A stretch of DNA of 64,000 nucleotides. It comes from Hyaloperonospora brassicae. Lineage: Eukaryota; Oomycota; Peronosporomycetes; Peronosporales; Peronosporaceae. The notes beneath the pieces were generated by a model. That model was given only the letters and a program-made list of their open reading frames with translations, did no database searches and was not told where the DNA came from. Position 1 is the first letter of the stretch, and every line of letters begins with the position of its first letter. The position numbers and the translations under genes were made by a program. This document shows, one piece after another, positions 1-64,000 of this stretch. The DNA lies in contig CANTFL010000017.1 in NCBI GenBank assembly GCA_947650285.1, forward strand, positions 124,001-188,000, in the 5' to 3' direction.

Positions 1-602
1 AAGAAACGGCGGAGCAGGGCGACTTTGGCGTGGCCGGAAATTCTTAACAGAATCTTTGAGGGGATGGCGGATCATCGGTGCGACTTGGACATTCTTCTGG
101 ACCCCTTCTTCCGTCACCTGCCTTGAGCTCGCCGAGTGGTATACTGGTGTCCGGGATGTGAGGAGGGGTCGGATCCGGTCGACCTACTGGACGCTCTTCA
201 GCTCTCGGACTCTACGTGGCCATGGCTCTCATAGTACCGACTCACCCCAGAGCCCCACCCAGGGACCAAGGTCGCTCGCCTCCAAAACAAGTTCGTTCCT
301 CCTTCGTAGGATAATCCCTCGAATCAACACATTTTTCGTTATGCGGTTCGTGTGTCCATCGTCACCTACTTGCCTGTTACCCCCATTCTATCTGGCGTAA
401 CGTCGTCTTAGTCTCTCCTGGCTGTCATAACCGTTCGGCCGACGACCCAGCCGACCATCAGATCGACCCGGCCGACCATCAGATCGGCCGGGTCGGCTTA
501 TCAACGGGCAGGCCGACCTATCGACGGGCAGGCCGATCAGCAAACGGCTAGGTCTATCTGGTCGTCTAGGTTCACCCGGCCGACCAGGCCTTCTCCCCAC
601 GA

Positions 603-1058
603 CTAGTCTTCATGGTTCTGCATCACGTCGAAACGGTTATAATTCGTCACTTCGCGTTCAAACTCCCGTAATAAAGCTCCACAATTCAAGTCCACTTCGT
701 CGACCCACGAGGGATCCGCGTGACCCTTCCAACGGATTAAAAATTCACGCCGTTTCCGACCATACCGCGTCTTTTTGTCGACCCGACTCTCCAAAATCTC
801 TTCGACCTCGTACTCACCCTCCTCCAGTTCACGCGTCCAGCTATCTTTGGGCAACAAGCATTCGTCAAAGTCAATCCGATCGGCCTTGTCAACCGTCAAA
901 CGATTATTGGGTCGATCAGGGAACTCCCTGACTCTCTTCATCTTGGACACATGAACAATCGGAAATAGTCTATACTTCGTACCCCTCACCTCCAACCGGA
1001 CAGCATGTTCACCAACTAATTCCAACACTCGAAATGGACCATGCCAAAGGTGAGCCAA
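603..1058 (-). pseudogene. pol: integrase C-terminus with chromodomain, element A
   Basis: An open stretch of 151 codons starts with an integrase C-terminal module (AHLWHGPFRVLELVGEHAVRL, then FPIVHVSKMK) and ends with a chromodomain (YEVEEILESRVDKKTRYG, FLIRWKGHADPSWVDEVDL). The aromatic and WKG positions are retained. Chromodomains steer chromoviral integrases to particular chromatin, so insertion-site targeting is the likely role. The stop is at about 603. Confidence 0.85.
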
Positions 1059-2109
1059 CTTTTTGGCGTATCTCTACTTCACCCGATCTAGGTAGAGCCA
1101 AACTTGGGTACGTGGCTAGACCTTATGGTCGGCCACTTGTTCGTCATGAGCGAGAACCCGGGCTTGACTCGCCGACCGCAGGCACTCTTTTGCCTGTTCC
1201 CTTGCACGCTGATAGTGACTTTGAATGTGGTACCTCCACCTTCGAGCTCTTGCTCCTTTATACTTGGTGTTCACCACTGGTAAAGTCGCTTCTAGAGTGG
1301 TTTTAGCATCCCAGCCGTGGACCAAGTAGAACGGTGTTCACTTCCGCACTCTATCGTTAGCCGTGTTCAGGGCGAACGTCAGCCGTTCAGCGTATTCGTC
1401 CCAATCCTGCTGTGCCAAATCTGAAACGTACATCTTGATAGACCTAGTCAGGGTCTGGATCATTCTTTCCGCAGTTCCATTTGCCTGGGGTCTGTAGGCC
1501 ATAGTCGCACGTTGACGCTGAACCACCATGCGATTAAACGCTCGAAAGAAGTCCGACATAAAACTAGGTACCGGTCATGTCGGATCACCTCGCTTTCCCC
1601 GAAACGTCGAAAAACGCACTCTTCATATCCTTCGGCCACCGTCTGAGCTGTTCGCGAGGCACTTTCCTTGGCCATCACGTACCCCGTAAATAGGTCGACC
1701 CAAATTAATAACTCGGTGTTCCCCTTGTGTGACTTGGGTAATGAGGGGATATTATCCATTGCTATGACTTGGAAAGGGTAGGTCGCCTCGATATTACCTG
1801 GGGTTGTTCCTTGAAGGGCAGGCCCTCCTTTTCCCGTCTCGCAATCCACGCATAGACATACATACCGATGTACACTTCAAAAAAAAACCTCCAGTGACAA
1901 TAACGCCGAATCCGGTAGTAGGTGCGGCCGATCCCTTGGTGGCCACCTTCCAGACAATTGTGGTAATGATGTAATATGTCAGTCTGGAGGGCCTCGGGTA
2001 TTACCAATCGGGCGGTCAATCCTCGGTCGTCCTCATCGGCCTTGTACCCAGGGCAGTACACCAATAGACCTTCTTTACTGACTTCATAATCTCTAGTATC
2101 TTTCTGCAC
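1059..2109 (-). pseudogene. pol: integrase of element A
   Basis: The zinc-binding N-terminal domain is represented near 1860-2109 (HHYHNCLEGGHQGIGRTYYRIRR). The catalytic core is at 1460-1849 (MDNIPSLPKSHKGN, LLIWVDLFTGYVMA) and 1338-1559 (SDFFRAF, YRPQANGTAERM with the catalytic Glu). The C-terminal part with AREQAKECL continues to about 1116. Several frame changes and stops break it. In an intact element this protein inserts the cDNA into the chromosome. Confidence 0.8.
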
Positions 2110-2363
2110 GACTGTGCTGATTCGGCCGACAGGCCGCCCAGATCCCCTTTCAAGTATGCTTTTAATTCCACAATCCAGCTCTACTCCTCCTGAGCCTTCC
2201 GGATGCGTTCCATCCTCAGCTGTTGTATCCCATTCTCTTGCCTCGTGTCACTGGATATCTGAATAGGTGATCTGGATCGGGTCACTGCAAATATTAATGC
2301 TGTCCGACTCGGGTCCCTGGGAACCAACAGCTCCGGCAACCGATTTATTTCTTCCATTTCGGG

Positions 2364-2897
2364 TCACTCTTCCTTCGGTATCGACTCGACCCCTCCTTGC
2401 CTGTGCAACGCTTCACTAGCCAGTTGGTCTGCACTCTGGTTCCAGTCGCGTTTCACGTGAAGTATCTCGTGAGAGGTCCACGCTCGAAGTTTACTCAGAG
2501 CTTTCCCCTTCAATGGGGTTAGTCCTGCAGCCTTACAATCAATTTCGCCACGCATCTGTCGAACGACCAGATTGGAGTCTCCGCAAATAATTGACCGTCG
2601 TCGTTCCAATGGATCCAGCAGCATGCCTTCGTACTCAGCCTTATTCACCGTAGATACCTTAAGATATTTCGAGGCGGCGCTCACTATCGACCATGTAGGT
2701 AAGCTCCATACCACCGCGCTACATGATCCACCTCCTTGTTTCACGCGAGCCGACCCATCGAAACTCATCACATATAATTCTTTATGTCCTTCTACGGTGG
2801 GCGGGGGCAAGTTGACCTTGTGTTTCGCCTGTTTCTTAGGCGCAATGGCCGATACGATCGAGTCCACGCTCTCACGAGGGGTAATACTAGCTGCCAA
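2364..2897 (-). pseudogene. pol: second (archaeal-type) RNase H domain of element A pol
   Basis: A separate open block after the normal RNase H contains MSFDGSARVKQGGGSCSAVV, then an AEYEGML segment, SIICGDSNLVVRQM and a C-terminal WNQSADQLASEAL. The Asp, Glu, Asp, Asp order fits an RNase H1 or archaeal-type RNase H fold, the kind of extra domain known in some plant and oomycete LTR elements. It is thought to improve removal of the RNA template or primer during reverse transcription. The block itself is uninterrupted, unlike its neighbours. Confidence 0.75.
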
Positions 2898-2942
2898 CGC
2901 CCCTAGTACCTGGTCTTCGCCCTTCTTACACTTGACTATCTC

Positions 2943-4297
2943 TTATGTCCACTGAGACAAGAGAGCCGACCAATTCCCCGAACGCCCCTGTAACCCGGAG
3001 GATCTCACCAACCAGGCTAACGTCGAGTGTCTTGTTAATACCTTGAGGGGTCGGGTGACCAACATCGTAAAACAGCTCTCCAGAATTCGTAATAAGGCCA
3101 ACACCTCCTTTTCCACAGTACTGTAATTCAATTCGTTGGCCTTGAGAGTACGGCTCGTAATTGTCACAGGCATAAGAGTACCTTCATGGTTCTGCACCAA
3201 TGCCGCTGATATGGCCCACTCACTCGCATAAACAATTATCACTACTTCTTTCGCAGGGTCGAAGTGTCGTAAAATTGGTGCGGTAGCCATCTTGTTTTTT
3301 AGCATAGCAAAAGCTACTTGAACTCGAGACCACTTCTCATCGACCTCATTCGGGGTCAATTGGTGGTCTGCGTACTTTAGCTTACTACGCCACACGTGAA
3401 AATCTACCTCCCTTAGCTCATACAAAATTGATGCATAGATTGCATAGTCCTCGATGAATCGGCTGTAGTAATTCAAACTTCCGAGGAACGACTGCATGGC
3501 CTTGAGCGTCGATGGTAGCGGTATGTCCACTAGCGCTTGAGATCCTTAGGATGGGCCTCCAGACCGTCACTCGATACCCTGTGACCGAGGTATTCGACCC
3601 TTCGACATCCCCACGTACTCTTGACTGCGCTGATCGATAAATTCCAGTGGTCGCACACGTCCAACAGCCGTTCCACCTTGTCACATAGCACGCTCCAAGA
3701 CTCGGCCGATACCAGTTATTCGTCTATGTACGATCTACGACCCAATATCGAAGGGGCCGACCCTGTATCCGGTTCTCCTGACACAAATAAATCCTCTTGG
3801 CCTTCCGAGTCGGCCCCTGGGGGTATACGCAAGAACCCATACAATGCGTTTTCCAGGAGCAGCTGGTAGATCTGTGGTGCGTTCTTGAGTCCGAACGGCA
3901 TTCTGAGCCACTCGACCAAGCCCAATGGAAAGACAAAAGCTTATATTAATCTTGCCCTTTCCGTCATGCTGACCACCCAGAAACCACTTGCCATATCGAG
4001 AGAGCAATACCACAACGCACTATCCAAATCTTCCAGAAGCTCATTAATCAGTGGCACGGGGTAGACCATAAGTTGCGTTAGGTCGTTCACCAACCGATAG
4101 TCAATGCACAACCTGATGTCGACCCCATTCTTCTTCACGATAATTACTATTGGGCTGGCCCACGGTGAGGTGGATGGCTGAATATTCTTCGCCGACAGTA
4201 GACCCTTGATCAAGTCGGCCAACTTTTCTTTGAACTGGGGGGCCACTTTCCGTACGCGTTGCGCGATCGGCCTAGCGTTCCCACGTCTATATCGCAT
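2943..4297 (-). pseudogene. pol: pol of element A: reverse transcriptase and first RNase H
   Basis: The RT fingers and palm are visible at 3941-4297 (SPWASPIVIIVKKNG, LCIDYRLVN, YCSLDMASGFW) and 3716-3925 (WLRMPFGLKNAPQIYQ). The catalytic YxDD box near 3720 reads YIDE followed by a stop, so the active site is damaged. RT connection and Ty3-type RNase H follow at 2943-3530 (QSFLGSLNYYSRFIEDYA, VIIVYASEWAISAALVQ, YSTVEKEVLALL). The region is split over at least three frames. Confidence 0.8.
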
Positions 4298-4487
4298 ATA
4301 GCACCACGAGCAGCTGGGGGTAAAGCGTTGCCTTTTCCCATTAACAGGTGCCGCTTCTTTCAGATAATTTGCTTCAAACGATCCACTTCCTTAGGCGAGT
4401 TTCCATTCGGATCAGGTATCTGAATATCCTTCAGCTCAATTCCTTCGGGCGAGAGGTCCACCTCTGGTATGACCGCCCATCCCTGGC

Positions 4488-5945
4488 TTATTTCTTCAGC
4501 CCAGAGTTCTCCGCTTTCAAACGTACACACTTAACATCAGCTTGGGTCACATCTTCGTTACTCGCTCTTGCTCCCATGTCACTAACTTCTCCATGTAAGG
4601 TTTCGATGGATCTCATCGGTCCAATGACCGTATGTTCGGTCGGCCGAGTGATCGTGGGTTCGACTGGTTGAATGTATAGGGCTCCGTCCTCGGGAATGTT
4701 ACCTGCCGTTTCTTCGCCTGTTAGTGACCCATCTACTGGCCGCTGTCGAGACGCGACGTTCATAACTGGAGCTACCTCTTTTGACCGCTGTAAAATATGT
4801 CGTGGAGTCTCATACTGGGGTTTATCCACCAGTGGCCCTTCGTCGATCTCCGTCAGGTCTTCCTGATGGTCGTCCTGGTCACAAGTGGCTTCATATGCTA
4901 ACTTCCACCACTCGGCGTGTCTTCGAGAGCCTGCCGTAACGAATCCCAGTGTTCTTGGTATTTGATCCCTCGCCATTACTATACCAATCCTAGTATCCTC
5001 ATGCAGCGTTAGCATTTGTGGGCTGACGTTGGTTACTTTTAAAAATAGACGTCGGCCTACCCCTCGGTTCACCGTGGTGACCCATCGTTCTCCTCTCGTC
5101 ACCCACAGCACCCTTTTTTCTGAGGTCGACACTTTTACAGGTACTTCCACATATTCGCCCACCGATAGCTGTGTAAATTGGCCCAGCCTTATATCAATCA
5201 CTCTGCTACCGTACAACGTTCGCCGGACTGCTAGTTGGACTCGCACTTCATCCGGGAGACAAAGCGCTCCTCCCCCCAGATATAATCGGATACCGGCTGG
5301 GACCATAAAGTCCATACCCAGAATCGCATCTTGGCCCACCATAGGGCCGACCCATACCTTGAAGGTGTACACCAAGTTTCCATTTAAAGTGATCTTGATG
5401 CGGGTGCGTCCTTCTGTAGTGTGTACCGCTTCCCCGATACCCACGCATTCTTGTCTTGCATCTTCGTCGATCTGGCAGCCTACCTTACGAGCAAAGGCGA
5501 TATCCAAAATGGATATCTCGGCACCAGTGTCAAACAACAACTTTGCGCGGTCATTGTTTACCTTCTTAGAGGCCTTGGTCTGCTGAAACCATTTCGAAGG
5601 GGCATGACTTTTCCAGTACCCCCTGGATTCACCTGGTAGCAGGTCCAATTCCATCACTGCATCCCCTCGTGTAAAACCATTAGGATAATCAAGACGAGCA
5701 ACATGAACCACAGGGTAGCTTGCGACCTTCGATATAATTCCGATCTTCTTATCTCTGTGATCTTCCTCGACACATCTTCTCCACGGCGGTACCTGTATCT
5801 CCTTCGGAATCCTTTCCACAAATGCAAACACATGACAATCAGAACGCTCGGCTCGTACCTGATTTAAACCTGGCGAGCGTTCTAATTTAACACCTTCTCC
5901 ACCTTCTCCGGCAACATCCCAGCGTGCTTGGTCGGGTTGTACCAT
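4488..5945 (-). pseudogene. pol: pol of element A: protease and linker
   Basis: A 485-codon open stretch carries an aspartic protease motif (LLFDTGAEISILD), a conserved GMDFMVPAGIRL segment and a long linker before reverse transcriptase. The Asp-Thr-Gly-Ala site is the retropepsin active site that matures the Gag-Pol polyprotein. The frame differs from that of the following RT block, so at least one indel separates them. The homologous block in element B has DSGA at the same point. Confidence 0.8.
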
Positions 5946-8690
5946 TGACGGATCAAGTTATAAAAACTCTTCCATCGGGCACTTCCCGGCTTCGTGGGTC
6001 TCTCCGCACTCCTTGCACACGAACAAGCAACGATCCGTCGGATGGCCTCTCTTTCCACAGCGGTCGCATGTGAGACGCTTCCAGCAATCCAAATCACCAT
6101 GCTTTCTGGATCCACAATGCGCACATCTCGGGTATTGAGCGGTCGGTGGCCCTCGAGGTCCCTGGTCACCTTCTTGGCGATGGTATTGGTCGGCCTCCCG
6201 GGCTGGTCGGCTTCTTGGGCCCCTCGACACAGAGTCCTTCTGGTTTTCCATCGCCATCACATACATTCGTCTTAGGTCACCGTCGTCTCCTGAGCTATCC
6301 GAGCCTGACGCTTCAGAGCTCGATTCTTCCAAGGTCGCCCGGACCGCATGTACCGACCGACGGTTTACCTCCCTTGGTCGGTCTGGGGGCACAGGTGCCT
6401 TTTGGCGGAACTTGCTCGACCCGAATAGTACCTTGCCTCGACGCGCTTCCGTCCTTTGCCTCGCTCTCAACACGTCTTCCAATTCATCCACATCCGCCAA
6501 TAGTAACATCGTGAGCTGGTCTGCCAGTTCTGGGTCATCCAGAGTTTCAATATAGTGCTCGACATGTTCTTTCTGGATCTTGGGCGGCCCGTCTTTAATC
6601 TTGATCTTCGCCCTGAGCCCAATCACGTTCAGTCGGTACAGGTAGTCCATGGATGACTCTTCCGGCCGCTTCTTCGCGTGGTAGTATTGGCGGGAGACTG
6701 GCACTCCCAACCCGCAGCATTGCATCTGGAATTCTTGTGTGACGTCCTTCCAACTGGATCGATTCGAGCGGCCTAGTTGCCGGTACCAATTTTGTGCTGG
6801 TCCAGTCAGCAATCCAACGAAAACCAAACACTTTTCATCGTCAGGTGCTTGGTCCCTCGCAAAAGCCGTTTTGACTGTGGACAGCCACGAACGGGCTCGG
6901 TTTTCGTCTTGGTCTCTTTCGTGAAATTCTTTGAGATCCGATGTCGCTGCAAGCTTGATGCGAGGGATCATGCCGGGTATCTGTCCCGCTGCCGCCGTCG
7001 CAATTCTCGCCGCTGGTCCCTCCAGATCCATATCGTCCGGGTCGTACTCACACGTGCCGACCGATTCCATCTCCACATCTGTCCGAGTTTGTTGGCTTGA
7101 CACTTGCGCTCGGCCCCTTGGTGCTTCTTGAGCTGCGGCCACTTGGGCCCTTTGTATTTCCGCTGCCACTCTTTCATCTTGATGTCCTTGTTGAACCTGT
7201 TGCACCTGTTGTTCTTGTAGAAAACGGGCCATCGCCGCGTCGAAGTATGTCTGTAGGTCACCTACCATATTGGTAGGCACATCCCCCCCAGCATCGTCGC
7301 CACGTAGCGGTGGAACCATTCCGGTATGCCCATGCTGCCTTCCCATTGGGTGAAAATCTACCCTTTCGGGAGTTTGGAAATTCCCCGGGTGGACAGGTGT
7401 CGGCGGATTCTGGACCGGTTGAGTGGCCCTGTCGCTCTGAACGCGAGCCTGTAGCATCGCAGATCCTGCCGGCCCCAGTGGCATCCGGGCACACTGGACG
7501 AGGATGGAGGAGTTACTTGACGACTGCTCCTCCGCGTCATGGTCGGCTGATGGGAGCGGCGGGTGACGTTGCTTACCCATCGGCGGGTCGACCCGTGGTC
7601 GCACTGGTGGTGGGGAGTCGAAGTCGTGAAGGGTCATCAAGCTGTCACGAGACGGCGTCGTCATCGACGGTGTCAGCGGTACGTTGTTGGGTCTGGTAGT
7701 CCCCACCAGGATAGCTAATCGCTTGTGCATCTTGTTTAACAGGCTTGTGATGTTGCCGAACCCTAGGTCGAACAAGGTGTGCGGCTCGAACTGGCCCGCC
7801 ACCATGTTGGTCTCGCGAAGGAGGGTGACTAGCGCTGTGACTGCCTCTGCGACCGTCTGGGGCTGAGGCAGGGGTGACAACGGTCCCCCTAGCTGACCCA
7901 ATAACCGGATGGCGAGGACTTTAGCGACGGGGTCGCTCTCCAGGAGGGCGACCAGCTTTCGGCGGTGGTAGGCCATCGTGATTGCCTCGTCCGACCAGGA
8001 TGGCGGTCCTGTTGGAGCAGGGTCCCTCGACTTGGAATTAGCTGGCGCCTTCGTTTTATCGCGGGTCGGCTTGGACTGGGCGGCCTTGGCGACTTTTGGT
8101 GTCGGAGGCCCTGGCTTACCGTGTTTCACGGTTGGCCGATCTTCTGACTCGGTCGATGGTCCTGAGGTGTCAGAACCCATCGAGTTGGTGTCCCCTGACG
8201 CGTTCATCCTGGCTTTCTGCGGCTTGGACGTGGCGGCCGCTGGGGTTTGTTGTTTTTGGGACAATAGCTGATCGGTTTTCACCGTCAGCTGATGGTCCTC
8301 AGGGGCATGGTAGGTACCATGACCCAGGGCGTCCTCAAAGAGGACGTAGGGAGGGTATTTAGGTTTATCTTCGATAATCTCGACCTTGACCATGTTGACC
8401 GGACCCCTCCCAAGGTCCGGTCGGCTCTTCGACCCTTTGTTTTTGTGTTCGTGTTTCACGGGCGGTCGGTCTTCCCGTGCTTCTTCGGTCTTCTGTTCAA
8501 CCTTGACCTTAGCGTCTTCTTCATCTTGGGACTCGCGGTGAAATCCCGCGTCTTCCGAAGATCCGGGCACGCGCACCATTGTGGTGAATTGGGTCGCCAA
8601 AATCGATTGGCGTGACTCCAAACCGCCCACTGTGCCGGACTGCCGACTTGAGGAGGGGGTACTCCTATTCCGCTTGGATCTTAAACTCAC
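5882..8690 (-). pseudogene. gag: gag polyprotein of element A
   Basis: A long frame of about 910 codons starts at 8690 and ends early at 5958. The N-terminal half is low-complexity and charged. The middle carries a retrotransposon-gag capsid-like region (residues about 590-720, with WYRQL and the ARSWLSTVK stretch), and the C-terminus has cysteine-histidine zinc knuckles (CAHCGSRKHGDLDC and CDRCGKRGHPTDRC, then CKECGETHEAGKC). The last residues of gag continue in a neighbouring frame to a stop at 5882, and that tail (QWYNPTKHAG) matches element B. A one-base slip near 5955 in a T-run therefore truncated this copy. The original gag would have packaged the element RNA into virus-like particles. 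Confidence 0.85.
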
Positions 8691-8880
8691 CTTGTGTACC
8701 CGTCGGCTTGGCGGGTATCACTCTTCGGAGGACGTGGCGATGGAGTTAGATGTCGGTCTTGGTGTGTGTCGACCTTGGGGGCCCCGAGCGGATATGCTTC
8801 AGTCGGGGTCCAGTTAGGGCAGCCACTCGGTCAACTTGGTTGAAAGTGGACTTATAACCAGAGTTCTCAGGGCTAGTAGC

Positions 8881-8979
8881 GCCTGGCCTTTGCTTGTCTC
8901 AGGGGTGTTAACCGCCTGGCCTTTATATGTCTCAGGGGTGTCCACCGCCTGGCCTTTATGTATCCTCTCCCTTACCACT
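8881..8979. repeat. 33-bp tandem repeat, about 3 copies
   Basis: GCCTGGCCTTT followed by GTCTCAGGGGTGT recurs at 8881, 8914 and 8947 (period 33 bp; third copy partial). It sits in the LTR or leader of element A. Confidence 0.85.
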
Positions 8980-9320
8980 AGGGTATGGAGACCGCTTCCT
9001 ATAGCGGGATTGAGTTGGGGGGGGGGTGCTACTCCACGAACCTACAGGCCAATATACTTCCTGGGGTTCTATTTGCACTTGAGTCGTACCAGCACTGTCT
9101 ATTCAACGGGTGGGCCAAATAGATCCCTGGCCCGGAACAGGTTGGTAGACTTACAAGCTTCTTGGCTCACGAGACGTGTGGCTTCGATCGCAAACTGAGT
9201 AGTCTTCAATAATGTCCTATCCTTTAAACTCCTTTACTCTGTACTTGCCTTACGCCTGGACTCACTATGCTGAGTGGTCAGGGACGCTTGATCTTAATAG
9301 TCCGGGTCGGCCGATGGATG

Positions 9321-9556
9321 ATCAGGTCGGCCCTTGGGTGACCGAGGTCGCCTTGATCGGCCGTACCCACCAAAGGGAGACCAGGTCGGCCCTTGGGTGA
9401 CCGAGGTCGCCTTGATCGGCCGTACCCACCAAAGGGTGACCAGGTCGGCCCTTGGGCGGCCGAGGTCGCCTTGATCGACCGTACCCACCAAAGGGTGACC
9501 AGGTAGGCCCTTGGGTGACCGAGGCCGCCTTGGTCGGCCGTACCTACCGACGAGTG
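9321..9556. repeat. 59-bp tandem repeat inside LTR A, about 4 copies
   Basis: A 59-bp unit beginning ACCAGGTCGGCCCTTGGGTG recurs at about 9321, 9380, 9439 and 9498 with few mismatches; the last copy degenerates near 9556. It lies in the outer (U3-like) part of the LTR, where tandem repeats often act as enhancers in LTR elements. The repeats stay open on the minus strand (9278-9697), but no known protein is recognisable there. Confidence 0.85.
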
Positions 9557-10587
9557 GCCCGGTCGACCGACGAGTGGTTGAAAACGATCCGCATTGGTGC
9601 CGCTCTCAACTGCTGGAACCCAACGGCCGCTTCTCCTCTGTGGCTCTTTGGCCTCCAGTCCCTTTCCGATCGCGAGGCCCCTGTCCCTCCGGTCCATCCC
9701 TCCTTGAGTCTACCCTTTCCAGAAAATTCGCTTTACCACATTCCCAACAAACGAAGAAACAAAGCTTCAACCGACAAGGTGTAAGACCCCTACAATAATG
9801 TCAGTGTATGCCGGTGACTCGACACTTCGCGTACCATATAAAATATCAGCCTCTTTAATATGTGCAAATATAAAACTTACACTAATAATGCAAATTTTAT
9901 CCTAAGTCCTTTCTGTTCGCATAGATATCGCGCACATTACGTAATTCAACCACATCGCGGTTTTACGGTAATACCATAGCGATGAGCAGTCGTTAGTGCC
10001 CGAGTTCATCCAATGTCGTGTGGTCTACTTCTCAACCATATCAAACAAAACACTATACAATCATATAAAGGTCAGTCTACAACAATAACAAGCTTAGTAG
10101 AAGGGAAGTAAAGCTTCATATATAAAAAATCAAGTTTTTAATATCTATATGTCTGTATTACTTAGCCTATATCACATAACGACACCTCCATGTAGCTACC
10201 CAATCATCTATATTGCGCGCTTCTAGCAGGTTAGTCGTAGATAACAACCTGTATAAATCAATGAGTGGAGCAGTGTAATCTCTTCTCTTAGTCGGTATCT
10301 TAATAGCAATTCTCCAAGTTTTGAGGTTCAAGTGCAAGCCCAGTTATAGATTAGCCCGACCTCATTTGGATGACTATTTTGCGACGGTTTGACAGATGGG
10401 TAGAAGATAATTTTTTGTGTATTTCATCCTCAGAATTTTGCAAAGCTAAAGAGTAACATATGTACGAGCCACGTGGAGCCACCATGCGATGACAGCGGAT
10501 GAGACGGTTATCATTTACAACTTGACATGGTTATGTTCCGATGGCGTTGAAGATGCGAGTTGTAGTACGACCACGAAGAGTAGTTTA

Positions 10588-10647
10588 CTCTCTCTCTCTC
10601 TCTCTGTGCATATATATATATATATATATAAATAGAGAGAGAGAGAA
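10588..10647. repeat. CT / AT / AG microsatellite with hairpin symmetry
   Basis: A (CT)n run at about 10588-10605 is followed by an (AT)n run at 10618-10631 and a (GA)n run at about 10634-10646. The CT and GA tracts are complementary, so the tract can fold with the AT run at its apex. Confidence 0.85.
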
Positions 10648-11892
10648 CTCGTAATGTGGTCAGCTTTCTCACACGTTTAAGGACACCATAATAGTCAAAA
10701 ATCCATCAAACAAAAATATTTGATCTTCATCCGAAAATCACAATATGTATTTGAAAGCATTATAGGTACAAAAAAATTCAGTCACCCATTTGTGACGTCG
10801 TTGACATGTAACGATCTCACACCGTAACATCTGCGCTCTGTAGGATGCGTAGAAGATCAAGTGTAGAAATATGTGGAAACTAATGTTCTGCGCATCAAAA
10901 ATATATTTTAGTTGGCGGTGCGCCCGAAAAGGTAGATGTGAACTTCATTTTTCTCTCGAACCCCATACTCTTACTTTTATTACGACGCTGTAGTATACGC
11001 AATTACCATTCACCTTGGTAATGAGCTGTCGTTGCAACTCAACTTGGATTCACTGTAGCAGTCGATTTGTCCAAATAGTCGCGCAGGTCCAAGAGTCGTG
11101 ATTTTTTCCATCAAATTCACCTGCTACTTAGAATTTGATAGACAGGATTATTTCTTCGTACGGCATGAGACACCTCCTCAAAACGTAGTTTTTTGTATCA
11201 ACAACGATGATAATGCATTCACCCATTTATTTGATATCCATCAAGGACATATTTACTACAGGATATGAGCCAAGTTTTGCGAGATGGTCGGCAACGAAGG
11301 AACGTACCATTCAAGCCACTTTCGCTACATAAAAGCGATGTACATTGCCAACACCCAAACTTAGAGATCGACTGATACTCTCTGTACCCGCGCATCGTTC
11401 AAAAATGATCGCAAGGCTCCACAACTTGGAAGCAACATATCAGCCATCTCGTTTGTAATTTTAAATCAAATACCGATCCCGACGACCTATCATCCCTATT
11501 CTGTCAGACGATCGCGAGAAATATCAAAGAGACAGCTTGGCAAAATGAATTGATTAGAGCTTTCCGATTGACGTACTGAATTTTTTACCAAGTCCAGCTC
11601 GTAGGTGATGATGCGGATCTGTTTGTTTGAAGCAGCAAGACATTTAAATCATTATCCAGCCCAGTCGACGTAATTATTTAAAGTATAAACGGTTTCAGTG
11701 TAGTGTTACGATTTTCGGCCCAGCTTGTGATGACTCTTAATTTCCGCGACATTTTAAGTGCGTCACCTGCTTCGGACGCAAGGTATCACAATATACTTAT
11801 GCCGGAAATTTCATTATGTCTGAGTCGATTAGTCGTTTCATGCTAGGTACGTGCATGCATGAAGAGGTGTGCTGGGGTGATTGAAGCGACGG

Positions 11893-12384
11893 TTAACGAC
11901 TTAGGGCCTGCCGTACTCTAGCTTCGATCAGCTTCGGCTGCAGGAAACCGCTTGGATGAACATGAGCGATAGAGGGGCAAGACAGAAAACGTAAGGGCAA
12001 GAGAAAATGACACAATCTTTTTATTGTGGGGCTACAGACACTCTCTATGACACTATTACGATTGCCAGCTACCATATCATACGTAAGACGACCGTGAGAG
12101 AGCTTGGATATTGACAGGTTCGTAAGATTGTGTGTAGTCAGTTTTTCCTTAACACATTGTGGCACAAGCGTGGCATCATAGATATTATCTCGTTGATGGA
12201 AGATGAAGCACAACGAGCTTTTTGTGTATCCTCGCTTTTCGGTGGGGAGGTCTGCGATACAGAGTCGGTTAATTTTATTTCTTACATGGTGTGACACCAA
12301 GCGTGAGACATCATAGGTCGGAACCCTCCTTTCCATTGAAGATGATGATAAAATACATATTGTATAGAATATGTTGAGGTGCAT
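11893..12384 (-). CDS. Hypothetical ORF, 163 codons, doubtful
   Basis: This is the only reading frame over 150 codons in the AT-rich island. I recognise no domain, signal peptide or effector motif in it. It has an ATG start and a stop. Codon use is unlike that of the host genes on the right side of the window, and there is no sign of introns. It may be a chance frame or part of an unrecognised mobile element. Confidence that it is a gene is low. Confidence 0.15.
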   Translation of the reverse strand: MHLNIFYTICILSSSSMERRVPTYDVSRLVSHHVRNKINRLCIADLPTEKRGYTKSSLCFIFHQRDNIYDATLVPQCVKEKLTTHNLTNLSISKLSHGRLTYDMVAGNRNSVIESVCSPTIKRLCHFLLPLRFLSCPSIAHVHPSGFLQPKLIEARVRQALSR

Positions 12385-15300
12385 GCTGTTATATGTAACA
12401 CTTTACCATAAATCTTAATTATGTTAACTACGCTGTCTATGTTCTGGAGCACAATTCACCACGTGAAAACTATGAGTGCTTATCTCCGTTGAATATTATG
12501 ACCGTAAATACATCTAACCTACTATGTATTGTTTGGTCCGACTTGTCATGTCTGAATGTATCCTGTCAAGGAGGTTCTGAAGGTTTACGATTCATGCTCC
12601 TCTATGTTGTGATAAAGTGAAGAAGCCTACGGCTTCGAAGTGACGCTGCGTAGTCCCTGTACAGTGTCCACAACGCGCTATGTTACATTCATTACGTTGC
12701 TAGATAAAAGGCCACCACGATCTTAGCCGACGCTTTCACTAACACGCGAGGGTCGGAAAGTTCTGGACGTTATTTCCATATCTCATGCGCATGAAGCATA
12801 AATCATATGCCGTGGCAAGAGTGTAGGGGCATGTGTTACTGGCAGATACCAACGCAGTACACAAACAGACTGAAATATCTGCTAAATTAAGTCAGTCAGC
12901 GAATTGGTTAAATGGTAAATTTCGATAACTGAGGGGTAGACTGGAGCAGAAGAAGACGCCATATGCAATGCGAAAGCCAAATTATGTCTTACATACCTGA
13001 AACATGCCTACGACTAATTTGATACCATGCTGAGTGACTCCTTGATTGATAGCATGCATATGTGGGCCTAAACAAGCGTCTAATTGATGAAGGCAACATA
13101 AATTTTACAATCAGGTTTACTGTAGTGCAAAAAAGATTTTTTTGGTAATCTGCTGAAGAGGAGGAGCCTTGGTCATTGATGCAAGCAACACTTGGACACT
13201 TGTAACTAGGCTACATCAGTCTGCTCATTATTTTGTCTCACTATCCTAATGGACGTCCAGGTCCGCGTCAAGATAAATTGAAGGATTTGGTGGCGAACAT
13301 GACGGAAGTTTTTTTTAATGTGTCGTTGACAGTAAATATGGGTCATAGGTAACATTGTCATACACATTTTAAGAGTTACGAAATAGTAATATTGAACGAA
13401 ATTTCTGTCGAAGGCAAAATCTGGCACTTATCCGATCATAGGTTGACGCAAATAATCATAGCAACCTCGATTGTTGATATCTACAAGACATGCACAATGA
13501 TTGGTGATTAGGTAGCTCAGATTATCGCAGCCTGGTTAGTTAGTAAAGACAAATGTGCATAATGTAACCGATATAAAATTACATAAAACTACGATACTAC
13601 TGTTCTCTACTACGCGTGTTCCCATAGTAGACTCATCTTTCTCCGCACGTAAAGTGTACGTAAGATTTGAGGCACTTACCTACTTTGTCATCAGTAAATG
13701 GTAGATCGTTTTTTGTCAGTACACGCGGCGTTTGCCCCAAGAAGTAATGCTGCAGCTAAGCGCACGATCTGAGCAAGTATTCTGTGACAAAGAGTGTAGA
13801 TATTATGGTAAATCTTGGTCCTCGATATGCGTTTGCTCAAAAGTGCATGAGAGGGCATACAAGAAATAGCGTAATTAATGGAGTCTTAGTCAAGATTCAA
13901 TCGATACTGTTGGACCGCGATGATTTAAGAGATAATTATTGACATATTCGTATGTATGTTCTATTTTCATCACCCGTTTTTATATCAGGTAATTTCTTTC
14001 ATGCGTACCGCTGCACACGGATACTTTTTGATTGAATACGTCAAGACATCCATTGAATGGCTATATCATTCTGCTTCAGGTGTCGCCACGTATGAAACAG
14101 AAATGGTAACACATAGAATGCTGGAGTTGATGACGTTGCTCAGCCAACGCTGTAACTAGCACTTAGCATCTAGCACTAAAGAATGCTAGAAATCCTTTGG
14201 AACGATTTGCTTGTACCCATGCAAGTATAACGAATTATCGAAAAATGCATGACGGACTAATTAGCGTTGTAAAAGACCAATAAATTTTAAGTAGTTCTTA
14301 TGGGAGTGTATGTACACAATATAATCGTCGCACGTACAACTATCGAGTCACCATAACAGTTCTTATATTATATGCAAATATTGAACTCGTGAAATCTCGG
14401 CGTACTGTTCATGTTTCCGTTAGGCGGTTCCTGTAATGCGGCGACGGAAGGATAAATGTTGAACAGGGGCATACGATTGTTAAAGCGATGGATACGCATT
14501 ACCTGTCAAATGCAAATGGTCTTCGTGGTCTTGCATACCAGTGGTCCAAACGATCTCACCCGACTACTTTAAACTTCCTGCAAAGCACACTTCGCTCCCG
14601 AAGAAGGCAACCATTACGCAATTACAGTCGCTAGCTGGCAGAATTATATCAATAACCTCGAACTCGAATAGGTGTCGCATCTGCGATCCACAAGGCCAGA
14701 GGTGACGCTGCTACCACGCACAGATCACTGGACACTGGAAGCTGGCCAAGCCTGGGTACGGTGTCAGGGGCAAACGTGTAACAATTTTCTATATGGAGGC
14801 CGATCACGGCCCACAATTTCCACTACGGGTCGTGTCATGCACGGATGAGAACTTTGCAAACGAGCTAAAGGATAAAAGGTAGATTAGCGCTGGTACTCAG
14901 TTCGCAAGCAGAATAATTGTTGCATTTACTACCACAAAAAGACCTCGGTAGCCGTATCGACAGCAGAAAACGAGATTTTTCTGCTGCTACCAATGTTGTG
15001 GAGGTTATACACGTTAGAATCTCATCATAAAGATTGGTATGCAGCTCTAAGCGACAAAAGCGCTGCGAATTGACAGCAAGCCAGCGACCCATCGGTGCAG
15101 ATTGCTTGTCATGTGATCAGTATAAGCGAATGATGTCACATTATATGAGATGGTACTATCTGCGCGCAGATAGTATATATCGCGCTATACCATGAAACTC
15201 TGACCCTCGGATGCATCGCGCAAGTAGAGCAAATCTAGAAACAATCAGTAGATTGTGAAAAAGTCCAGAATCCAGCACCAGTTCTGAGACGAGCCCACGC

Positions 15301-15559
15301 AGAACACGAATAATGGGTACCACACTATATGTTTGTGTTGTGTACTGGTAAAGTTAGATCCATAAGCGAAACATGCATTAAAATTACTAAGATGTCTCTC
15401 AAAATGACGATGATCGACATGTTATAGATTTATGGTACCAATTTACTGTCGAGGGAGGTCATTTTACAGACGGGCGCCGCTGCAACTATGTTTATACAGG
15501 ACTAATTTTTTAATCATAATCGACCGTTCAAAGACAAAAGGTGCAGTGGTAGGAGCATA

Positions 15560-17270
15560 ACGTATGTGTGCCCACAAGACGGGTGCCCATGGGAACTCCG
15601 CATGAAGAGGCGGCAGCAGAAGAATGCATATTTTGAGCACAATATTTCGACGCTAAACCATGTTCACTCGCATGTGTGCCTCGCGACCGCCAAGCCTTCA
15701 AGACGGCGAATCAAAATTCTCTCTACTCATAATGCTGCGATTTGAGGTGACAAGGGCATTAAGCGCAAGGAATTTGTGGCGCTAGTCCGCTTTCGTAACA
15801 TAACTAACCTCCAAAAGTATCAAACCGAGACCTACGAAGCCCAAGAAGAGGTCATTGAAGAGATGGAAGACAATGAAAATCGTCTTTTGAGCTTCTGGGT
15901 CGGCATATGATTGAAATAAGGAGCGCAAATCGATCCAGCACTGTGGCTCTCTAAGTGGACCAAGAACCCCGATTTCCCGCTTGTTCGTGGCCTTTGAAGA
16001 GTCTGCTAGCAGTCACCTTCATGATGTCTCGTAGTCGGCTTCGATGAAACGCATTCGTGACATCACAAATACAATGGTGTTATACTTTCTCAAAGTGATC
16101 GAGACGAGAAGGGACAAAAAGCTACGTTGTTCATTGCCTTCGTGAATGTGGAGAGTAAGGACAACATTTAATGGTTTTTAGTCATTGTATATAGGCTAGA
16201 ATATATTCAGTAAAGGTCGCGATATTAAGTTATCGTGGGAAGATACAAGATGCCGTAAAACTAGTGTACGCAACCACACAGCCTCCAGATTCGATTCTGT
16301 ACCTTGCACATTTTGTGCAATATCAAACGAAATTTTGATTGTTCTGGTTCTGAATTCGAGATTGCTGTGGAAATAATTCAACTGGCAGAAGATGATATCG
16401 ACTACGACTCTGCTCTATCGGCGGTACGAAAAAAGTTGGAGATGATGTTGCCGCATACATGGGGGATATTGATCCCATTTATTGGACTCTATTTGCGAAT
16501 ATTCAAATGGAATTTATTGATGAAAATATGAATGTCAAAAAAATTTACGACGTCGAGCGCAGATTCGGCCACTAGCACGCATCACTAAGACCGTCTTGCA
16601 CCACCAACGAAACCATGTGCTCGTTTCGGGTGGCGAAAAATTAACTTTGTCAAAAACGATAAAAAATACCATGCTCGTCCATGGTATGTGTGACGCAGCT
16701 CCTCTAGAGGCATTAAAATTGTATCACAGGCGACTATGGAACTTTTTGTATGCGGCAAGATCAAATTAATAAATGGTCAGCAAAAAAAATTACTGTGACC
16801 CCTTGTGTGCGGTCTACCAAAAACAAACATCTGCGGATGGATATGAAGTCGCGCGTTCGTCCTCCACTATATAGTTTGCCTCGAAACAAGACTACTCTAG
16901 ATATCGGCGCATTAATTTTTAAGCTGCAAGTTGCTCATGTTCAACTTATATGCGAATGAGGTCACCTTACCGCCGCCTTGTCACCGTATTGCATGTTACT
17001 GGTTCACAATCGACATAACGACAGCTTATCATCGAGTATACCTGGTCAAAAAAATTGAGCAAGACTTTTTGGAGAGGTCGATTGAATTGGTTGTCAGCAC
17101 TAGAACACCTCTAGCGATGATAAATCCACCACCGTATTAAAAAAACTGGACGGCGACAAAAACTACGTGTCAGTAGCTCTGGATATTTGTCCAGACACAT
17201 ACAAATGCCGCTATTGATTTCAAGTGCGGCATAACAAGACAACATGTCAGCGACATGCGACTTCGATGGA
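15560..17270 (+). pseudogene. Fossil MULE (Mutator-like) transposase
   Basis: Three-frame reading of the plus strand gives an ordered series of MULE fragments broken by stops. At 15571-15720 there is a FLYWCH/WRKY-GCM1-like zinc-binding segment (CPQDGCPWELRMKRR, then HVHSHVC). At 16035-16175 there is a transposase core segment (VGFDETH, a stop, HHKYNGVIL, then LFIAFVNVESKDN, a stop, WFL), matching the D-x-TH...YNG...ED-W-WFL pattern of the MULE DDE domain. At 16380-16560 there is an RFGH-like segment. Near 17195-17240 there is a CCHC-like knuckle (CRY, a stop, FQVRHNKTTC) of the kind found at MULE C-termini. No terminal inverted repeats were identified. Family assignment rests on motif order, not on a search. 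Confidence 0.6.
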
Positions 17271-18820
17271 ACAAAAGAACAAGCAATATTTAAGCAAAGT
17301 GAATTGACTTAAGTGGCCCGATAAACCTTGTGAATCCGGCGTCAGTCTTCGTGACAAATACAGTGATGTCCGACACAATCTCAGACGAATGCCACCTGCA
17401 TGGATTTATTGCCCTCATATTCAAATGAACTTCTTTGCATAGCTTTTACAACGAATGAACACAACAATAAATTTGCTACAAAGTTGCTTATACACGCTTG
17501 CTATATATAATTATATTGTAGAACCTCATTGCTTAAATGTATTAGAAACAAAATTCTTAAAACATGGCGGGTGAAAACTTTACGGCACCTGAAATGACAC
17601 GTGCTTCTACCAGCAATTCTGGACAATGCTTGCTTCGATCATGGGGCGTCCTATATGTTGCTTCCACATGCATATTACATCGCGCCTTCCGTCTGAGCTC
17701 AGCGCTCAATGATCGCGCCATTATGGCGTAATTCCTCGCCTTCTTCTCGTTTCGCATCTTGCTCAGCCCTCCTATCCGACCCCTAGTGGTAATACAAGTA
17801 GCAACGACGTCAGAACGACTTCATACGTAAATCAGGACTGGCACTAACTCTTCGTTATCGACTTGCAAAGAATAAAAACGAGGTCTGTACGATCGTGATA
17901 ACGTCCTTCCTATTACACGTTGCAGGCATTAAACAAACAGCGAGATACAGTATATAAAATAGGGTTACAACAAATAAAATTGCGGAGTACGTCAACATTC
18001 GTTCCTATTCCCCGTATGATTGATCGTCTGCAATCTGCTGTTCGCGCACTGCGTCCCCTATCCTGTCACCTGGACAGAAATTAAATTAACTCATTAAAAG
18101 TTTTTCCTATCACGTGCATATAAATTAACACCCAGTCTTATACCCTGTCAACACAAGATTTGCTTCCCGCGAGGATGAGATATCCGACACCGGGAAACTC
18201 AGAGGCCTCCGCCCTCCTTCGTAGGCGCTTGTTGGTCGGCAAATGAGCAATGAGTTTTCGGTTTGCCGAAAACATTGTGCCCAATGAGATCAAAATAACG
18301 GCTCCTTGAAAAATGCAAAGTGTCGTAACTAATCACGCAGTTTTATACAACCTGGTGGTTGGGCATTGTGCGATCCCCATTCTATGTGTCATGCGTGGGT
18401 CCGTCTCAGGACTGTTGCTGAATTCTGGACTTTTGCAAAAAACTACTGCTCGATTATGGATTTGCCCGAATAGGTGAATATTTGGTACATTATACCAATC
18501 ATGTTTCGAACATCACTACCCAGTTTTTTTTCTTTTTTACGCGCAAAAATACCTTTATTATGATTTCAAGTATGGATTGAATGAGCTGCGTGATCAATGT
18601 TCTACAGCGTCGATTCTAAGTAAGCAAACCCACACAAAGACAGCAAAACGTTTTGCGCCAACCCAGTCCAACCCATCTCAATTCATCTGCGACAGTCACG
18701 ACAGGATGCTACTACGATCAGTGCTCGTCTTTAATAATGCTTCTGACTGATCGTCGCACATACCTTGCGTTCCTTATCGAACACATATTGTCAGACACTT
18801 CAAAATTCGTACCGCGAGTA
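17271..18820. other. Intergenic, nothing recognised
   Basis: This stretch is AT-rich with short frames only. No gene, RNA or transposon end was recognised. It ends abruptly where the duplicated LTR/gag segment of element B begins at 18821. Confidence 0.5.
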
Positions 18821-19826
18821 TGGTGGAGTGGTGATCGCTCAATTTATTAGTCGATCCCAACTCTCTACTGGGGCCCGTACGACCGACTAAAGGAGGGTGT
18901 ACTCCGGTTCCGTGTTCTTGATTGCCTCCCTCACCTTGTGGACCCGTCGGTGGGGCGGGTTGCACTCTTCCAGGTGGACTCGTGTCAATGGAAAACTTGA
19001 CCGTGTTTGAGATGGGGTCGAGGTTCTATCACGGTGTGGAAATCTTCACAACACGATCGGGGTCGGCGTGATCACGTGGAATTCGTCACGCGATCACTTG
19101 TATGCTTGTGAGGTGCTCGATATGAGTCACCCTGATCTGTAACAGATCGCCTTGTCCAAATGTAGACCTTGATTCGCGAGCCTTCTGACCACTTGAGCCG
19201 TCTCGCGATCTTAGTTCCTCAACGACAAAGGGTTTCCTGCGTCCAGTCGCAGTCGGGGTGTTGCTTGAGAGATCTTGATCCCTGGCCAAACAATCCAGGG
19301 ATATCACTTGATTAAAGTATGTAGACCTTTCCTTGACGTCGGGCGGCCAATGGTCCACCCGGAGGAGAAGTCGAAACGTGTACTTTGAAGCAAATTGAAC
19401 TCTGTTTAATGTTAACCAATCAAACCCAACAAGCCTGTACCTATCCCCATGTCTTGGACATCGTTTGCCACATGTCGCTCTCTCTAGACGATAGCGATCT
19501 TGTACTTGCGTGGCCCACACCTGGTATACTTGTCTGATCGCGATCACATACCTGATCACGATCTCCATCGCCTCCTTGATCGCGATTGCCTTGCTGATAG
19601 CGGTTCCCTTCTTGATCGACTGATCGCCAACGTTACCTTCCGCCTCATACCTTGACCCAAGATCGCAGGTCCCAACCTGCCCGATCTGATATCCATTTTA
19701 GTCTGAATGTCCAATAGACGCGATCTGACCAGATGTGGGACTGGGCAGCCAACCGTTAACTGGTTCGGACATAACGGAAATGCGATCAGTTCCTCTACAG
19801 CGAATTTCCATAGTCGCTTTACCACA
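18821..19826 (-). repeat. LTR + leader + gag start, left copy
   Basis: This segment matches 34667-35672 over 1,006 bp without gaps and with about 10 mismatches that I counted (near 99% identity). It includes the gag N-terminal codons (18821-18965), the untranslated leader and the LTR, whose outer end is 19826. Beyond 18821 the two copies diverge completely. The LTR/leader boundary could not be fixed. Confidence 0.85.
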
Positions 19827-20280
19827 GTCGTCACCTGCTCAGTTAGTCGCCACACAGTGTTGATCTGACTGCGCACTTATCTTTTCGCTTGGTCAGTCCC
19901 TCGTATTACCATCATATCCTCGATCGTTATAATCCTCGTTAACCATTATTGAATCGTCTCCATGCTTCTGCTTCTATTCAACCATGCACAAACAGGTTAC
20001 CCTCCGTCCAGATCGCTCGCGATCAAAGGTCCAGTGATCTGATGATCGCGATCAGATCGACCACCATCCAGATCGCTCGCGATCAAAGACCCACTAATCT
20101 GATCACCGCGATCAGATCCACCGATGCTGATCACTGGCGATCATCAATACTTCTTGACCTTCACCTGCGCGATCACGTCGGTAAACCTTCGATTGCCATA
20201 CTCACAACATCTACCGCCTTTCCACCTTCTTATATAACATTCCTGTATGTGACCCCAAGTCAACGACCTGACCCTCACTG

Positions 20281-20769
20281 ACCCGCATTCCCCTCTTCAT
20301 GCGACTGCATCACTTCAAACCGATTCTTCCGCACACGATCACGATCCCATTTTTGTATCAACGCTTCACAATTCAAGTCAGCTCTTTCCACCCACGACGG
20401 ATCATCATATCCTTTCTAATAGACTTTGAACTGTCGGTGCACCCTGCCATAACGTGTCCGCCGTCCTGATCGCATGTCCGCTTCATTTCCACTTCGAAAT
20501 AGTCTTCTGCCAGTTTGCCTACCCAACGGATCTTCTGGTATTAAAGCTTCGTCGAAATCAAGTCGATTCGCTTTGCTTATTCTCAGTTGCTCTATCGGTC
20601 GATTCGGAAACATTTGTACGAGTTTCAGCTTCGACACGTGAACAATTGGAACTACTTGGTAGGGCTTACCTGCTATTTCCAATCTCACCGCGTGATCCCC
20701 GAACTTGTCGATCACTCGGAACAATCCATGCCACAGATGTGCCAGTTTCCAAGCGTACCCCTCCTTCAC
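20281..20769 (-). pseudogene. pol: integrase C-terminus and chromodomain, element B
   Basis: The frame 20416-20769 contains the module LAHLWHGLFRVIDKFGDHAVRLE and VPIVHVSKLKLVQMFPNRPIEQL, matching 603-1058 of element A. The chromodomain part that follows is frame-broken; its remnants (WVERADLNCEALIQKW-like) lie at 20330-20410. The DNA from 19827 to 20280 is the 3' untranslated tail and is packed with GATC and GCGATC motifs. Confidence 0.75.
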
Positions 20770-21840
20770 GCGATCCAGATCTAGCCAGACTTGCGAACCG
20801 CTGCATATGTCCAGTAGATCGCGATCCTGATTATGCTGATCAGCGCGATCTTAAATTGCTTCCTTCAGTCGACTGTTCACCGTCGCTCTCGCCCGTTGAT
20901 AATGGCGTTGTATGCCAACCCCTCCATCGTCGTGGATCTCGATCTCGTGACGCGGTACCCCCTTGAGGTAATGTGGCTTCTACGTTCATCGGGGATTCTA
21001 ACTGTGGATCAAATAAAATGGGGTGTCACCGCGAATCCGATCGTGTGTGGTGTTGATCGCGTATGTCAATCGTTCGGTATATTCATCCCAATCTCTCTGG
21101 TTCTCGTCCGAAACATTCATCTTTATCGCTCTAGTTAACGTCTGTACCATGCGCTCTGCTGTGCCGTTCGCTTGTGGTCTATAAGTCATAGTATCTCGTT
21201 GTTTCTGGCCCACGATCCGATTAAACGCACGAAAGAAATCAGACATGAATCCTGGCTCTCGATCGTGACAAATTGATTCACTTGCTCCAAACCATCTGAA
21301 TACACATTCTTCGTAATTTTACGCGATTGTTTGTGCGGTCCGAAATGCACACGCCTTCGCAACCACACATCCAGATAACAGGTAGACCCAGATCAATAAC
21401 TCTGTGCTACCTTTAAACGATCGCGGCAAAGAAGAAATATATTCCATCGCTAGAATGTAAAAAGGTACGTCGCTTGTACGATACCCGGCGAGCCACTTTT
21501 ATCGCAGGGGCGGCCTTTACCTGTCTCGCAATCCACACACTCTCCCACATACCGTTGCACACTTCGATACAAACCTCTCCGGTGAAACTTCGCCCTGATC
21601 CTCTGGTAAGTTCGACCTATACCCTGGTGGCCGCCCTCAATACAGGTATGATAATGATGTAAAAAATCCTGCTTTGATAGCTATGGGATCACCAACCGGC
21701 ACATCTCCACGCGATCTTCTGACTTTGTAGATGATCAAAGACAAAAGCGCAACAACTCGTCCTGATCGACCTCATAGTCCGGCGCGAGCAGGACACATGA
21801 TTTTGCGTCCGCTGATGCAATCGTAAATACGTCTCCAGTC
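20770..21840 (-). pseudogene. pol: integrase of element B
   Basis: The best-preserved part is 20998-21246 (SDFFRAFNRIVGQKQRDTM, YRPQANGTAERMVQTLTRA), which covers the catalytic-core end with its Glu. Upstream core and zinc-domain remnants extend to about 21840 with stops. It is homologous to 1116-2109 of element A. Confidence 0.7.
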
Positions 21841-21863
21841 AAATAAATCTATAAGTAATAGAC

Positions 21864-22526
21864 TCAACTTTCTTCATCCTGCGCTTGTTTGATCTGTTCG
21901 ATTCGTATCTGTTGTACGATCGCCTCTTGAACATTTTTTGGCGAATGGCGTCGTCGTGCGGCAGCACGGGTAATTGCAGCTACTTGCGCCCTCTGATTCG
22001 TCTTGCGGGGTAACAGTAACTCATCTAGCCGTATCAGAGTCCCTATATTTTGGCGATCTTGGTCATCCATCACTATCCCACCTTTTTCTTTCCGCAGAGC
22101 TTCACTTGCCAATCGATCTGCGTTTGCGTTCCGATCGCGTTTCACATGTAAGAAATCACGTTTGGGCTAGAATCGGAGTCTGTTCATCGCTTTATGTCTC
22201 AGCAGTTGTAGACCTGGCGCCTTGCAATCGATCTCATCACGCATTTGCTTTATCACTAAATTTAAATCTTTACATATTATTACCCGTCCCCTGGTCTGAT
22301 CATTTAACATATCAAAACATAAAATTTGTCTTCTACACTTTGCTTCGGTGATCGCTTGATTATAGACGAACTCATATGCGGCAGCCACAACCTTTAACAT
22401 GGTTATCTCCATAATTTGCGCTGCATGCTCGACACCCATCAAAAATAGCCACCCAGATATTTTCTTGCTCTTCGACCGTAGGTGGAGGCATACTGATCGT
22501 TTGTCGTGGTTGTTTATTTGGCGCAA
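21864..22526 (-). pseudogene. pol: second RNase H domain of element B
   Basis: Two open blocks (21864-22145 and 22167-22526) carry IICKDLNLVIKQMRDEIDCKAPG and KRDRNANADRLASEAL. These align with the corresponding segments of the extra RNase H of element A. Several acidic positions remain, but the frame is interrupted at about 22150. Confidence 0.65.
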
Positions 22527-22628
22527 TCGCGATCAACATCTTATCCACTTCCTGTCGAGGAGTTATGCTCGCTGCCAGAGTACCCAGTATCTCATCTTCA
22601 CCCTCTCACATCGACAGATCTTCAGTGT

Positions 22629-23029
22629 TTAATTTGATAACAATGCAGCCCATCGTCCTAATCTTCTATTGAGACCGATAGATTGGAGCGACCTTGCTAA
22701 GGTTAAATAACGCGTCAGCACAGTGATCTCACGAGACACCAGCTTGGTATAGCATATATCTAGCATCATTAGCAATGCTAGTATCTCCTTCTCTACCATG
22801 TCATAGTTAACTTCGTTGGGCTTCAGTGTACGGCTTAAATAAGTGACCGGCCAGTACACTTCCTCATGTTTCTGCAGCATTGCCGACGACACATCCCACT
22901 TGCTGGCGTACACCACAATCACTGGCGGTAGATCCGGGTCAAAGTGTTTCAAAATGAGTGTAGTCGCTATCTTTTGTTTTAATAAAATGAACGCGATCGT
23001 TGCTTTCTCCCAGCGACTCCTGCCTTACG
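22629..23029 (-). pseudogene. pol: Ty3-type RNase H of element B
   Basis: The block HFDPDLPPVIVVYASKWDVSSA, VTYLSRTLKPNEVNY and VEKEILALL is a Gypsy RNase H. It begins immediately after the 30-bp satellite ends. In element A the equivalent segment joins directly to the RT connection domain, so here pol has been split by the satellite. Confidence 0.75.
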
Positions 23030-26000
23030 GATCCTGATCGCCCTCAGCGATTAAAATGTGATTCCTGATCGCCCCAGCGATTGACTGTGATTCCTGATTG
23101 CCCCCAGCGATTAGGTGTGACTCCTCATCGCTTCCAAGAAATTTATTGCGATTCCTGATCGCCTTCAGCATATGGGTGTGATTCCTGATCGCATCCAGCA
23201 ATTGGGTGTGAATCCTGATCGACCTCATTAATTGGGTGCAATTCCTGATCGACCTCAGCAATTGGGTGCAATTCCTGATCGACCTCAGCAATTGGGTGCG
23301 ATTCCTGATCGACCTCATCAATTGGGTGCAATTCCTGATCGACCTCAGCAATTGGGTGTGATTCCTGATCGCCTCCAGCAATTGAGCGTGATTCCTGATC
23401 GCCTTCAGCAATTGGTTGTGACTCCTGATCGACCTCAGCAATTTATTGCGATTCCTGATCGCCCTTAGCAATTGGGCGTGATTCCTGATCGCCTTCAGCA
23501 ATTGGGTGTGACTCCTGATCGCCCCAGCAATTTATTGCGATTCCTGATCGCCCATAGCAATTGGGCGTGATTCCTGATCGCCTTCAGCAAATGGGCGTGA
23601 TTCCTGATCGCCTTCAGCAATTGGGTGTGACTCCTGATCGACCTCATTAATTGGGTGCAATTCCTGATCGCCCATAGCAATTGGGCGTGATTCCTGATCG
23701 CCCTCAGCAATTGGGTGTGACTCCTGATCGACCTCATTGATTGGGTGCAATTCCTGATCGACCTCAGCAATTGGGTGTGATTCCTGATCGCCTCCAGCAA
23801 ATGGGCGTGATTCCTGATCGCCTTCAGCAATTGGGTGTGACTCCTGATCGACCTCATTAATTGGGTGCGATTCCTGATCGCCCCCAGCAATTACGCGTGA
23901 TTCCTGATCGCCTTCAGCAAATGGGCGTGATTCCTGATCGCCTTCAGCAAGTGAATGTGACTCCTGATCGACCTCATTAATTGGGTCCAATTCCTGATCG
24001 ACCTCAGCAATTGGGTGTGATTCCTGATCGCCTCCAGCAATTGAGCGTGATTCCTGATCGCCCATAGCAATTGACGTGATTACTGATCGACCTCAGCAAT
24101 AGATTGTGATTCCTGATCTCCCCCAGCAATTGAGCGTAATTCCTGATCGCCTTCAGCAATTGGGTGTGACTCCTGATCGACCTCATTAATTGGGTGCAAT
24201 TCCTGATCGCCCCCAGCAATTGAGCGTGATTCCTGATCGCCTTCAGCAAATGGGCGTGATTCCTGACCGCCTTCAGCAATTGGGTGTGACTCCTGATCGA
24301 CCTCATTAATTGGGTGCAATTCCTGATCGACCTCAGCAATCGGGTGTGATTCCTGATCGCCTCCATCAATTGAGCGTGATTCCTGATTGCCTTCAGCAAT
24401 TGGGTGTGACTCCTGATCGACCTCAGCAATTTATTGCGATTCCTGATCGCCCATAGCAATTGGGCGTGATTCCTGATCGCCTTCAGCAATTGGGTGTGAC
24501 TCCTGATCGACCTCATTTGTTGGGTGTGATTCCCGATCGCCTCCAGCAATTGAGCGTGATTCCTGATCGCCTTCAGCAATTGGGCGTGATTTCTGATCGA
24601 CCTCAGCAATTAATTGCGATTCCTGATCGCCCATAGCAATTGGGCGTGATTCCTGATCGACCTCAGCAATTGATTGTGATTCCTGATCTCCCCAGCAATT
24701 GGGCGTAATTCCTGATCGCCTTCAGCAATTGGGTGTGACTCCTGATCGACCTCATTAATTGGGTGCAATTCCTGATCGCCCCCAGCAATTGAGCGTGATT
24801 CCTGATCGCCTTCAGCAAATGGGCGTGATTCCTGATCGCCTTCAGCAATTGGGTGTGACTCCTGATCGACCTCATTAATTGGGTGCAATTCCTGATCGAC
24901 CTCAGCAATCGGGTGTGATTCCTGATCGCCTCCAGCAAATGGGCGTGATTCCTGATTGCCTTCAGCAATTGGGTGTGACTCCTGATCGACCTCAGCAATT
25001 TATTGCGATTCCTGATCGCCCATAGCAATTGGGCGTGATTCTTGATCGCCTTCAGCAATTGGGTGTGACTCCTTATCGACCTCATTTGTTGGGTGTGATT
25101 CCCGATCGCCTCCAGCAATTGAGCGTGATTCCTGATCGCCTTCAGCAATTGGGTGTGACTCCTGATCGCCCCAGCAATTTATTGCGATTCCTGATCGCCC
25201 ATAGCAATTGGGCGTGATTCCTGATCGCCTTCAGCAAATGGGCGTGATTCCTGATCGCCTTCAGCAATTGGGTGTGACTCCTGATCGACCTCATTAATTG
25301 GGTGCAATTCCTGATCGCCCATAGCAATTTAGCGTGATTCCTGATCGCCCTCAGCAATTGGGTGTGACTCCTGATCGACCTCATTGATTGGGTGCAATTC
25401 CTGATCGACCTCAGCAATTGGGTGTGATTCCTGATCGCCTCCAGCAAATGGGCGTGATTCCTGATCGCCTTCAGCAATTGGGTGTGACTCCTGATCGACC
25501 TCATTAATTGGGTGCGATTCCTGATCGCCCCCAGCAATTACGCGTGATTCCTGATCGCCTTCAGCAAATGGGCGTGATTCCTGATCGCCTTCAGCAAGTG
25601 AATGTGACTCCTGATCGACCTCATTAATTGGGTCCAATTCCTGATCGACCTCAGCAATTGGGTGTGATTCCTGATCGCCTCCAGCAATTGAGCGTGATTC
25701 CTGATCGCCCATAGCAATTGACGTGATTACTGATCGACCTCAGCAATAGATTGTGATTCCTGATCTCCCCCAGCAATTGAGCGTAATTCCTGATCGCCTT
25801 CAGCAATTGGGTGTGACTCCTGATCGACCTCATTAATTGGGTGCAATTCCTGATCGCCCCCAGCAATTGAGCGTGATTCCTGATCGCCTTCAGCAAATGG
25901 GCGTGATTCCTGACCGCCTTCAGCAATTGGGTGTGACTCCTGATCGACCTCATTAATTGGGTGCAATTCCTGATCGCCCATAGCAATTGGGCGTGATTCC

Positions 26001-29000
26001 TGATCGCCTTCAGCAATTGGGTGTGACTCCTGATCGACCTCATTAATTGGGTGCAATTCCTGATCGACCTCAGCAATTGGGTGTGATTCCTGATCGCCTC
26101 CAGCAATTGAGCGTGATTCCTGATCGCCCATAGCAATTGACGTGATTACTGATCGACCTCAGCAATAGATTGTGATTCCTGATCTCCCCCAGCAATTGAG
26201 CGTAATTCCTGATCGCCTTCAGCAATTGAGTGTGACTCCTGATCGACCTCATTAATTGGGTGCAATTCCTGATCGCCCCCAGCAATTGAGCGTGATTCCT
26301 GATCGCCTTCAGCAAATGGGCGTGATTCCTGACCGCCTTCAGCAATTGGGTGTGACTCCTGATCGACCTCATTAATTGGGTGCGATTCCTGATCGCCCCC
26401 AGCAATTACGCGTGATTCCTGATCGCCTTCAGCAAATGGGCGTGATTCCTGATCGCCTTCAGCAAGTGAATGTGACTCCTGATCGACCTCATTAATTGGG
26501 TCCAATTCCTGATCGACCTCAGCAATCGGGTGTGATTCCTGATCGCCTCCAGCAAATGGGCGTGATTCCTGATTGCCTTCAGCAATTGGGTGTGACTCCT
26601 GATCGACCTCAGCAATTTATTGCGATTCCTGATCGCCCATAGCAATTGGGCGTGATTCCTGATCGCCTTCAGCAATTGGGTGTGACTCCTGATCGACCCC
26701 AGCAATTGGGTGTGATTCCTGATCGCCTCCAGCAATTGGGCGTGATTCCTGATCGCCTTCAGCAATTGGGTGTGACTCCTGATCGACCTCATTAATTGGG
26801 TGCGATTCCTGATCGCCCCCAGCAATTACGCGTGATTCCTGATCGCCTTCAGCAAATGGGCGTGATTCCTGATCGCCTTCAGCAAGTGAATGTGACTCCT
26901 GATCGACCTCATTAATTGGGTCCAATTCCTGATCGACCTCAGCAATTGGGTGTGATTCCTGATCGCCTCCAGCAATTGAGCGTGATTCCTGATCGCCCAT
27001 AGCAATTGACGTGATTACTGATCGACCTCAGCAATAGATTGTGATTCCTGATCTCCCCCAGCAATTGAGCGTAATTCCTGATCGCCTTCAGCAATTGGGT
27101 GTGACTCCTGATCGACCTCATTAATTGGGTGCAATTCCTGATCGCCCCCAGCAATTGAGCGTGATTCCTGATCGCCTTCAGCAAATGGGCGTGATTCCTG
27201 ACCGCCTTCAGCAATTGGGTGTGACTCCTGATCGACCTCATTAATTGGGTGCAATTCCTGATCGACCTCAGCAATCGGTTGTGATTTCTGATCGCCTCCA
27301 TCAATTGAGCGTGATTCCTGATTGCCTTCAGCAATTGGGTGTGACTCCTGATCGACCTCAGCAATTTATTGCGATTCCTGATCGCCCATAGCAATTGGGC
27401 GTGATTCCTGATCGCCTTCAGCAATTGGGTGTGACTCCTGATCGACCTCATTTGTTGGGTGTGATTCCCGATCGCCTCCAGCAATTGAGCGTGATTCCTG
27501 ATCGCCTTCAGCAATTGGGTGTGACTCCTGATCGCCCCAGCAATTTATTGCGATTCCTGATCGCCCATAGCAATTGGGCGTGATTCCTGATCGCCCCCAG
27601 CAATTGAGCGTGATTCCTGATCGCCTTCAGCAAATGGGCGTGATTCCTGATTGCCTTCAGCAATTGGGTGTGACTCCTGATCGACCTCATTAATTGGGTG
27701 CAATTCCTGATCGCCCCCAGCAATTGAGCGTGATTCCTGATCGCCTTCAGCAAATGGGCGTGATTCCTGATCGCCTTCAGCAATTGGGTGTGACTCCTGA
27801 TCGACCTCATTAATTGGGTGCAATTCCTGATCGACCTCAGCAATCGGGTGTGATTCCTGATCGCCTCCATCAATTGAGCGTGATTCCTGATTGCATTCAG
27901 CAATTGGGTGTGACTCCTGATCGACCTCAGCAATTTATTGCGATTCCTGATCGCCCATAGCAATTGGGCGTGATTCCTGATCGCCTTCAGCAATTGGGTG
28001 TGACTCCTGATCGACCTCATTTGTTGGGTGTGATTCCCGATCGCCTCCAGCAATTGAGCGTGATTCCTGATCGCCTTCAGCAATTGGGTGTGACTCCTGA
28101 TTGCCCCAGCAATTTATTGCGATTCCTGATCGCCCATAGCAATTGGGCGTGATTCCTGATCGCCCCCAGCAATTGAGCGTGATTCCTGATCGCCTTCAGC
28201 AAATGGGCGTGATTCCTGATCGCCTTCAGCAATTGGGTGTGACTCCTGATCGACCTCATTAATTGGGTGCAATTCCTGATCGCCCCCAGCAATTGAGCGT
28301 GATTCCTGATCGCCTTCAGCAAATGGGCGTGATTCCTGATCGCCTTCAGCAATTGGGTGTGACTCCTGATCGACCTCATTAATTGGGTGCAATTCCTGAT
28401 CGACCTCAGCAATTGGGTGTGATTCCTGATCGCCTCCAGCAAATGGGCGTGATTCCTGATCGCCTTCAGCAATTGGGTGTGACTCCTGATCGACCTCATT
28501 AATTGGGTGCAATTCCTGATCGCCCCCAGCAATTGAGCGTGATTCCTGATCGCCTTCAGCAAATGGGCGTGATTCCTGATCGCCTTCAGCAATTGAATGT
28601 GACTCCTGATCGACCTCATTAATTGGGTCCAATTCCTGATCGACCTCAGCAATTGGGTGTGATTTCTGATCGCCCATAGCAATTGAGCGTGATTCCTGAT
28701 CGCCTTCAGCAATTGGGTGTGACTCCTGATCGACATCATTAATTGGGTGCAATTCCTGATCGACCTCAGCAATTGGGTGTGATTCCTGATCGCCTTCAGC
28801 AATTGAGCGTGATTCCTGATCGCCTTCAGCGATTGGAATGTGATTCCTGATCGCCCCAGCGATTGACTGTGATTCCTGATTGCCCCCAGCGATTAGGTGT
28901 GACTCCTGATCGCCCCCAGCAATTGGGTGCGATTCCTGATCGACCTCATTAATTGGGCGTGATTCCTGATCGCCTTCAGCAAATGGGTGTGATTCCTGAT

Positions 29001-29340
29001 CGCATCCAGCAATTGGGTGTGATTCCTGATCGACCTCATTAATTGGGTGCAATTCCTGATCGACCTCAGCAATTGGGTGTGATTCCTGATCGCCCCCAGC
29101 AATTGAGCGTGATTCCTGATCGCCTTCAGCAATTGGGTGTGACTCCTGATCGCCTTCAGCAATTGGGTGTGACTCCTGATCGACCCCAGCAATTGGGCGT
29201 GATTCCTGATCGCCTTCAGCAAATGGGTTTGATTCCTGATCGCATCCAGACACTGGGTGCGATTCCGTATCGACCTCATTAATTGGGTGCAATTCCTGAT
29301 CGACCTCAGCAATTGGATGCAATTTCTGATAGCATTTATG
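23030..29340. repeat. 30-bp minisatellite, about 210 copies, inside element B pol
   Basis: A 30-bp unit, typified by ATTCCTGATCGCCTTCAGCA followed by ATTGGGTGTG, is repeated in tandem for about 6.3 kb. Variants differ at a few fixed positions (CCTTCAGCA, ACCTCAGCA, ACCTCATTA, CCCATAGCA, CCCCCAGCA). Higher-order blocks recur: the run with ATTACGCGTG then AAGTGAATGTG occurs near 23891, 25537, 26405 and 26825, and a one-base-short variant (CAATTGACGTGATTACTG) near 24070, 25718, 26137 and 27006. Because 30 is a multiple of three, long frames stay open on the minus strand, coding a 10-residue repeat such as GDQESHPIAE in one frame and AIRNHAQLLE in another. I do not treat these as genes. Confidence 0.95.
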
Positions 29341-29408
29341 GGAATTATGACACAGCCGAGTTCGCCCCGCAACCTCCACTGTCCTTGGGGCGTCATACTT
29401 GACGAATC

Positions 29409-30309
29409 TCATGGAAATCGTCTTCTCGTAATTCGTACAGTACCGATGGGTACACTTAAAATTCTTCGATGAATCGAATGTAATCTTTGAGGCTTCCCAG
29501 AAACGATTGCATCGACCGTAAGGAGCGAGGAATCGGTATGTTTACTAATGATCCAGGATCCTTTGGGTTTGCTTCGAATCCAGCCAAAGATACTTGATGA
29601 CCCAGGTAGTCTACCTTGCGTCGTCCCCAAAAGATCTTAGCCAGACTGATCGATAAATTTAATTGATTACACACGTTCAACAATAGTTCCACTTTGTGGT
29701 AGAGAGATTCCCACGATGGGGCCAGTATCAGTATATCATCGATTTATGATCTTCGACCAAGGACCGACGCCTCCATGTCAGAATCCGGTTCCCCGTCGGT
29801 AAACACGTCGATAAGATCTGGTGATCCCGAAATGATCGTAGTTGGACGTGTACCAATCTTCAAATATCCATATAACGTATTGTCGATCGGCCGTTGGTAA
29901 TTTGCGATGCGTTCTTCAATCCAAACGGCATCCTGAGCCATTCAAATAGGCATGATGGTATAATAAACGCCGAAGTTTCTCTGGCTCGCTTCGTCATTTC
30001 CACCACCCAAAAACCACTTGCCATGTCTAAGAAACAGTACCACATGGCTTTATCCATATCCTGCAGCAAGTCGCGGATCAAAGGCATGGGGTAATCCATC
30101 AATCTCGTCAGCTGATTCACCCGTCTATAGTCGATGCATAAACGAATATCTTCTCCATTCTTCTTTATGATCACCACGATCGGTGATGCCCACGGAGAAT
30201 TGGACGAGCGAATTATCTGCGCCGTCAATATTCCCTTAATCAGATCAGCTAGCTTCTCGCGAAATTTGGGAGCGACCCGTTGCACTCTTTGTGCGATCGG
30301 GTTAGCGCC
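29409..30309 (-). pseudogene. pol: reverse transcriptase of element B
   Basis: The RT fingers and palm are at 29860-30285 (VAPKFREKLADLIKGILTAQ, SPWASPIVVIIKKNG, LCIDYRRVNQLTRLMDYPMP, FLDMASGFWVV). The thumb and connection follow at 29456-29692 (VDYLGHQVSLAGFEANPKDP, SMQSFLGSLKDYIRFIEEF). The YxDD box at about 29735-29750 reads stop-I-D-D, so the tyrosine codon has become TAA. The coding match ends near 29450, shortly before the satellite. Confidence 0.8.
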
Positions 30310-32100
30310 TCAGATATCAATATCACAGACCGCTCCACGAGCCGCAGTCGGTAGGGCATTACATTTGCCGATTAGCAGATGGATATTAGCCCATATTAGT
30401 TGTCGCAACTTCTCTTCATCACTTGACAGTGGCTCTCCTGGGTCGCCCACTTGAATGTCTTCTAAAGATATCTCGGCCGCAGGTATAACTACTTCCGGTA
30501 AGATCGCCATGTTCTAATCGACATCCTCGGCAAAGGACTCTCCACTTTCGTTACGATACGTCGGCTCGGTAAGCGGTTCCACCCCCGTCTTTTCTTCTCC
30601 GATCACCACGACGTCATTCCGTTTCACCAGTCGATCGAACTTTTCCTGTAACGCACAATCTATGATCGCACTCCCGTCTGTCTGACAGCGGGACTCTCCT
30701 TGCAGCAAACCGCTGATACCTCACCCGATATCTATTGCATCGACCATATTTCCTTCAGGGTTTGACTCCTCATGCCGATCTTGTGACTGATCACCCCTCT
30801 TGCACCCTTGGGTCGTAGCGATCAACGAATAACTTTCAGTGGTAGACAAATATCTCCCTCGGGCTGCATACAACGCTCTTCTGGGGACCTCGCGATCTCG
30901 TCTGACTAGTTTCTGGACTGTTTATGTCCGTCACCATCCATGGTAGAGATCGCGTCTGGTTGATCGATGGATCGTCTCTGTCACCGATCAGGCTCCTCGC
31001 AATCGATACTCCCTGTCACGGTCGGCGTCACCACTCTGCTAGATTTCTTTGACATTTTTTGCACACGCTCATCGTCTTGCGTCTCGTCATTTGTATGTTC
31101 CGTCCCAAGTGCCTTGATCAATCTTTGATCACTCTTCATAGCGCGATCATTGTTTCCAATCTCGTCTATGTAGTGCATCAAATCTTCGTCGATCACGTTT
31201 TGATCAGGTTGTAACTTGTCAGCACTGCAGTCGTTCGCCTCTTTTTTCTTCACTTCTTGGCGTTTCAATATCTTTCTCGGCGTAATATATGATCGCTGAT
31301 CAACCAATGGCCCTTCATACTTTTGGAGTGAGACTCCTTCTCAATCACTTGTAGCCTCGAACGCTAATGTCTGCCACTATTTATAACGTCTCGACCCCAC
31401 AGACACGTACCCGTGCGATCGGGTTATCGTGTCCTCTACCAACCACAGCCCCAATGGAGTTCCCCAGCGTTATATCACCTCGCGATCACATAGGTTTGTG
31501 AGCTGTAGATAGTTGATCCTGCCAGGCCCGGTAGTCGCAGTTGGTACCCACTCCACGTCTCGTCTTGCCCACAGTTTATCTCTGGGTGGCGCGATACCTA
31601 TCCTCACTTCTGTTGGTTTGCCGGCCGGTATAACCACGTGTCGATCATTCAGGTTAATTTCTTGAATGGTCGATCTGTAAAGTGGCTTACGCCCCGCTAG
31701 ACCAATGCGGACTTCATCGGGTAGACATAGCGTTCCGTCCGCCAGATCCAAGCGAATCACCGCCAGAACCATGAAATCCATACCCAGTATAGCCTCTTGA
31801 CCGACTTGATCACCGACTCATACGTCGAAATAACACACTTGTGAACCGTCTAATTTAATCCTGATCTTCGTGCGCCCAATTGTCATGTATGCATTTTCCC
31901 CTATGCCGACACATTCTTGAGTCTGGCTTTCGTCGATCATGCACCATACCTTAAGAGAAAAGGTGGTGTCGATGATTGACACTTCAGCACCGGAATCAAA
32001 AAGCATAGTGGCCTTCTCATTATTGATCTTGCCAATCGCTTTAGCCTGCTAGAACCACTTTCCAGGGGTGTAGTATTTCCAATACCCACGTGATTTCCCT
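30310..32100 (-). pseudogene. pol: protease and linker of element B
   Basis: Blocks at 31818-32006 (MLFDSGAEVSIIDTTF, QECVGIGENA) and 31470-31781 (MDFMVLAVIRLDLADGTLCL) are the retropepsin region with active-site DSGA. Downstream acidic linker sequence (30310-31307) is poorly conserved and stop-ridden. It matches 4488-5945 of element A. Confidence 0.75.
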
Positions 32101-32317
32101 GGTGCAAGATCGAGCTCCATCTTCACGGCTGAATGGGTGTATTCATCAATTCGTTGCACACTTGAAATCGACGGGAAACAAGTTGAATCAATGCGTATAT
32201 TAGCGATCGGATAGGCCTGACCGTTAACTTCTTGATCATTCGCTTGTTTCTCAACGAATGCATATATGCAGAGCCTAGAACTCTCGGCTCAAAACAGATT
32301 CCATCCTGTAGAGCGTC

Positions 32318-34811
32318 CTAGTTTAACATCCCCTCCGCCTTGGGCGGAAATATTCCTGCGTGCTTGGTAGGCACATACCATTGGTGCATTCGATTGTAGA
32401 GCTTTTCCAAAGGGCACTTGATACTCTCATGCACTTTTCCATAGGCTGTACACGCGTAAAAACATTTGTCCGATGGATTTCCTTTACGGCCGCACTTCTG
32501 GGAAGTCAATCGCTTTCAGCAGACACGATCATTATGCTTGATCGATCCACAGTGAGTGCACGGTTTTGATCGTTCTCCGTGATCGCGTAACTCCTCCCTA
32601 TCAGCTTCTTCATGCGGCATACGATGATCTTGGTTTAATTGCACTAAAGTGGGGACGGTAGTTGCACAAACTCTGCGCCGGTCCACGTCCTCTTCCGATC
32701 TGCTTCGATCCGACTTCAAACTGCTGCTCTCGTTTTCCACCCCAATCGCTTGTACGGCTCGGGTTGATTTTGACGGCACCTGATCAGCATTAACTTTTGA
32801 TCGCTGATGAAACTTTCGTGATCCCATCGACGACGTCGTGTACCGGTTTTCCATCCGCTGATACGCACGCAACGTTTCTTCCATGTCGTTGGCGTCCGAC
32901 AATCCCAGTAGGTTCAACTTTTTCGCTAATTCGCGATCGTCCAGCGTCGAAATAAAATGCTCCACATGTTCACGCCGCGTAGCATGTCTTCCTTCATCTA
33001 TCGCGACCTTGGCTCGGATCGCTGCCATATTCAATCAGTGTAAATACTTCAGCGGGGTTTCATCCGGTCGTTTGCGTGCGTGGTAATACTGTCTGGCATT
33101 TGGCACACCGTACTTTTCATTTTTCACCATGAAACCTTCCAGCAGATCTTTCCACGTGCGACGAGTCGTGCGACTCAGTGACTGTGCCAATTCTGTGCCG
33201 GTCCCGTCAGTAGATCACCTAACACCAGGCGTTTCTCTTTATCTGGTATTTGGTACCTTAGGAACGCCGACTTGACCTTGCTAACCCAGCTTTTGGCGCG
33301 ATCTTCGGCTCGGTTTCTGCCATTGAATTCATTCAGCTCGCCGATCACCGAGAAACAGATACGCTGGGGAGACGGACCTAAATTTATTGAAACTTCTGCA
33401 GGCGCCATTAATGGACGCCTCAGGTCTTCCCGATCGTATTTGTACGGGGTATGTACTCCGTGATCGCCAAATTCTGATTGACTTTGACGCGATCCGACCG
33501 AATTCATCTCCACATTAGGAAAGTATGTCTCTCGCGCTCTAAAAATTTTGATCGCTTGACTTGGGTAGATAGCTTGACAGACTTGACTCAGCTGCCCCTA
33601 TTGGAATTGCTCCATTGCGTTGTCAATGTAGGAAAGCAGATGTCCTTGTAAGACCACTGCGTCATCTCCGGTGGCGCATATAGCTGCCGATCGCGGCTCA
33701 GCCCTGATTCCTTTGGCGCGATCATGTAGATGAGCGGAACCAATGGGGCCTAGTGACATCCGTTGAATGTCGATCGAGGCGTCTAAGTCGAACTGGGATT
33801 CCACTAAGGGATATTGCGACGATCCGGTGTGGTATTTCTTCGTCAGGTCCGCGACCATGGTACTCGCTTGATATTTAATCTTGGCTTTTCCTGCGAGAGG
33901 AATCAGCTTCTCGTACAGCGATCGACATGCGCAGGTAATTTGATCTTGGTTAAAATCCAACAACATTTTCACATCGATCATCTTTACCACAAATCCAGAT
34001 TCACGCAAAAGTCGCATGATCCTATAGATTCCTTCCAGCATGTTTGATTCACTTGCCGGGGTCGATACCGGGCCTTGAATTTCGTCGATCAGTTTTGGCT
34101 TCAGCACTTGGAGTACTAATTCGCTTTACAGTAGATTCTTGAGAATATTCCACTCGTACGTATCGGCCAGTTCTTCATATTGCCATTCTTCTATCTTGAT
34201 CTCTTTATCCACGATTTTGAACGGCTTCGAGATCTTGTTCTTAACTTGATCACGTTGATCGGGCTCGGTCGTTGTTTATTTTACCCTCACAGTCCTCGTT
34301 CGATCTTTTCTCGAGATCGCGGGTGTAACTTTGGGCAACTTTTGCTCGGGGTTTTTTTAGCCGATGGGTTTTCACCCTGCAAACCATGCTTTGTAGCACG
34401 ATCCGCGGTGGTCCCCGATGGGACCTCAGGAGGGGGTCGAGGTTTTTCTTCCAAATCTAGCGATCGATTTTTCTCGTTTATTTTCTTGTCTGTAGAGCCC
34501 CTCCCAGAACTCTGATGAACTGGGAATCTTTAAGGCTCACGCGTCTGTGACGATTCCTTGGCCTTCGACGCTTCCAACTTAGGTTCAGTTTTTATCTCCA
34601 CATGTTCACTCAGGGGTTCACGGTGAAATCTTGAGTCACCAGACGATCCGGGCACGCGCACCATTGTGGTGGAGTGGCGATCGCTCAATTTATTAGTCGA
34701 TCCCAACTCTCCACTGGGGCCCGGACGACCGACTAAAGGAGGGTGTACTCCGGTTCCGTGTTCTTGATTGCCTCCCTCACCTTGTGGACCCGTCGGTGGG
34801 GCAGGTTGCAC
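32318..34811 (-). pseudogene. gag: gag of element B
   Basis: The start at 34811 gives MQPAPPTGPQGEGGNQEHG, followed near 34660 by the TTMVRVPGSS segment shared with element A. Capsid-like sequence lies at 33175-33513 (AEDRAKSWVSKVKSAFLRY, LLTGPAQNWH) and 32516-33034. Zinc-knuckle remnants (CTHCGSIKHNDRVC, CGRKGNPSDKC) precede the terminal QWYVPTKHAG. The frame is broken at least four times. Confidence 0.8.
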
Positions 34812-35672
34812 TCTTCCAGGTGGACTCGTGTCAATGGAAAACTTGACCGTGTTTGAGATGGGGTCGAGGTTCTATCACGGTGTGGAAATCTTCACAACAC
34901 GATCGGGGTCGGCGTGATCACGTGGAATTCGTCACGCGATCACTTGTATGCTTGTGAGGTGCTCGATATGAGTCACCCTGATCTGTAACAGATCGCCTTG
35001 TCCAAATGTAGACCTTGATTCGCGAGCCTTCTGACCACTTGAGCCGTCTCGCGATCTTGGGTCCTCAACGACAAAGGGTTTCCTGCGTCCAGTCGCAGTC
35101 GGGGTGTTGCTTGAGAGATCTTGATCCCTGGCCAAACAATCCAGGGATATCACTTGATTAAAGTATGTAAACCTTTCCTTGACGTCGGGCGGCCAATGGT
35201 CCACCCGGAGGAGAAGTCGAAACGTGTACTTTGAAGCAAATTGAACTCTGTTTAATGTTAACCAATCAAACCCAACAAGCCTGTACCTATCCCCATGTCT
35301 TGGACATCGTTTGCCACATGTCGCTCTCTCTAGACGATAGCGATCTTGTACTTGCGTGGCCCACACCTGGTATACTTGTCTGATCGCGATCACATACCTG
35401 ATCACGATCTCCATCGCCTCCTTGATCGCGATTGCCTTGCTGATAGCGGTTCCCTTCTTGATCGACTGATCGCCAACGTTACCTTCCGCCTCATACCTTG
35501 ACCCAAGATAGCAGGTCCCAACCTGCCCGATCTGATATCCATTTTAGTCTGAATGTCCAATAGACGCGATCTGACCAGATGTGGGACCGGGCAGCCAAAC
35601 GTTAACTGGTTCGGACATAACGGAAATGCGATCAGTTCCTCTACAGCGAATTTCCATAGTCGCTTTACCACA
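34667..35672 (-). repeat. 5' LTR + leader + gag start of element B, right copy
   Basis: This is the partner of 18821-19826. The LTR starts at 35672, where similarity ends sharply at TACCACA on the plus strand. The gag start codon at 34811 lies within the repeat, so the repeat is longer than the LTR itself. Confidence 0.85.
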
Positions 35673-35895
35673 TGAGCACCGTACGCACGACGGCCTGTTC
35701 AGTCTTCGATTCGGCAACGACGCCTAACGTGCTTCACGTTGTTCGTATCTATCAGACTGCAGAAGACGACACTGTTGCATCGCTTTTTTTATGATGGACC
35801 ACCGTAGTGAAATCGACCGGCAGCGTCCCTATTAGCACGATCACTTGTCCCGACTGTACCTACGAGCTGATCCAATTGTACCCCTTTTGCTCAAG

Positions 35896-36039
35896 ATGTC
35901 CTCCTCGCTCCTGTGGTCGTATCTTGTATTCGGATTACTTACACTAGCATCCATAGCGAATCATAATATTGATTTATCGTTTGGCGACGTCTTTACACCG
36001 ATTCCTCCTTCGGTAGCCCCTATTTTGCCGCTCCAGTGA
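35896..36039 (+). CDS. Possible small secreted peptide, doubtful
   Basis: The frame starts MSSSLLWSYLVFGLLTLASI, which resembles a signal peptide (hydrophobic core of about 14 residues), followed by 27 residues and a stop. Just downstream in another frame is a basic, histidine-rich stretch (36077-36307). It could be a decayed effector-like gene, but there is no RXLR-EER arrangement and no homology that I can name. Confidence 0.2.
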   Translation: MSSSLLWSYLVFGLLTLASIANHNIDLSFGDVFTPIPPSVAPILPLQ

Positions 36040-36336
36040 TGCTTATTTTTGTGCTACGATCCTTGATTATTAAAAGATGCTCCTACGACGTGGTACACGT
36101 CTCAAGCGTACCCGTGCGACCGATGGCACCAATGTACGTACCAAGGGCATCAGTAACCATCATGGTGCGAATGAACATCAGCACGTCACTGTTGATCAGC
36201 ATCACCATCGTGCGAGCGTGGAACATGCCCGTATTGTACACCGCCAATTACAACGCTTCGTAGTGGGTCAGATGCCACAACGCCACCGCACGGTCCGCAA
36301 TGTCTAGATCCGCAGTCACGACACCCGTCGTGGACG

Positions 36337-36439
36337 TGCGACTCACCGCGCGATCGGCAATGAGCATAGTTCTAACGAGCGTGGCCGTGCGACTCACCAC
36401 GCGATCGGTAAAGAGCATAGTTCTAACGAGCTTGGCCGT
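36337..36439. repeat. 51-bp tandem duplication
   Basis: A 51-bp unit starting CGTGCGACTCACC and ending CTAACGAGC(G/T)TGGC is present twice in tandem with about four differences. Confidence 0.85.
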
Positions 36440-37861
36440 GTAGTCGTCTGCATTCGGTACTAGCGTCGTCATGCGTCCTTTTTTGTTTACAGGCACTCAA
36501 GCCTGTGATCATTTGGCAATGACTCGGGGATCCCCAATCCGTTCTCTGCTGTAGCAGCTCCGTCTCGGGCTCGTCCAATTAAACGTTCGCACTACCGTGA
36601 TTCTCTTCAGTCAGTATCCAGTATCGAGCGTCCACGTTTAGCCCATCGGCACCAGCTGTTAAAAAAAGCAGCGTGTATTCGACCGACTTGCCGACACTAT
36701 CGATGGAGCTGATCCCGACGCGGACATATTTTAGTGGAAAGAACCGGCTTAAAACAGGTGAAAACCAGTTAGGACTAGGTGAGGAGAAAACAGGTTAAAG
36801 AGAACAATATAATCGTTTCGGTCTTTGCCACCATTCATCATAGCAGCATATGCCCATCTCATTTTTGACGAATTGCGTCAAGCGACTGGACACAAGCAAA
36901 GCCGTCAGTCACTTGTGCGCCGCCCGACAGGTCCGCGTCCGCAGCTACTTTCGCCTTCTTCTCCTGCCAAGCCCACTTTATAAATAACAGCTCCCACAAC
37001 GGCGTCCATGGTCCGACACGCAGCGCCTCCACGTCGTCCAATGACTCGACCCGTATCGCTTTCAGTGATCGTCTCAATGGGAAAGTGGATTAGCGTGCTA
37101 CCTGTCAATGCCGTTCCGAGTGCTCAGAGCAGCTGCAAAGTCCACTGCTTCTGTACCACACTTGCTCGGAGTCACACGATGCAGCAGCAGCTACAGTCAT
37201 TCGTTCTCCTGATCATTGCCGTGGGACGATGTCTTCGGAAAATCGCAAGATAATGACTTGACTGCAGTTTCTCTGACTCGCTTGGAGTTTCCAGGCTGCA
37301 GATCGGCCAAACTCATCTGAAGTCGGGCAGCACGCAGATATGCAAAAGTACATCAGTGACTTGGAGTTCGTATTTACATACACATATATGGCGTTCATCT
37401 CTGACCGGCATTCATGAAGGCTGACGTACCGTACTTCCGTACCCCTACACTTTTTATTGCTCAAAAAAATTCCAAAATACTCTGTGATTGGATACAAATA
37501 CGCTGCTATGATTCTATTCGCTCGTCTGTCGTATGCAAATACTAAGTCAGGTCGAAGAAGTGACGATATTTATCCAAATCATCAGTTTGAAGCAATCAAT
37601 TTAGTGAATCATATGACTGTAGACGTCGATAGATCAGGAATTTATGTGTTTTATCAGAATAGTGTCGCAACGAGTAGTGTTATATGTGGCGAACCTCATA
37701 TTGATGAACTATGAATGCGGTAGGAGCAATGAAAAAGGGTATCATATATGCACCGAATGCCGGTAGGGTTTTAAATTATGTTGAGACGTGTCGGTTTGTG
37801 TACCTTTCATCCTTTCGTATGCGCTCGAATGTTTCGTCTAGAATGATCGATTCCCTTGGGC

Positions 37862-37866
37862 GTGAT
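37862..37866. repeat. Target-site duplication GTGAT (left) of solo LTR
   Basis: GTGAT precedes the solo LTR at 37867 and recurs at 46301-46305 after its end. This is the 5-bp duplication expected of Ty3/Gypsy integration. Confidence 0.85.
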
Positions 37867-38049
37867 TGTAACGGGGCAAAACCTTTGCGTGAACTTAACG
37901 CAAGCGTGAGATGTGCCTGACAAGCGTACACAGGGCAATCGAGAAAGCGGTAGACAAAACAGAACCCGAAAGCTCTGTCTTGAGGGAAAAGTTTAACTGT
38001 TTATTTAATATAGCAATTACGTTAAATATCATCTTTAACTTACTCTAAC
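37867..38049 (-). repeat. Solo LTR related to element C, left part
   Basis: It begins TGTAACGGGG, the terminal inverted repeat of the element C LTR. In reverse orientation it aligns with the end of that LTR (TTGCGT...ACGCAA hairpin, CGTACAC, then an AT-rich stretch), with much divergence. It is interrupted at 38049 by element C. Together with 46041-46300 it makes a 443-bp solo LTR flanked by GTGAT. Confidence 0.8.
38045..38049. repeat. Target-site duplication CTAAC (left) of element C
   Basis: CTAAC directly before the LTR start at 38050 is repeated at 46036-46040 directly after the 3' LTR. Confidence 0.9.
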
Positions 38050-38440
38050 TGTAACGGGGCAGCCCGTTACATGAAATTGTCACTTTAAGGAAAGTGACAA
38101 TAAAGAATATAAAGATGGATATTCTTTAAAACAATATCACCAAAGTGGTGATATTGAAGGGTCGACCAAAGGGTCTGTTCATTGGTTGATATCGTGATGA
38201 TATCAACCCACCAATCGCCGCAAGACGCGCGCAATGAGTGGTGACGAGACGTCACCATACATGCAGTTATATTAGTATAATTGAATTAAGTCAAACGAAG
38301 AGACAGTAGTTTAAAGACTTAATTTATTAATATAACAGTTCTACTTTTACCCTACCTACGCTTCCTCGCTTGCCACGTGTACGTCCGTCGGGGCACCCAA
38401 ATCCCTTGCGTTAAGTTACGCAAGGGTGTACCCCGTTACA
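38050..38440 (+). repeat. 5' LTR of element C
   Basis: The LTR runs from TGTAACGGGG to CCCCGTTACA, perfect 10-bp inverted ends. It contains at least six perfect hairpins, among them stems of 8 bp at 38051-38070, 11 bp at 38076-38101, 11 bp at 38132-38156 and 10 bp at 38184-38208. It should contain the promoter, but no TATA-like box was assigned. Confidence 0.95.
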
Positions 38441-38442
38441 CC

Positions 38443-38454
38443 TGGTAGCACTTT
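38443..38454 (+). promoter_or_regulatory. Primer-binding site of element C
   Basis: TGGTAGCA begins two bases after the LTR end. Its first 7 nt match the TGGTAGC start of initiator-Met-tRNA primer sites of the yeast type. The match does not clearly extend further, so the tRNA identity is tentative. Confidence 0.6.
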
Positions 38455-38484
38455 GTAGTCCTTCCAAGGACCACATCATCCAAC

Positions 38485-39639
38485 ATGAACATGTTGGATG
38501 AAGAAGACACCTTTCACGCCACGCGTGAAGGGTTTACCCATTTGAGTGACATCGAATGGGGTGCGGTAGAACGAATGAGTTCTACCATAGGCGAACTCGT
38601 CGTCAGCGCCATGTTGGAGTCTCTAGACAGAGACCAACAACATGCCGCTATCGCCAAGTTCATTCAGAATGAACTTGCTCTCGAGGGGGAGAAAGTAGCC
38701 TTGCTTCACCAGCAAGGCTCTCAACAGGCCGAGCAGTTGAGAGAACTCGGTGCTCAACAGACGGAGCTGTTGAGACAGCAGCAATTCCATGCTGCTGTGG
38801 GCGGGACGGCGCATGCGCGTCGTCCCGAAGTCATGAAAGTTGACATTTCCAAGTACAGTGGAGTCCCGGAGGACTCCCTGTTACTATGGTTTGTCGAACT
38901 CGACAGAGCCCTAAGGGCTCGTCGCGTCGAAGATGAGCAAATGAAACTCACATTTGCTCAGACCCACTTGGCAGGGCGTGCCAAAACTTGGTCCCTGGGA
39001 CTCGAGAGTAGCGACCCAAATGTGTTTAGGTCGCTAGATGACTTCAAGTCTCGGCTCAGACAAACGTTTGAGCCGCCACGTGCTGAGTTCAGGGCTCTCT
39101 CAGAGCTCCTGAAACTCAAGCAGGTTAAGCGTGATGTGCACGCTTTCGCACAACATATACGACCCCTTGCGAGTAGTATAACTGCTAACCCAGTCCATGA
39201 ACACACTTTGATCACGGTGTTCATGCAAGGGCTCGCAGAAGGGCCCGTCAGGAGCCACCTGTTCCGCCTTGAGCTGAATACGCTTGAAGAAGCGATATCA
39301 GCCGCGGAACAGGAAGACTTTATCATGAGACAGGCTCATGCTAGCTCAAACTCTTACCGTCCACCGAGACGACAAGAGATCGGAGGTCCAGAACCAATGG
39401 ACCTCTGCTATGTTGAGAGCGAGAGACCTCGCTCTACAAACAACAAGCGATTGCAGAGGTGCAATCGCTGTCAGAAGTTAGGGCACTACGCATACGAGTG
39501 TAGTGCTCCACGCCCAGTACCAAACAGTACTGAGCGAAATGGACGACCTTTTGCCAGAAAGGGCAATGGGCGTGGGTCCAGCGCTGTTGCGAAGCCGCAA
39601 CAGCGAGACAAACCATCAAAAAATGGTCGGGGTCAGTAG
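38485..39639 (+). CDS. gag: Gag protein of element C
   Basis: A 384-residue Gag begins MNMLDEEDTF. The region around residues 115-285 is a retrotransposon-gag capsid domain (LLLWFVELDRALRARRVED, LAGRAKTWSLGLE, DFKSRLRQTFEPP). A single CCHC knuckle (CNRCQKLGHYAYEC) near residue 330 binds RNA, followed by a basic tail. The start codon at 38485 lies in a 10-bp hairpin (arms 38477-38486 and 38491-38500, loop GAAC), with a second in-frame ATG at 38491. The stop at 39637 lies in the stem of the predicted frameshift structure. The gene is intact. Confidence 0.92.
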   Translation: MNMLDEEDTFHATREGFTHLSDIEWGAVERMSSTIGELVVSAMLESLDRDQQHAAIAKFIQNELALEGEKVALLHQQGSQQAEQLRELGAQQTELLRQQQFHAAVGGTAHARRPEVMKVDISKYSGVPEDSLLLWFVELDRALRARRVEDEQMKLTFAQTHLAGRAKTWSLGLESSDPNVFRSLDDFKSRLRQTFEPPRAEFRALSELLKLKQVKRDVHAFAQHIRPLASSITANPVHEHTLITVFMQGLAEGPVRSHLFRLELNTLEEAISAAEQEDFIMRQAHASSNSYRPPRRQEIGGPEPMDLCYVESERPRSTNNKRLQRCNRCQKLGHYAYECSAPRPVPNSTERNGRPFARKGNGRGSSAVAKPQQRDKPSKNGRGQ

Positions 39640-39660
39640 GGGCGGAGCGCCCTACTGATC
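39618..39660 (+). promoter_or_regulatory. Predicted -1 programmed frameshift signal (gag to pol)
   Basis: The heptamer A AAA AAT (39618-39624) is in the correct X XXY YYZ phase of the gag frame. After 6 nt comes a stem of 11 pairs (39631-39641 with 39650-39660, one G-U), with a short inner helix and loop. Slipping back one base puts the ribosome in the pol frame, which is open from 39624 through the gag stop to pol with no stop codon. All three elements of a canonical -1 site are present; function is inferred. Confidence 0.8.
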
Positions 39661-42600
39661 CAGCAACCTCAAGAGAATTTGCAAATCTCTTAACGAAAGT
39701 TGCTCCAGATACACAATCATTGTGTGTCTCTGCACCTGGTGATGACGTTTCGCTCATCACCTTGAAGTTGGAAGCGACAAATGATTTGTCGCTTCGTGCC
39801 CTAGTAGACTGTGGGGCGTCGAACAACTTTGTTCGTCGCCAGTCACTAGAGGGTCGTAGGCTCAAGTTCGTTGAGCGCGACATTCCCCTCACAAGGATGA
39901 CGGTGCGCCTTGCAACAGGCGCATCGATAACCGTTGAGAAACGTGTAGTAGGAATCCACTACACGTTGGAGGGCGAACAGTACGATGATGACTTCATCGT
40001 ACTAGATCTGGATGACAAATTTGATGTCATCCTGGTATTACCTTGGCTCAGAAAGTACGAGCCAAGGGTGAGCTGGCAGCATCGATCCGTGAAGATGCCT
40101 GCTGCTTGTTCATCAGATGGCCATCTGATGAACATCTTGGAGCGTCCACAAGCGTGTGGATGTTCTGCGAGTGAGTGCGATGGCCTCACTTGCGGTACGG
40201 TCGTTAGCACGACTGCACAAGATCACAGTGTAGTTGATCACTACACTGTGGAGCAAGCTCCCGGCGGCTGTACAGAAGTAAAGGCTGCGCCGAAGGTCCA
40301 CCATTCGAAGAAGTCGAGTGGACCGGGAAATGGATGCATGCCTAGCGGGAAGCATCTTAGACAAAAGAAACCTGTTGCCCCCAAAGGGCAACATGGAAAT
40401 CCTAGGTCGACTGGAGAGTCGACCGTAGAGGATCGGTACCTGACTGTGGTCGCACAGCCACAGTCAGAAGACGTCGAGGGAATAAGTCCCCACGTACTTG
40501 AGGAAGGAATTCTTCAAGAGTCGCTTGCTGAGGGGTTAGGCCCTCAGCAACCTGTGGAAGCAAGTTCCCAGGAAGAAACCGAGACGTTGAACGTCTTGGT
40601 TAATGACGGATCAAGCGTAGGCGCTTATACGCTTGATCTGATTGTGCCTCCGAAGTTGACTTCGGAGATAACTCAGTTGCCAACGCTAGAACCGAAACGG
40701 TTCTTGCGTGATCTGCGTAGTGGCAAAGTCAAGCAGATCTGCATACTCGTCACAGAGGACGAGTATGTGACCGACATTCGGTCGGCAACAGTATTTGCTG
40801 AGAACGAACGGGTTCTCAGCAGCTCATCGATGGACGAAAGTGTCCTCGATGGGAAGACTCGGATTGAGCGATACGCGTCCCAATCCTGGGAGTCACTTCA
40901 GGCAAATCCTTTGTATAAGGATTTGATCGAATTCAGGGATGTGTTCCCTGAATCCGTACCTTGCGAGTTGCCTAAGGACAAAGGCACTCGACACGATATC
41001 GAGCTCAAACCGGGCTCGAAATACTGTGTCATGAAGCAGTGGCCACTGCCTCGTGAACAAGTGATAGCGATCGACAAGTTCTTTGCCGATCGCTTAGCAG
41101 CGGGCCATGTGAGGGAATCAACATCCCCTCACAGCTCTCCGACCTTCTGTGTGCGAAAGGCCACAGGAGGGTGGCGGATAGTGCACGCATTCAACAAGTT
41201 GAATGCTGCAACGGTACCGGCTCAGACGCCGATACCGAGGAAGGACGTAATCATAGATGGTATGTCAAAGAGTACCATCTTTTCGTCCATGGATCTGATG
41301 GATGGATTCTATCAGATCCTGATGCGTGAACGGGACGTCCCGTTCACGGCAGTGAGTACCCCCAGCGGGATGCTGTGGGAGTGGCTAGTGATGCCACAGG
41401 GGCTGAGTAATGCCCCTGCAACATTCAACAGATGTGTAACAAATCTGTTGAGACCGGTGCGAGACTTCGCACCGAGTTACTTCGACGATGTGTTCGTCCA
41501 TAGCCGGGCTATGGACGGAGAGACGGACGTTGAAGTTCACAGAACTCACGTTCGTCAGGTTCTTCAACTTATGCGCAAGCATAAGTTGTACGCCAACCTC
41601 AAGAAGTGTACATTCGCGGCTAGCGAAATACCACTTCTTGGGTGCATCGTGGGTAAACACGGCGTACGCCCTGATCCCGAAAAGATCAAGGCGATCACCG
41701 ACTGGCCAGTGCCAGTCGATGTCAAGGGACTAAGGAAGTTCCTTTGTCTTGCGGATAACTTGCACAAGTACTCGCGCAACTACGCCGAGATGACTGTTCA
41801 TCTTTCTTGCTTGCTCAAGAAAAATGTCAAGTGGTCATGGAACGCTGAGTGCCAGCGTTCCTTTGAAGGTATCAAGCGGAGCTTGATGCAATCGCCGATC
41901 TTGGTGATTGCAGATCAGGACAGACCATTCCATGTGGTCTGTGACGCCAGCGATTTTGCAATCGGCTGTGCGTTAATGCAGTTCGATGCAGATGGCGCGG
42001 AGCGCGTCATCTGTTATCAGTCGCGTCAGCTGCAAGCAGCTGAGCGCAATTACCCAGTGCATGACAAGGAACTCCTTGCCATGAAATACGCACTGGCTAA
42101 GTTTCGCGTCTATCTCTTGGGAGATAGAGCGTTTGTTGTCTACACGGACCATGCGTCATTACGCACGGCCGTAAACAGCCCACACCTCTCGCAAAGAATG
42201 GCGAGGTGGCTGTCTTTCTTCGCGGAGTATAACTTCTCCGTGGAGTATAAACCGGGACGACTCAATGTCGTCGCTGATGCGCTTTCGCGCCGGCCCGATT
42301 TCGAGCCGGACGCACAATCCAACAGTGAGGATAAGCCCACTGTTGCGAAACTGAGAGACAGTGTCCCGTCGTCAAGTTTACTTGACGACGTAAGAAAGGC
42401 ATACGCGGAAGATGAGGATCTTCTGCGATTAATGGATCATCTGGTGAATCCATCCAGTAAATACATGAGGGATTTACCGGCTTTGTACCGATCCTCATCG
42501 GATCGGTATAGTACACGCAACGAATTGCTGTACTATACAGCTGTTGCCGACGACACGCCTCGTGTCGTCGTACCCGCTCATCATGATTTGCGGTTGCGCA

Positions 42601-43553
42601 TCATGTACGAGTGTCACGATGCCCCAACAAGCGGCCATCGTGGAAGGGAAAAGACTTACCTCACGGTAAGTCGTGACTTTTACTGGCCCCGCCAGTATCA
42701 GTTTGTTCGCAAGTACATACGTGCTTGTGAAGTTTGTCAACGGGTGAAGCCTAGTCCTTCATCCCGTGCGCCATTGCAGCCTCTGCCTGTTCCGACAGAG
42801 TGCTGGCAGTCCGTTTCAATGGACTTCGTCTTCGGGTTTCCCGAAGACGCTCACAAGAATAATGGTATTCTTGTGTTTGTAGACCGATTCAGCAAGATGG
42901 TCCATCTTGCTGCTGTCCCTGAGTCAATCAAGGCTCAAGGTTGTGCTCGTGTCTTTCTAGACACGGTCTTTAGACTCCACGGGTTACCCCGTGAACTCGT
43001 ATCCGACCGTGACCCTCGGTTCACGGCGGAATTTTGGCAAACCGTGTTCCGTACTCTCGGAACACGATTGAAGATGTCCACTTCTGACCATCCAGAAACA
43101 GATGGTCAGACGGAACGTGCGAACCGTGTCCTCGAAGAGATTCTTCGAGGATATGTCCACTCGTTTCCGAGTTGGAGCGAATTCCTACCCATGGTGGAAT
43201 TCGCCATCAATAATTCGGTGCATGCTTCAACACAGCACACACCGTTTTACGTGAATGGCCTACGCCATCCACGAGTGCCCACCATTATAGAGTGTAACTC
43301 TTGGATAAGGGGGGAGGGACTCGCTCGAGCAAAAACCGTTTTGGCTCTTGCTCATCACGTGTCGACGCAAACGTCTTCACGTATGATGCCGATGTCGATC
43401 AAGTCGACATCGATGAAGAAGATCATCTCAATAATAGCGAAGACGCTATTATTGATTCGGATGATGATGACGATGCTGGTATATTCAGCATCGCCAACGA
43501 TTATGTCAGCGAGGAAGAAGACAACCTCGCTGAAGAAGAGAGCAATCTCTTAG
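39624..43553 (+). CDS. pol: Pol polyprotein of element C: protease, RT, RNase H, integrase
   Basis: The frame is reached by -1 shift from gag; there is no ATG near its beginning. The protease active site reads VDCGASNNFV (about 39804), with Cys in place of the usual Ser or Thr. Reverse transcriptase spans about 40900-41760, with intact YFDDVFVHS at 41478. Ty3 RNase H follows (VVCDASDFAIGCALMQ, ELLAMKYALAKF, YTDHASL). Integrase has an HHCC zinc domain (H, then CHDAPTSGHRG, CEVCQR near 42730) and a DDE core (Asp at 42822, Asp near 43005, Glu in TDGQTERANR near 43110). The frame then runs out of register after a G-run at 43309-43314 and stops at 43553. Confidence 0.92.
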   Translation, partial: WSGSVGAERPTDPATSREFANLLTKVAPDTQSLCVSAPGDDVSLITLKLEATNDLSLRALVDCGASNNFVRRQSLEGRRLKFVERDIPLTRMTVRLATGASITVEKRVVGIHYTLEGEQYDDDFIVLDLDDKFDVILVLPWLRKYEPRVSWQHRSVKMPAACSSDGHLMNILERPQACGCSASECDGLTCGTVVSTTAQDHSVVDHYTVEQAPGGCTEVKAAPKVHHSKKSSGPGNGCMPSGKHLRQKKPVAPKGQHGNPRSTGESTVEDRYLTVVAQPQSEDVEGISPHVLEEGILQESLAEGLGPQQPVEASSQEETETLNVLVNDGSSVGAYTLDLIVPPKLTSEITQLPTLEPKRFLRDLRSGKVKQICILVTEDEYVTDIRSATVFAENERVLSSSSMDESVLDGKTRIERYASQSWESLQANPLYKDLIEFRDVFPESVPCELPKDKGTRHDIELKPGSKYCVMKQWPLPREQVIAIDKFFADRLAAGHVRESTSPHSSPTFCVRKATGGWRIVHAFNKLNAATVPAQTPIPRKDVIIDGMSKSTIFSSMDLMDGFYQILMRERDVPFTAVSTPSGMLWEWLVMPQGLSNAPATFNRCVTNLLRPVRDFAPSYFDDVFVHSRAMDGETDVEVHRTHVRQVLQLMRKHKLYANLKKCTFAASEIPLLGCIVGKHGVRPDPEKIKAITDWPVPVDVKGLRKFLCLADNLHKYSRNYAEMTVHLSCLLKKNVKWSWNAECQRSFEGIKRSLMQSPILVIADQDRPFHVVCDASDFAIGCALMQFDADGAERVICYQSRQLQAAERNYPVHDKELLAMKYALAKFRVYLLGDRAFVVYTDHASLRTAVNSPHLSQRMARWLSFFAEYNFSVEYKPGRLNVVADALSRRPDFEPDAQSNSEDKPTVAKLRDSVPSSSLLDDVRKAYAEDEDLLRLMDHLVNPSSKYMRDLPALYRSSSDRYSTRNELLYYTAVADDTPRVVVPAHHDLRLRIMYECHDAPTSGHRGREKTYLTVSRDFYWPRQYQFVRKYIRACEVCQRVKPSPSSRAPLQPLPVPTECWQSVSMDFVFGFPEDAHKNNGILVFVDRFSKMVHLAAVPESIKAQGCARVFLDTVFRLHGLPRELVSDRDPRFTAEFWQTVFRTLGTRLKMSTSDHPETDGQTERANRVLEEILRGYVHSFPSWSEFLPMVEFAINNSVHASTQHTPFYVNGLRHPRVPTIIECNSWIRGEGLARAKTVLALAHHVSTQTSSRMMPMSIKSTSMKKIISIIAKTLLLIRMMMTMLVYSASPTIMSARKKTTSLKKRAIS

Positions 43554-44533
43554 CAGTGCGCACGAAGCGCACTGAAATACAAAACAAAGAGTCAGCAGAG
43601 AACTTCCTGCTGACTCGAGAAGCGGTAGTCCGTTTCGTTCAGGACTCCATCGCAAATGCGGTGGACCGTCAGAAACGGAACGCAGACAAGAATGGAAGAG
43701 CAAATGTTCTTTCATTTAAAGTTAACGACCTAGTACTACTGTCAACGGTAAACCTACCTGGACATGCAGTCACTAGTGTCGGCAGTAGCAAACTACTGCC
43801 GAAATACATTGGGCCATTTCGAGTGTTGCATCGCAAGGGCAATGCATACACACTCGAATTGCCACGTAGGATGCGCACGCATCCTACGTTTTACGTGGGG
43901 AGGCTTAGGTCGTACTGTCAGTACGAGCCTTCTTCTTCCGATGAAGATAGCCCCCACGTTCAAGAACATCCATCAAGTTCTTGCGTTCGCGCTCCAGACG
44001 ATCCGTCTGGTCGCGCAGATACGATACCTCGGTATTCAACCGAGATATCTCCCCGCGAGCTGTCGCCAGCTCGCCGAATAGGGAGCGGACATCCCGCTCG
44101 ACCTGAAGCTGCGCCGTGGCATAATCGGCGCGATCCCTCGCCCGATCAGCCTCGTGACCCTTGCGGTTCTTCCGCACGGTGTCGGTCAAAGCGTAGCGTC
44201 GGTCGCGCTCGTGCTTCAAGTCATCGCGCAATTCATCGATTGCGCGATCCATCTCGTAAGGGTCGAGATGGTGAACAGAATCATCTGGAGGAGGTCTTTC
44301 CTCCTCCACCACATCCTTTGGTGGATGCTCACGGTGATCAACGCTTTCTAGTGGAGCGTATCTTGAATCACCGTGACGATTCAGGATCAAGGACGAGCTA
44401 CCTTGTCCAGTGGCGGGGGTATCCACCCTCTTGGAACAGCTGGGAGCCCCGCTCTCAGCTGTTGATGGATGTTGAAGGTCTCGTCCGCCAGTATGACGAG
44501 ACCCATCCGATGAGTCCTGTGGCCCATCGGTAA
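43315..44533 (+). pseudogene. pol: 3' part of element C pol: integrase tail and chromodomain, out of frame
   Basis: Pol continues in a different frame after the 6-G run, encoding GGGTRSSKNR, an acidic insert, the integrase C-terminal module ([49 protein letters not shown]) and, after a variable linker, a chromodomain ([36 protein letters not shown]) near the stop at 44533. One extra G in the run would restore a continuous frame, so this is a single-base lesion or a sequencing error. From 43905 on, the antisense ORF occupies the other strand. Confidence 0.85.
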
Positions 44534-45512
44534 ACACGCGCCCTAGGCGCTTGTAGACGGATTGCAAGTTTGCAATCGCGTCACGCATCTCCTCCGAGAG
44601 ATGTGCCCTTCCCCAGGGCGAATTTAGGGAGTACACAACCCTATGTGCACGCTGCGAGTTGTCAACACAACTCGCACAAGGGTCTCCCCATGTGAGGCAA
44701 GGAATGCCTGCCTCACTCGATAAACAATGCAACCGGTACCTAGCACCGGTTGGCGTTCGCCGTTCGAACCTGAGGCGTGTTGCCTCAAGTTTCTTGAGCC
44801 ACCCTTCTCGTCCAAAATTCTTTACGTTTTGAACGAACGCGTTCCACGCAGCCAAAAGCGATGTTTTGTCACGCTTTTGGTTGTTGTTGTACCATCGATT
44901 TCTAAGGAAGACATCGAGATAAAAGTCTTCTTCAGCGCGAAAGTTCTTCGCGCTGGGACTCAAGCCGTGAAGCTCGGTTGCATCGAATAAGGGTATTCGA
45001 TGGTGTTGGCCTGTCTCGTGAGACAGGCTATTGATGAGTTGTTCGGGCAAACGCCACGGCTTCAACTCATCACGCTTCACAGTGGTACCCTTGTCGGTAC
45101 CACGGCTCCCAGATTGACGACGGCTCGCGCCATCGTCATTACGCTCGTGCGAAGACGCACGAGCCGGCGGTGGTGAAGAATAGAACTCACCACCCTGATC
45201 ATCATCATCATCACTGCCGAACAGACTGTGATGCAAATCACGAGTCCGTTCGTTCGGCAGTGGTCTTGGCGAATACTGAGGCGTCGCCGGTGAGCGAGAC
45301 GCCTCTGGAGCATTGCCCGAGTCAGACACGTCTGACTCGCCAGAGTAGATGACCTCTACATCAGGGTCATCGTGCGCACGCGGTGTGATACCGCGTGCAC
45401 CTGCAGCACCTGTTGCTGCAGGCGAAGAACGAGCAGCAGACGACGAAGCGTCTGCCGCAGAGGCTTGCACAGCACCAGGCTGTGTGGGTCTTGAGTCACC
45501 TCGCATAGACAT
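43905..45512 (-). CDS. Antisense ORF of element C, 535 residues
   Basis: A long ATG-initiated frame runs against gag-pol between the chromodomain and the 3' LTR. The N-terminal 150 residues are Ala/Ser/Pro-rich and acidic. A compact central region (about residues 155-330) has folded-domain character, with many Trp, Tyr and Cys residues ([49 protein letters not shown]). The last 130 residues are a charged coiled coil ending in KKKARTD, a nuclear-signal-like tail. It overlaps the plus-strand chromodomain frame by 629 bp. I recognise no named family. Accessory antisense genes at this location are known in some plant Gypsy elements, so an accessory role is plausible. It is uninterrupted. Confidence 0.7.
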
Positions 45513-45631
45513 GTTAACTATGCGAGGTCAAGCGGAAAGTGAATGGAACGGACCCAACAAGTGCTCCCTGTCCCAATGGTGGCCAACGGGTGGCCTCCAT
45601 GTTTTCGATAGTCTCACGGTGACTATCAGTT

Positions 45632-45644
45632 AAGGGGGCGGTGA
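45632..45644 (+). promoter_or_regulatory. Polypurine tract of element C
   Basis: AAGGGGGCGGTGA directly precedes the 3' LTR start at 45645. It is purine-rich and correctly placed to prime plus-strand DNA synthesis. Confidence 0.75.
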
Positions 45645-46035
45645 TGTAACGGGGCAGCCCGTTACATGAAATTGTCACTTTAAGGAAAGTGACAATAAAG
45701 AATATAAAGATGGATATTCTTTAAAACAATATCACCAAAGTGGTGATATTGAAGGGTCGACCAAAGGGTCTGTTCATTGGTTGATATCGTGATGATATCA
45801 ACCCACCAATCGCCGCAAGACGCGCGCAATGAGTGGTGACGAGACGTCACCATACATGCAGTTATATTAGTATAATTGAATTAAGTCAAACGAAGAGACA
45901 GTAGTTTAAAGACTTAATTTATTAATATAACAGTTCTACTTTTACCCTACCTACGCTTCCTCGCTTGCCACGTGTACGTCCGTCGGGGCACCCAAATCCC
46001 TTGCGTTAAGTTACGCAAGGGTGTGCCCCGTTACA
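45645..46035 (+). repeat. 3' LTR of element C
   Basis: 391 bp, identical to 38050-38440 except G instead of A at 46025. It has the same TGTAACGGGG and CCCCGTTACA ends and is followed by CTAAC at 46036-46040. Confidence 0.95.
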
Positions 46036-46040
46036 CTAAC
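46036..46040. repeat. Target-site duplication CTAAC (right) of element C
   Basis: Direct repeat of 38045-38049. Confidence 0.9.
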
Positions 46041-46300
46041 TATGTTAAACTATCTTCTCCTACGTGGGTCCCATGCTCACCACCCATTGCGCGCGTCCAG
46101 CAGCGATTGGTGGTTGAGTTGGTTGATGTACACCGTACATCAACCGAGAAGTGGACCCCTCCACGGATATTATCCTTAGCGATAATAATCTGACAACATC
46201 ACTCATTTCGAGAGATGTTGATCGAATATTATCAAAACAGTTAATATTCGAAATGGTACTTTCGTACCAAATTTTAATGTAACAGGCTCACCCCGTTACA
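46041..46300 (-). repeat. Solo LTR related to element C, right part
   Basis: Continues the LTR begun at 37867. The stretch CATTGCGCGCGTC followed by GCGATTGGTGG (46084-46112) aligns with the reverse complement of the element C LTR at 45803-45834. After this anchor come hairpins in the same order as in element C but with different stems (see findings). It ends CCCCGTTACA at 46300, followed by GTGAT. Confidence 0.85.
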
Positions 46301-46305
46301 GTGAT
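46301..46305. repeat. Target-site duplication GTGAT (right) of solo LTR
   Basis: Pairs with 37862-37866. Confidence 0.85.
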
Positions 46306-46667
46306 GACGCAAAAATGAACGGATCAATCTGTGTGTTGACAAGCGCTCCTTCCAAGAGCTGACGCGGTAAATGAGCAACACAAAGGACCAACTTGTGCCT
46401 CCTCTATGACGACATTGGTGGAAATTACAAGGCATTGCGAACATTCGTGCGTACAACAATCGCTTCGAAAACACTCCACGTACACATCATGGACGTTTAT
46501 CCGTAAATATCGAGATAAAACGCAAAATCGAGTCGCGAGCCCCTCGAGAGCGCAAATAGCTGAGACAGGAGTCGATCTCTATCCTGAGTAAAGATCCCTT
46601 CGAGCAGGTCCTTTTCTTAACCAATAGGCGCACGTGAGCCCCACTCGAAGACTTCCCAGGCCCAAGG

Positions 46668-47657
46668 ATGGCCAGCGCCGCGATGGTCGTGTACTGCTTC
46701 GACACGCTGCAGTCGCACTTTGACGGCGACGTGGAGCCAGCGCCGCGCTTCAATGTGCAGCAGCAATAGTACAGATGCACGCGCCTTTTGCTCGTTTCCC
46801 CACGCATGTTCGACCCCGTGCTAACGCTTTTGCTTCCTCTTTGACACGGCAGTCCACTGTTTGTGACGTGGGAGATCGAGGAGCACGGCAAGACCCACTT
46901 ACGTGGCTGTATCGGGACGCTGAAGCCCACGAGTCTATGCAACTTGCGGGACTTCACGTTCAAGAGCGCACTGCGCGACCACCGCTTCGACCCCATTGGG
47001 CCGCAGGAGCTGCAGCGTCTGCGCTGCTCGGTGTCGCTGCTGCTGGACTACCAGGACGCCGAGAGTTACGACGACTGGAAGGTGGGCACTGCTACTTTAG
47101 CACATAGACTTTGATTGAGTGACTGTGGCTGCTGGATCTTTGACGATCCCTGCTCATGTACTGGGGATAGATTGGCACGCACGGGATCATTGTCGAGTTC
47201 ACCGACTCGCGCGGCAACGAGTACAGTGCCACGTACTTGCCCCAAGTAGCTCGCGAGCACGGGTGGACCCATGTTGAGGCAGTCACGTCTCTTATGAGAA
47301 AAGCGGGCTATTGCCGTAGGGTCACGGACGCTATGTTGAAAGCCGTCAGGGTCACACGATACCGGGCCTCGTGTCACAAGCTCACGTACCAGCAGTACCT
47401 CTGCGTCAAACAAGAGATGCTGGTTAGTGCGTAGCTCCTGGAGTGCTTCTTTCACGTTATTTTGATGCGTAACAACGACTTGCTGGGAATGTAAGACAGT
47501 GGTATGCTTTCCGAGCATCGTTTGCGCTGATACTGATTGCTCGTCCGTTAGGTCAATGTTGCAGGTGGCACAATCTCGGTTCCTCTACACGCCTACACTA
47601 CCTGCCGATCCAATGTACACGCGAGTCGGTCAAGGCGGCCTGTGTTTCAGTCCTTGA
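46668..47657 (+). CDS. AMMECR1: AMMECR1 family protein, spliced
   Basis: Proposed exons are 46668-46768, 46853-47081, 47171-47422 and 47565-47657 (675 nt, 224 residues, phases consistent). The protein begins MASAAMVVYCFDTLQSHF, then PLFVTWEIEEHGKTHLRGCI (the invariant AMMECR1 LRGCIG motif), SALRDHRFDPIGPQEL, DDWKIGTHGIIVEF, ATYLPQVAREHGWTH, SLMRKAGY and TRYRASCHKLTY, covering the whole family domain. Introns 1 and 2 are 84 and 89 bp with GT-AG ends and a CTAAC branch motif in intron 1. The last acceptor is uncertain (47551 is an alternative). AMMECR1 proteins are conserved across eukaryotes, archaea and some bacteria; their biochemical role is unsettled. The 3' end meets the kinesin gene tail to tail. 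Confidence 0.85.
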
Positions 47658-50600
47658 TGCCGGATCGGCTCCTTGCATCGGCGTTCCGTCGGGCTATGCG
47701 CTCCCGATAGTCATCATGAACCTGTTTCACGAGGCTGTCTCCACCGAGAAGCGGATCATAGCTGAACTCGTTCTCGCTTCCAGTATAATCAGCACCTTCG
47801 TCACATCCATGCTGGTCGTTGACGCGCGCATTGTCTCCTGACTCGACTCTGCGTAACAAGGCTTTCCCGGGGCTCTCCTCTGCACCCACATGTTCACGAC
47901 GGGCAGAAACGACCGCAGGTTGACGTTTGCTCTTCGCTGACGCCGTATATTGGCCGGCTAAACGCGAGTATACATCATCGTGCGGAGCCGGCGGTCCTGG
48001 GACAGCAAACTCTCTGTCGTCGCTGCTGTAGTCCCTTGGTCGGTCTATAGTGACGTAGGACATCGGATGTCGCAAGCTGGACGAGCTACTGACGTGATGC
48101 TGCTCAAACTCGTTCTCTCGCTTCAGATTGGCGAGCACTTCCAAGACCGAGTTGCTCTTGCCTGAAGCTGGATTCTTGAGGCCTGCAGGCGCTCCAGCAA
48201 ACTGTTCCGTCGAAGCATGTAACGATTTTGATGGCTTGAGCTGCCCTTTGTCCTTCAGTCGCCTGGCACGATTACGCTCCGAGCGGCTATGGAGGACTTC
48301 ACGCTTGGAAGCGCTTTCCCGCACACGGTTCTTGTGAATACCCGTGAAATTCGTCGGGTTTGACAGTCGCGAGAAAATAGATTTTGATGCGGCAGAAGAA
48401 TCGTCGCTACACATGTGCGGTGACGTTGCATCACCATCTCTCCCATCATCGCCGTGGAAACCATATTCTCCACCGTCATTCTGCAGTAGCAACGACCTTT
48501 GCTGCAATGACATCGACCCGAGTTCTAGATCACTTCCACCCACGCTCTCCGGCTCCATCCCAAAATGGCGGTGATCGTTGTCAAGCTGACGATACATTTT
48601 GGCGTCGTCGTCATCACTTGCCATGAAGGCATCTTCGTTGCCATCCGGCTCATGTCCGTCATCGTGCTCGTCCGTACCCATATCCTCGTCATCATCATCA
48701 TCTAGCCCGTTGGTCCAGGAAATCGGCCTCGGTTGTGCTCGCCGTTGCACGGCCGCCAACTTGTTGCCCTTCAAATTGCGGGATCGGCCTGGTTTCTGGC
48801 TTGCGCCGACAGCAACAGCGCTTAACTTTTTCAACTTCGCTTCCAGATATTGGACCCGCTCTTTGCTAGCCGCAAGATCCGACTGTTCCTGTAGCAGACG
48901 GTCTTCCATCAACTGATTGTCTCGATCCCTCGTGGAAAAAAACCTTTCCAGCTCTTCGCACTTCTTCTTCAATACGGCATTCCTCTCTTCAGACACAGAC
49001 AACAACACTCGACTGCGCTCATCGAGCGTCTCATGCGCGGAGGACAGCTCACCAAGGCTTGTTCCACCGTTAGCCACACGCTGCAAGGACTCTTCATAAC
49101 TCTGCTTCATTTGCATCGTTTTCTCTCTCTCTTGTTCAAGATGGCGGACAAGATCGGTCTTTTCGACTCGCAGTTTGGCAAGTTCTTGCTCCCTTCGCTG
49201 ATCCTGCTTCTTTACATCAACTGCCATACCGAAGAGCGTTTTCAAAAGCGTCCGAGCCTCAGGCAACGACTGTGTCATTTCAATCTTCGCGAGCGCATTG
49301 CCTCCATCAACCACCTGCACGTCGTCAGAAATCTCCGATATTTTCTCTTCCTTGTACTCCAGCTGGGCTTGACAAGCCTCGATCCGCTCTTCCAAGTCGA
49401 AGAGCAACTGCTCTTCTGCAGCAGTAAGTTGTTCTTCTTGTTCTTCGTTGTTCGGGCGGCTGTGCGGTGAGCTTTGCGTAGACGGAGTTAGCACATTCAG
49501 GACGCTCGTTTGAGATGCAATCGAGTTCTTTACTTCCTTTTCAAGCTTATCTCGCTGAGCATAAAGTATTTCCATCTCCGCCACGACAGCCTCTCGTTCC
49601 TTCTGTAATTGCTCCAGCTTTTGCTGCTCCTCGGCACGCCGTTTCACCTCTTCGGACAACCATTTGGCATCGCGGTCAGCTCGATTAGATACAACAGTCT
49701 TCTTCCGACCGTAAAGTGCGTTCATTTTCTTCGCCTCGGCTGTCAGTTGCTGCTGATGCTTCAGCTTTTGTTTCGCAGCCGTGACTTCCTCCATCTTTCG
49801 CTTAAGTACTCGCTCCTGCGCGTCCTTCTGAGAACCCAAGCGCAAGATGTGCTGCTTATCACGCTGTTGGCTGCGCTTGAGGCTCATAATCTCGCGGCGC
49901 CGCTGTTTAGCCTCTTCTTCGTATCGCTTTCTCTCTTCCTGCATTTTCTTGACCAGATCCACCTTTTGCCGCTTCATGTTGCCAATCTCCGAGTTCAGTA
50001 CACGTAGCTGCATTTCGTTCTTTTTCTTCTGGTTCATAAAACGGCTTATGTCATTTTGCTTCTTCCGTAGCGTACGAAGTTCCTCTTCCTTCAGCTTTAG
50101 TTCTCGTGACAGCATTGCCAGTCGCCCATTCTCTCCTGACGTGTCACCTCCAGCTGCTGCCGTCATTTCAATCTGCTGGATCTCCTCCACGAGACGGTCA
50201 CGGTTTACTTCGGCGTTAGACATCTCTTCCACCATCTGCGCCATCTTCTGTTCGTAAAAACTCCTCATCCGGTCAAAGTTTTCTTGGGCTTGGCGAATGT
50301 TTCGCACCAGCTGCTCTTTCAAGGAAATATCGTGAGCCAGGTCTTGGACTGACTCGCCAAGGTGACGTTGGCGTCGCTGGAACACGCGCATACGATCTAC
50401 TTCCTCTTGCTTTTCCTCCTCGACTTCAATGCCGTCCGCTGAGCCATTACCGTCGTTATCGACTCCGCTTTCATCACTGTCATCGCCGGTGCCATCGCCG
50501 CTATCACCTTCTTTCAGCTTATTCAGCAAAGCCGTTTCTCTCTCAATCTCTTTCTCCGCCCTTTCAAGAAGTTCATCACCACTGACCTTTGTATCGACGT

Positions 50601-52218
50601 CCGGCAGGGAGGGAAGGACGAATGCGCGAGCAGTTGATGATCGGACTCCACAACCCTTTCTGCTGCTCGTCGATTCCGGATAATGCATCATGACATTGTC
50701 GCGGTCCCGCTCACTTGCGCGCAGTTTTTCTTGCAAGTCATAGATTGTTCGAAGCTGCTCTTTCAGGACATTAGACGTTGCCTCTTTCTCCTCTGGCAAC
50801 ATAGAGCTTCCACCCGCACTTTCTTCGACGCACAGCCTCAAGTAGTCGCGCTCTGCTTGCGCTGCGATCATCTCTTCCTTCAAATGATCCAATTGGGTTT
50901 TGCCACGCTTCAGCTCAGCTGTCAATCGAGCCACTTCGCTTTCAGCATTCTCAGCACGAGTTCGAAGGTTGCCGAATGAGTCAAAGTCATTCGTCATACC
51001 GATGAAGTCCGTCCCCACACGGTCCATTCTCAGCTCGTTTTCCGAAAGTCCTGGATTGCGCAGTCGATGCACTTCCATCTGCAGCATTTCTACCTGACGA
51101 CGCAACTCGATGGTCATGGCTGATGCTTCGTCGCGGTTGACCACAGGCTTGTTCTGGATGTTCCTCGCCCGATTTGCATACTTGAGCGCGTTTAGTGTCT
51201 CTTCGAAGTTCACATCGGCAGGACTCACACACGTAAGCATTAGCGTTCGGCTGTTGCCGCCCAGAGAATCTTGAAGCATGCGCGTCAACTTTGAGTCCCG
51301 GTACGGAACGTGCACCTTGCCTCGTTTTTTGTCATCTCCCAATGCGCTGATGACGTTTCCGAGTGCAAGAAGACCCTTGTTGATGTCGATGCCTTCTTTC
51401 AGCCGCTTGCCCTCTGCTTGAGTTCTCTTTTGGCGCTCGGAGCCTGCGAGATCCACAAAATTGAAGTACGAGTTTCTCGTCTCGTAGTCGCCGTCTTCCA
51501 TCGCCCTTCCATCAGCAGGATGGTCACCAATAGGAATGCGCTGCTCAATGGTAACAGTAAAAATAGCATGGGAGCGACTCGAGTGGGCGTTCATGAGTGT
51601 GCTGCCCGTCGTCCGACACAACGTGCCCCTCTCGAGCAACCTCATGCACTCATCAGCGTCCGTCACTTGGACTTCCGAAGCTCCTGTCACCTGCACTTCG
51701 CCATGCTCTGCTTCACGCAAACTGACCTTATTGACTCCTGTCGAGCCTCCCAGCGGTACGAGGAGGTCGTGGATTTCCTCGCCATAAATCTCCAGAAACC
51801 GAATCTTAAGCGTGGCCTTGTAGCGCTCGTTCTCCTGCATCTTCACGTCCATTTGATCGAACATGTAGCTAATCACTCGCGGAATGATGCCGTAATCCTC
51901 CGGTGGAATGTGCACCGCGCTGCCACTGCCCATAGTGTACGTCTTCCCCGAACCTGTTTGGCCATAGGCAAAAATGGTGGAATTGTAGCCATCGAACGTC
52001 GCTCGGATCAGCGGGTCCACGCAGCACCAGATGTCGCGCTGCTGGGCGTATTTGCCGAACACGTAGTCGTACGTGAAGGCGCGGTTCTTGCCCATGACGA
52101 TCTGCTTCTCCTCCTCCAGCACGGACACGCACTCGTCACAGCGCTCGACTTTCTCGCGGCCAATGAGCGGCCGGATGCGCACGGCCACACGCACAGAAGC
52201 CGCGTCGTCGTCTGCCAT
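47647..52218 (-). CDS. Kinesin motor protein, kinesin-4-like (KIF4/KIF21/KIF27 group)
   Basis: An intronless frame. I place the start at 52218 (MADDDAASVRVAVRIRP), giving 1,523 residues; the open frame extends 72 codons further upstream, but the motor fold normally starts here. The N-terminal motor has the P-loop GQTGSGKT (86-93), switch I NAHSSRSH (210-217) and switch II DLAGSE (256-261), then SKLTRMLQDSLGGNSRTLML and the neck (ALKYANRARNIQNKPVVNRD), which is typical of kinesin-4. Long coiled coils follow at about 390-1080 with many Glu, Lys and Gln heptads, then an acidic, low-complexity tail. It is a plus-end microtubule motor by family, with roles in spindle midzone, ciliary or cortical microtubule control; the specific role is inferred. 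Confidence 0.92.
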   Translation of the reverse strand: MADDDAASVRVAVRIRPLIGREKVERCDECVSVLEEEKQIVMGKNRAFTYDYVFGKYAQQRDIWCCVDPLIRATFDGYNSTIFAYGQTGSGKTYTMGSGSAVHIPPEDYGIIPRVISYMFDQMDVKMQENERYKATLKIRFLEIYGEEIHDLLVPLGGSTGVNKVSLREAEHGEVQVTGASEVQVTDADECMRLLERGTLCRTTGSTLMNAHSSRSHAIFTVTIEQRIPIGDHPADGRAMEDGDYETRNSYFNFVDLAGSERQKRTQAEGKRLKEGIDINKGLLALGNVISALGDDKKRGKVHVPYRDSKLTRMLQDSLGGNSRTLMLTCVSPADVNFEETLNALKYANRARNIQNKPVVNRDEASAMTIELRRQVEMLQMEVHRLRNPGLSENELRMDRVGTDFIGMTNDFDSFGNLRTRAENAESEVARLTAELKRGKTQLDHLKEEMIAAQAERDYLRLCVEESAGGSSMLPEEKEATSNVLKEQLRTIYDLQEKLRASERDRDNVMMHYPESTSSRKGCGVRSSTARAFVLPSLPDVDTKVSGDELLERAEKEIERETALLNKLKEGDSGDGTGDDSDESGVDNDGNGSADGIEVEEEKQEEVDRMRVFQRRQRHLGESVQDLAHDISLKEQLVRNIRQAQENFDRMRSFYEQKMAQMVEEMSNAEVNRDRLVEEIQQIEMTAAAGGDTSGENGRLAMLSRELKLKEEELRTLRKKQNDISRFMNQKKKNEMQLRVLNSEIGNMKRQKVDLVKKMQEERKRYEEEAKQRRREIMSLKRSQQRDKQHILRLGSQKDAQERVLKRKMEEVTAAKQKLKHQQQLTAEAKKMNALYGRKKTVVSNRADRDAKWLSEEVKRRAEEQQKLEQLQKEREAVVAEMEILYAQRDKLEKEVKNSIASQTSVLNVLTPSTQSSPHSRPNNEEQEEQLTAAEEQLLFDLEERIEACQAQLEYKEEKISEISDDVQVVDGGNALAKIEMTQSLPEARTLLKTLFGMAVDVKKQDQRREQELAKLRVEKTDLVRHLEQEREKTMQMKQSYEESLQRVANGGTSLGELSSAHETLDERSRVLLSVSEERNAVLKKKCEELERFFSTRDRDNQLMEDRLLQEQSDLAASKERVQYLEAKLKKLSAVAVGASQKPGRSRNLKGNKLAAVQRRAQPRPISWTNGLDDDDDEDMGTDEHDDGHEPDGNEDAFMASDDDDAKMYRQLDNDHRHFGMEPESVGGSDLELGSMSLQQRSLLLQNDGGEYGFHGDDGRDGDATSPHMCSDDSSAASKSIFSRLSNPTNFTGIHKNRVRESASKREVLHSRSERNRARRLKDKGQLKPSKSLHASTEQFAGAPAGLKNPASGKSNSVLEVLANLKRENEFEQHHVSSSSSLRHPMSYVTIDRPRDYSSDDREFAVPGPPAPHDDVYSRLAGQYTASAKSKRQPAVVSARREHVGAEESPGKALLRRVESGDNARVNDQHGCDEGADYTGSENEFSYDPLLGGDSLVKQVHDDYRERIARRNADARSRSGIKD

Positions 52219-52472
52219 GCTGCGATGGGGGTGATACCTTTCGGGGCCTGCCCTCGAGCGCTTTTCAGAATGTGGCGGCGGTAGATGTTGCACTACTTTG
52301 TTATGTTGCGCGGAAATCGCGGGCGAGTTGTTGAACCACCAGAAAAAAGAAGACGACGAGGCATTCGGTTTTGACAATGCATTCATTGGTCGCTTGGATT
52401 CGTTCGCCTTACACGAGTCAGCGACACTAGACACGCGACGACATCCTATACTGCCACCAAACGCTGTCTCGT

Positions 52473-54089
52473 CTAGTCTTTGTCGTTGCCAAACAGGCTG
52501 TCGAAGAATCCCATGATACCACCGCCGCTTGACTCCTCGGAACCGCCATCAACGAGGTCGTCGAAAGTGCCGTCATTGCCCAAGTCACTGTCCCCGCCAC
52601 CACCGTAAATATCGCTGTCGTTCGCGTCCCAATCATCTCGTGTATCTCCCGAACCGACACTCTCTTCACGATCGACAACAGGTTCTGCACCAGCAGCCTC
52701 GTCGGCTGCACCTGCGTTGGCGCCTTGATCGCCGTCGCCGCCGCCGCCGCCCATCATAAACGGGAACATCATGCCGCCTGGCCCATTGCGAGGAATTCGA
52801 GCTGCCATTGCCCCAACCACACGTTCGAATGGCAAACTCTGCAAATAGATCTTACCGGGCCCAGTGAGGGTCGTCACAAACAACCCTTCGCCGCCGAACA
52901 GTACATTCTTCGCTCCTTTCATCATTGTGATATCGTAGTGCACGCTGGGCTCGAACGCGACAAGACAGCCACTTGAAATACGGAGCACTTCACCAGGCTG
53001 CAGATCGCGCGTGATCAAAGTCCCTGAGGCGCGGACAAGCACATCGCCGTTACCTGTAAGCCTCTGCAAAACAAACCCTTCTCCGCCAAAAAAGCCGACA
53101 CCAAACTTCTTGGTAAACTCCTGTACAACATTCACGTGTCATCACGCCTCTTTGCTTTGCATGGTAACCGCAATGAACTACGTACCATTTCAATGTTGAC
53201 CGTGTCGGAGCCACACAGAAATGCCCCTTTTTGGCAGATGATGGACCCGCCAAGGAAGTCACTCAGGCGTAGATGCACAATCTTACTAGGGAAACTGGTG
53301 CCGAGAGCTACCTTGCCTTTTTCACTGCCATGGTATGTAAATCGAGAGACGAAGAAGTTTTCTCCAGTCATCAATCTGCAAAGCGTCACAAGAAAGTCAA
53401 CGTTACTAGAGTTTCAATGAAAAGCAGGCATGACAGGGACGACACACACACACACACCGCTTCACGCCTTCACCCAGACCTCCAGCAGTAGTCGTCTCCA
53501 TACTCACACCATCGGTCATGTATATCATGGCACCTGTTTCCGCGCGAAGACATTGCTCGGGCTCGAGCTCAATCTACGACATCCACACCAGTTACTTTGT
53601 GTTTGCAGAGCAAGACCCTGCAATCAGAACGGACTTGAGCTTACGTGCACCACTTGCGAGTCATGACCTTCGATGGACATGGCCGCATCGAAATCAATCG
53701 GGATATAGAGTTCGTTCCCTGTGCTCTCATGGTGCGGCACCGTGGCCGTACGTGGCTCTTCGCTCTTCTCCTCTCTGGATCCGGGCTTTGCTTCATCTGA
53801 ATTCTGCGAGCGTACACCAGGCAGATGACGAACAGTCTTGCGCAGTTCTTTGTTGAAGTACACCACATCTCCTGCAGAGCCAGCAACGTGCACAGATTTT
53901 CAATCAGTCTGGATGGACTTCCTATGAGAGGAGATTGAGATCACGCTTCGCACCGTTTCTGCGTGTGATGGCCTCCCATCCATCTGGCAGCGCAGAAGAG
54001 GAGCACGCTCTGGCAAGTAGCAGGCGCGCGGAACGGACAGCGGTCGCGACTTTCGGTGCGTAGGGGCGCAGCAGCACGCGATGCAGCAT
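52473..54089 (-). CDS. WW-domain + AIM24 (TIGR00266-like) protein, mitochondrial, 5 exons
   Basis: Exons from the 5' end: 54089-53954, 53871-53645, 53573-53458, 53375-53186, 53120-52473 (1,317 nt, 438 residues). All four introns (82, 71, 82 and 65 bp) have GT-AG ends and phases agree. The N-terminus MLHRVLLRPYAPKVATAVRS is a classic arginine-rich presequence. A WW-like domain follows, split by intron 1 (LPDGWEAITRRNG then DVVYFNKELRKTVRHLP). The AIM24 fold starts at SIEGHDSQVVH, then AETGAMIYMTDGVSMET, LMTGENFFVSRF, FGVGFFGGEGFVLQRLTGNG, LFGGEGLFVTTLTGPGKIYL and LQSLPFERV. The tail is Gly/Asp-rich. AIM24 proteins act in mitochondrial inner-membrane organisation in yeast. An upstream in-frame ATG at 54152 is an alternative start. 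Confidence 0.85.
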
Positions 54090-56325
<2,236 letters not shown>

Positions 56326-57101
56326 GTGTTGCGACCTCACTGATCGCGTGCGTAGCTTAGCTATCTAGACTTGAAGAGGTTAGTGGCTTGGCGTCTACAG
56401 AACCGAGATCTAATTACCTTGCTTAACATGCTGCTTTTTGAAATTATACATTTCCGTCGCTACGCGCCTTTTGTTGTTGTACGTACGCGTTCCTCCCAAA
56501 CTCTGGTCGAACACTTGCGCTCCACATCACGAAGTGCCACGTGTTCGTGCAAAAAAAGGGGTCCACAGCAAGTGCACATTTTCCCCGTCAAAGTTGATTC
56601 GCTCGATGTATGTTGTTGCAGTTTACATGGACGGATGATATCTGACCGGATAGTGGCAATGGCCGACTTTTGATGGGCTTCAGGATGCACCACTTCCCTC
56701 GCACAAGACGCGCGCGGTCGAATAAAGCACACGTTCGGCATACACTGTCGATCACGCAGTACAGTGTAACACAATAATATTCCACTCGAATGCCCAGGCT
56801 GAAATGCAAGCGCAGGCTATTTGCACCCCCCACCACCCGCGTACGGACAATTCGCCCGACGACTGCGTTCGCACAGCAAGACGCATGACAGCTTTGCCGC
56901 TCGTCTTCTCGTAACAGCTATGTTAACCACAAACAGGCAACTGCGCTGGTTGCCAAAACACCCAGCGCGCCTTCCACAATGCGTCCCTCTCCATCTTGTC
57001 CTATGCCGAGCCGCGACTACGTGACAATCTGTGGCTTCGGTCGTTTTGCAGGATTACGTCCGGGGATCTGCAACAAACCGCAACAAACCAACAGCATAAG
57101 T
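56326..57101. other. Intergenic, nothing recognised
   Basis: This holds the tubulin 3' region and downstream spacer. No gene or repeat was recognised, and no poly(A) signal could be assigned with confidence. Confidence 0.5.
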
Positions 57102-57551
57102 TCAGCAACAAGTGAGCGCGACGTCCATGACGCTATCGTCAATGCTGCTGCTGCACCCGACGCTACTGACCAGGACGTCGGGGTCTTTCGGGTCCTTGAC
57201 CCATGTTATGTTGCTGACGTTGACGCTCTCCTTGAAGAGCAGCAGGAACTCGCCCACGCGCTCCACTTTGCCGCCCCATAAGTAAATGCGACTGCTCTTG
57301 AGCACCACTTGCGTACCCGACAGACACAAAATGTCGCCCAAATGCACCTGCAGCGCCGTCGTCTTGGGCAGCACGAGACTCACACAGCCCGAGTCGTCTC
57401 CGACCAGTAGCGTCGCGTTGTTGCTGACGTTTCCCTCTTCTTTGGCGTTGCTGTCCATCACGATCACCTTCACGTGCACCTCCTTATTGCACAGCGCAGG
57501 ACTCAGCTCCTTCACCCGCGTCAGCGCCTTCTTGCTGCTGCGACTCGCCAT
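57102..57551 (-). CDS. OB-fold single-stranded nucleic acid-binding protein, SOSS-B/hSSB-like
   Basis: 149 residues, one exon. The order TRVKELSPALCNKEVHVKVI, NATLLVGDDSGCVSLVLP, VHLGDILCLSGTQVVLKSS, IYLWGGKVERVGEFLLLF and ESVNVSNITW follows the OB fold of SOSS complex subunit B (hSSB1/NABP2): strand 1, the DxTGxI-type turn, the GDIIRL segment and the G-x-I-x-x-I/V-GEF strand. In animals this protein binds single-stranded DNA in repair with INTS3. Here only the OB fold and a short tail are present. The tail after residue 118 is family-poor and could be an unspliced exon end. Confidence 0.75.
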   Translation of the reverse strand: MASRSSKKALTRVKELSPALCNKEVHVKVIVMDSNAKEEGNVSNNATLLVGDDSGCVSLVLPKTTALQVHLGDILCLSGTQVVLKSSRIYLWGGKVERVGEFLLLFKESVNVSNITWVKDPKDPDVLVSSVGCSSSIDDSVMDVALTCC

Positions 57552-59417
57552 TGGCGGCTGTATAAGTTTATAGAGAGAACCGTGGTGAGGGTTTCACGGC
57601 GCCTCTTATTAGTCATAAAACCGGTTCTACGGTTGACCGCGATCCCAGATCCCAAATTTGCCAAAGTACGTTGGCTAAACTCTCCGACAACATTTTAGCT
57701 GCCGTGAATTGTCACGTAACGCACTACGTTTGCAATGGCAACTGCACCGCCTATCGGCGTCTCTCTTATCAATCGGTATAAAGCGTACATTGTCGAGTGT
57801 CACCTCGATTGTCGAGCGGTATTCGACTTCGACCTGGTTTCACTTCGAACGAGCGGTATCTGGTCTACGCGATGCAAGTCTCAGTTCTGATTTCGTATGC
57901 GCCGAAGTGGTGAAGATCACGCTCTGCAGCTGCTGCTGGCATTGAAGTATCCACTGTCAGCTGACGACGATAGCCCATTTCTTTGCTGGTCCGTGAAGAA
58001 CCGCCATTCATTATTGCTATGGTGCAGAGGCAACGACGGAGGAGGTACAACAGAGGTGGGAGAACCAGTAGCGATGGCGCATTGACATCCTGGCATGGCC
58101 ATTGGCGTCGCCAGAGGCGGGGCAAGAGCTGGGCAAACTCAGCACATCGCATCGTGTCGTTGACTTTGGTTGATGACAAGGAAAGTCCTGGAGATGGCTT
58201 TTATGCTACCACCGATCAGATTGAGTCAACGGGCAAGCGGCTGTGCGAGGGCCATTGCCTCTCGACAGGGACATACTGAAAGACCAAACTTTTACACGGT
58301 CCCAATCACAGTACCATCGTTGCTCCTTGACATGACCATATTGCGAGTGACAGAGGTCTGCTTTACATGGTGCTAGCTCCTTCAATTCACACTGTTTGTC
58401 GTGTCGTGTCGCTGCGTCGGCGTCTTTACACCGTCTCGCATCATCTTGCCGATCCTGCAGGCTGTTCGTGCTGGCAATCGCCGAAGTCTCGACGATGTTC
58501 AACTCGGCACAAACGCACGCGACAATCTTCTTCCTCGTTCTTTGCTTGCAACGGATAAGAACCCATCATCGACGGAGCGATTGGCACACGCTAGACACGT
58601 GTTGTTCGTCGGGCGTGCCGAGCTCTTCCATGTTCGATCAGTGGTCTATTTACGGCGCTCTGTGCTAGAATCGTGCAGCACTTGAGAACGACGTATCGGC
58701 AAATGGGTATCGTCAGACCGACTTCATACTCAGACTCGAGCAGCCAAGTCTCGTCGTTCGAGCAACATTTGTTTACCATCACACACACGGAGAATCAGTC
58801 GAACTGACATGCGATGCAGATGTCGACCAAGTGCGCTTTCCCGGGTAACAAAACTACAGCGTTCGGTCGGGTAATTGTCAAACAAGGGCTGCGACTTGGG
58901 TCGAAACGCAAAAACGAAGGACTGATTGGTGCGTAGCTTGCCGGGTCGTTGCTAACCTGCGACTTCCTCACTACTCGCGTCGCGTTCGACCCTAGCACGC
59001 TCTTTCTGGGAACAAAAACCACAACATCAAATGCAGCGACAGATGGTCCAGCAGATTAGTGCGTAGCAAGACAGGACTCGCACTACTCCGCAGCTTCATG
59101 CCGTTGTGAATTACAAGCGGAGTGTGCGAAAGCGCATGGTAGAGCACAAAAGCGATTCACGACATCCCGCTACCTCGCCAACTTGTCAGTTACATCTGAC
59201 ATGGGCACGTCCGAAGGGAGCAAACTACCCACCCACCCACTTTCTCCAATTAAACCCGCTTTGACCACGGGATAATTGACAAAAGACCCACTCTGTCCTC
59301 CGTCGACTCTTTTTTTGTTTTCGTACCAAAAAAAGAGGTCAGTCGCTCGGACCAAACTGTGCAGCGGACTATTTGACACGTCTCACCTTTTCCAGCGCGT
59401 GACGCCAGTCGTCCGTC
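57552..59417. other. Intergenic, no recognisable gene
   Basis: About 1.9 kb with short overlapping frames on both strands, none with a domain that I recognise. CCACTTTCTCCAATTA near 59237 loosely resembles an oomycete initiator followed by a flanking CAATT-type motif and could serve the downstream threonine dehydratase gene. Confidence 0.45.
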
Positions 59418-61040
59418 ATGCTCCGCCGCCCGCCCGTGTCGCGCGTAGACGCCGCCGTGCGCCGCCTGTGCACGACGCAACTGCTGCCGAACTACCGCCG
59501 CATGATCCTCGAGTCGCGCGTGTACGACGTGGCCGACCAGACGCCGCTGCAGGAGGCGCCGGCACTGTCCCACGCGCTGCAGAACCGCGTGCTGCTCAAG
59601 CGCGAAGACCTGCAGCCGGTCTTCAGCTTCAAGATCCGCGGCGCGTACAACAAGATGGCCAGTCTGACGGACGCCGAGAAGGCCGCGGGCTGCGTGTGCT
59701 GCTCGGCCGGGAACCACGCACAGGGCGTGGCGCTGTCGTCGCGCAAGCTCGGGATCCGCGCCAAGGTCGTGATGCCGCTGGCCACGCCGGACATTAAGGT
59801 GAACGCCGTGCGTCTCCACGGAGGCGACGCGGTGGACATTGTGCTTCATGGCAAGACGTTCGACGACGCTGCTGCAGAAGCTCGGCGGTTGGTGCAGGAG
59901 GAGCACCTCACGTTGATTTTGCCGTTTGATGACCCGCACGTGATTGCAGGCCAAGGAACAGTAGGGCTCGAGATCTTGCAGCAGACCAGTGGATCCGGCG
60001 AGAAGCTGGACGCTATTTTCGTCCCGTCTGGCGGCGGCGGGATGCTCGCGGGGATTGCTGCGTGGGTCAAGCAGATCCGACCGAGTGTCAAGGTCATTGG
60101 TGTCGAGGCAGCTGATGCAGCGGGCATGACAGCGTCGCTGGCAGCTGGAAAGGTGGTAGAGCTCGACCGCGTTGGGCTGTTTGCGGACGGCGCGGCGGTG
60201 AAACGTGTGGGGTCCGAGACGTTTCGAGTGTGTGCCGAGTACGTTGACGAGATGGTGACGGTGTCCACTGACGAGATCTGCGCTGCGATAAAAGCAGGGT
60301 TCAACGACACGCGCGCGATCCTCGAGCCAGCAGGTGTGCTGGCAATTGCCGGTATGACGCAGTATGTCAAGACGCGCGGACTGTCGGGCTGTCAGTTCGT
60401 TGCTGTCACATCTGGAGCAAACATGGACTTTGCTCGGTTGCGGTTCGTGTCCGAGCGTGCAGACTCGCAGGAGCGACTGCTGGCCGTGGAGATTGACGAG
60501 ACGCCTGGTGCCTTTTTGCGCCTCAACCGCCGTTTGGACGCCGCGGGTGTCCGTATCACTGAGTTCAGCTACCGCTACGATGACGCGCGAAAAGCACGAG
60601 TGCATCTGTCGTTCCACTCGCCAACTTTGGAACACGCAACTGCTGCGGTTCGTGAGCTGCGGGGGGACGAGTCGCCGTCGGGCCACGCACAGGGTGGTGC
60701 TTACCAGGTGCTCGATCTGTCGGATAACGAGCTGGCTAAGGTCCACACGCGATACTTGGCTGGCGGTCGCGCTCGTGGTAATGTGCGAGACGAGCTGCTG
60801 TATCGCTTTGAGTTTCCCGACCGCCCACGGGCTCTCGCCACGTTCCTAGAGGCGCTGCAGAGCACGTGGAACATTAGTCTATTCCACTATCGCAACCACG
60901 GCGCGGACGTTGGCCGCGTACTTGTGGGCTTCCAAGTGGCTGCGAAGGACCACGAGCGCTTTCGAGTGTTCTTGAACCAGTTGGCATACGTTTTTCACGA
61001 GGAAACAGACAACCAAATGTACCAAGAGCTATTGCTTTGA
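59418..61040 (+). CDS. ILV1: Threonine dehydratase (threonine ammonia-lyase), biosynthetic
   Basis: 540 residues, intronless. The N-terminus (MLRRPPVSRVDAAVRRLCTT) is an arginine-rich mitochondrial presequence. The PLP fold has the Schiff-base Lys72 in FSFKIRGAYN, SAGNHAQG at 96-103 and the phosphate-binding SGGGG loop at 204-208. Two ACT-like regulatory domains follow (about 350-430, starting RLLAVEIDETPGAFLRL, and about 455-540, with FEFPDRPRALATFLEAL), the arrangement of isoleucine-feedback-regulated IlvA. It converts L-threonine to 2-oxobutanoate and ammonia, the first step of isoleucine synthesis. A 498-codon open frame on the opposite strand (59250-60746) is a codon-bias shadow. Confidence 0.95.
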   Translation: MLRRPPVSRVDAAVRRLCTTQLLPNYRRMILESRVYDVADQTPLQEAPALSHALQNRVLLKREDLQPVFSFKIRGAYNKMASLTDAEKAAGCVCCSAGNHAQGVALSSRKLGIRAKVVMPLATPDIKVNAVRLHGGDAVDIVLHGKTFDDAAAEARRLVQEEHLTLILPFDDPHVIAGQGTVGLEILQQTSGSGEKLDAIFVPSGGGGMLAGIAAWVKQIRPSVKVIGVEAADAAGMTASLAAGKVVELDRVGLFADGAAVKRVGSETFRVCAEYVDEMVTVSTDEICAAIKAGFNDTRAILEPAGVLAIAGMTQYVKTRGLSGCQFVAVTSGANMDFARLRFVSERADSQERLLAVEIDETPGAFLRLNRRLDAAGVRITEFSYRYDDARKARVHLSFHSPTLEHATAAVRELRGDESPSGHAQGGAYQVLDLSDNELAKVHTRYLAGGRARGNVRDELLYRFEFPDRPRALATFLEALQSTWNISLFHYRNHGADVGRVLVGFQVAAKDHERFRVFLNQLAYVFHEETDNQMYQELLL

Positions 61041-61624
61041 GCGAGGACGCGAGGCGCTTGCATAGAGATGTTGTACGTTATCGAGCGACGCGGCCGTAGA
61101 CTTTGGTCTTCGACCGACCATGTTTGCAGGACGCGCGGGCAGAGATCACAGCGTGCACGAAGAACGAGCCTGGAAACTGGACTGTTGACGGGGCAGTGTT
61201 GTTGGTCCGAGTCGCAATACGACCGAGAGAAGTTGTAAGGAGAAGCCCAAGCTAGTTATGGTAGATATGTGCAATGTTACGGCGAAGGTGGGTTCTTTGT
61301 CATTGCGCGATAGGATTGATGCAATTAGTCAGTTCCGTCTGAGCTCAGCTTTGTACACTTCGATTGCTCGGTAGGTGGTGACAGCCTCAGTCGAACTACT
61401 GGAGGCAAAGGCTGCATCGATTTGGAAGGCTACAACACGATTGAATCCCACTGGAAGTGCTAGCTAACTTGTTGCTGGAACTGCGAACAACTGATGCGAG
61501 AAGTTCATCTGACTATGACTGACCACGACTACTAGCTCTGACCACTGGACGCACGAAGAGATGCAAGGAATACAGCCACTGCAAAAGAAGCAAACAGAAG
61601 GCAAACGTCTGCAAACTTAGCTCT
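61041..61624. other. Convergent intergenic region
   Basis: 3' regions of the threonine dehydratase and eIF4B-like genes. No gene or repeat was recognised. Confidence 0.5.
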
Positions 61625-63247
61625 CTAATCTGAATCCGAGTCGGAGTCGGAGTCGTTCAGGATGTCAAACGGGTTGGCAATTTTCGCCGGCGCCGGTTCC
61701 AAGATCTTGGTCTTGACAGGCTCAGCACGCTTCGGACGAGGTTCCGATTTCCGTGCCGAAACGCTGTCCTTTGCGGCGGCACCACGACCGCCGTCGATGG
61801 GGCGACGGTCGCCGCGACCACGCCCTCGCCCGCGACGAGAGCCATCATCGCGAGAGCCCTTGCGAGCGGACACAGCAACCTCCGCGTCAACCTTCGCTTT
61901 GACCTCCTTGACCTCCTTTGCTTTAGCTTCTTTGGCTTCCTTTGCTTTGGCCTCTGTGGCTTCCTTGGCCTTCGCTTTGGTCTCTTTGGCTTCCTTAGCC
62001 CTTTCCTTGGCTTCTTTGGCCTTCATCTCGCGCTCGAGATCCAGAGCTTTCTTGCGCTCGAGATCCAGAGCTTTCTTGCGCTCCAAGTACGCACTTTCAT
62101 CGCGCGGCTTCGCCTCACCAAATATGCTGGGCTTGTGCTCAGCCGAATCTTTCTGCCCGGTAGAAGTGGTGCGTGGTAGCAGCGACAGACGCGGGCGTTC
62201 TTGTTGAGCAAGGTTGCCCTCACTGCGTCTCCTTCTCATCCGCAAGCAGCACAGTGTCAGACACTCTGCAAGACAAACTGGTCTACTAGTGAGCCACTGC
62301 AAGCAATAACTTACCGAGAGCCATCAGCCGACGGACGATCGCTACGCTTCTCGAACCGCCCCTTGTCGCGCGACATGCGTTCGCTCTCCAGCACTACGTC
62401 CATCTTGACTCGGCGGCCTTCAAAATCGTATCCATCCAGCCCGAGTGCCTGCACGAGCTTATCCTTGTCGTCAAACTCGACAAAAGCAATGCCCTTGGAC
62501 CGATTTTCAAAGTCACGAGGAATGCGGATGTCCTTAATGCCATCGACACCAATAAACTCAGCCAGATCGTCTGGTGTCACCCGGTACGACAAATTGCCCA
62601 CGAAAAGCTACAGCAAAAGCCACGACGTCAACAGTCTTAGTCCAGCAACCCGCCACCTTCCTCGTCTCACTACTACTGCAGCTCCTCACTTTCCACGGTC
62701 CTACGTCCGGTACCGGATTCTTCGGCCGCTCCTCCCGAGGCGCACGCGTCTCGCGGTGCTCTTCGTACCCCCCACGACGCTCGTCGTACCCACCGCGACG
62801 GTCATCACGACTGTCACGTCCTTCAGCTCGAGAGTCCCTGCGACCCGACGCTTGACGCGGTTCTACACATCAGTGCGAAAAACCGTATTAAACTCCCTCT
62901 CTTTTGTGACAGGCGCTGCTCGTGCCGTCCTCTTGCACGTTTCGAGTGCAGCCCCAACGATACGTGTACGCATATACGTATACAAGTATGTACAAACCAT
63001 CGCATTGCTGCGCTTGTGGCTGCGTTTCGTGCTCTTCCGTCGGTGGTAAGGTCTCCGTCCTGTTTAAAACACGATCGAAACACAGTCACACACGCCGTGA
63101 GCGACGCGTGGCGATCGCATCCACTCGAGGCCACAGCGCGACTCACGCAGGGATCTTGGCAGGGACCGGCAGCGGCTGGAAGTCCGCGTCGTCGTCGTCG
63201 GCCCAGCTGCTCGTGCCGCCGCGCGTGAAGCCCCCGTTCAGCGCCAT
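61625..63247 (-). CDS. eIF4B-like translation factor with RRM, 4 exons
   Basis: Exons from the 5' end: 63247-63147, 62837-62690, 62607-62315, 62231-61625 (1,149 nt, 382 residues, phases agree). It starts MALNGGFTRGGTSSWADDDD, the eIF4B-like N-terminal Trp-Ala-Asp motif. The DRRGGYDERRGG repeat and GPWK precede an RRM (LFVGNLSYRVTPDDL, KGIAFVEFDDKDKLVQAL). Then come an RPRLSLLPRTTS segment and SIFGEAKPRDE, a hallmark of eIF4B, followed by a Lys/Ala/Glu-rich helix, an RGRGRGRGDRR box and an acidic (SD)n end. Introns are 309, 82 and 83 bp. The last one uses an AAG acceptor by phase, which is unusual; a GAG three bases upstream also fits. eIF4B stimulates the eIF4A helicase during scanning. Confidence 0.8.
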
Positions 63248-63822
63248 ACTGCTGCAGCTGCTGCGGTTTCTTTGGCTCTAGTTGGCGCGTTTCGCGAAAT
63301 AGAAACGGAGGGCGATGACCAGCAGCGGATTGAGGGGCGTGCGAGGGAGAGTAGAAACGTGCTAACGGAACGCGTGACCTGCGCTAAAAAGTCGCGTTTT
63401 CTATCATGTCCTTTGGAGGGCGACGGGATCAACGTTCGGACACGTGACATACCGGTACGCTACCGACTTCACCATCCTTTTCGCGGACCCAAACTCGCAG
63501 TGCAAACACGGGCAAACTAGCTCATGTGACGATAGTTAGCCTCAGGAGGTTCGAGTGATTTCAGCAGTGTACGAACTGCGGCACGTGACGACGGGCGAAT
63601 CGTACAAAGTGCTTTTTACAGCGCTCGTGCCTCGAATCGATGGACGGGCAAAGTCGCGTGGCAAACACAAGACAAACCCGCCGTGGGGAGCACTTAGAAA
63701 CGCGCGGGCTGTCAGTCGACCGCCGTCGCGCCCACCACCAATCAAACGCACCCAATCCCTCCACTGCTTCCGAAGTGCCATTGTCTGGTGCCCCCCAGCA
63801 GCCGACGACGACTTTGTGAGCG
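63248..63822. promoter_or_regulatory. Divergent promoter region, eIF4B-like and RPF2-like genes
   Basis: 575 bp between two divergent start codons, both for translation or ribosome-assembly proteins, which would allow shared control. No specific motif could be assigned. Confidence 0.4.
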
Positions 63823-64000
63823 ATGGCAGGCGGCGGCAAGTCCATCAAGCACACGGCGGGCAAGCAGGCCCAGCGAGCGACAAAGAAGGTGACCAAGCAG
63901 GCAGCCAAGACCAGTCGCAAGGTCACGAGCGTCGCGAAGCCGAAGCGGCTCAAGGCGTACGTCCAGCGCGCGCTCAAAGCCAAAGAGCCGAAGCTCGTGG
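63823..64000 (+). CDS. RPF2: RPF2-like ribosome biogenesis protein (Brix family), 5' part only
   Basis: The frame starts at 63823 (MAGGGKSIKHTAGKQAQR) and runs off the window after 59 residues. It is very rich in Lys and Arg. The segment RALKAKEPKLV matches the conserved RPF2 N-terminal motif (R-x-L-x-x-REPKLxE) just before the Brix domain. RPF2 acts with RRS1 to load 5S RNP onto pre-60S particles in the nucleolus. The Brix domain itself is outside the window, so the call depends on this short motif. Confidence 0.6.
   Translation, partial: MAGGGKSIKHTAGKQAQRATKKVTKQAAKTSRKVTSVAKPKRLKAYVQRALKAKEPKLV

Follow-up and report, generated by a model that had tools for sequence, protein, structure and literature searches.

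In Hyaloperonospora brassicae, the retrotransposon designated element C carries short perfect hairpins over its whole length, coding regions included, and it is likely that these hairpins are maintained and not accidental, because residues encoded by stems are conserved to about the same degree as others, double changes in gag stems restore the pairing, and fourfold sites change slowly in stems. The element lies at positions 38050–46035 of the window, by which the whole 64,000-nt stretch analysed here is meant (GCA_947650285.1, contig CANTFL010000017.1, positions 124,001–188,000 of the forward strand). A single stretch of 8 kb holds two layers, a full retroviral-type protein set and hairpins at intervals of about 62 nt, each of which appears to be maintained.

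Element C lies on the + strand and is a young chromodomain retrotransposon of the Ty3/gypsy type. It is flanked by copies of the target-site duplication CTAAC (38045–38049 and 46036–46040) and bounded by two TG...CA LTRs, of which the 5' LTR of 391 bp (38050–38440) has one mismatch to the 3' LTR (45645–46035). The gag ORF (38485–39639, +) encodes the capsid and a zinc knuckle, the latter matching PF13917 with a score under the curated cut-off, and the pol ORF (39720–43553, +) encodes protease, RT, RNase H and integrase. The LTRs with their duplication and the Pfam order gag, protease, RT, RNase H, integrase are those of Ty3/gypsy elements, and a terminal chromodomain (PF00385, 1.2e-13), the mark of chromoviruses, sits in a separate frame overlapping the end of pol, together with a Tf2-1-like SH3 domain (43301–44533, +). 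An antisense ORF of 535 aa (43905–45512, −) has homologs in downy mildews and gave no Pfam domain match. The pol product is 83% identical to one Peronospora effusa protein, and a search for DNA relatives in viral and prokaryotic contigs yielded nothing useful, with one 30% match in a Phycisphaerae MAG. Element C is inserted into a related, reverse-oriented solo LTR, the left part of which lies at 37867–38049 (−) and the right part at 46041–46302 (−); in the right part, hairpins occupy the corresponding positions and show compensatory changes, and the hairpins at 46121–46251, just beyond element C, belong to it.

Stems were defined as perfect, with at least 7 bp and a loop of 3–12 nt. Element C has 123 of them, compared to a mean of 4.13 and a maximum of 11 in dinucleotide shuffles (n=100), and 68 stems of at least 9 bp compared to 0.28. 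Synonymous shuffles that leave protein and codons unchanged (n=200 per ORF) gave means of 1.20 for gag (maximum 5), 2.73 for pol (maximum 7) and 1.39 for the chromodomain frame (maximum 6), and the actual numbers of 19, 52 (in 39720–43300) and 17 exceed all of these maxima. The part covered by the antisense ORF only (44534–45512) contributes 17 stems and the 5' LTR 7, of which 6 are non-overlapping, with a stem-free region at LTR positions of about 209–353. Per 2 kb, there are 33, 31, 27 and 32 stems across 38001–46000 and 0–6 in the rest of the window. No stem excess was found in the Gypsy-type pol ORFs of L002 (2 vs 1.95 shuffled) and L014 (1 vs 1.43), in an ORF of L002 without identified product (3 vs 1.47), or in a kinesin gene of the window (3 vs 2.60), and hairpins as a general trait of Gypsy elements or of the genome are ruled out for the sampled sequences. 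The hairpin array of element C is confirmed as real. The original prediction had listed 21 inverted repeats, all of which were recovered at the same positions with stems of equal length or 1 bp longer, and, for a stretch of gag (38655–39075), had counted ten that reach 7 bp or more with loops of 3–12 nt; the recount also gave ten. Its further claim that the array extends over LTR, gag, pol and antisense ORF with the proteins intact is upheld by the scan and the residue comparison, and the claimed absence elsewhere holds as far as it was sampled, in two further pol ORFs of Gypsy type and one host gene. A hairpin density no higher than in shuffles or in other Gypsy elements, which would speak against the prediction, was not seen, as the excess was confined to element C when the four other ORFs were run.

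The stem lengths form a class of 8–11 bp, and no perfect stem of more than 12 bp was found in element C with loops of 3–12 nt. When loops up to 59 nt were scanned, stems of 8 bp or more were mostly no longer in excess past about 13 nt, with a residue of five stems at 23 nt and five at 25 nt. The longest class is exemplified by a 12-bp stem with a 4-nt loop (40107–40134), and hairpins also lie over the conserved RT stretch MDLMDGFYQIL (9-bp stem, 41291–41319) and the conserved integrase stretch SDHPETDGQT (10-bp stem, 43083–43110). The young copy L028 has 129 non-overlapping stems in 7986 nt, about one per 62 nt, and the density of about 15–16 hairpins per kb over 8 kb is alike in coding and non-coding parts. 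On the sense strand, loops are C-poor and richer in A than spacers (31.4% vs 24.7%, p 1.8e-4; A vs T alone, p 0.066), which is a hint of a function of the sense RNA. Apart from this A enrichment, the tetraloop list and the loop composition gave no evident shared loop motif.

That the hairpins are bought by protein change is unsupported, as stem residues are about as conserved as others: residue identity to P. effusa is 91.0% for stem codons and 87.0% for others, stem residues are more conserved in eight of the nine comparisons listed, and over pol 330–1175 stems have a mean residue conservation a little below that of other positions (0.70 vs 0.72). Where coding stems have one mismatch, 23 of 29 are repairable only by a nonsynonymous change (random pairs 8805/14772). 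With stems defined in a different copy, a procedure that can be biased by ancestry which the defining copy shares with either side, fourfold sites of pol differed at 24/372 positions in stems (6.5%), 435/2527 in spacers (17.2%) and 28/104 in loops (26.9%), and codon positions 1–2 changed less in stems (30/1592 vs 415/11476). Fully independent fourfold tests in gag had the same direction without being significant (3/13 vs 59/143 and 9/33 vs 53/123), and L045, one of six pol lineages, showed hardly any fourfold stem effect. Initial estimates of stem conservation were dropped, as selecting stems for perfection in one copy by itself makes them look conserved, and initial counts of single changes came mainly from old copies and likely reflect neutral decay. 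The pooled pol counts exclude L013, which is partial, and L042, which is unrelated to element C past an element position of about 4150 and alone gives 27 restoring and 31 non-restoring double changes; L044 was left out of the pooled count of fixed changes in pol.

The gag clades differ by 31–33%, and of the 15 double changes fixed between them at stem pairs, 14 re-establish Watson-Crick pairing (14/17 with a looser and 13/14 with a stricter threshold), compared to 0–4 restoring and 2–6 non-restoring changes when partners were slid as a control. Over 12 distant gags, 77% of 1526 cells are paired vs 21–27% when slid. The array is present in many genomic copies; two near-identical young ones have 133 and 134 stems, and older ones have fewer stems per kb.

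Also the predicted folding energies set element C apart. In 200-nt windows, the mean folding z in element C (n=39) is −6.44 for the sense and −6.20 for the antisense strand, compared to −0.23 and −0.14 in other windows (n=277), and with a paired difference of −0.24 (SE 0.28) the two strands are equal. G-U mismatches are not clearly favoured over A-C mismatches: one-mismatch stems of L028 have 15 G-U and 12 A-C, fixed single changes gave 2 and 5 in gag stems and 9 and 5 in pol stems, and Watson-Crick pairs broken in young copies, each pair counted once, gave 2 and 4 with 3 others. One count in gag tilts to G-U (18 vs 10, repeated over 12 defining copies), another to A-C (103 vs 73).

The best explanation, to be held tentatively, is a shield against silencing: hairpins of 7–12 bp, which extend over the whole length, are compatible with the proteins and show compensatory changes in relatives of element C, would fold both RNA strands and thereby block pairing with antisense and small RNAs. 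Selection, and not copying bias alone, would keep the hairpins, and the benefit would be protection from hybridisation-based silencing. The useful unit would be one short local hairpin; about 8–10 bp may be enough against strand invasion, extra length would bring no added benefit, and hairpin length would be kept under the size of dsRNA that is cut by Dicer. Hairpins would be needed in sense and antisense RNA alike, and since they must act in both strands, a G-U pair, which is A-C on the opposite strand, would have no advantage. Self-folded strands would block hybridisation with antisense transcripts as well as with small RNAs, and in the oomycete P. infestans most small RNAs (21, 25/26 and 32 nt) are described to map to transposable elements, chiefly LTR retrotransposons, and to cover two Gypsy elements throughout and in both orientations (PMC3522703). 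The shield would be incomplete, because hairpins, loops counted, cover only 33% of element C and gaps between them reach 191 nt. That small-RNA guides are disabled by folding on themselves is poorly supported, as the hairpin-poor L014 nearly equals element C: isolated 21-mers self-fold on both strands in 18.1% of cases in element C, 15.3% in L014 and 6.0% and 5.1% in a further pair of controls, and isolated 25-mers in 34.4% and 27.6% in element C and L014. A feeding of small-RNA silencing, which had been considered in the original prediction, is less supported, as perfect stems with loops of 3–12 nt stop at 12 bp. More doubtful is a reading in which the coding and non-coding sequence of a highly repeated family was rewritten into densely packed self-complementary cassettes, which would keep either strand from hybridising freely and serve as a protein-free armour against RNA silencing, at the codon level and on both strands.

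RNA compaction as well as silencing protection would be compatible with the data. It is rather unlikely that the hairpins are a platform for packaging or compaction, with more than 100 stem-loops on the sense genomic RNA being bound by the Gag nucleocapsid for dense and selective packaging. The discrete size class of hairpins evenly spread over coding and non-coding parts, the A-rich and C-poor loops of the sense strand, and the sub-threshold zinc-knuckle match of Gag would agree with such a platform, but fourfold sites change faster in loops than in spacers and loop sequence therefore does not appear to be kept, GNRA is found in only 2 of 35 tetraloops of L028, and G-U tolerance is not clear. 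Compaction alone should moreover favour longer stems and long-range helices, of which little excess is seen with loops up to 59 nt. Selection on the sense RNA alone is disfavoured by the strand symmetry and the absent clear G-U preference; the A-rich loops point the opposite way.

Unlikely to a higher degree is a copying process as the origin and upkeep of the hairpins, in which, during reverse transcription, the new strand folds onto and copies itself, perfects imperfect inverted repeats and converts mismatches to Watson-Crick pairs, with selection filtering the protein only. Templated repair predicts that the strands are symmetric, that stems are Watson-Crick paired and that changes come in pairs, and paired changes that keep stems perfect are found in relatives of element C. 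Template switching has been put forward as a source of RNA hairpins and of their persistence (PMC8794818), and as a process that makes inverted-repeat arms uniform within coding DNA of yeast (PMC8604942). A mechanism that copies reflected sequence, as had been suggested in the original prediction, has only partial support: it would account for the strand symmetry and for the paired changes, but loops come nearer to the inverted form in just 2 of 204 and 8 of 199 comparisons, all scattered cases, the arm bias is inconsistent (5' vs 3' arm 9 vs 12 in pol and 11 vs 5 in gag, which are small numbers), coding parts are as hairpin-dense as non-coding parts with hairpins on conserved motifs, and stem sites are slower than others at fourfold sites and at codon positions 1–2. 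Loop inversion and one-sided arm replacement were looked for as marks of template switching and not found, with few arm cases. Old copies are poorer in stems, and host DNA replication therefore seems not to keep the hairpins.

A constraint at the DNA level, by which single-stranded cDNA or the integrated copy would form hairpins or cruciforms that promote reverse transcription, recombination or chromatin targeting, is improbable: folding is symmetric between the strands and a clear G-U preference is absent, as would be expected, but loop composition tilts to the sense strand, and stems of 8–11 bp are short for cruciform extrusion. The dinucleotide and synonymous shuffles rule out chance, base composition and codon bias, and together with an assembly artefact these explanations deserve practically no credence, as no support was found for them, the dinucleotide and the protein-and-codon nulls are exceeded about 12- to 30-fold, and the array occurs in many genomic copies with covariation between clades.

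The family is a natural replicated experiment on codon choice that carries nucleic-acid structure and on the upkeep of hairpins through compensatory change, and it bears on whether a genomic parasite can evade small-RNA control by structure, without a suppressor protein. Relatives that are young, old or free of hairpins occur together in one genome, so that the question is addressable within one isolate.

Searches of open-licence papers listed no retrotransposon in which perfect hairpins form an array over the whole genome. The chromoviruses of the oomycete branch share with element C the LTRs, the 5-bp target-site duplication, gag, protease-RT-RNase H-integrase and the chromodomain, but no described member with a hairpin array was listed in those searches. 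Genome-scale ordered RNA structure is a concept for structured plus-strand RNA viruses, in which structure is stronger in the genomic strand and G-U pairs are tolerated. Element C resembles them in a folding energy far under composition and protein nulls along its length, but it has equal z values on both strands and no clear G-U excess. As described for tombusvirus (PMC3662671), structure extends across coding regions, but such genomes are compact with long-range contacts, whereas element C is a DNA-integrated retroelement with mainly local hairpins. Hairpins and arm homogenisation by template switching (PMC8794818, PMC8604942) are alike in perfect stems and paired changes, but the systems described are individual events, whereas in element C a dense array spans 8 kb, stems change slowly and loops fast, and loop inversion is not clearly seen. 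Yeast Ty3 genomic RNA is likewise a structured LTR-retrotransposon RNA, coding regions included, for which the SHAPE map places about 24% of nucleotides in pairs of high probability and gives a well-folded core of about 19.4% (PMC11381356); compared to this probed structure, that of element C is computed, and its short perfect hairpins span the entire element.

Element C (38050-46035), a Ty3/gypsy LTR retrotransposon, encodes gag, pol and a chromodomain, carries the target-site duplication CTAAC and has LTRs of 391 bp that differ from each other at one site. When hairpins are defined as a perfect Watson-Crick stem with a loop of 3-12 nt, the 64-kb window has 165 with a stem of 7 bp or longer, of which 123 lie inside this element, and a stem scan found all 21 inverted repeats that the original prediction had listed as examples. 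The perfect stems of the element comprise 91 of 5 bp, 46 of 6 bp, 23 of 7 bp, 32 of 8 bp, 27 of 9 bp, 29 of 10 bp, 10 of 11 bp and 2 of 12 bp, and none is longer. In a separate scan of the element, 94 of 107 hairpins have loops of 3-8 nt, and the excess of stems is mostly gone at loops of about 13 nt. Stems are enriched about 30-fold over dinucleotide shuffles when all of element C is counted; with synonymous shuffles as the reference, gag shows an enrichment of about 16-fold, pol of 19-fold and the chromodomain frame of 12-fold. The hairpin density is alike throughout L028, a young near-identical copy, with 15.3 per kb in the 5' LTR, 17.3 in gag, 15.9 in pol, 13.8 in the integrase end and chromodomain, 20.4 in the antisense-only part and 15.6 in non-coding DNA. 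LTR positions 209-353 are hairpin-free; this bare stretch (38260-38400 in the window) is seen in both LTRs, is flanked by dense hairpins and, as a guess, is possibly the repeat region that is required to hybridise at strand transfer.

Hairpins were also counted in 22 genomic stretches of 10 kb each, all but one of them (21) contig starts, where repeats may be over-represented. DNA that blastn aligns to element C makes up 28.8 of these 220 kb, including parts of the hairpin-poor stretches L014 and L016, and stems of at least 8 bp number 164 (5.70 per kb) within this matching DNA versus 56 (0.29 per kb) outside. Dense 500-bp bins overlap such matches in 30 of 32 cases, the other two being L003:3501 and L020:2001. 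Another large element of the window, with LTR-like ends formed by direct repeats of 1006 bp (18821-19826 and 34667-35672, 99.0% identical) that enclose a tandem array of about 6.3 kb (23032-29330; shifted copies match at 79-88%), has 0-2 hairpins per 2 kb. A 174-bp direct repeat with an offset of 60 bp (9316-9548, 92.5%) lies near ORFs at 4488-8690 that match an aspartyl protease and, weakly, gag. A pol of Gypsy type (30% identity) is found at L001:8001-10502, on a contig that is binned as Phycisphaerae and is possibly a eukaryotic contaminant.

The named proteins closest to those of element C come from Peronospora effusa (83%) and P. matthiolae, followed by Globisporangium and Phytophthora, which points to a downy-mildew-type oomycete as the likely host. 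The antisense ORF (43905-45512, minus strand, 535 aa) has no Pfam domain and nine homologs among the matches listed, the best with 85% over 54% of the ORF; organism names are given for three of these, which belong to Hyaloperonospora arabidopsidis and P. matthiolae, and two homologs are labelled in their source as a core-binding domain protein and an RxLR candidate. In the genome (100.6 Mb, 898 contigs), a first look gave 9187 pol candidates, and 35 of the 36 that were scored have no internal stop. Relative to gag, pol is shifted into the -1 frame (39534-39720), and yet another frame encodes the integrase end and chromodomain (43301-43553); a pol frame of 1339 aa is common to 33 of the 36 listed copies, with 1605 or 1666 aa in some others, and these arrangements and lengths may represent programmed frameshifts or alternative forms. 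The older copy L042 matches element C as far as element position ~4150; past that point it is unrelated, and hairpins are rare there too. In the neighbouring stretches L035 and L044 of one contig, the gag of L035 belongs to an old clade (69% identity to C) whereas the pol of L044 is 91% identical to C, which would likely reflect recombination between subfamilies.

Folding was predicted for both strands, and in 200-nt windows the mean z is -6.44 (sense) and -6.20 (antisense) in element C versus -0.23 and -0.14 in the rest of the window; a 900-nt piece of gag reaches -17.6 and -14.9 (20 shuffles each). Against synonymous shuffles in 150-nt windows, the mean z is -5.24 for gag (7 windows) and -4.41 for pol (23 windows), compared with -0.84 to 0.04 for four control ORFs, namely a Gypsy-type pol and an unidentified ORF of L002, the Gypsy-type pol of L014 and the kinesin of the window, in which z falls below -3 in about 1 of 17 windows for L014 and in none for the other three. 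Sorted by codon register, the stems of 8 bp or more in pol number 23, 15 and 5, and the rare register, which pairs third with third and first with second codon positions, receives the least help from synonymous freedom. The bias is weak at most in gag (5, 5, 3) and in the chromodomain frame (6, 4, 3), and synonymous shuffles of the three ORFs, pooled and counted for stems of 7 bp or more, give 451, 340 and 315. In L028, 308 of 478 pol stem pairs include at least one third codon position.

The hairpins do not appear to be paid for by the proteins. In pol residues 330-1175, 91.0% of 166 stem residues are identical to P. effusa versus 87.0% of 624 others, and among the 9 homologs listed out of 28 aligned, identity is higher in stems in 8 and lower in P0008; invariant residues amount to 31% versus 34%, and mean conservation to 0.70 versus 0.72. 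The hairpins span conserved stretches of reverse transcriptase and integrase such as MDLMDGFYQIL, FSKMVHLAA and SDHPETDGQT. Among coding one-mismatch stems of L028, 23 of 29 are repairable solely via a residue change, as are 8805 of 14772 random mismatched pairs.

To measure rates of change, stems were defined in one older lineage, and the young copies were then compared with the remaining older lineages. In pol, differences at fourfold sites number 24 of 372 in stems, 28 of 104 in loops and 435 of 2527 in spacers, counts that repeat sites across lineages and may be biased by shared ancestry; stems are below spacers in all six lineages, with p below 0.05 in four. Two gag tests with a fully separate defining lineage point in the same direction and are not significant. 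Across five young copies, variable sites amount to 15 of 1433 in stems and 94 of 4331 elsewhere. Stem totals are 133 and 134 in the young copies L027 and L028 and 123 in C. As non-overlapping stems number 14.8 per kb in C and 6.1-11.1 in older copies, except for one 1.75-kb piece with 13.1, stems are likely lost after copies stop moving.

Pairing also appears to be maintained between relatives. The related solo LTR that is interrupted by element C is 65% identical (247/380) and has hairpins at matching places, several with paired changes. Across 13 LTR pieces, pairing holds in 89.0% of 799 cells, against 31-52% with a slid partner, and 7 of 67 pairs have changed on both sides (2-5 when slid; reached in 2 of 500 shuffles), the 24 further pair types in these pieces not exceeding shuffles (24.3). 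In gag, 12 copies of another clade (67-69% identity) have 1178 of 1526 cells paired (77%, versus 21-27% slid) and 158 of 206 double changes Watson-Crick, numbers that count copies and not events. Counted once per pair, the fixed gag differences are 96 same, 14 double Watson-Crick, 1 double non-Watson-Crick, 12 single (GU 2, AC 5, other 5) and 38 unresolved; slid controls give 0-4 Watson-Crick and 2-6 non-Watson-Crick doubles. Pol, compared with five older lineages, has 6 restoring and 2 non-restoring doubles (slid 0 and 1-4) and 21 single changes (GU 9, AC 5, other 7). Pairwise comparisons with older copies yield 51 restoring and 19 non-restoring changes in hairpin-bearing relatives, and 26 and 43 in the hairpin-poor L014 and L016.

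If the hairpins functioned on the sense RNA alone, GU would be expected to be better tolerated than AC. One-mismatch stems have GU 15 and AC 12 in L028, and GU 11 and AC 13 in C; pairs that vary between the young copies comprise 7 GU, 6 AC and 9 others, and repeated gag counts split, one leaning to GU (18 vs 10) and another to AC (GU 73 vs AC 103). Loops of the sense strand are richer in A than spacers (31.4% vs 24.7%, p 1.8e-4) and poorer in C (20.0% vs 25.6%, p 0.0011), which counts against strict strand symmetry; loop A versus T alone gives p 0.066, and loops of control hairpins (n=135) have 26.6% A.

Slow stems next to fast loops, paired changes and an equal density in coding and non-coding DNA are best explained by selection acting on the paired stems. 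Being mainly local, present on both strands and of a threshold length, the hairpins may serve as a barrier to hybridisation with antisense or small RNAs; against this stand their coverage of only 33% of element C and the weak difference between isolated 21-mers of C and those of L014. The main rivals to such a barrier are a putative array of Gag-binding sites and a putative fold-back-prone reverse transcriptase. In the oomycete Phytophthora infestans, most small RNAs match transposable elements, chiefly those of the LTR-retrotransposon type, and two Gypsy elements are covered throughout in both orientations (PMC3522703). No retrotransposon with such a hairpin array was found in searches of the open-licence literature, subscription papers being mostly outside the scope. 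The nearest mechanistic precedents come from work on template switching (PMC8794818, PMC8604942) and from the Ty3 RNA map (PMC11381356).
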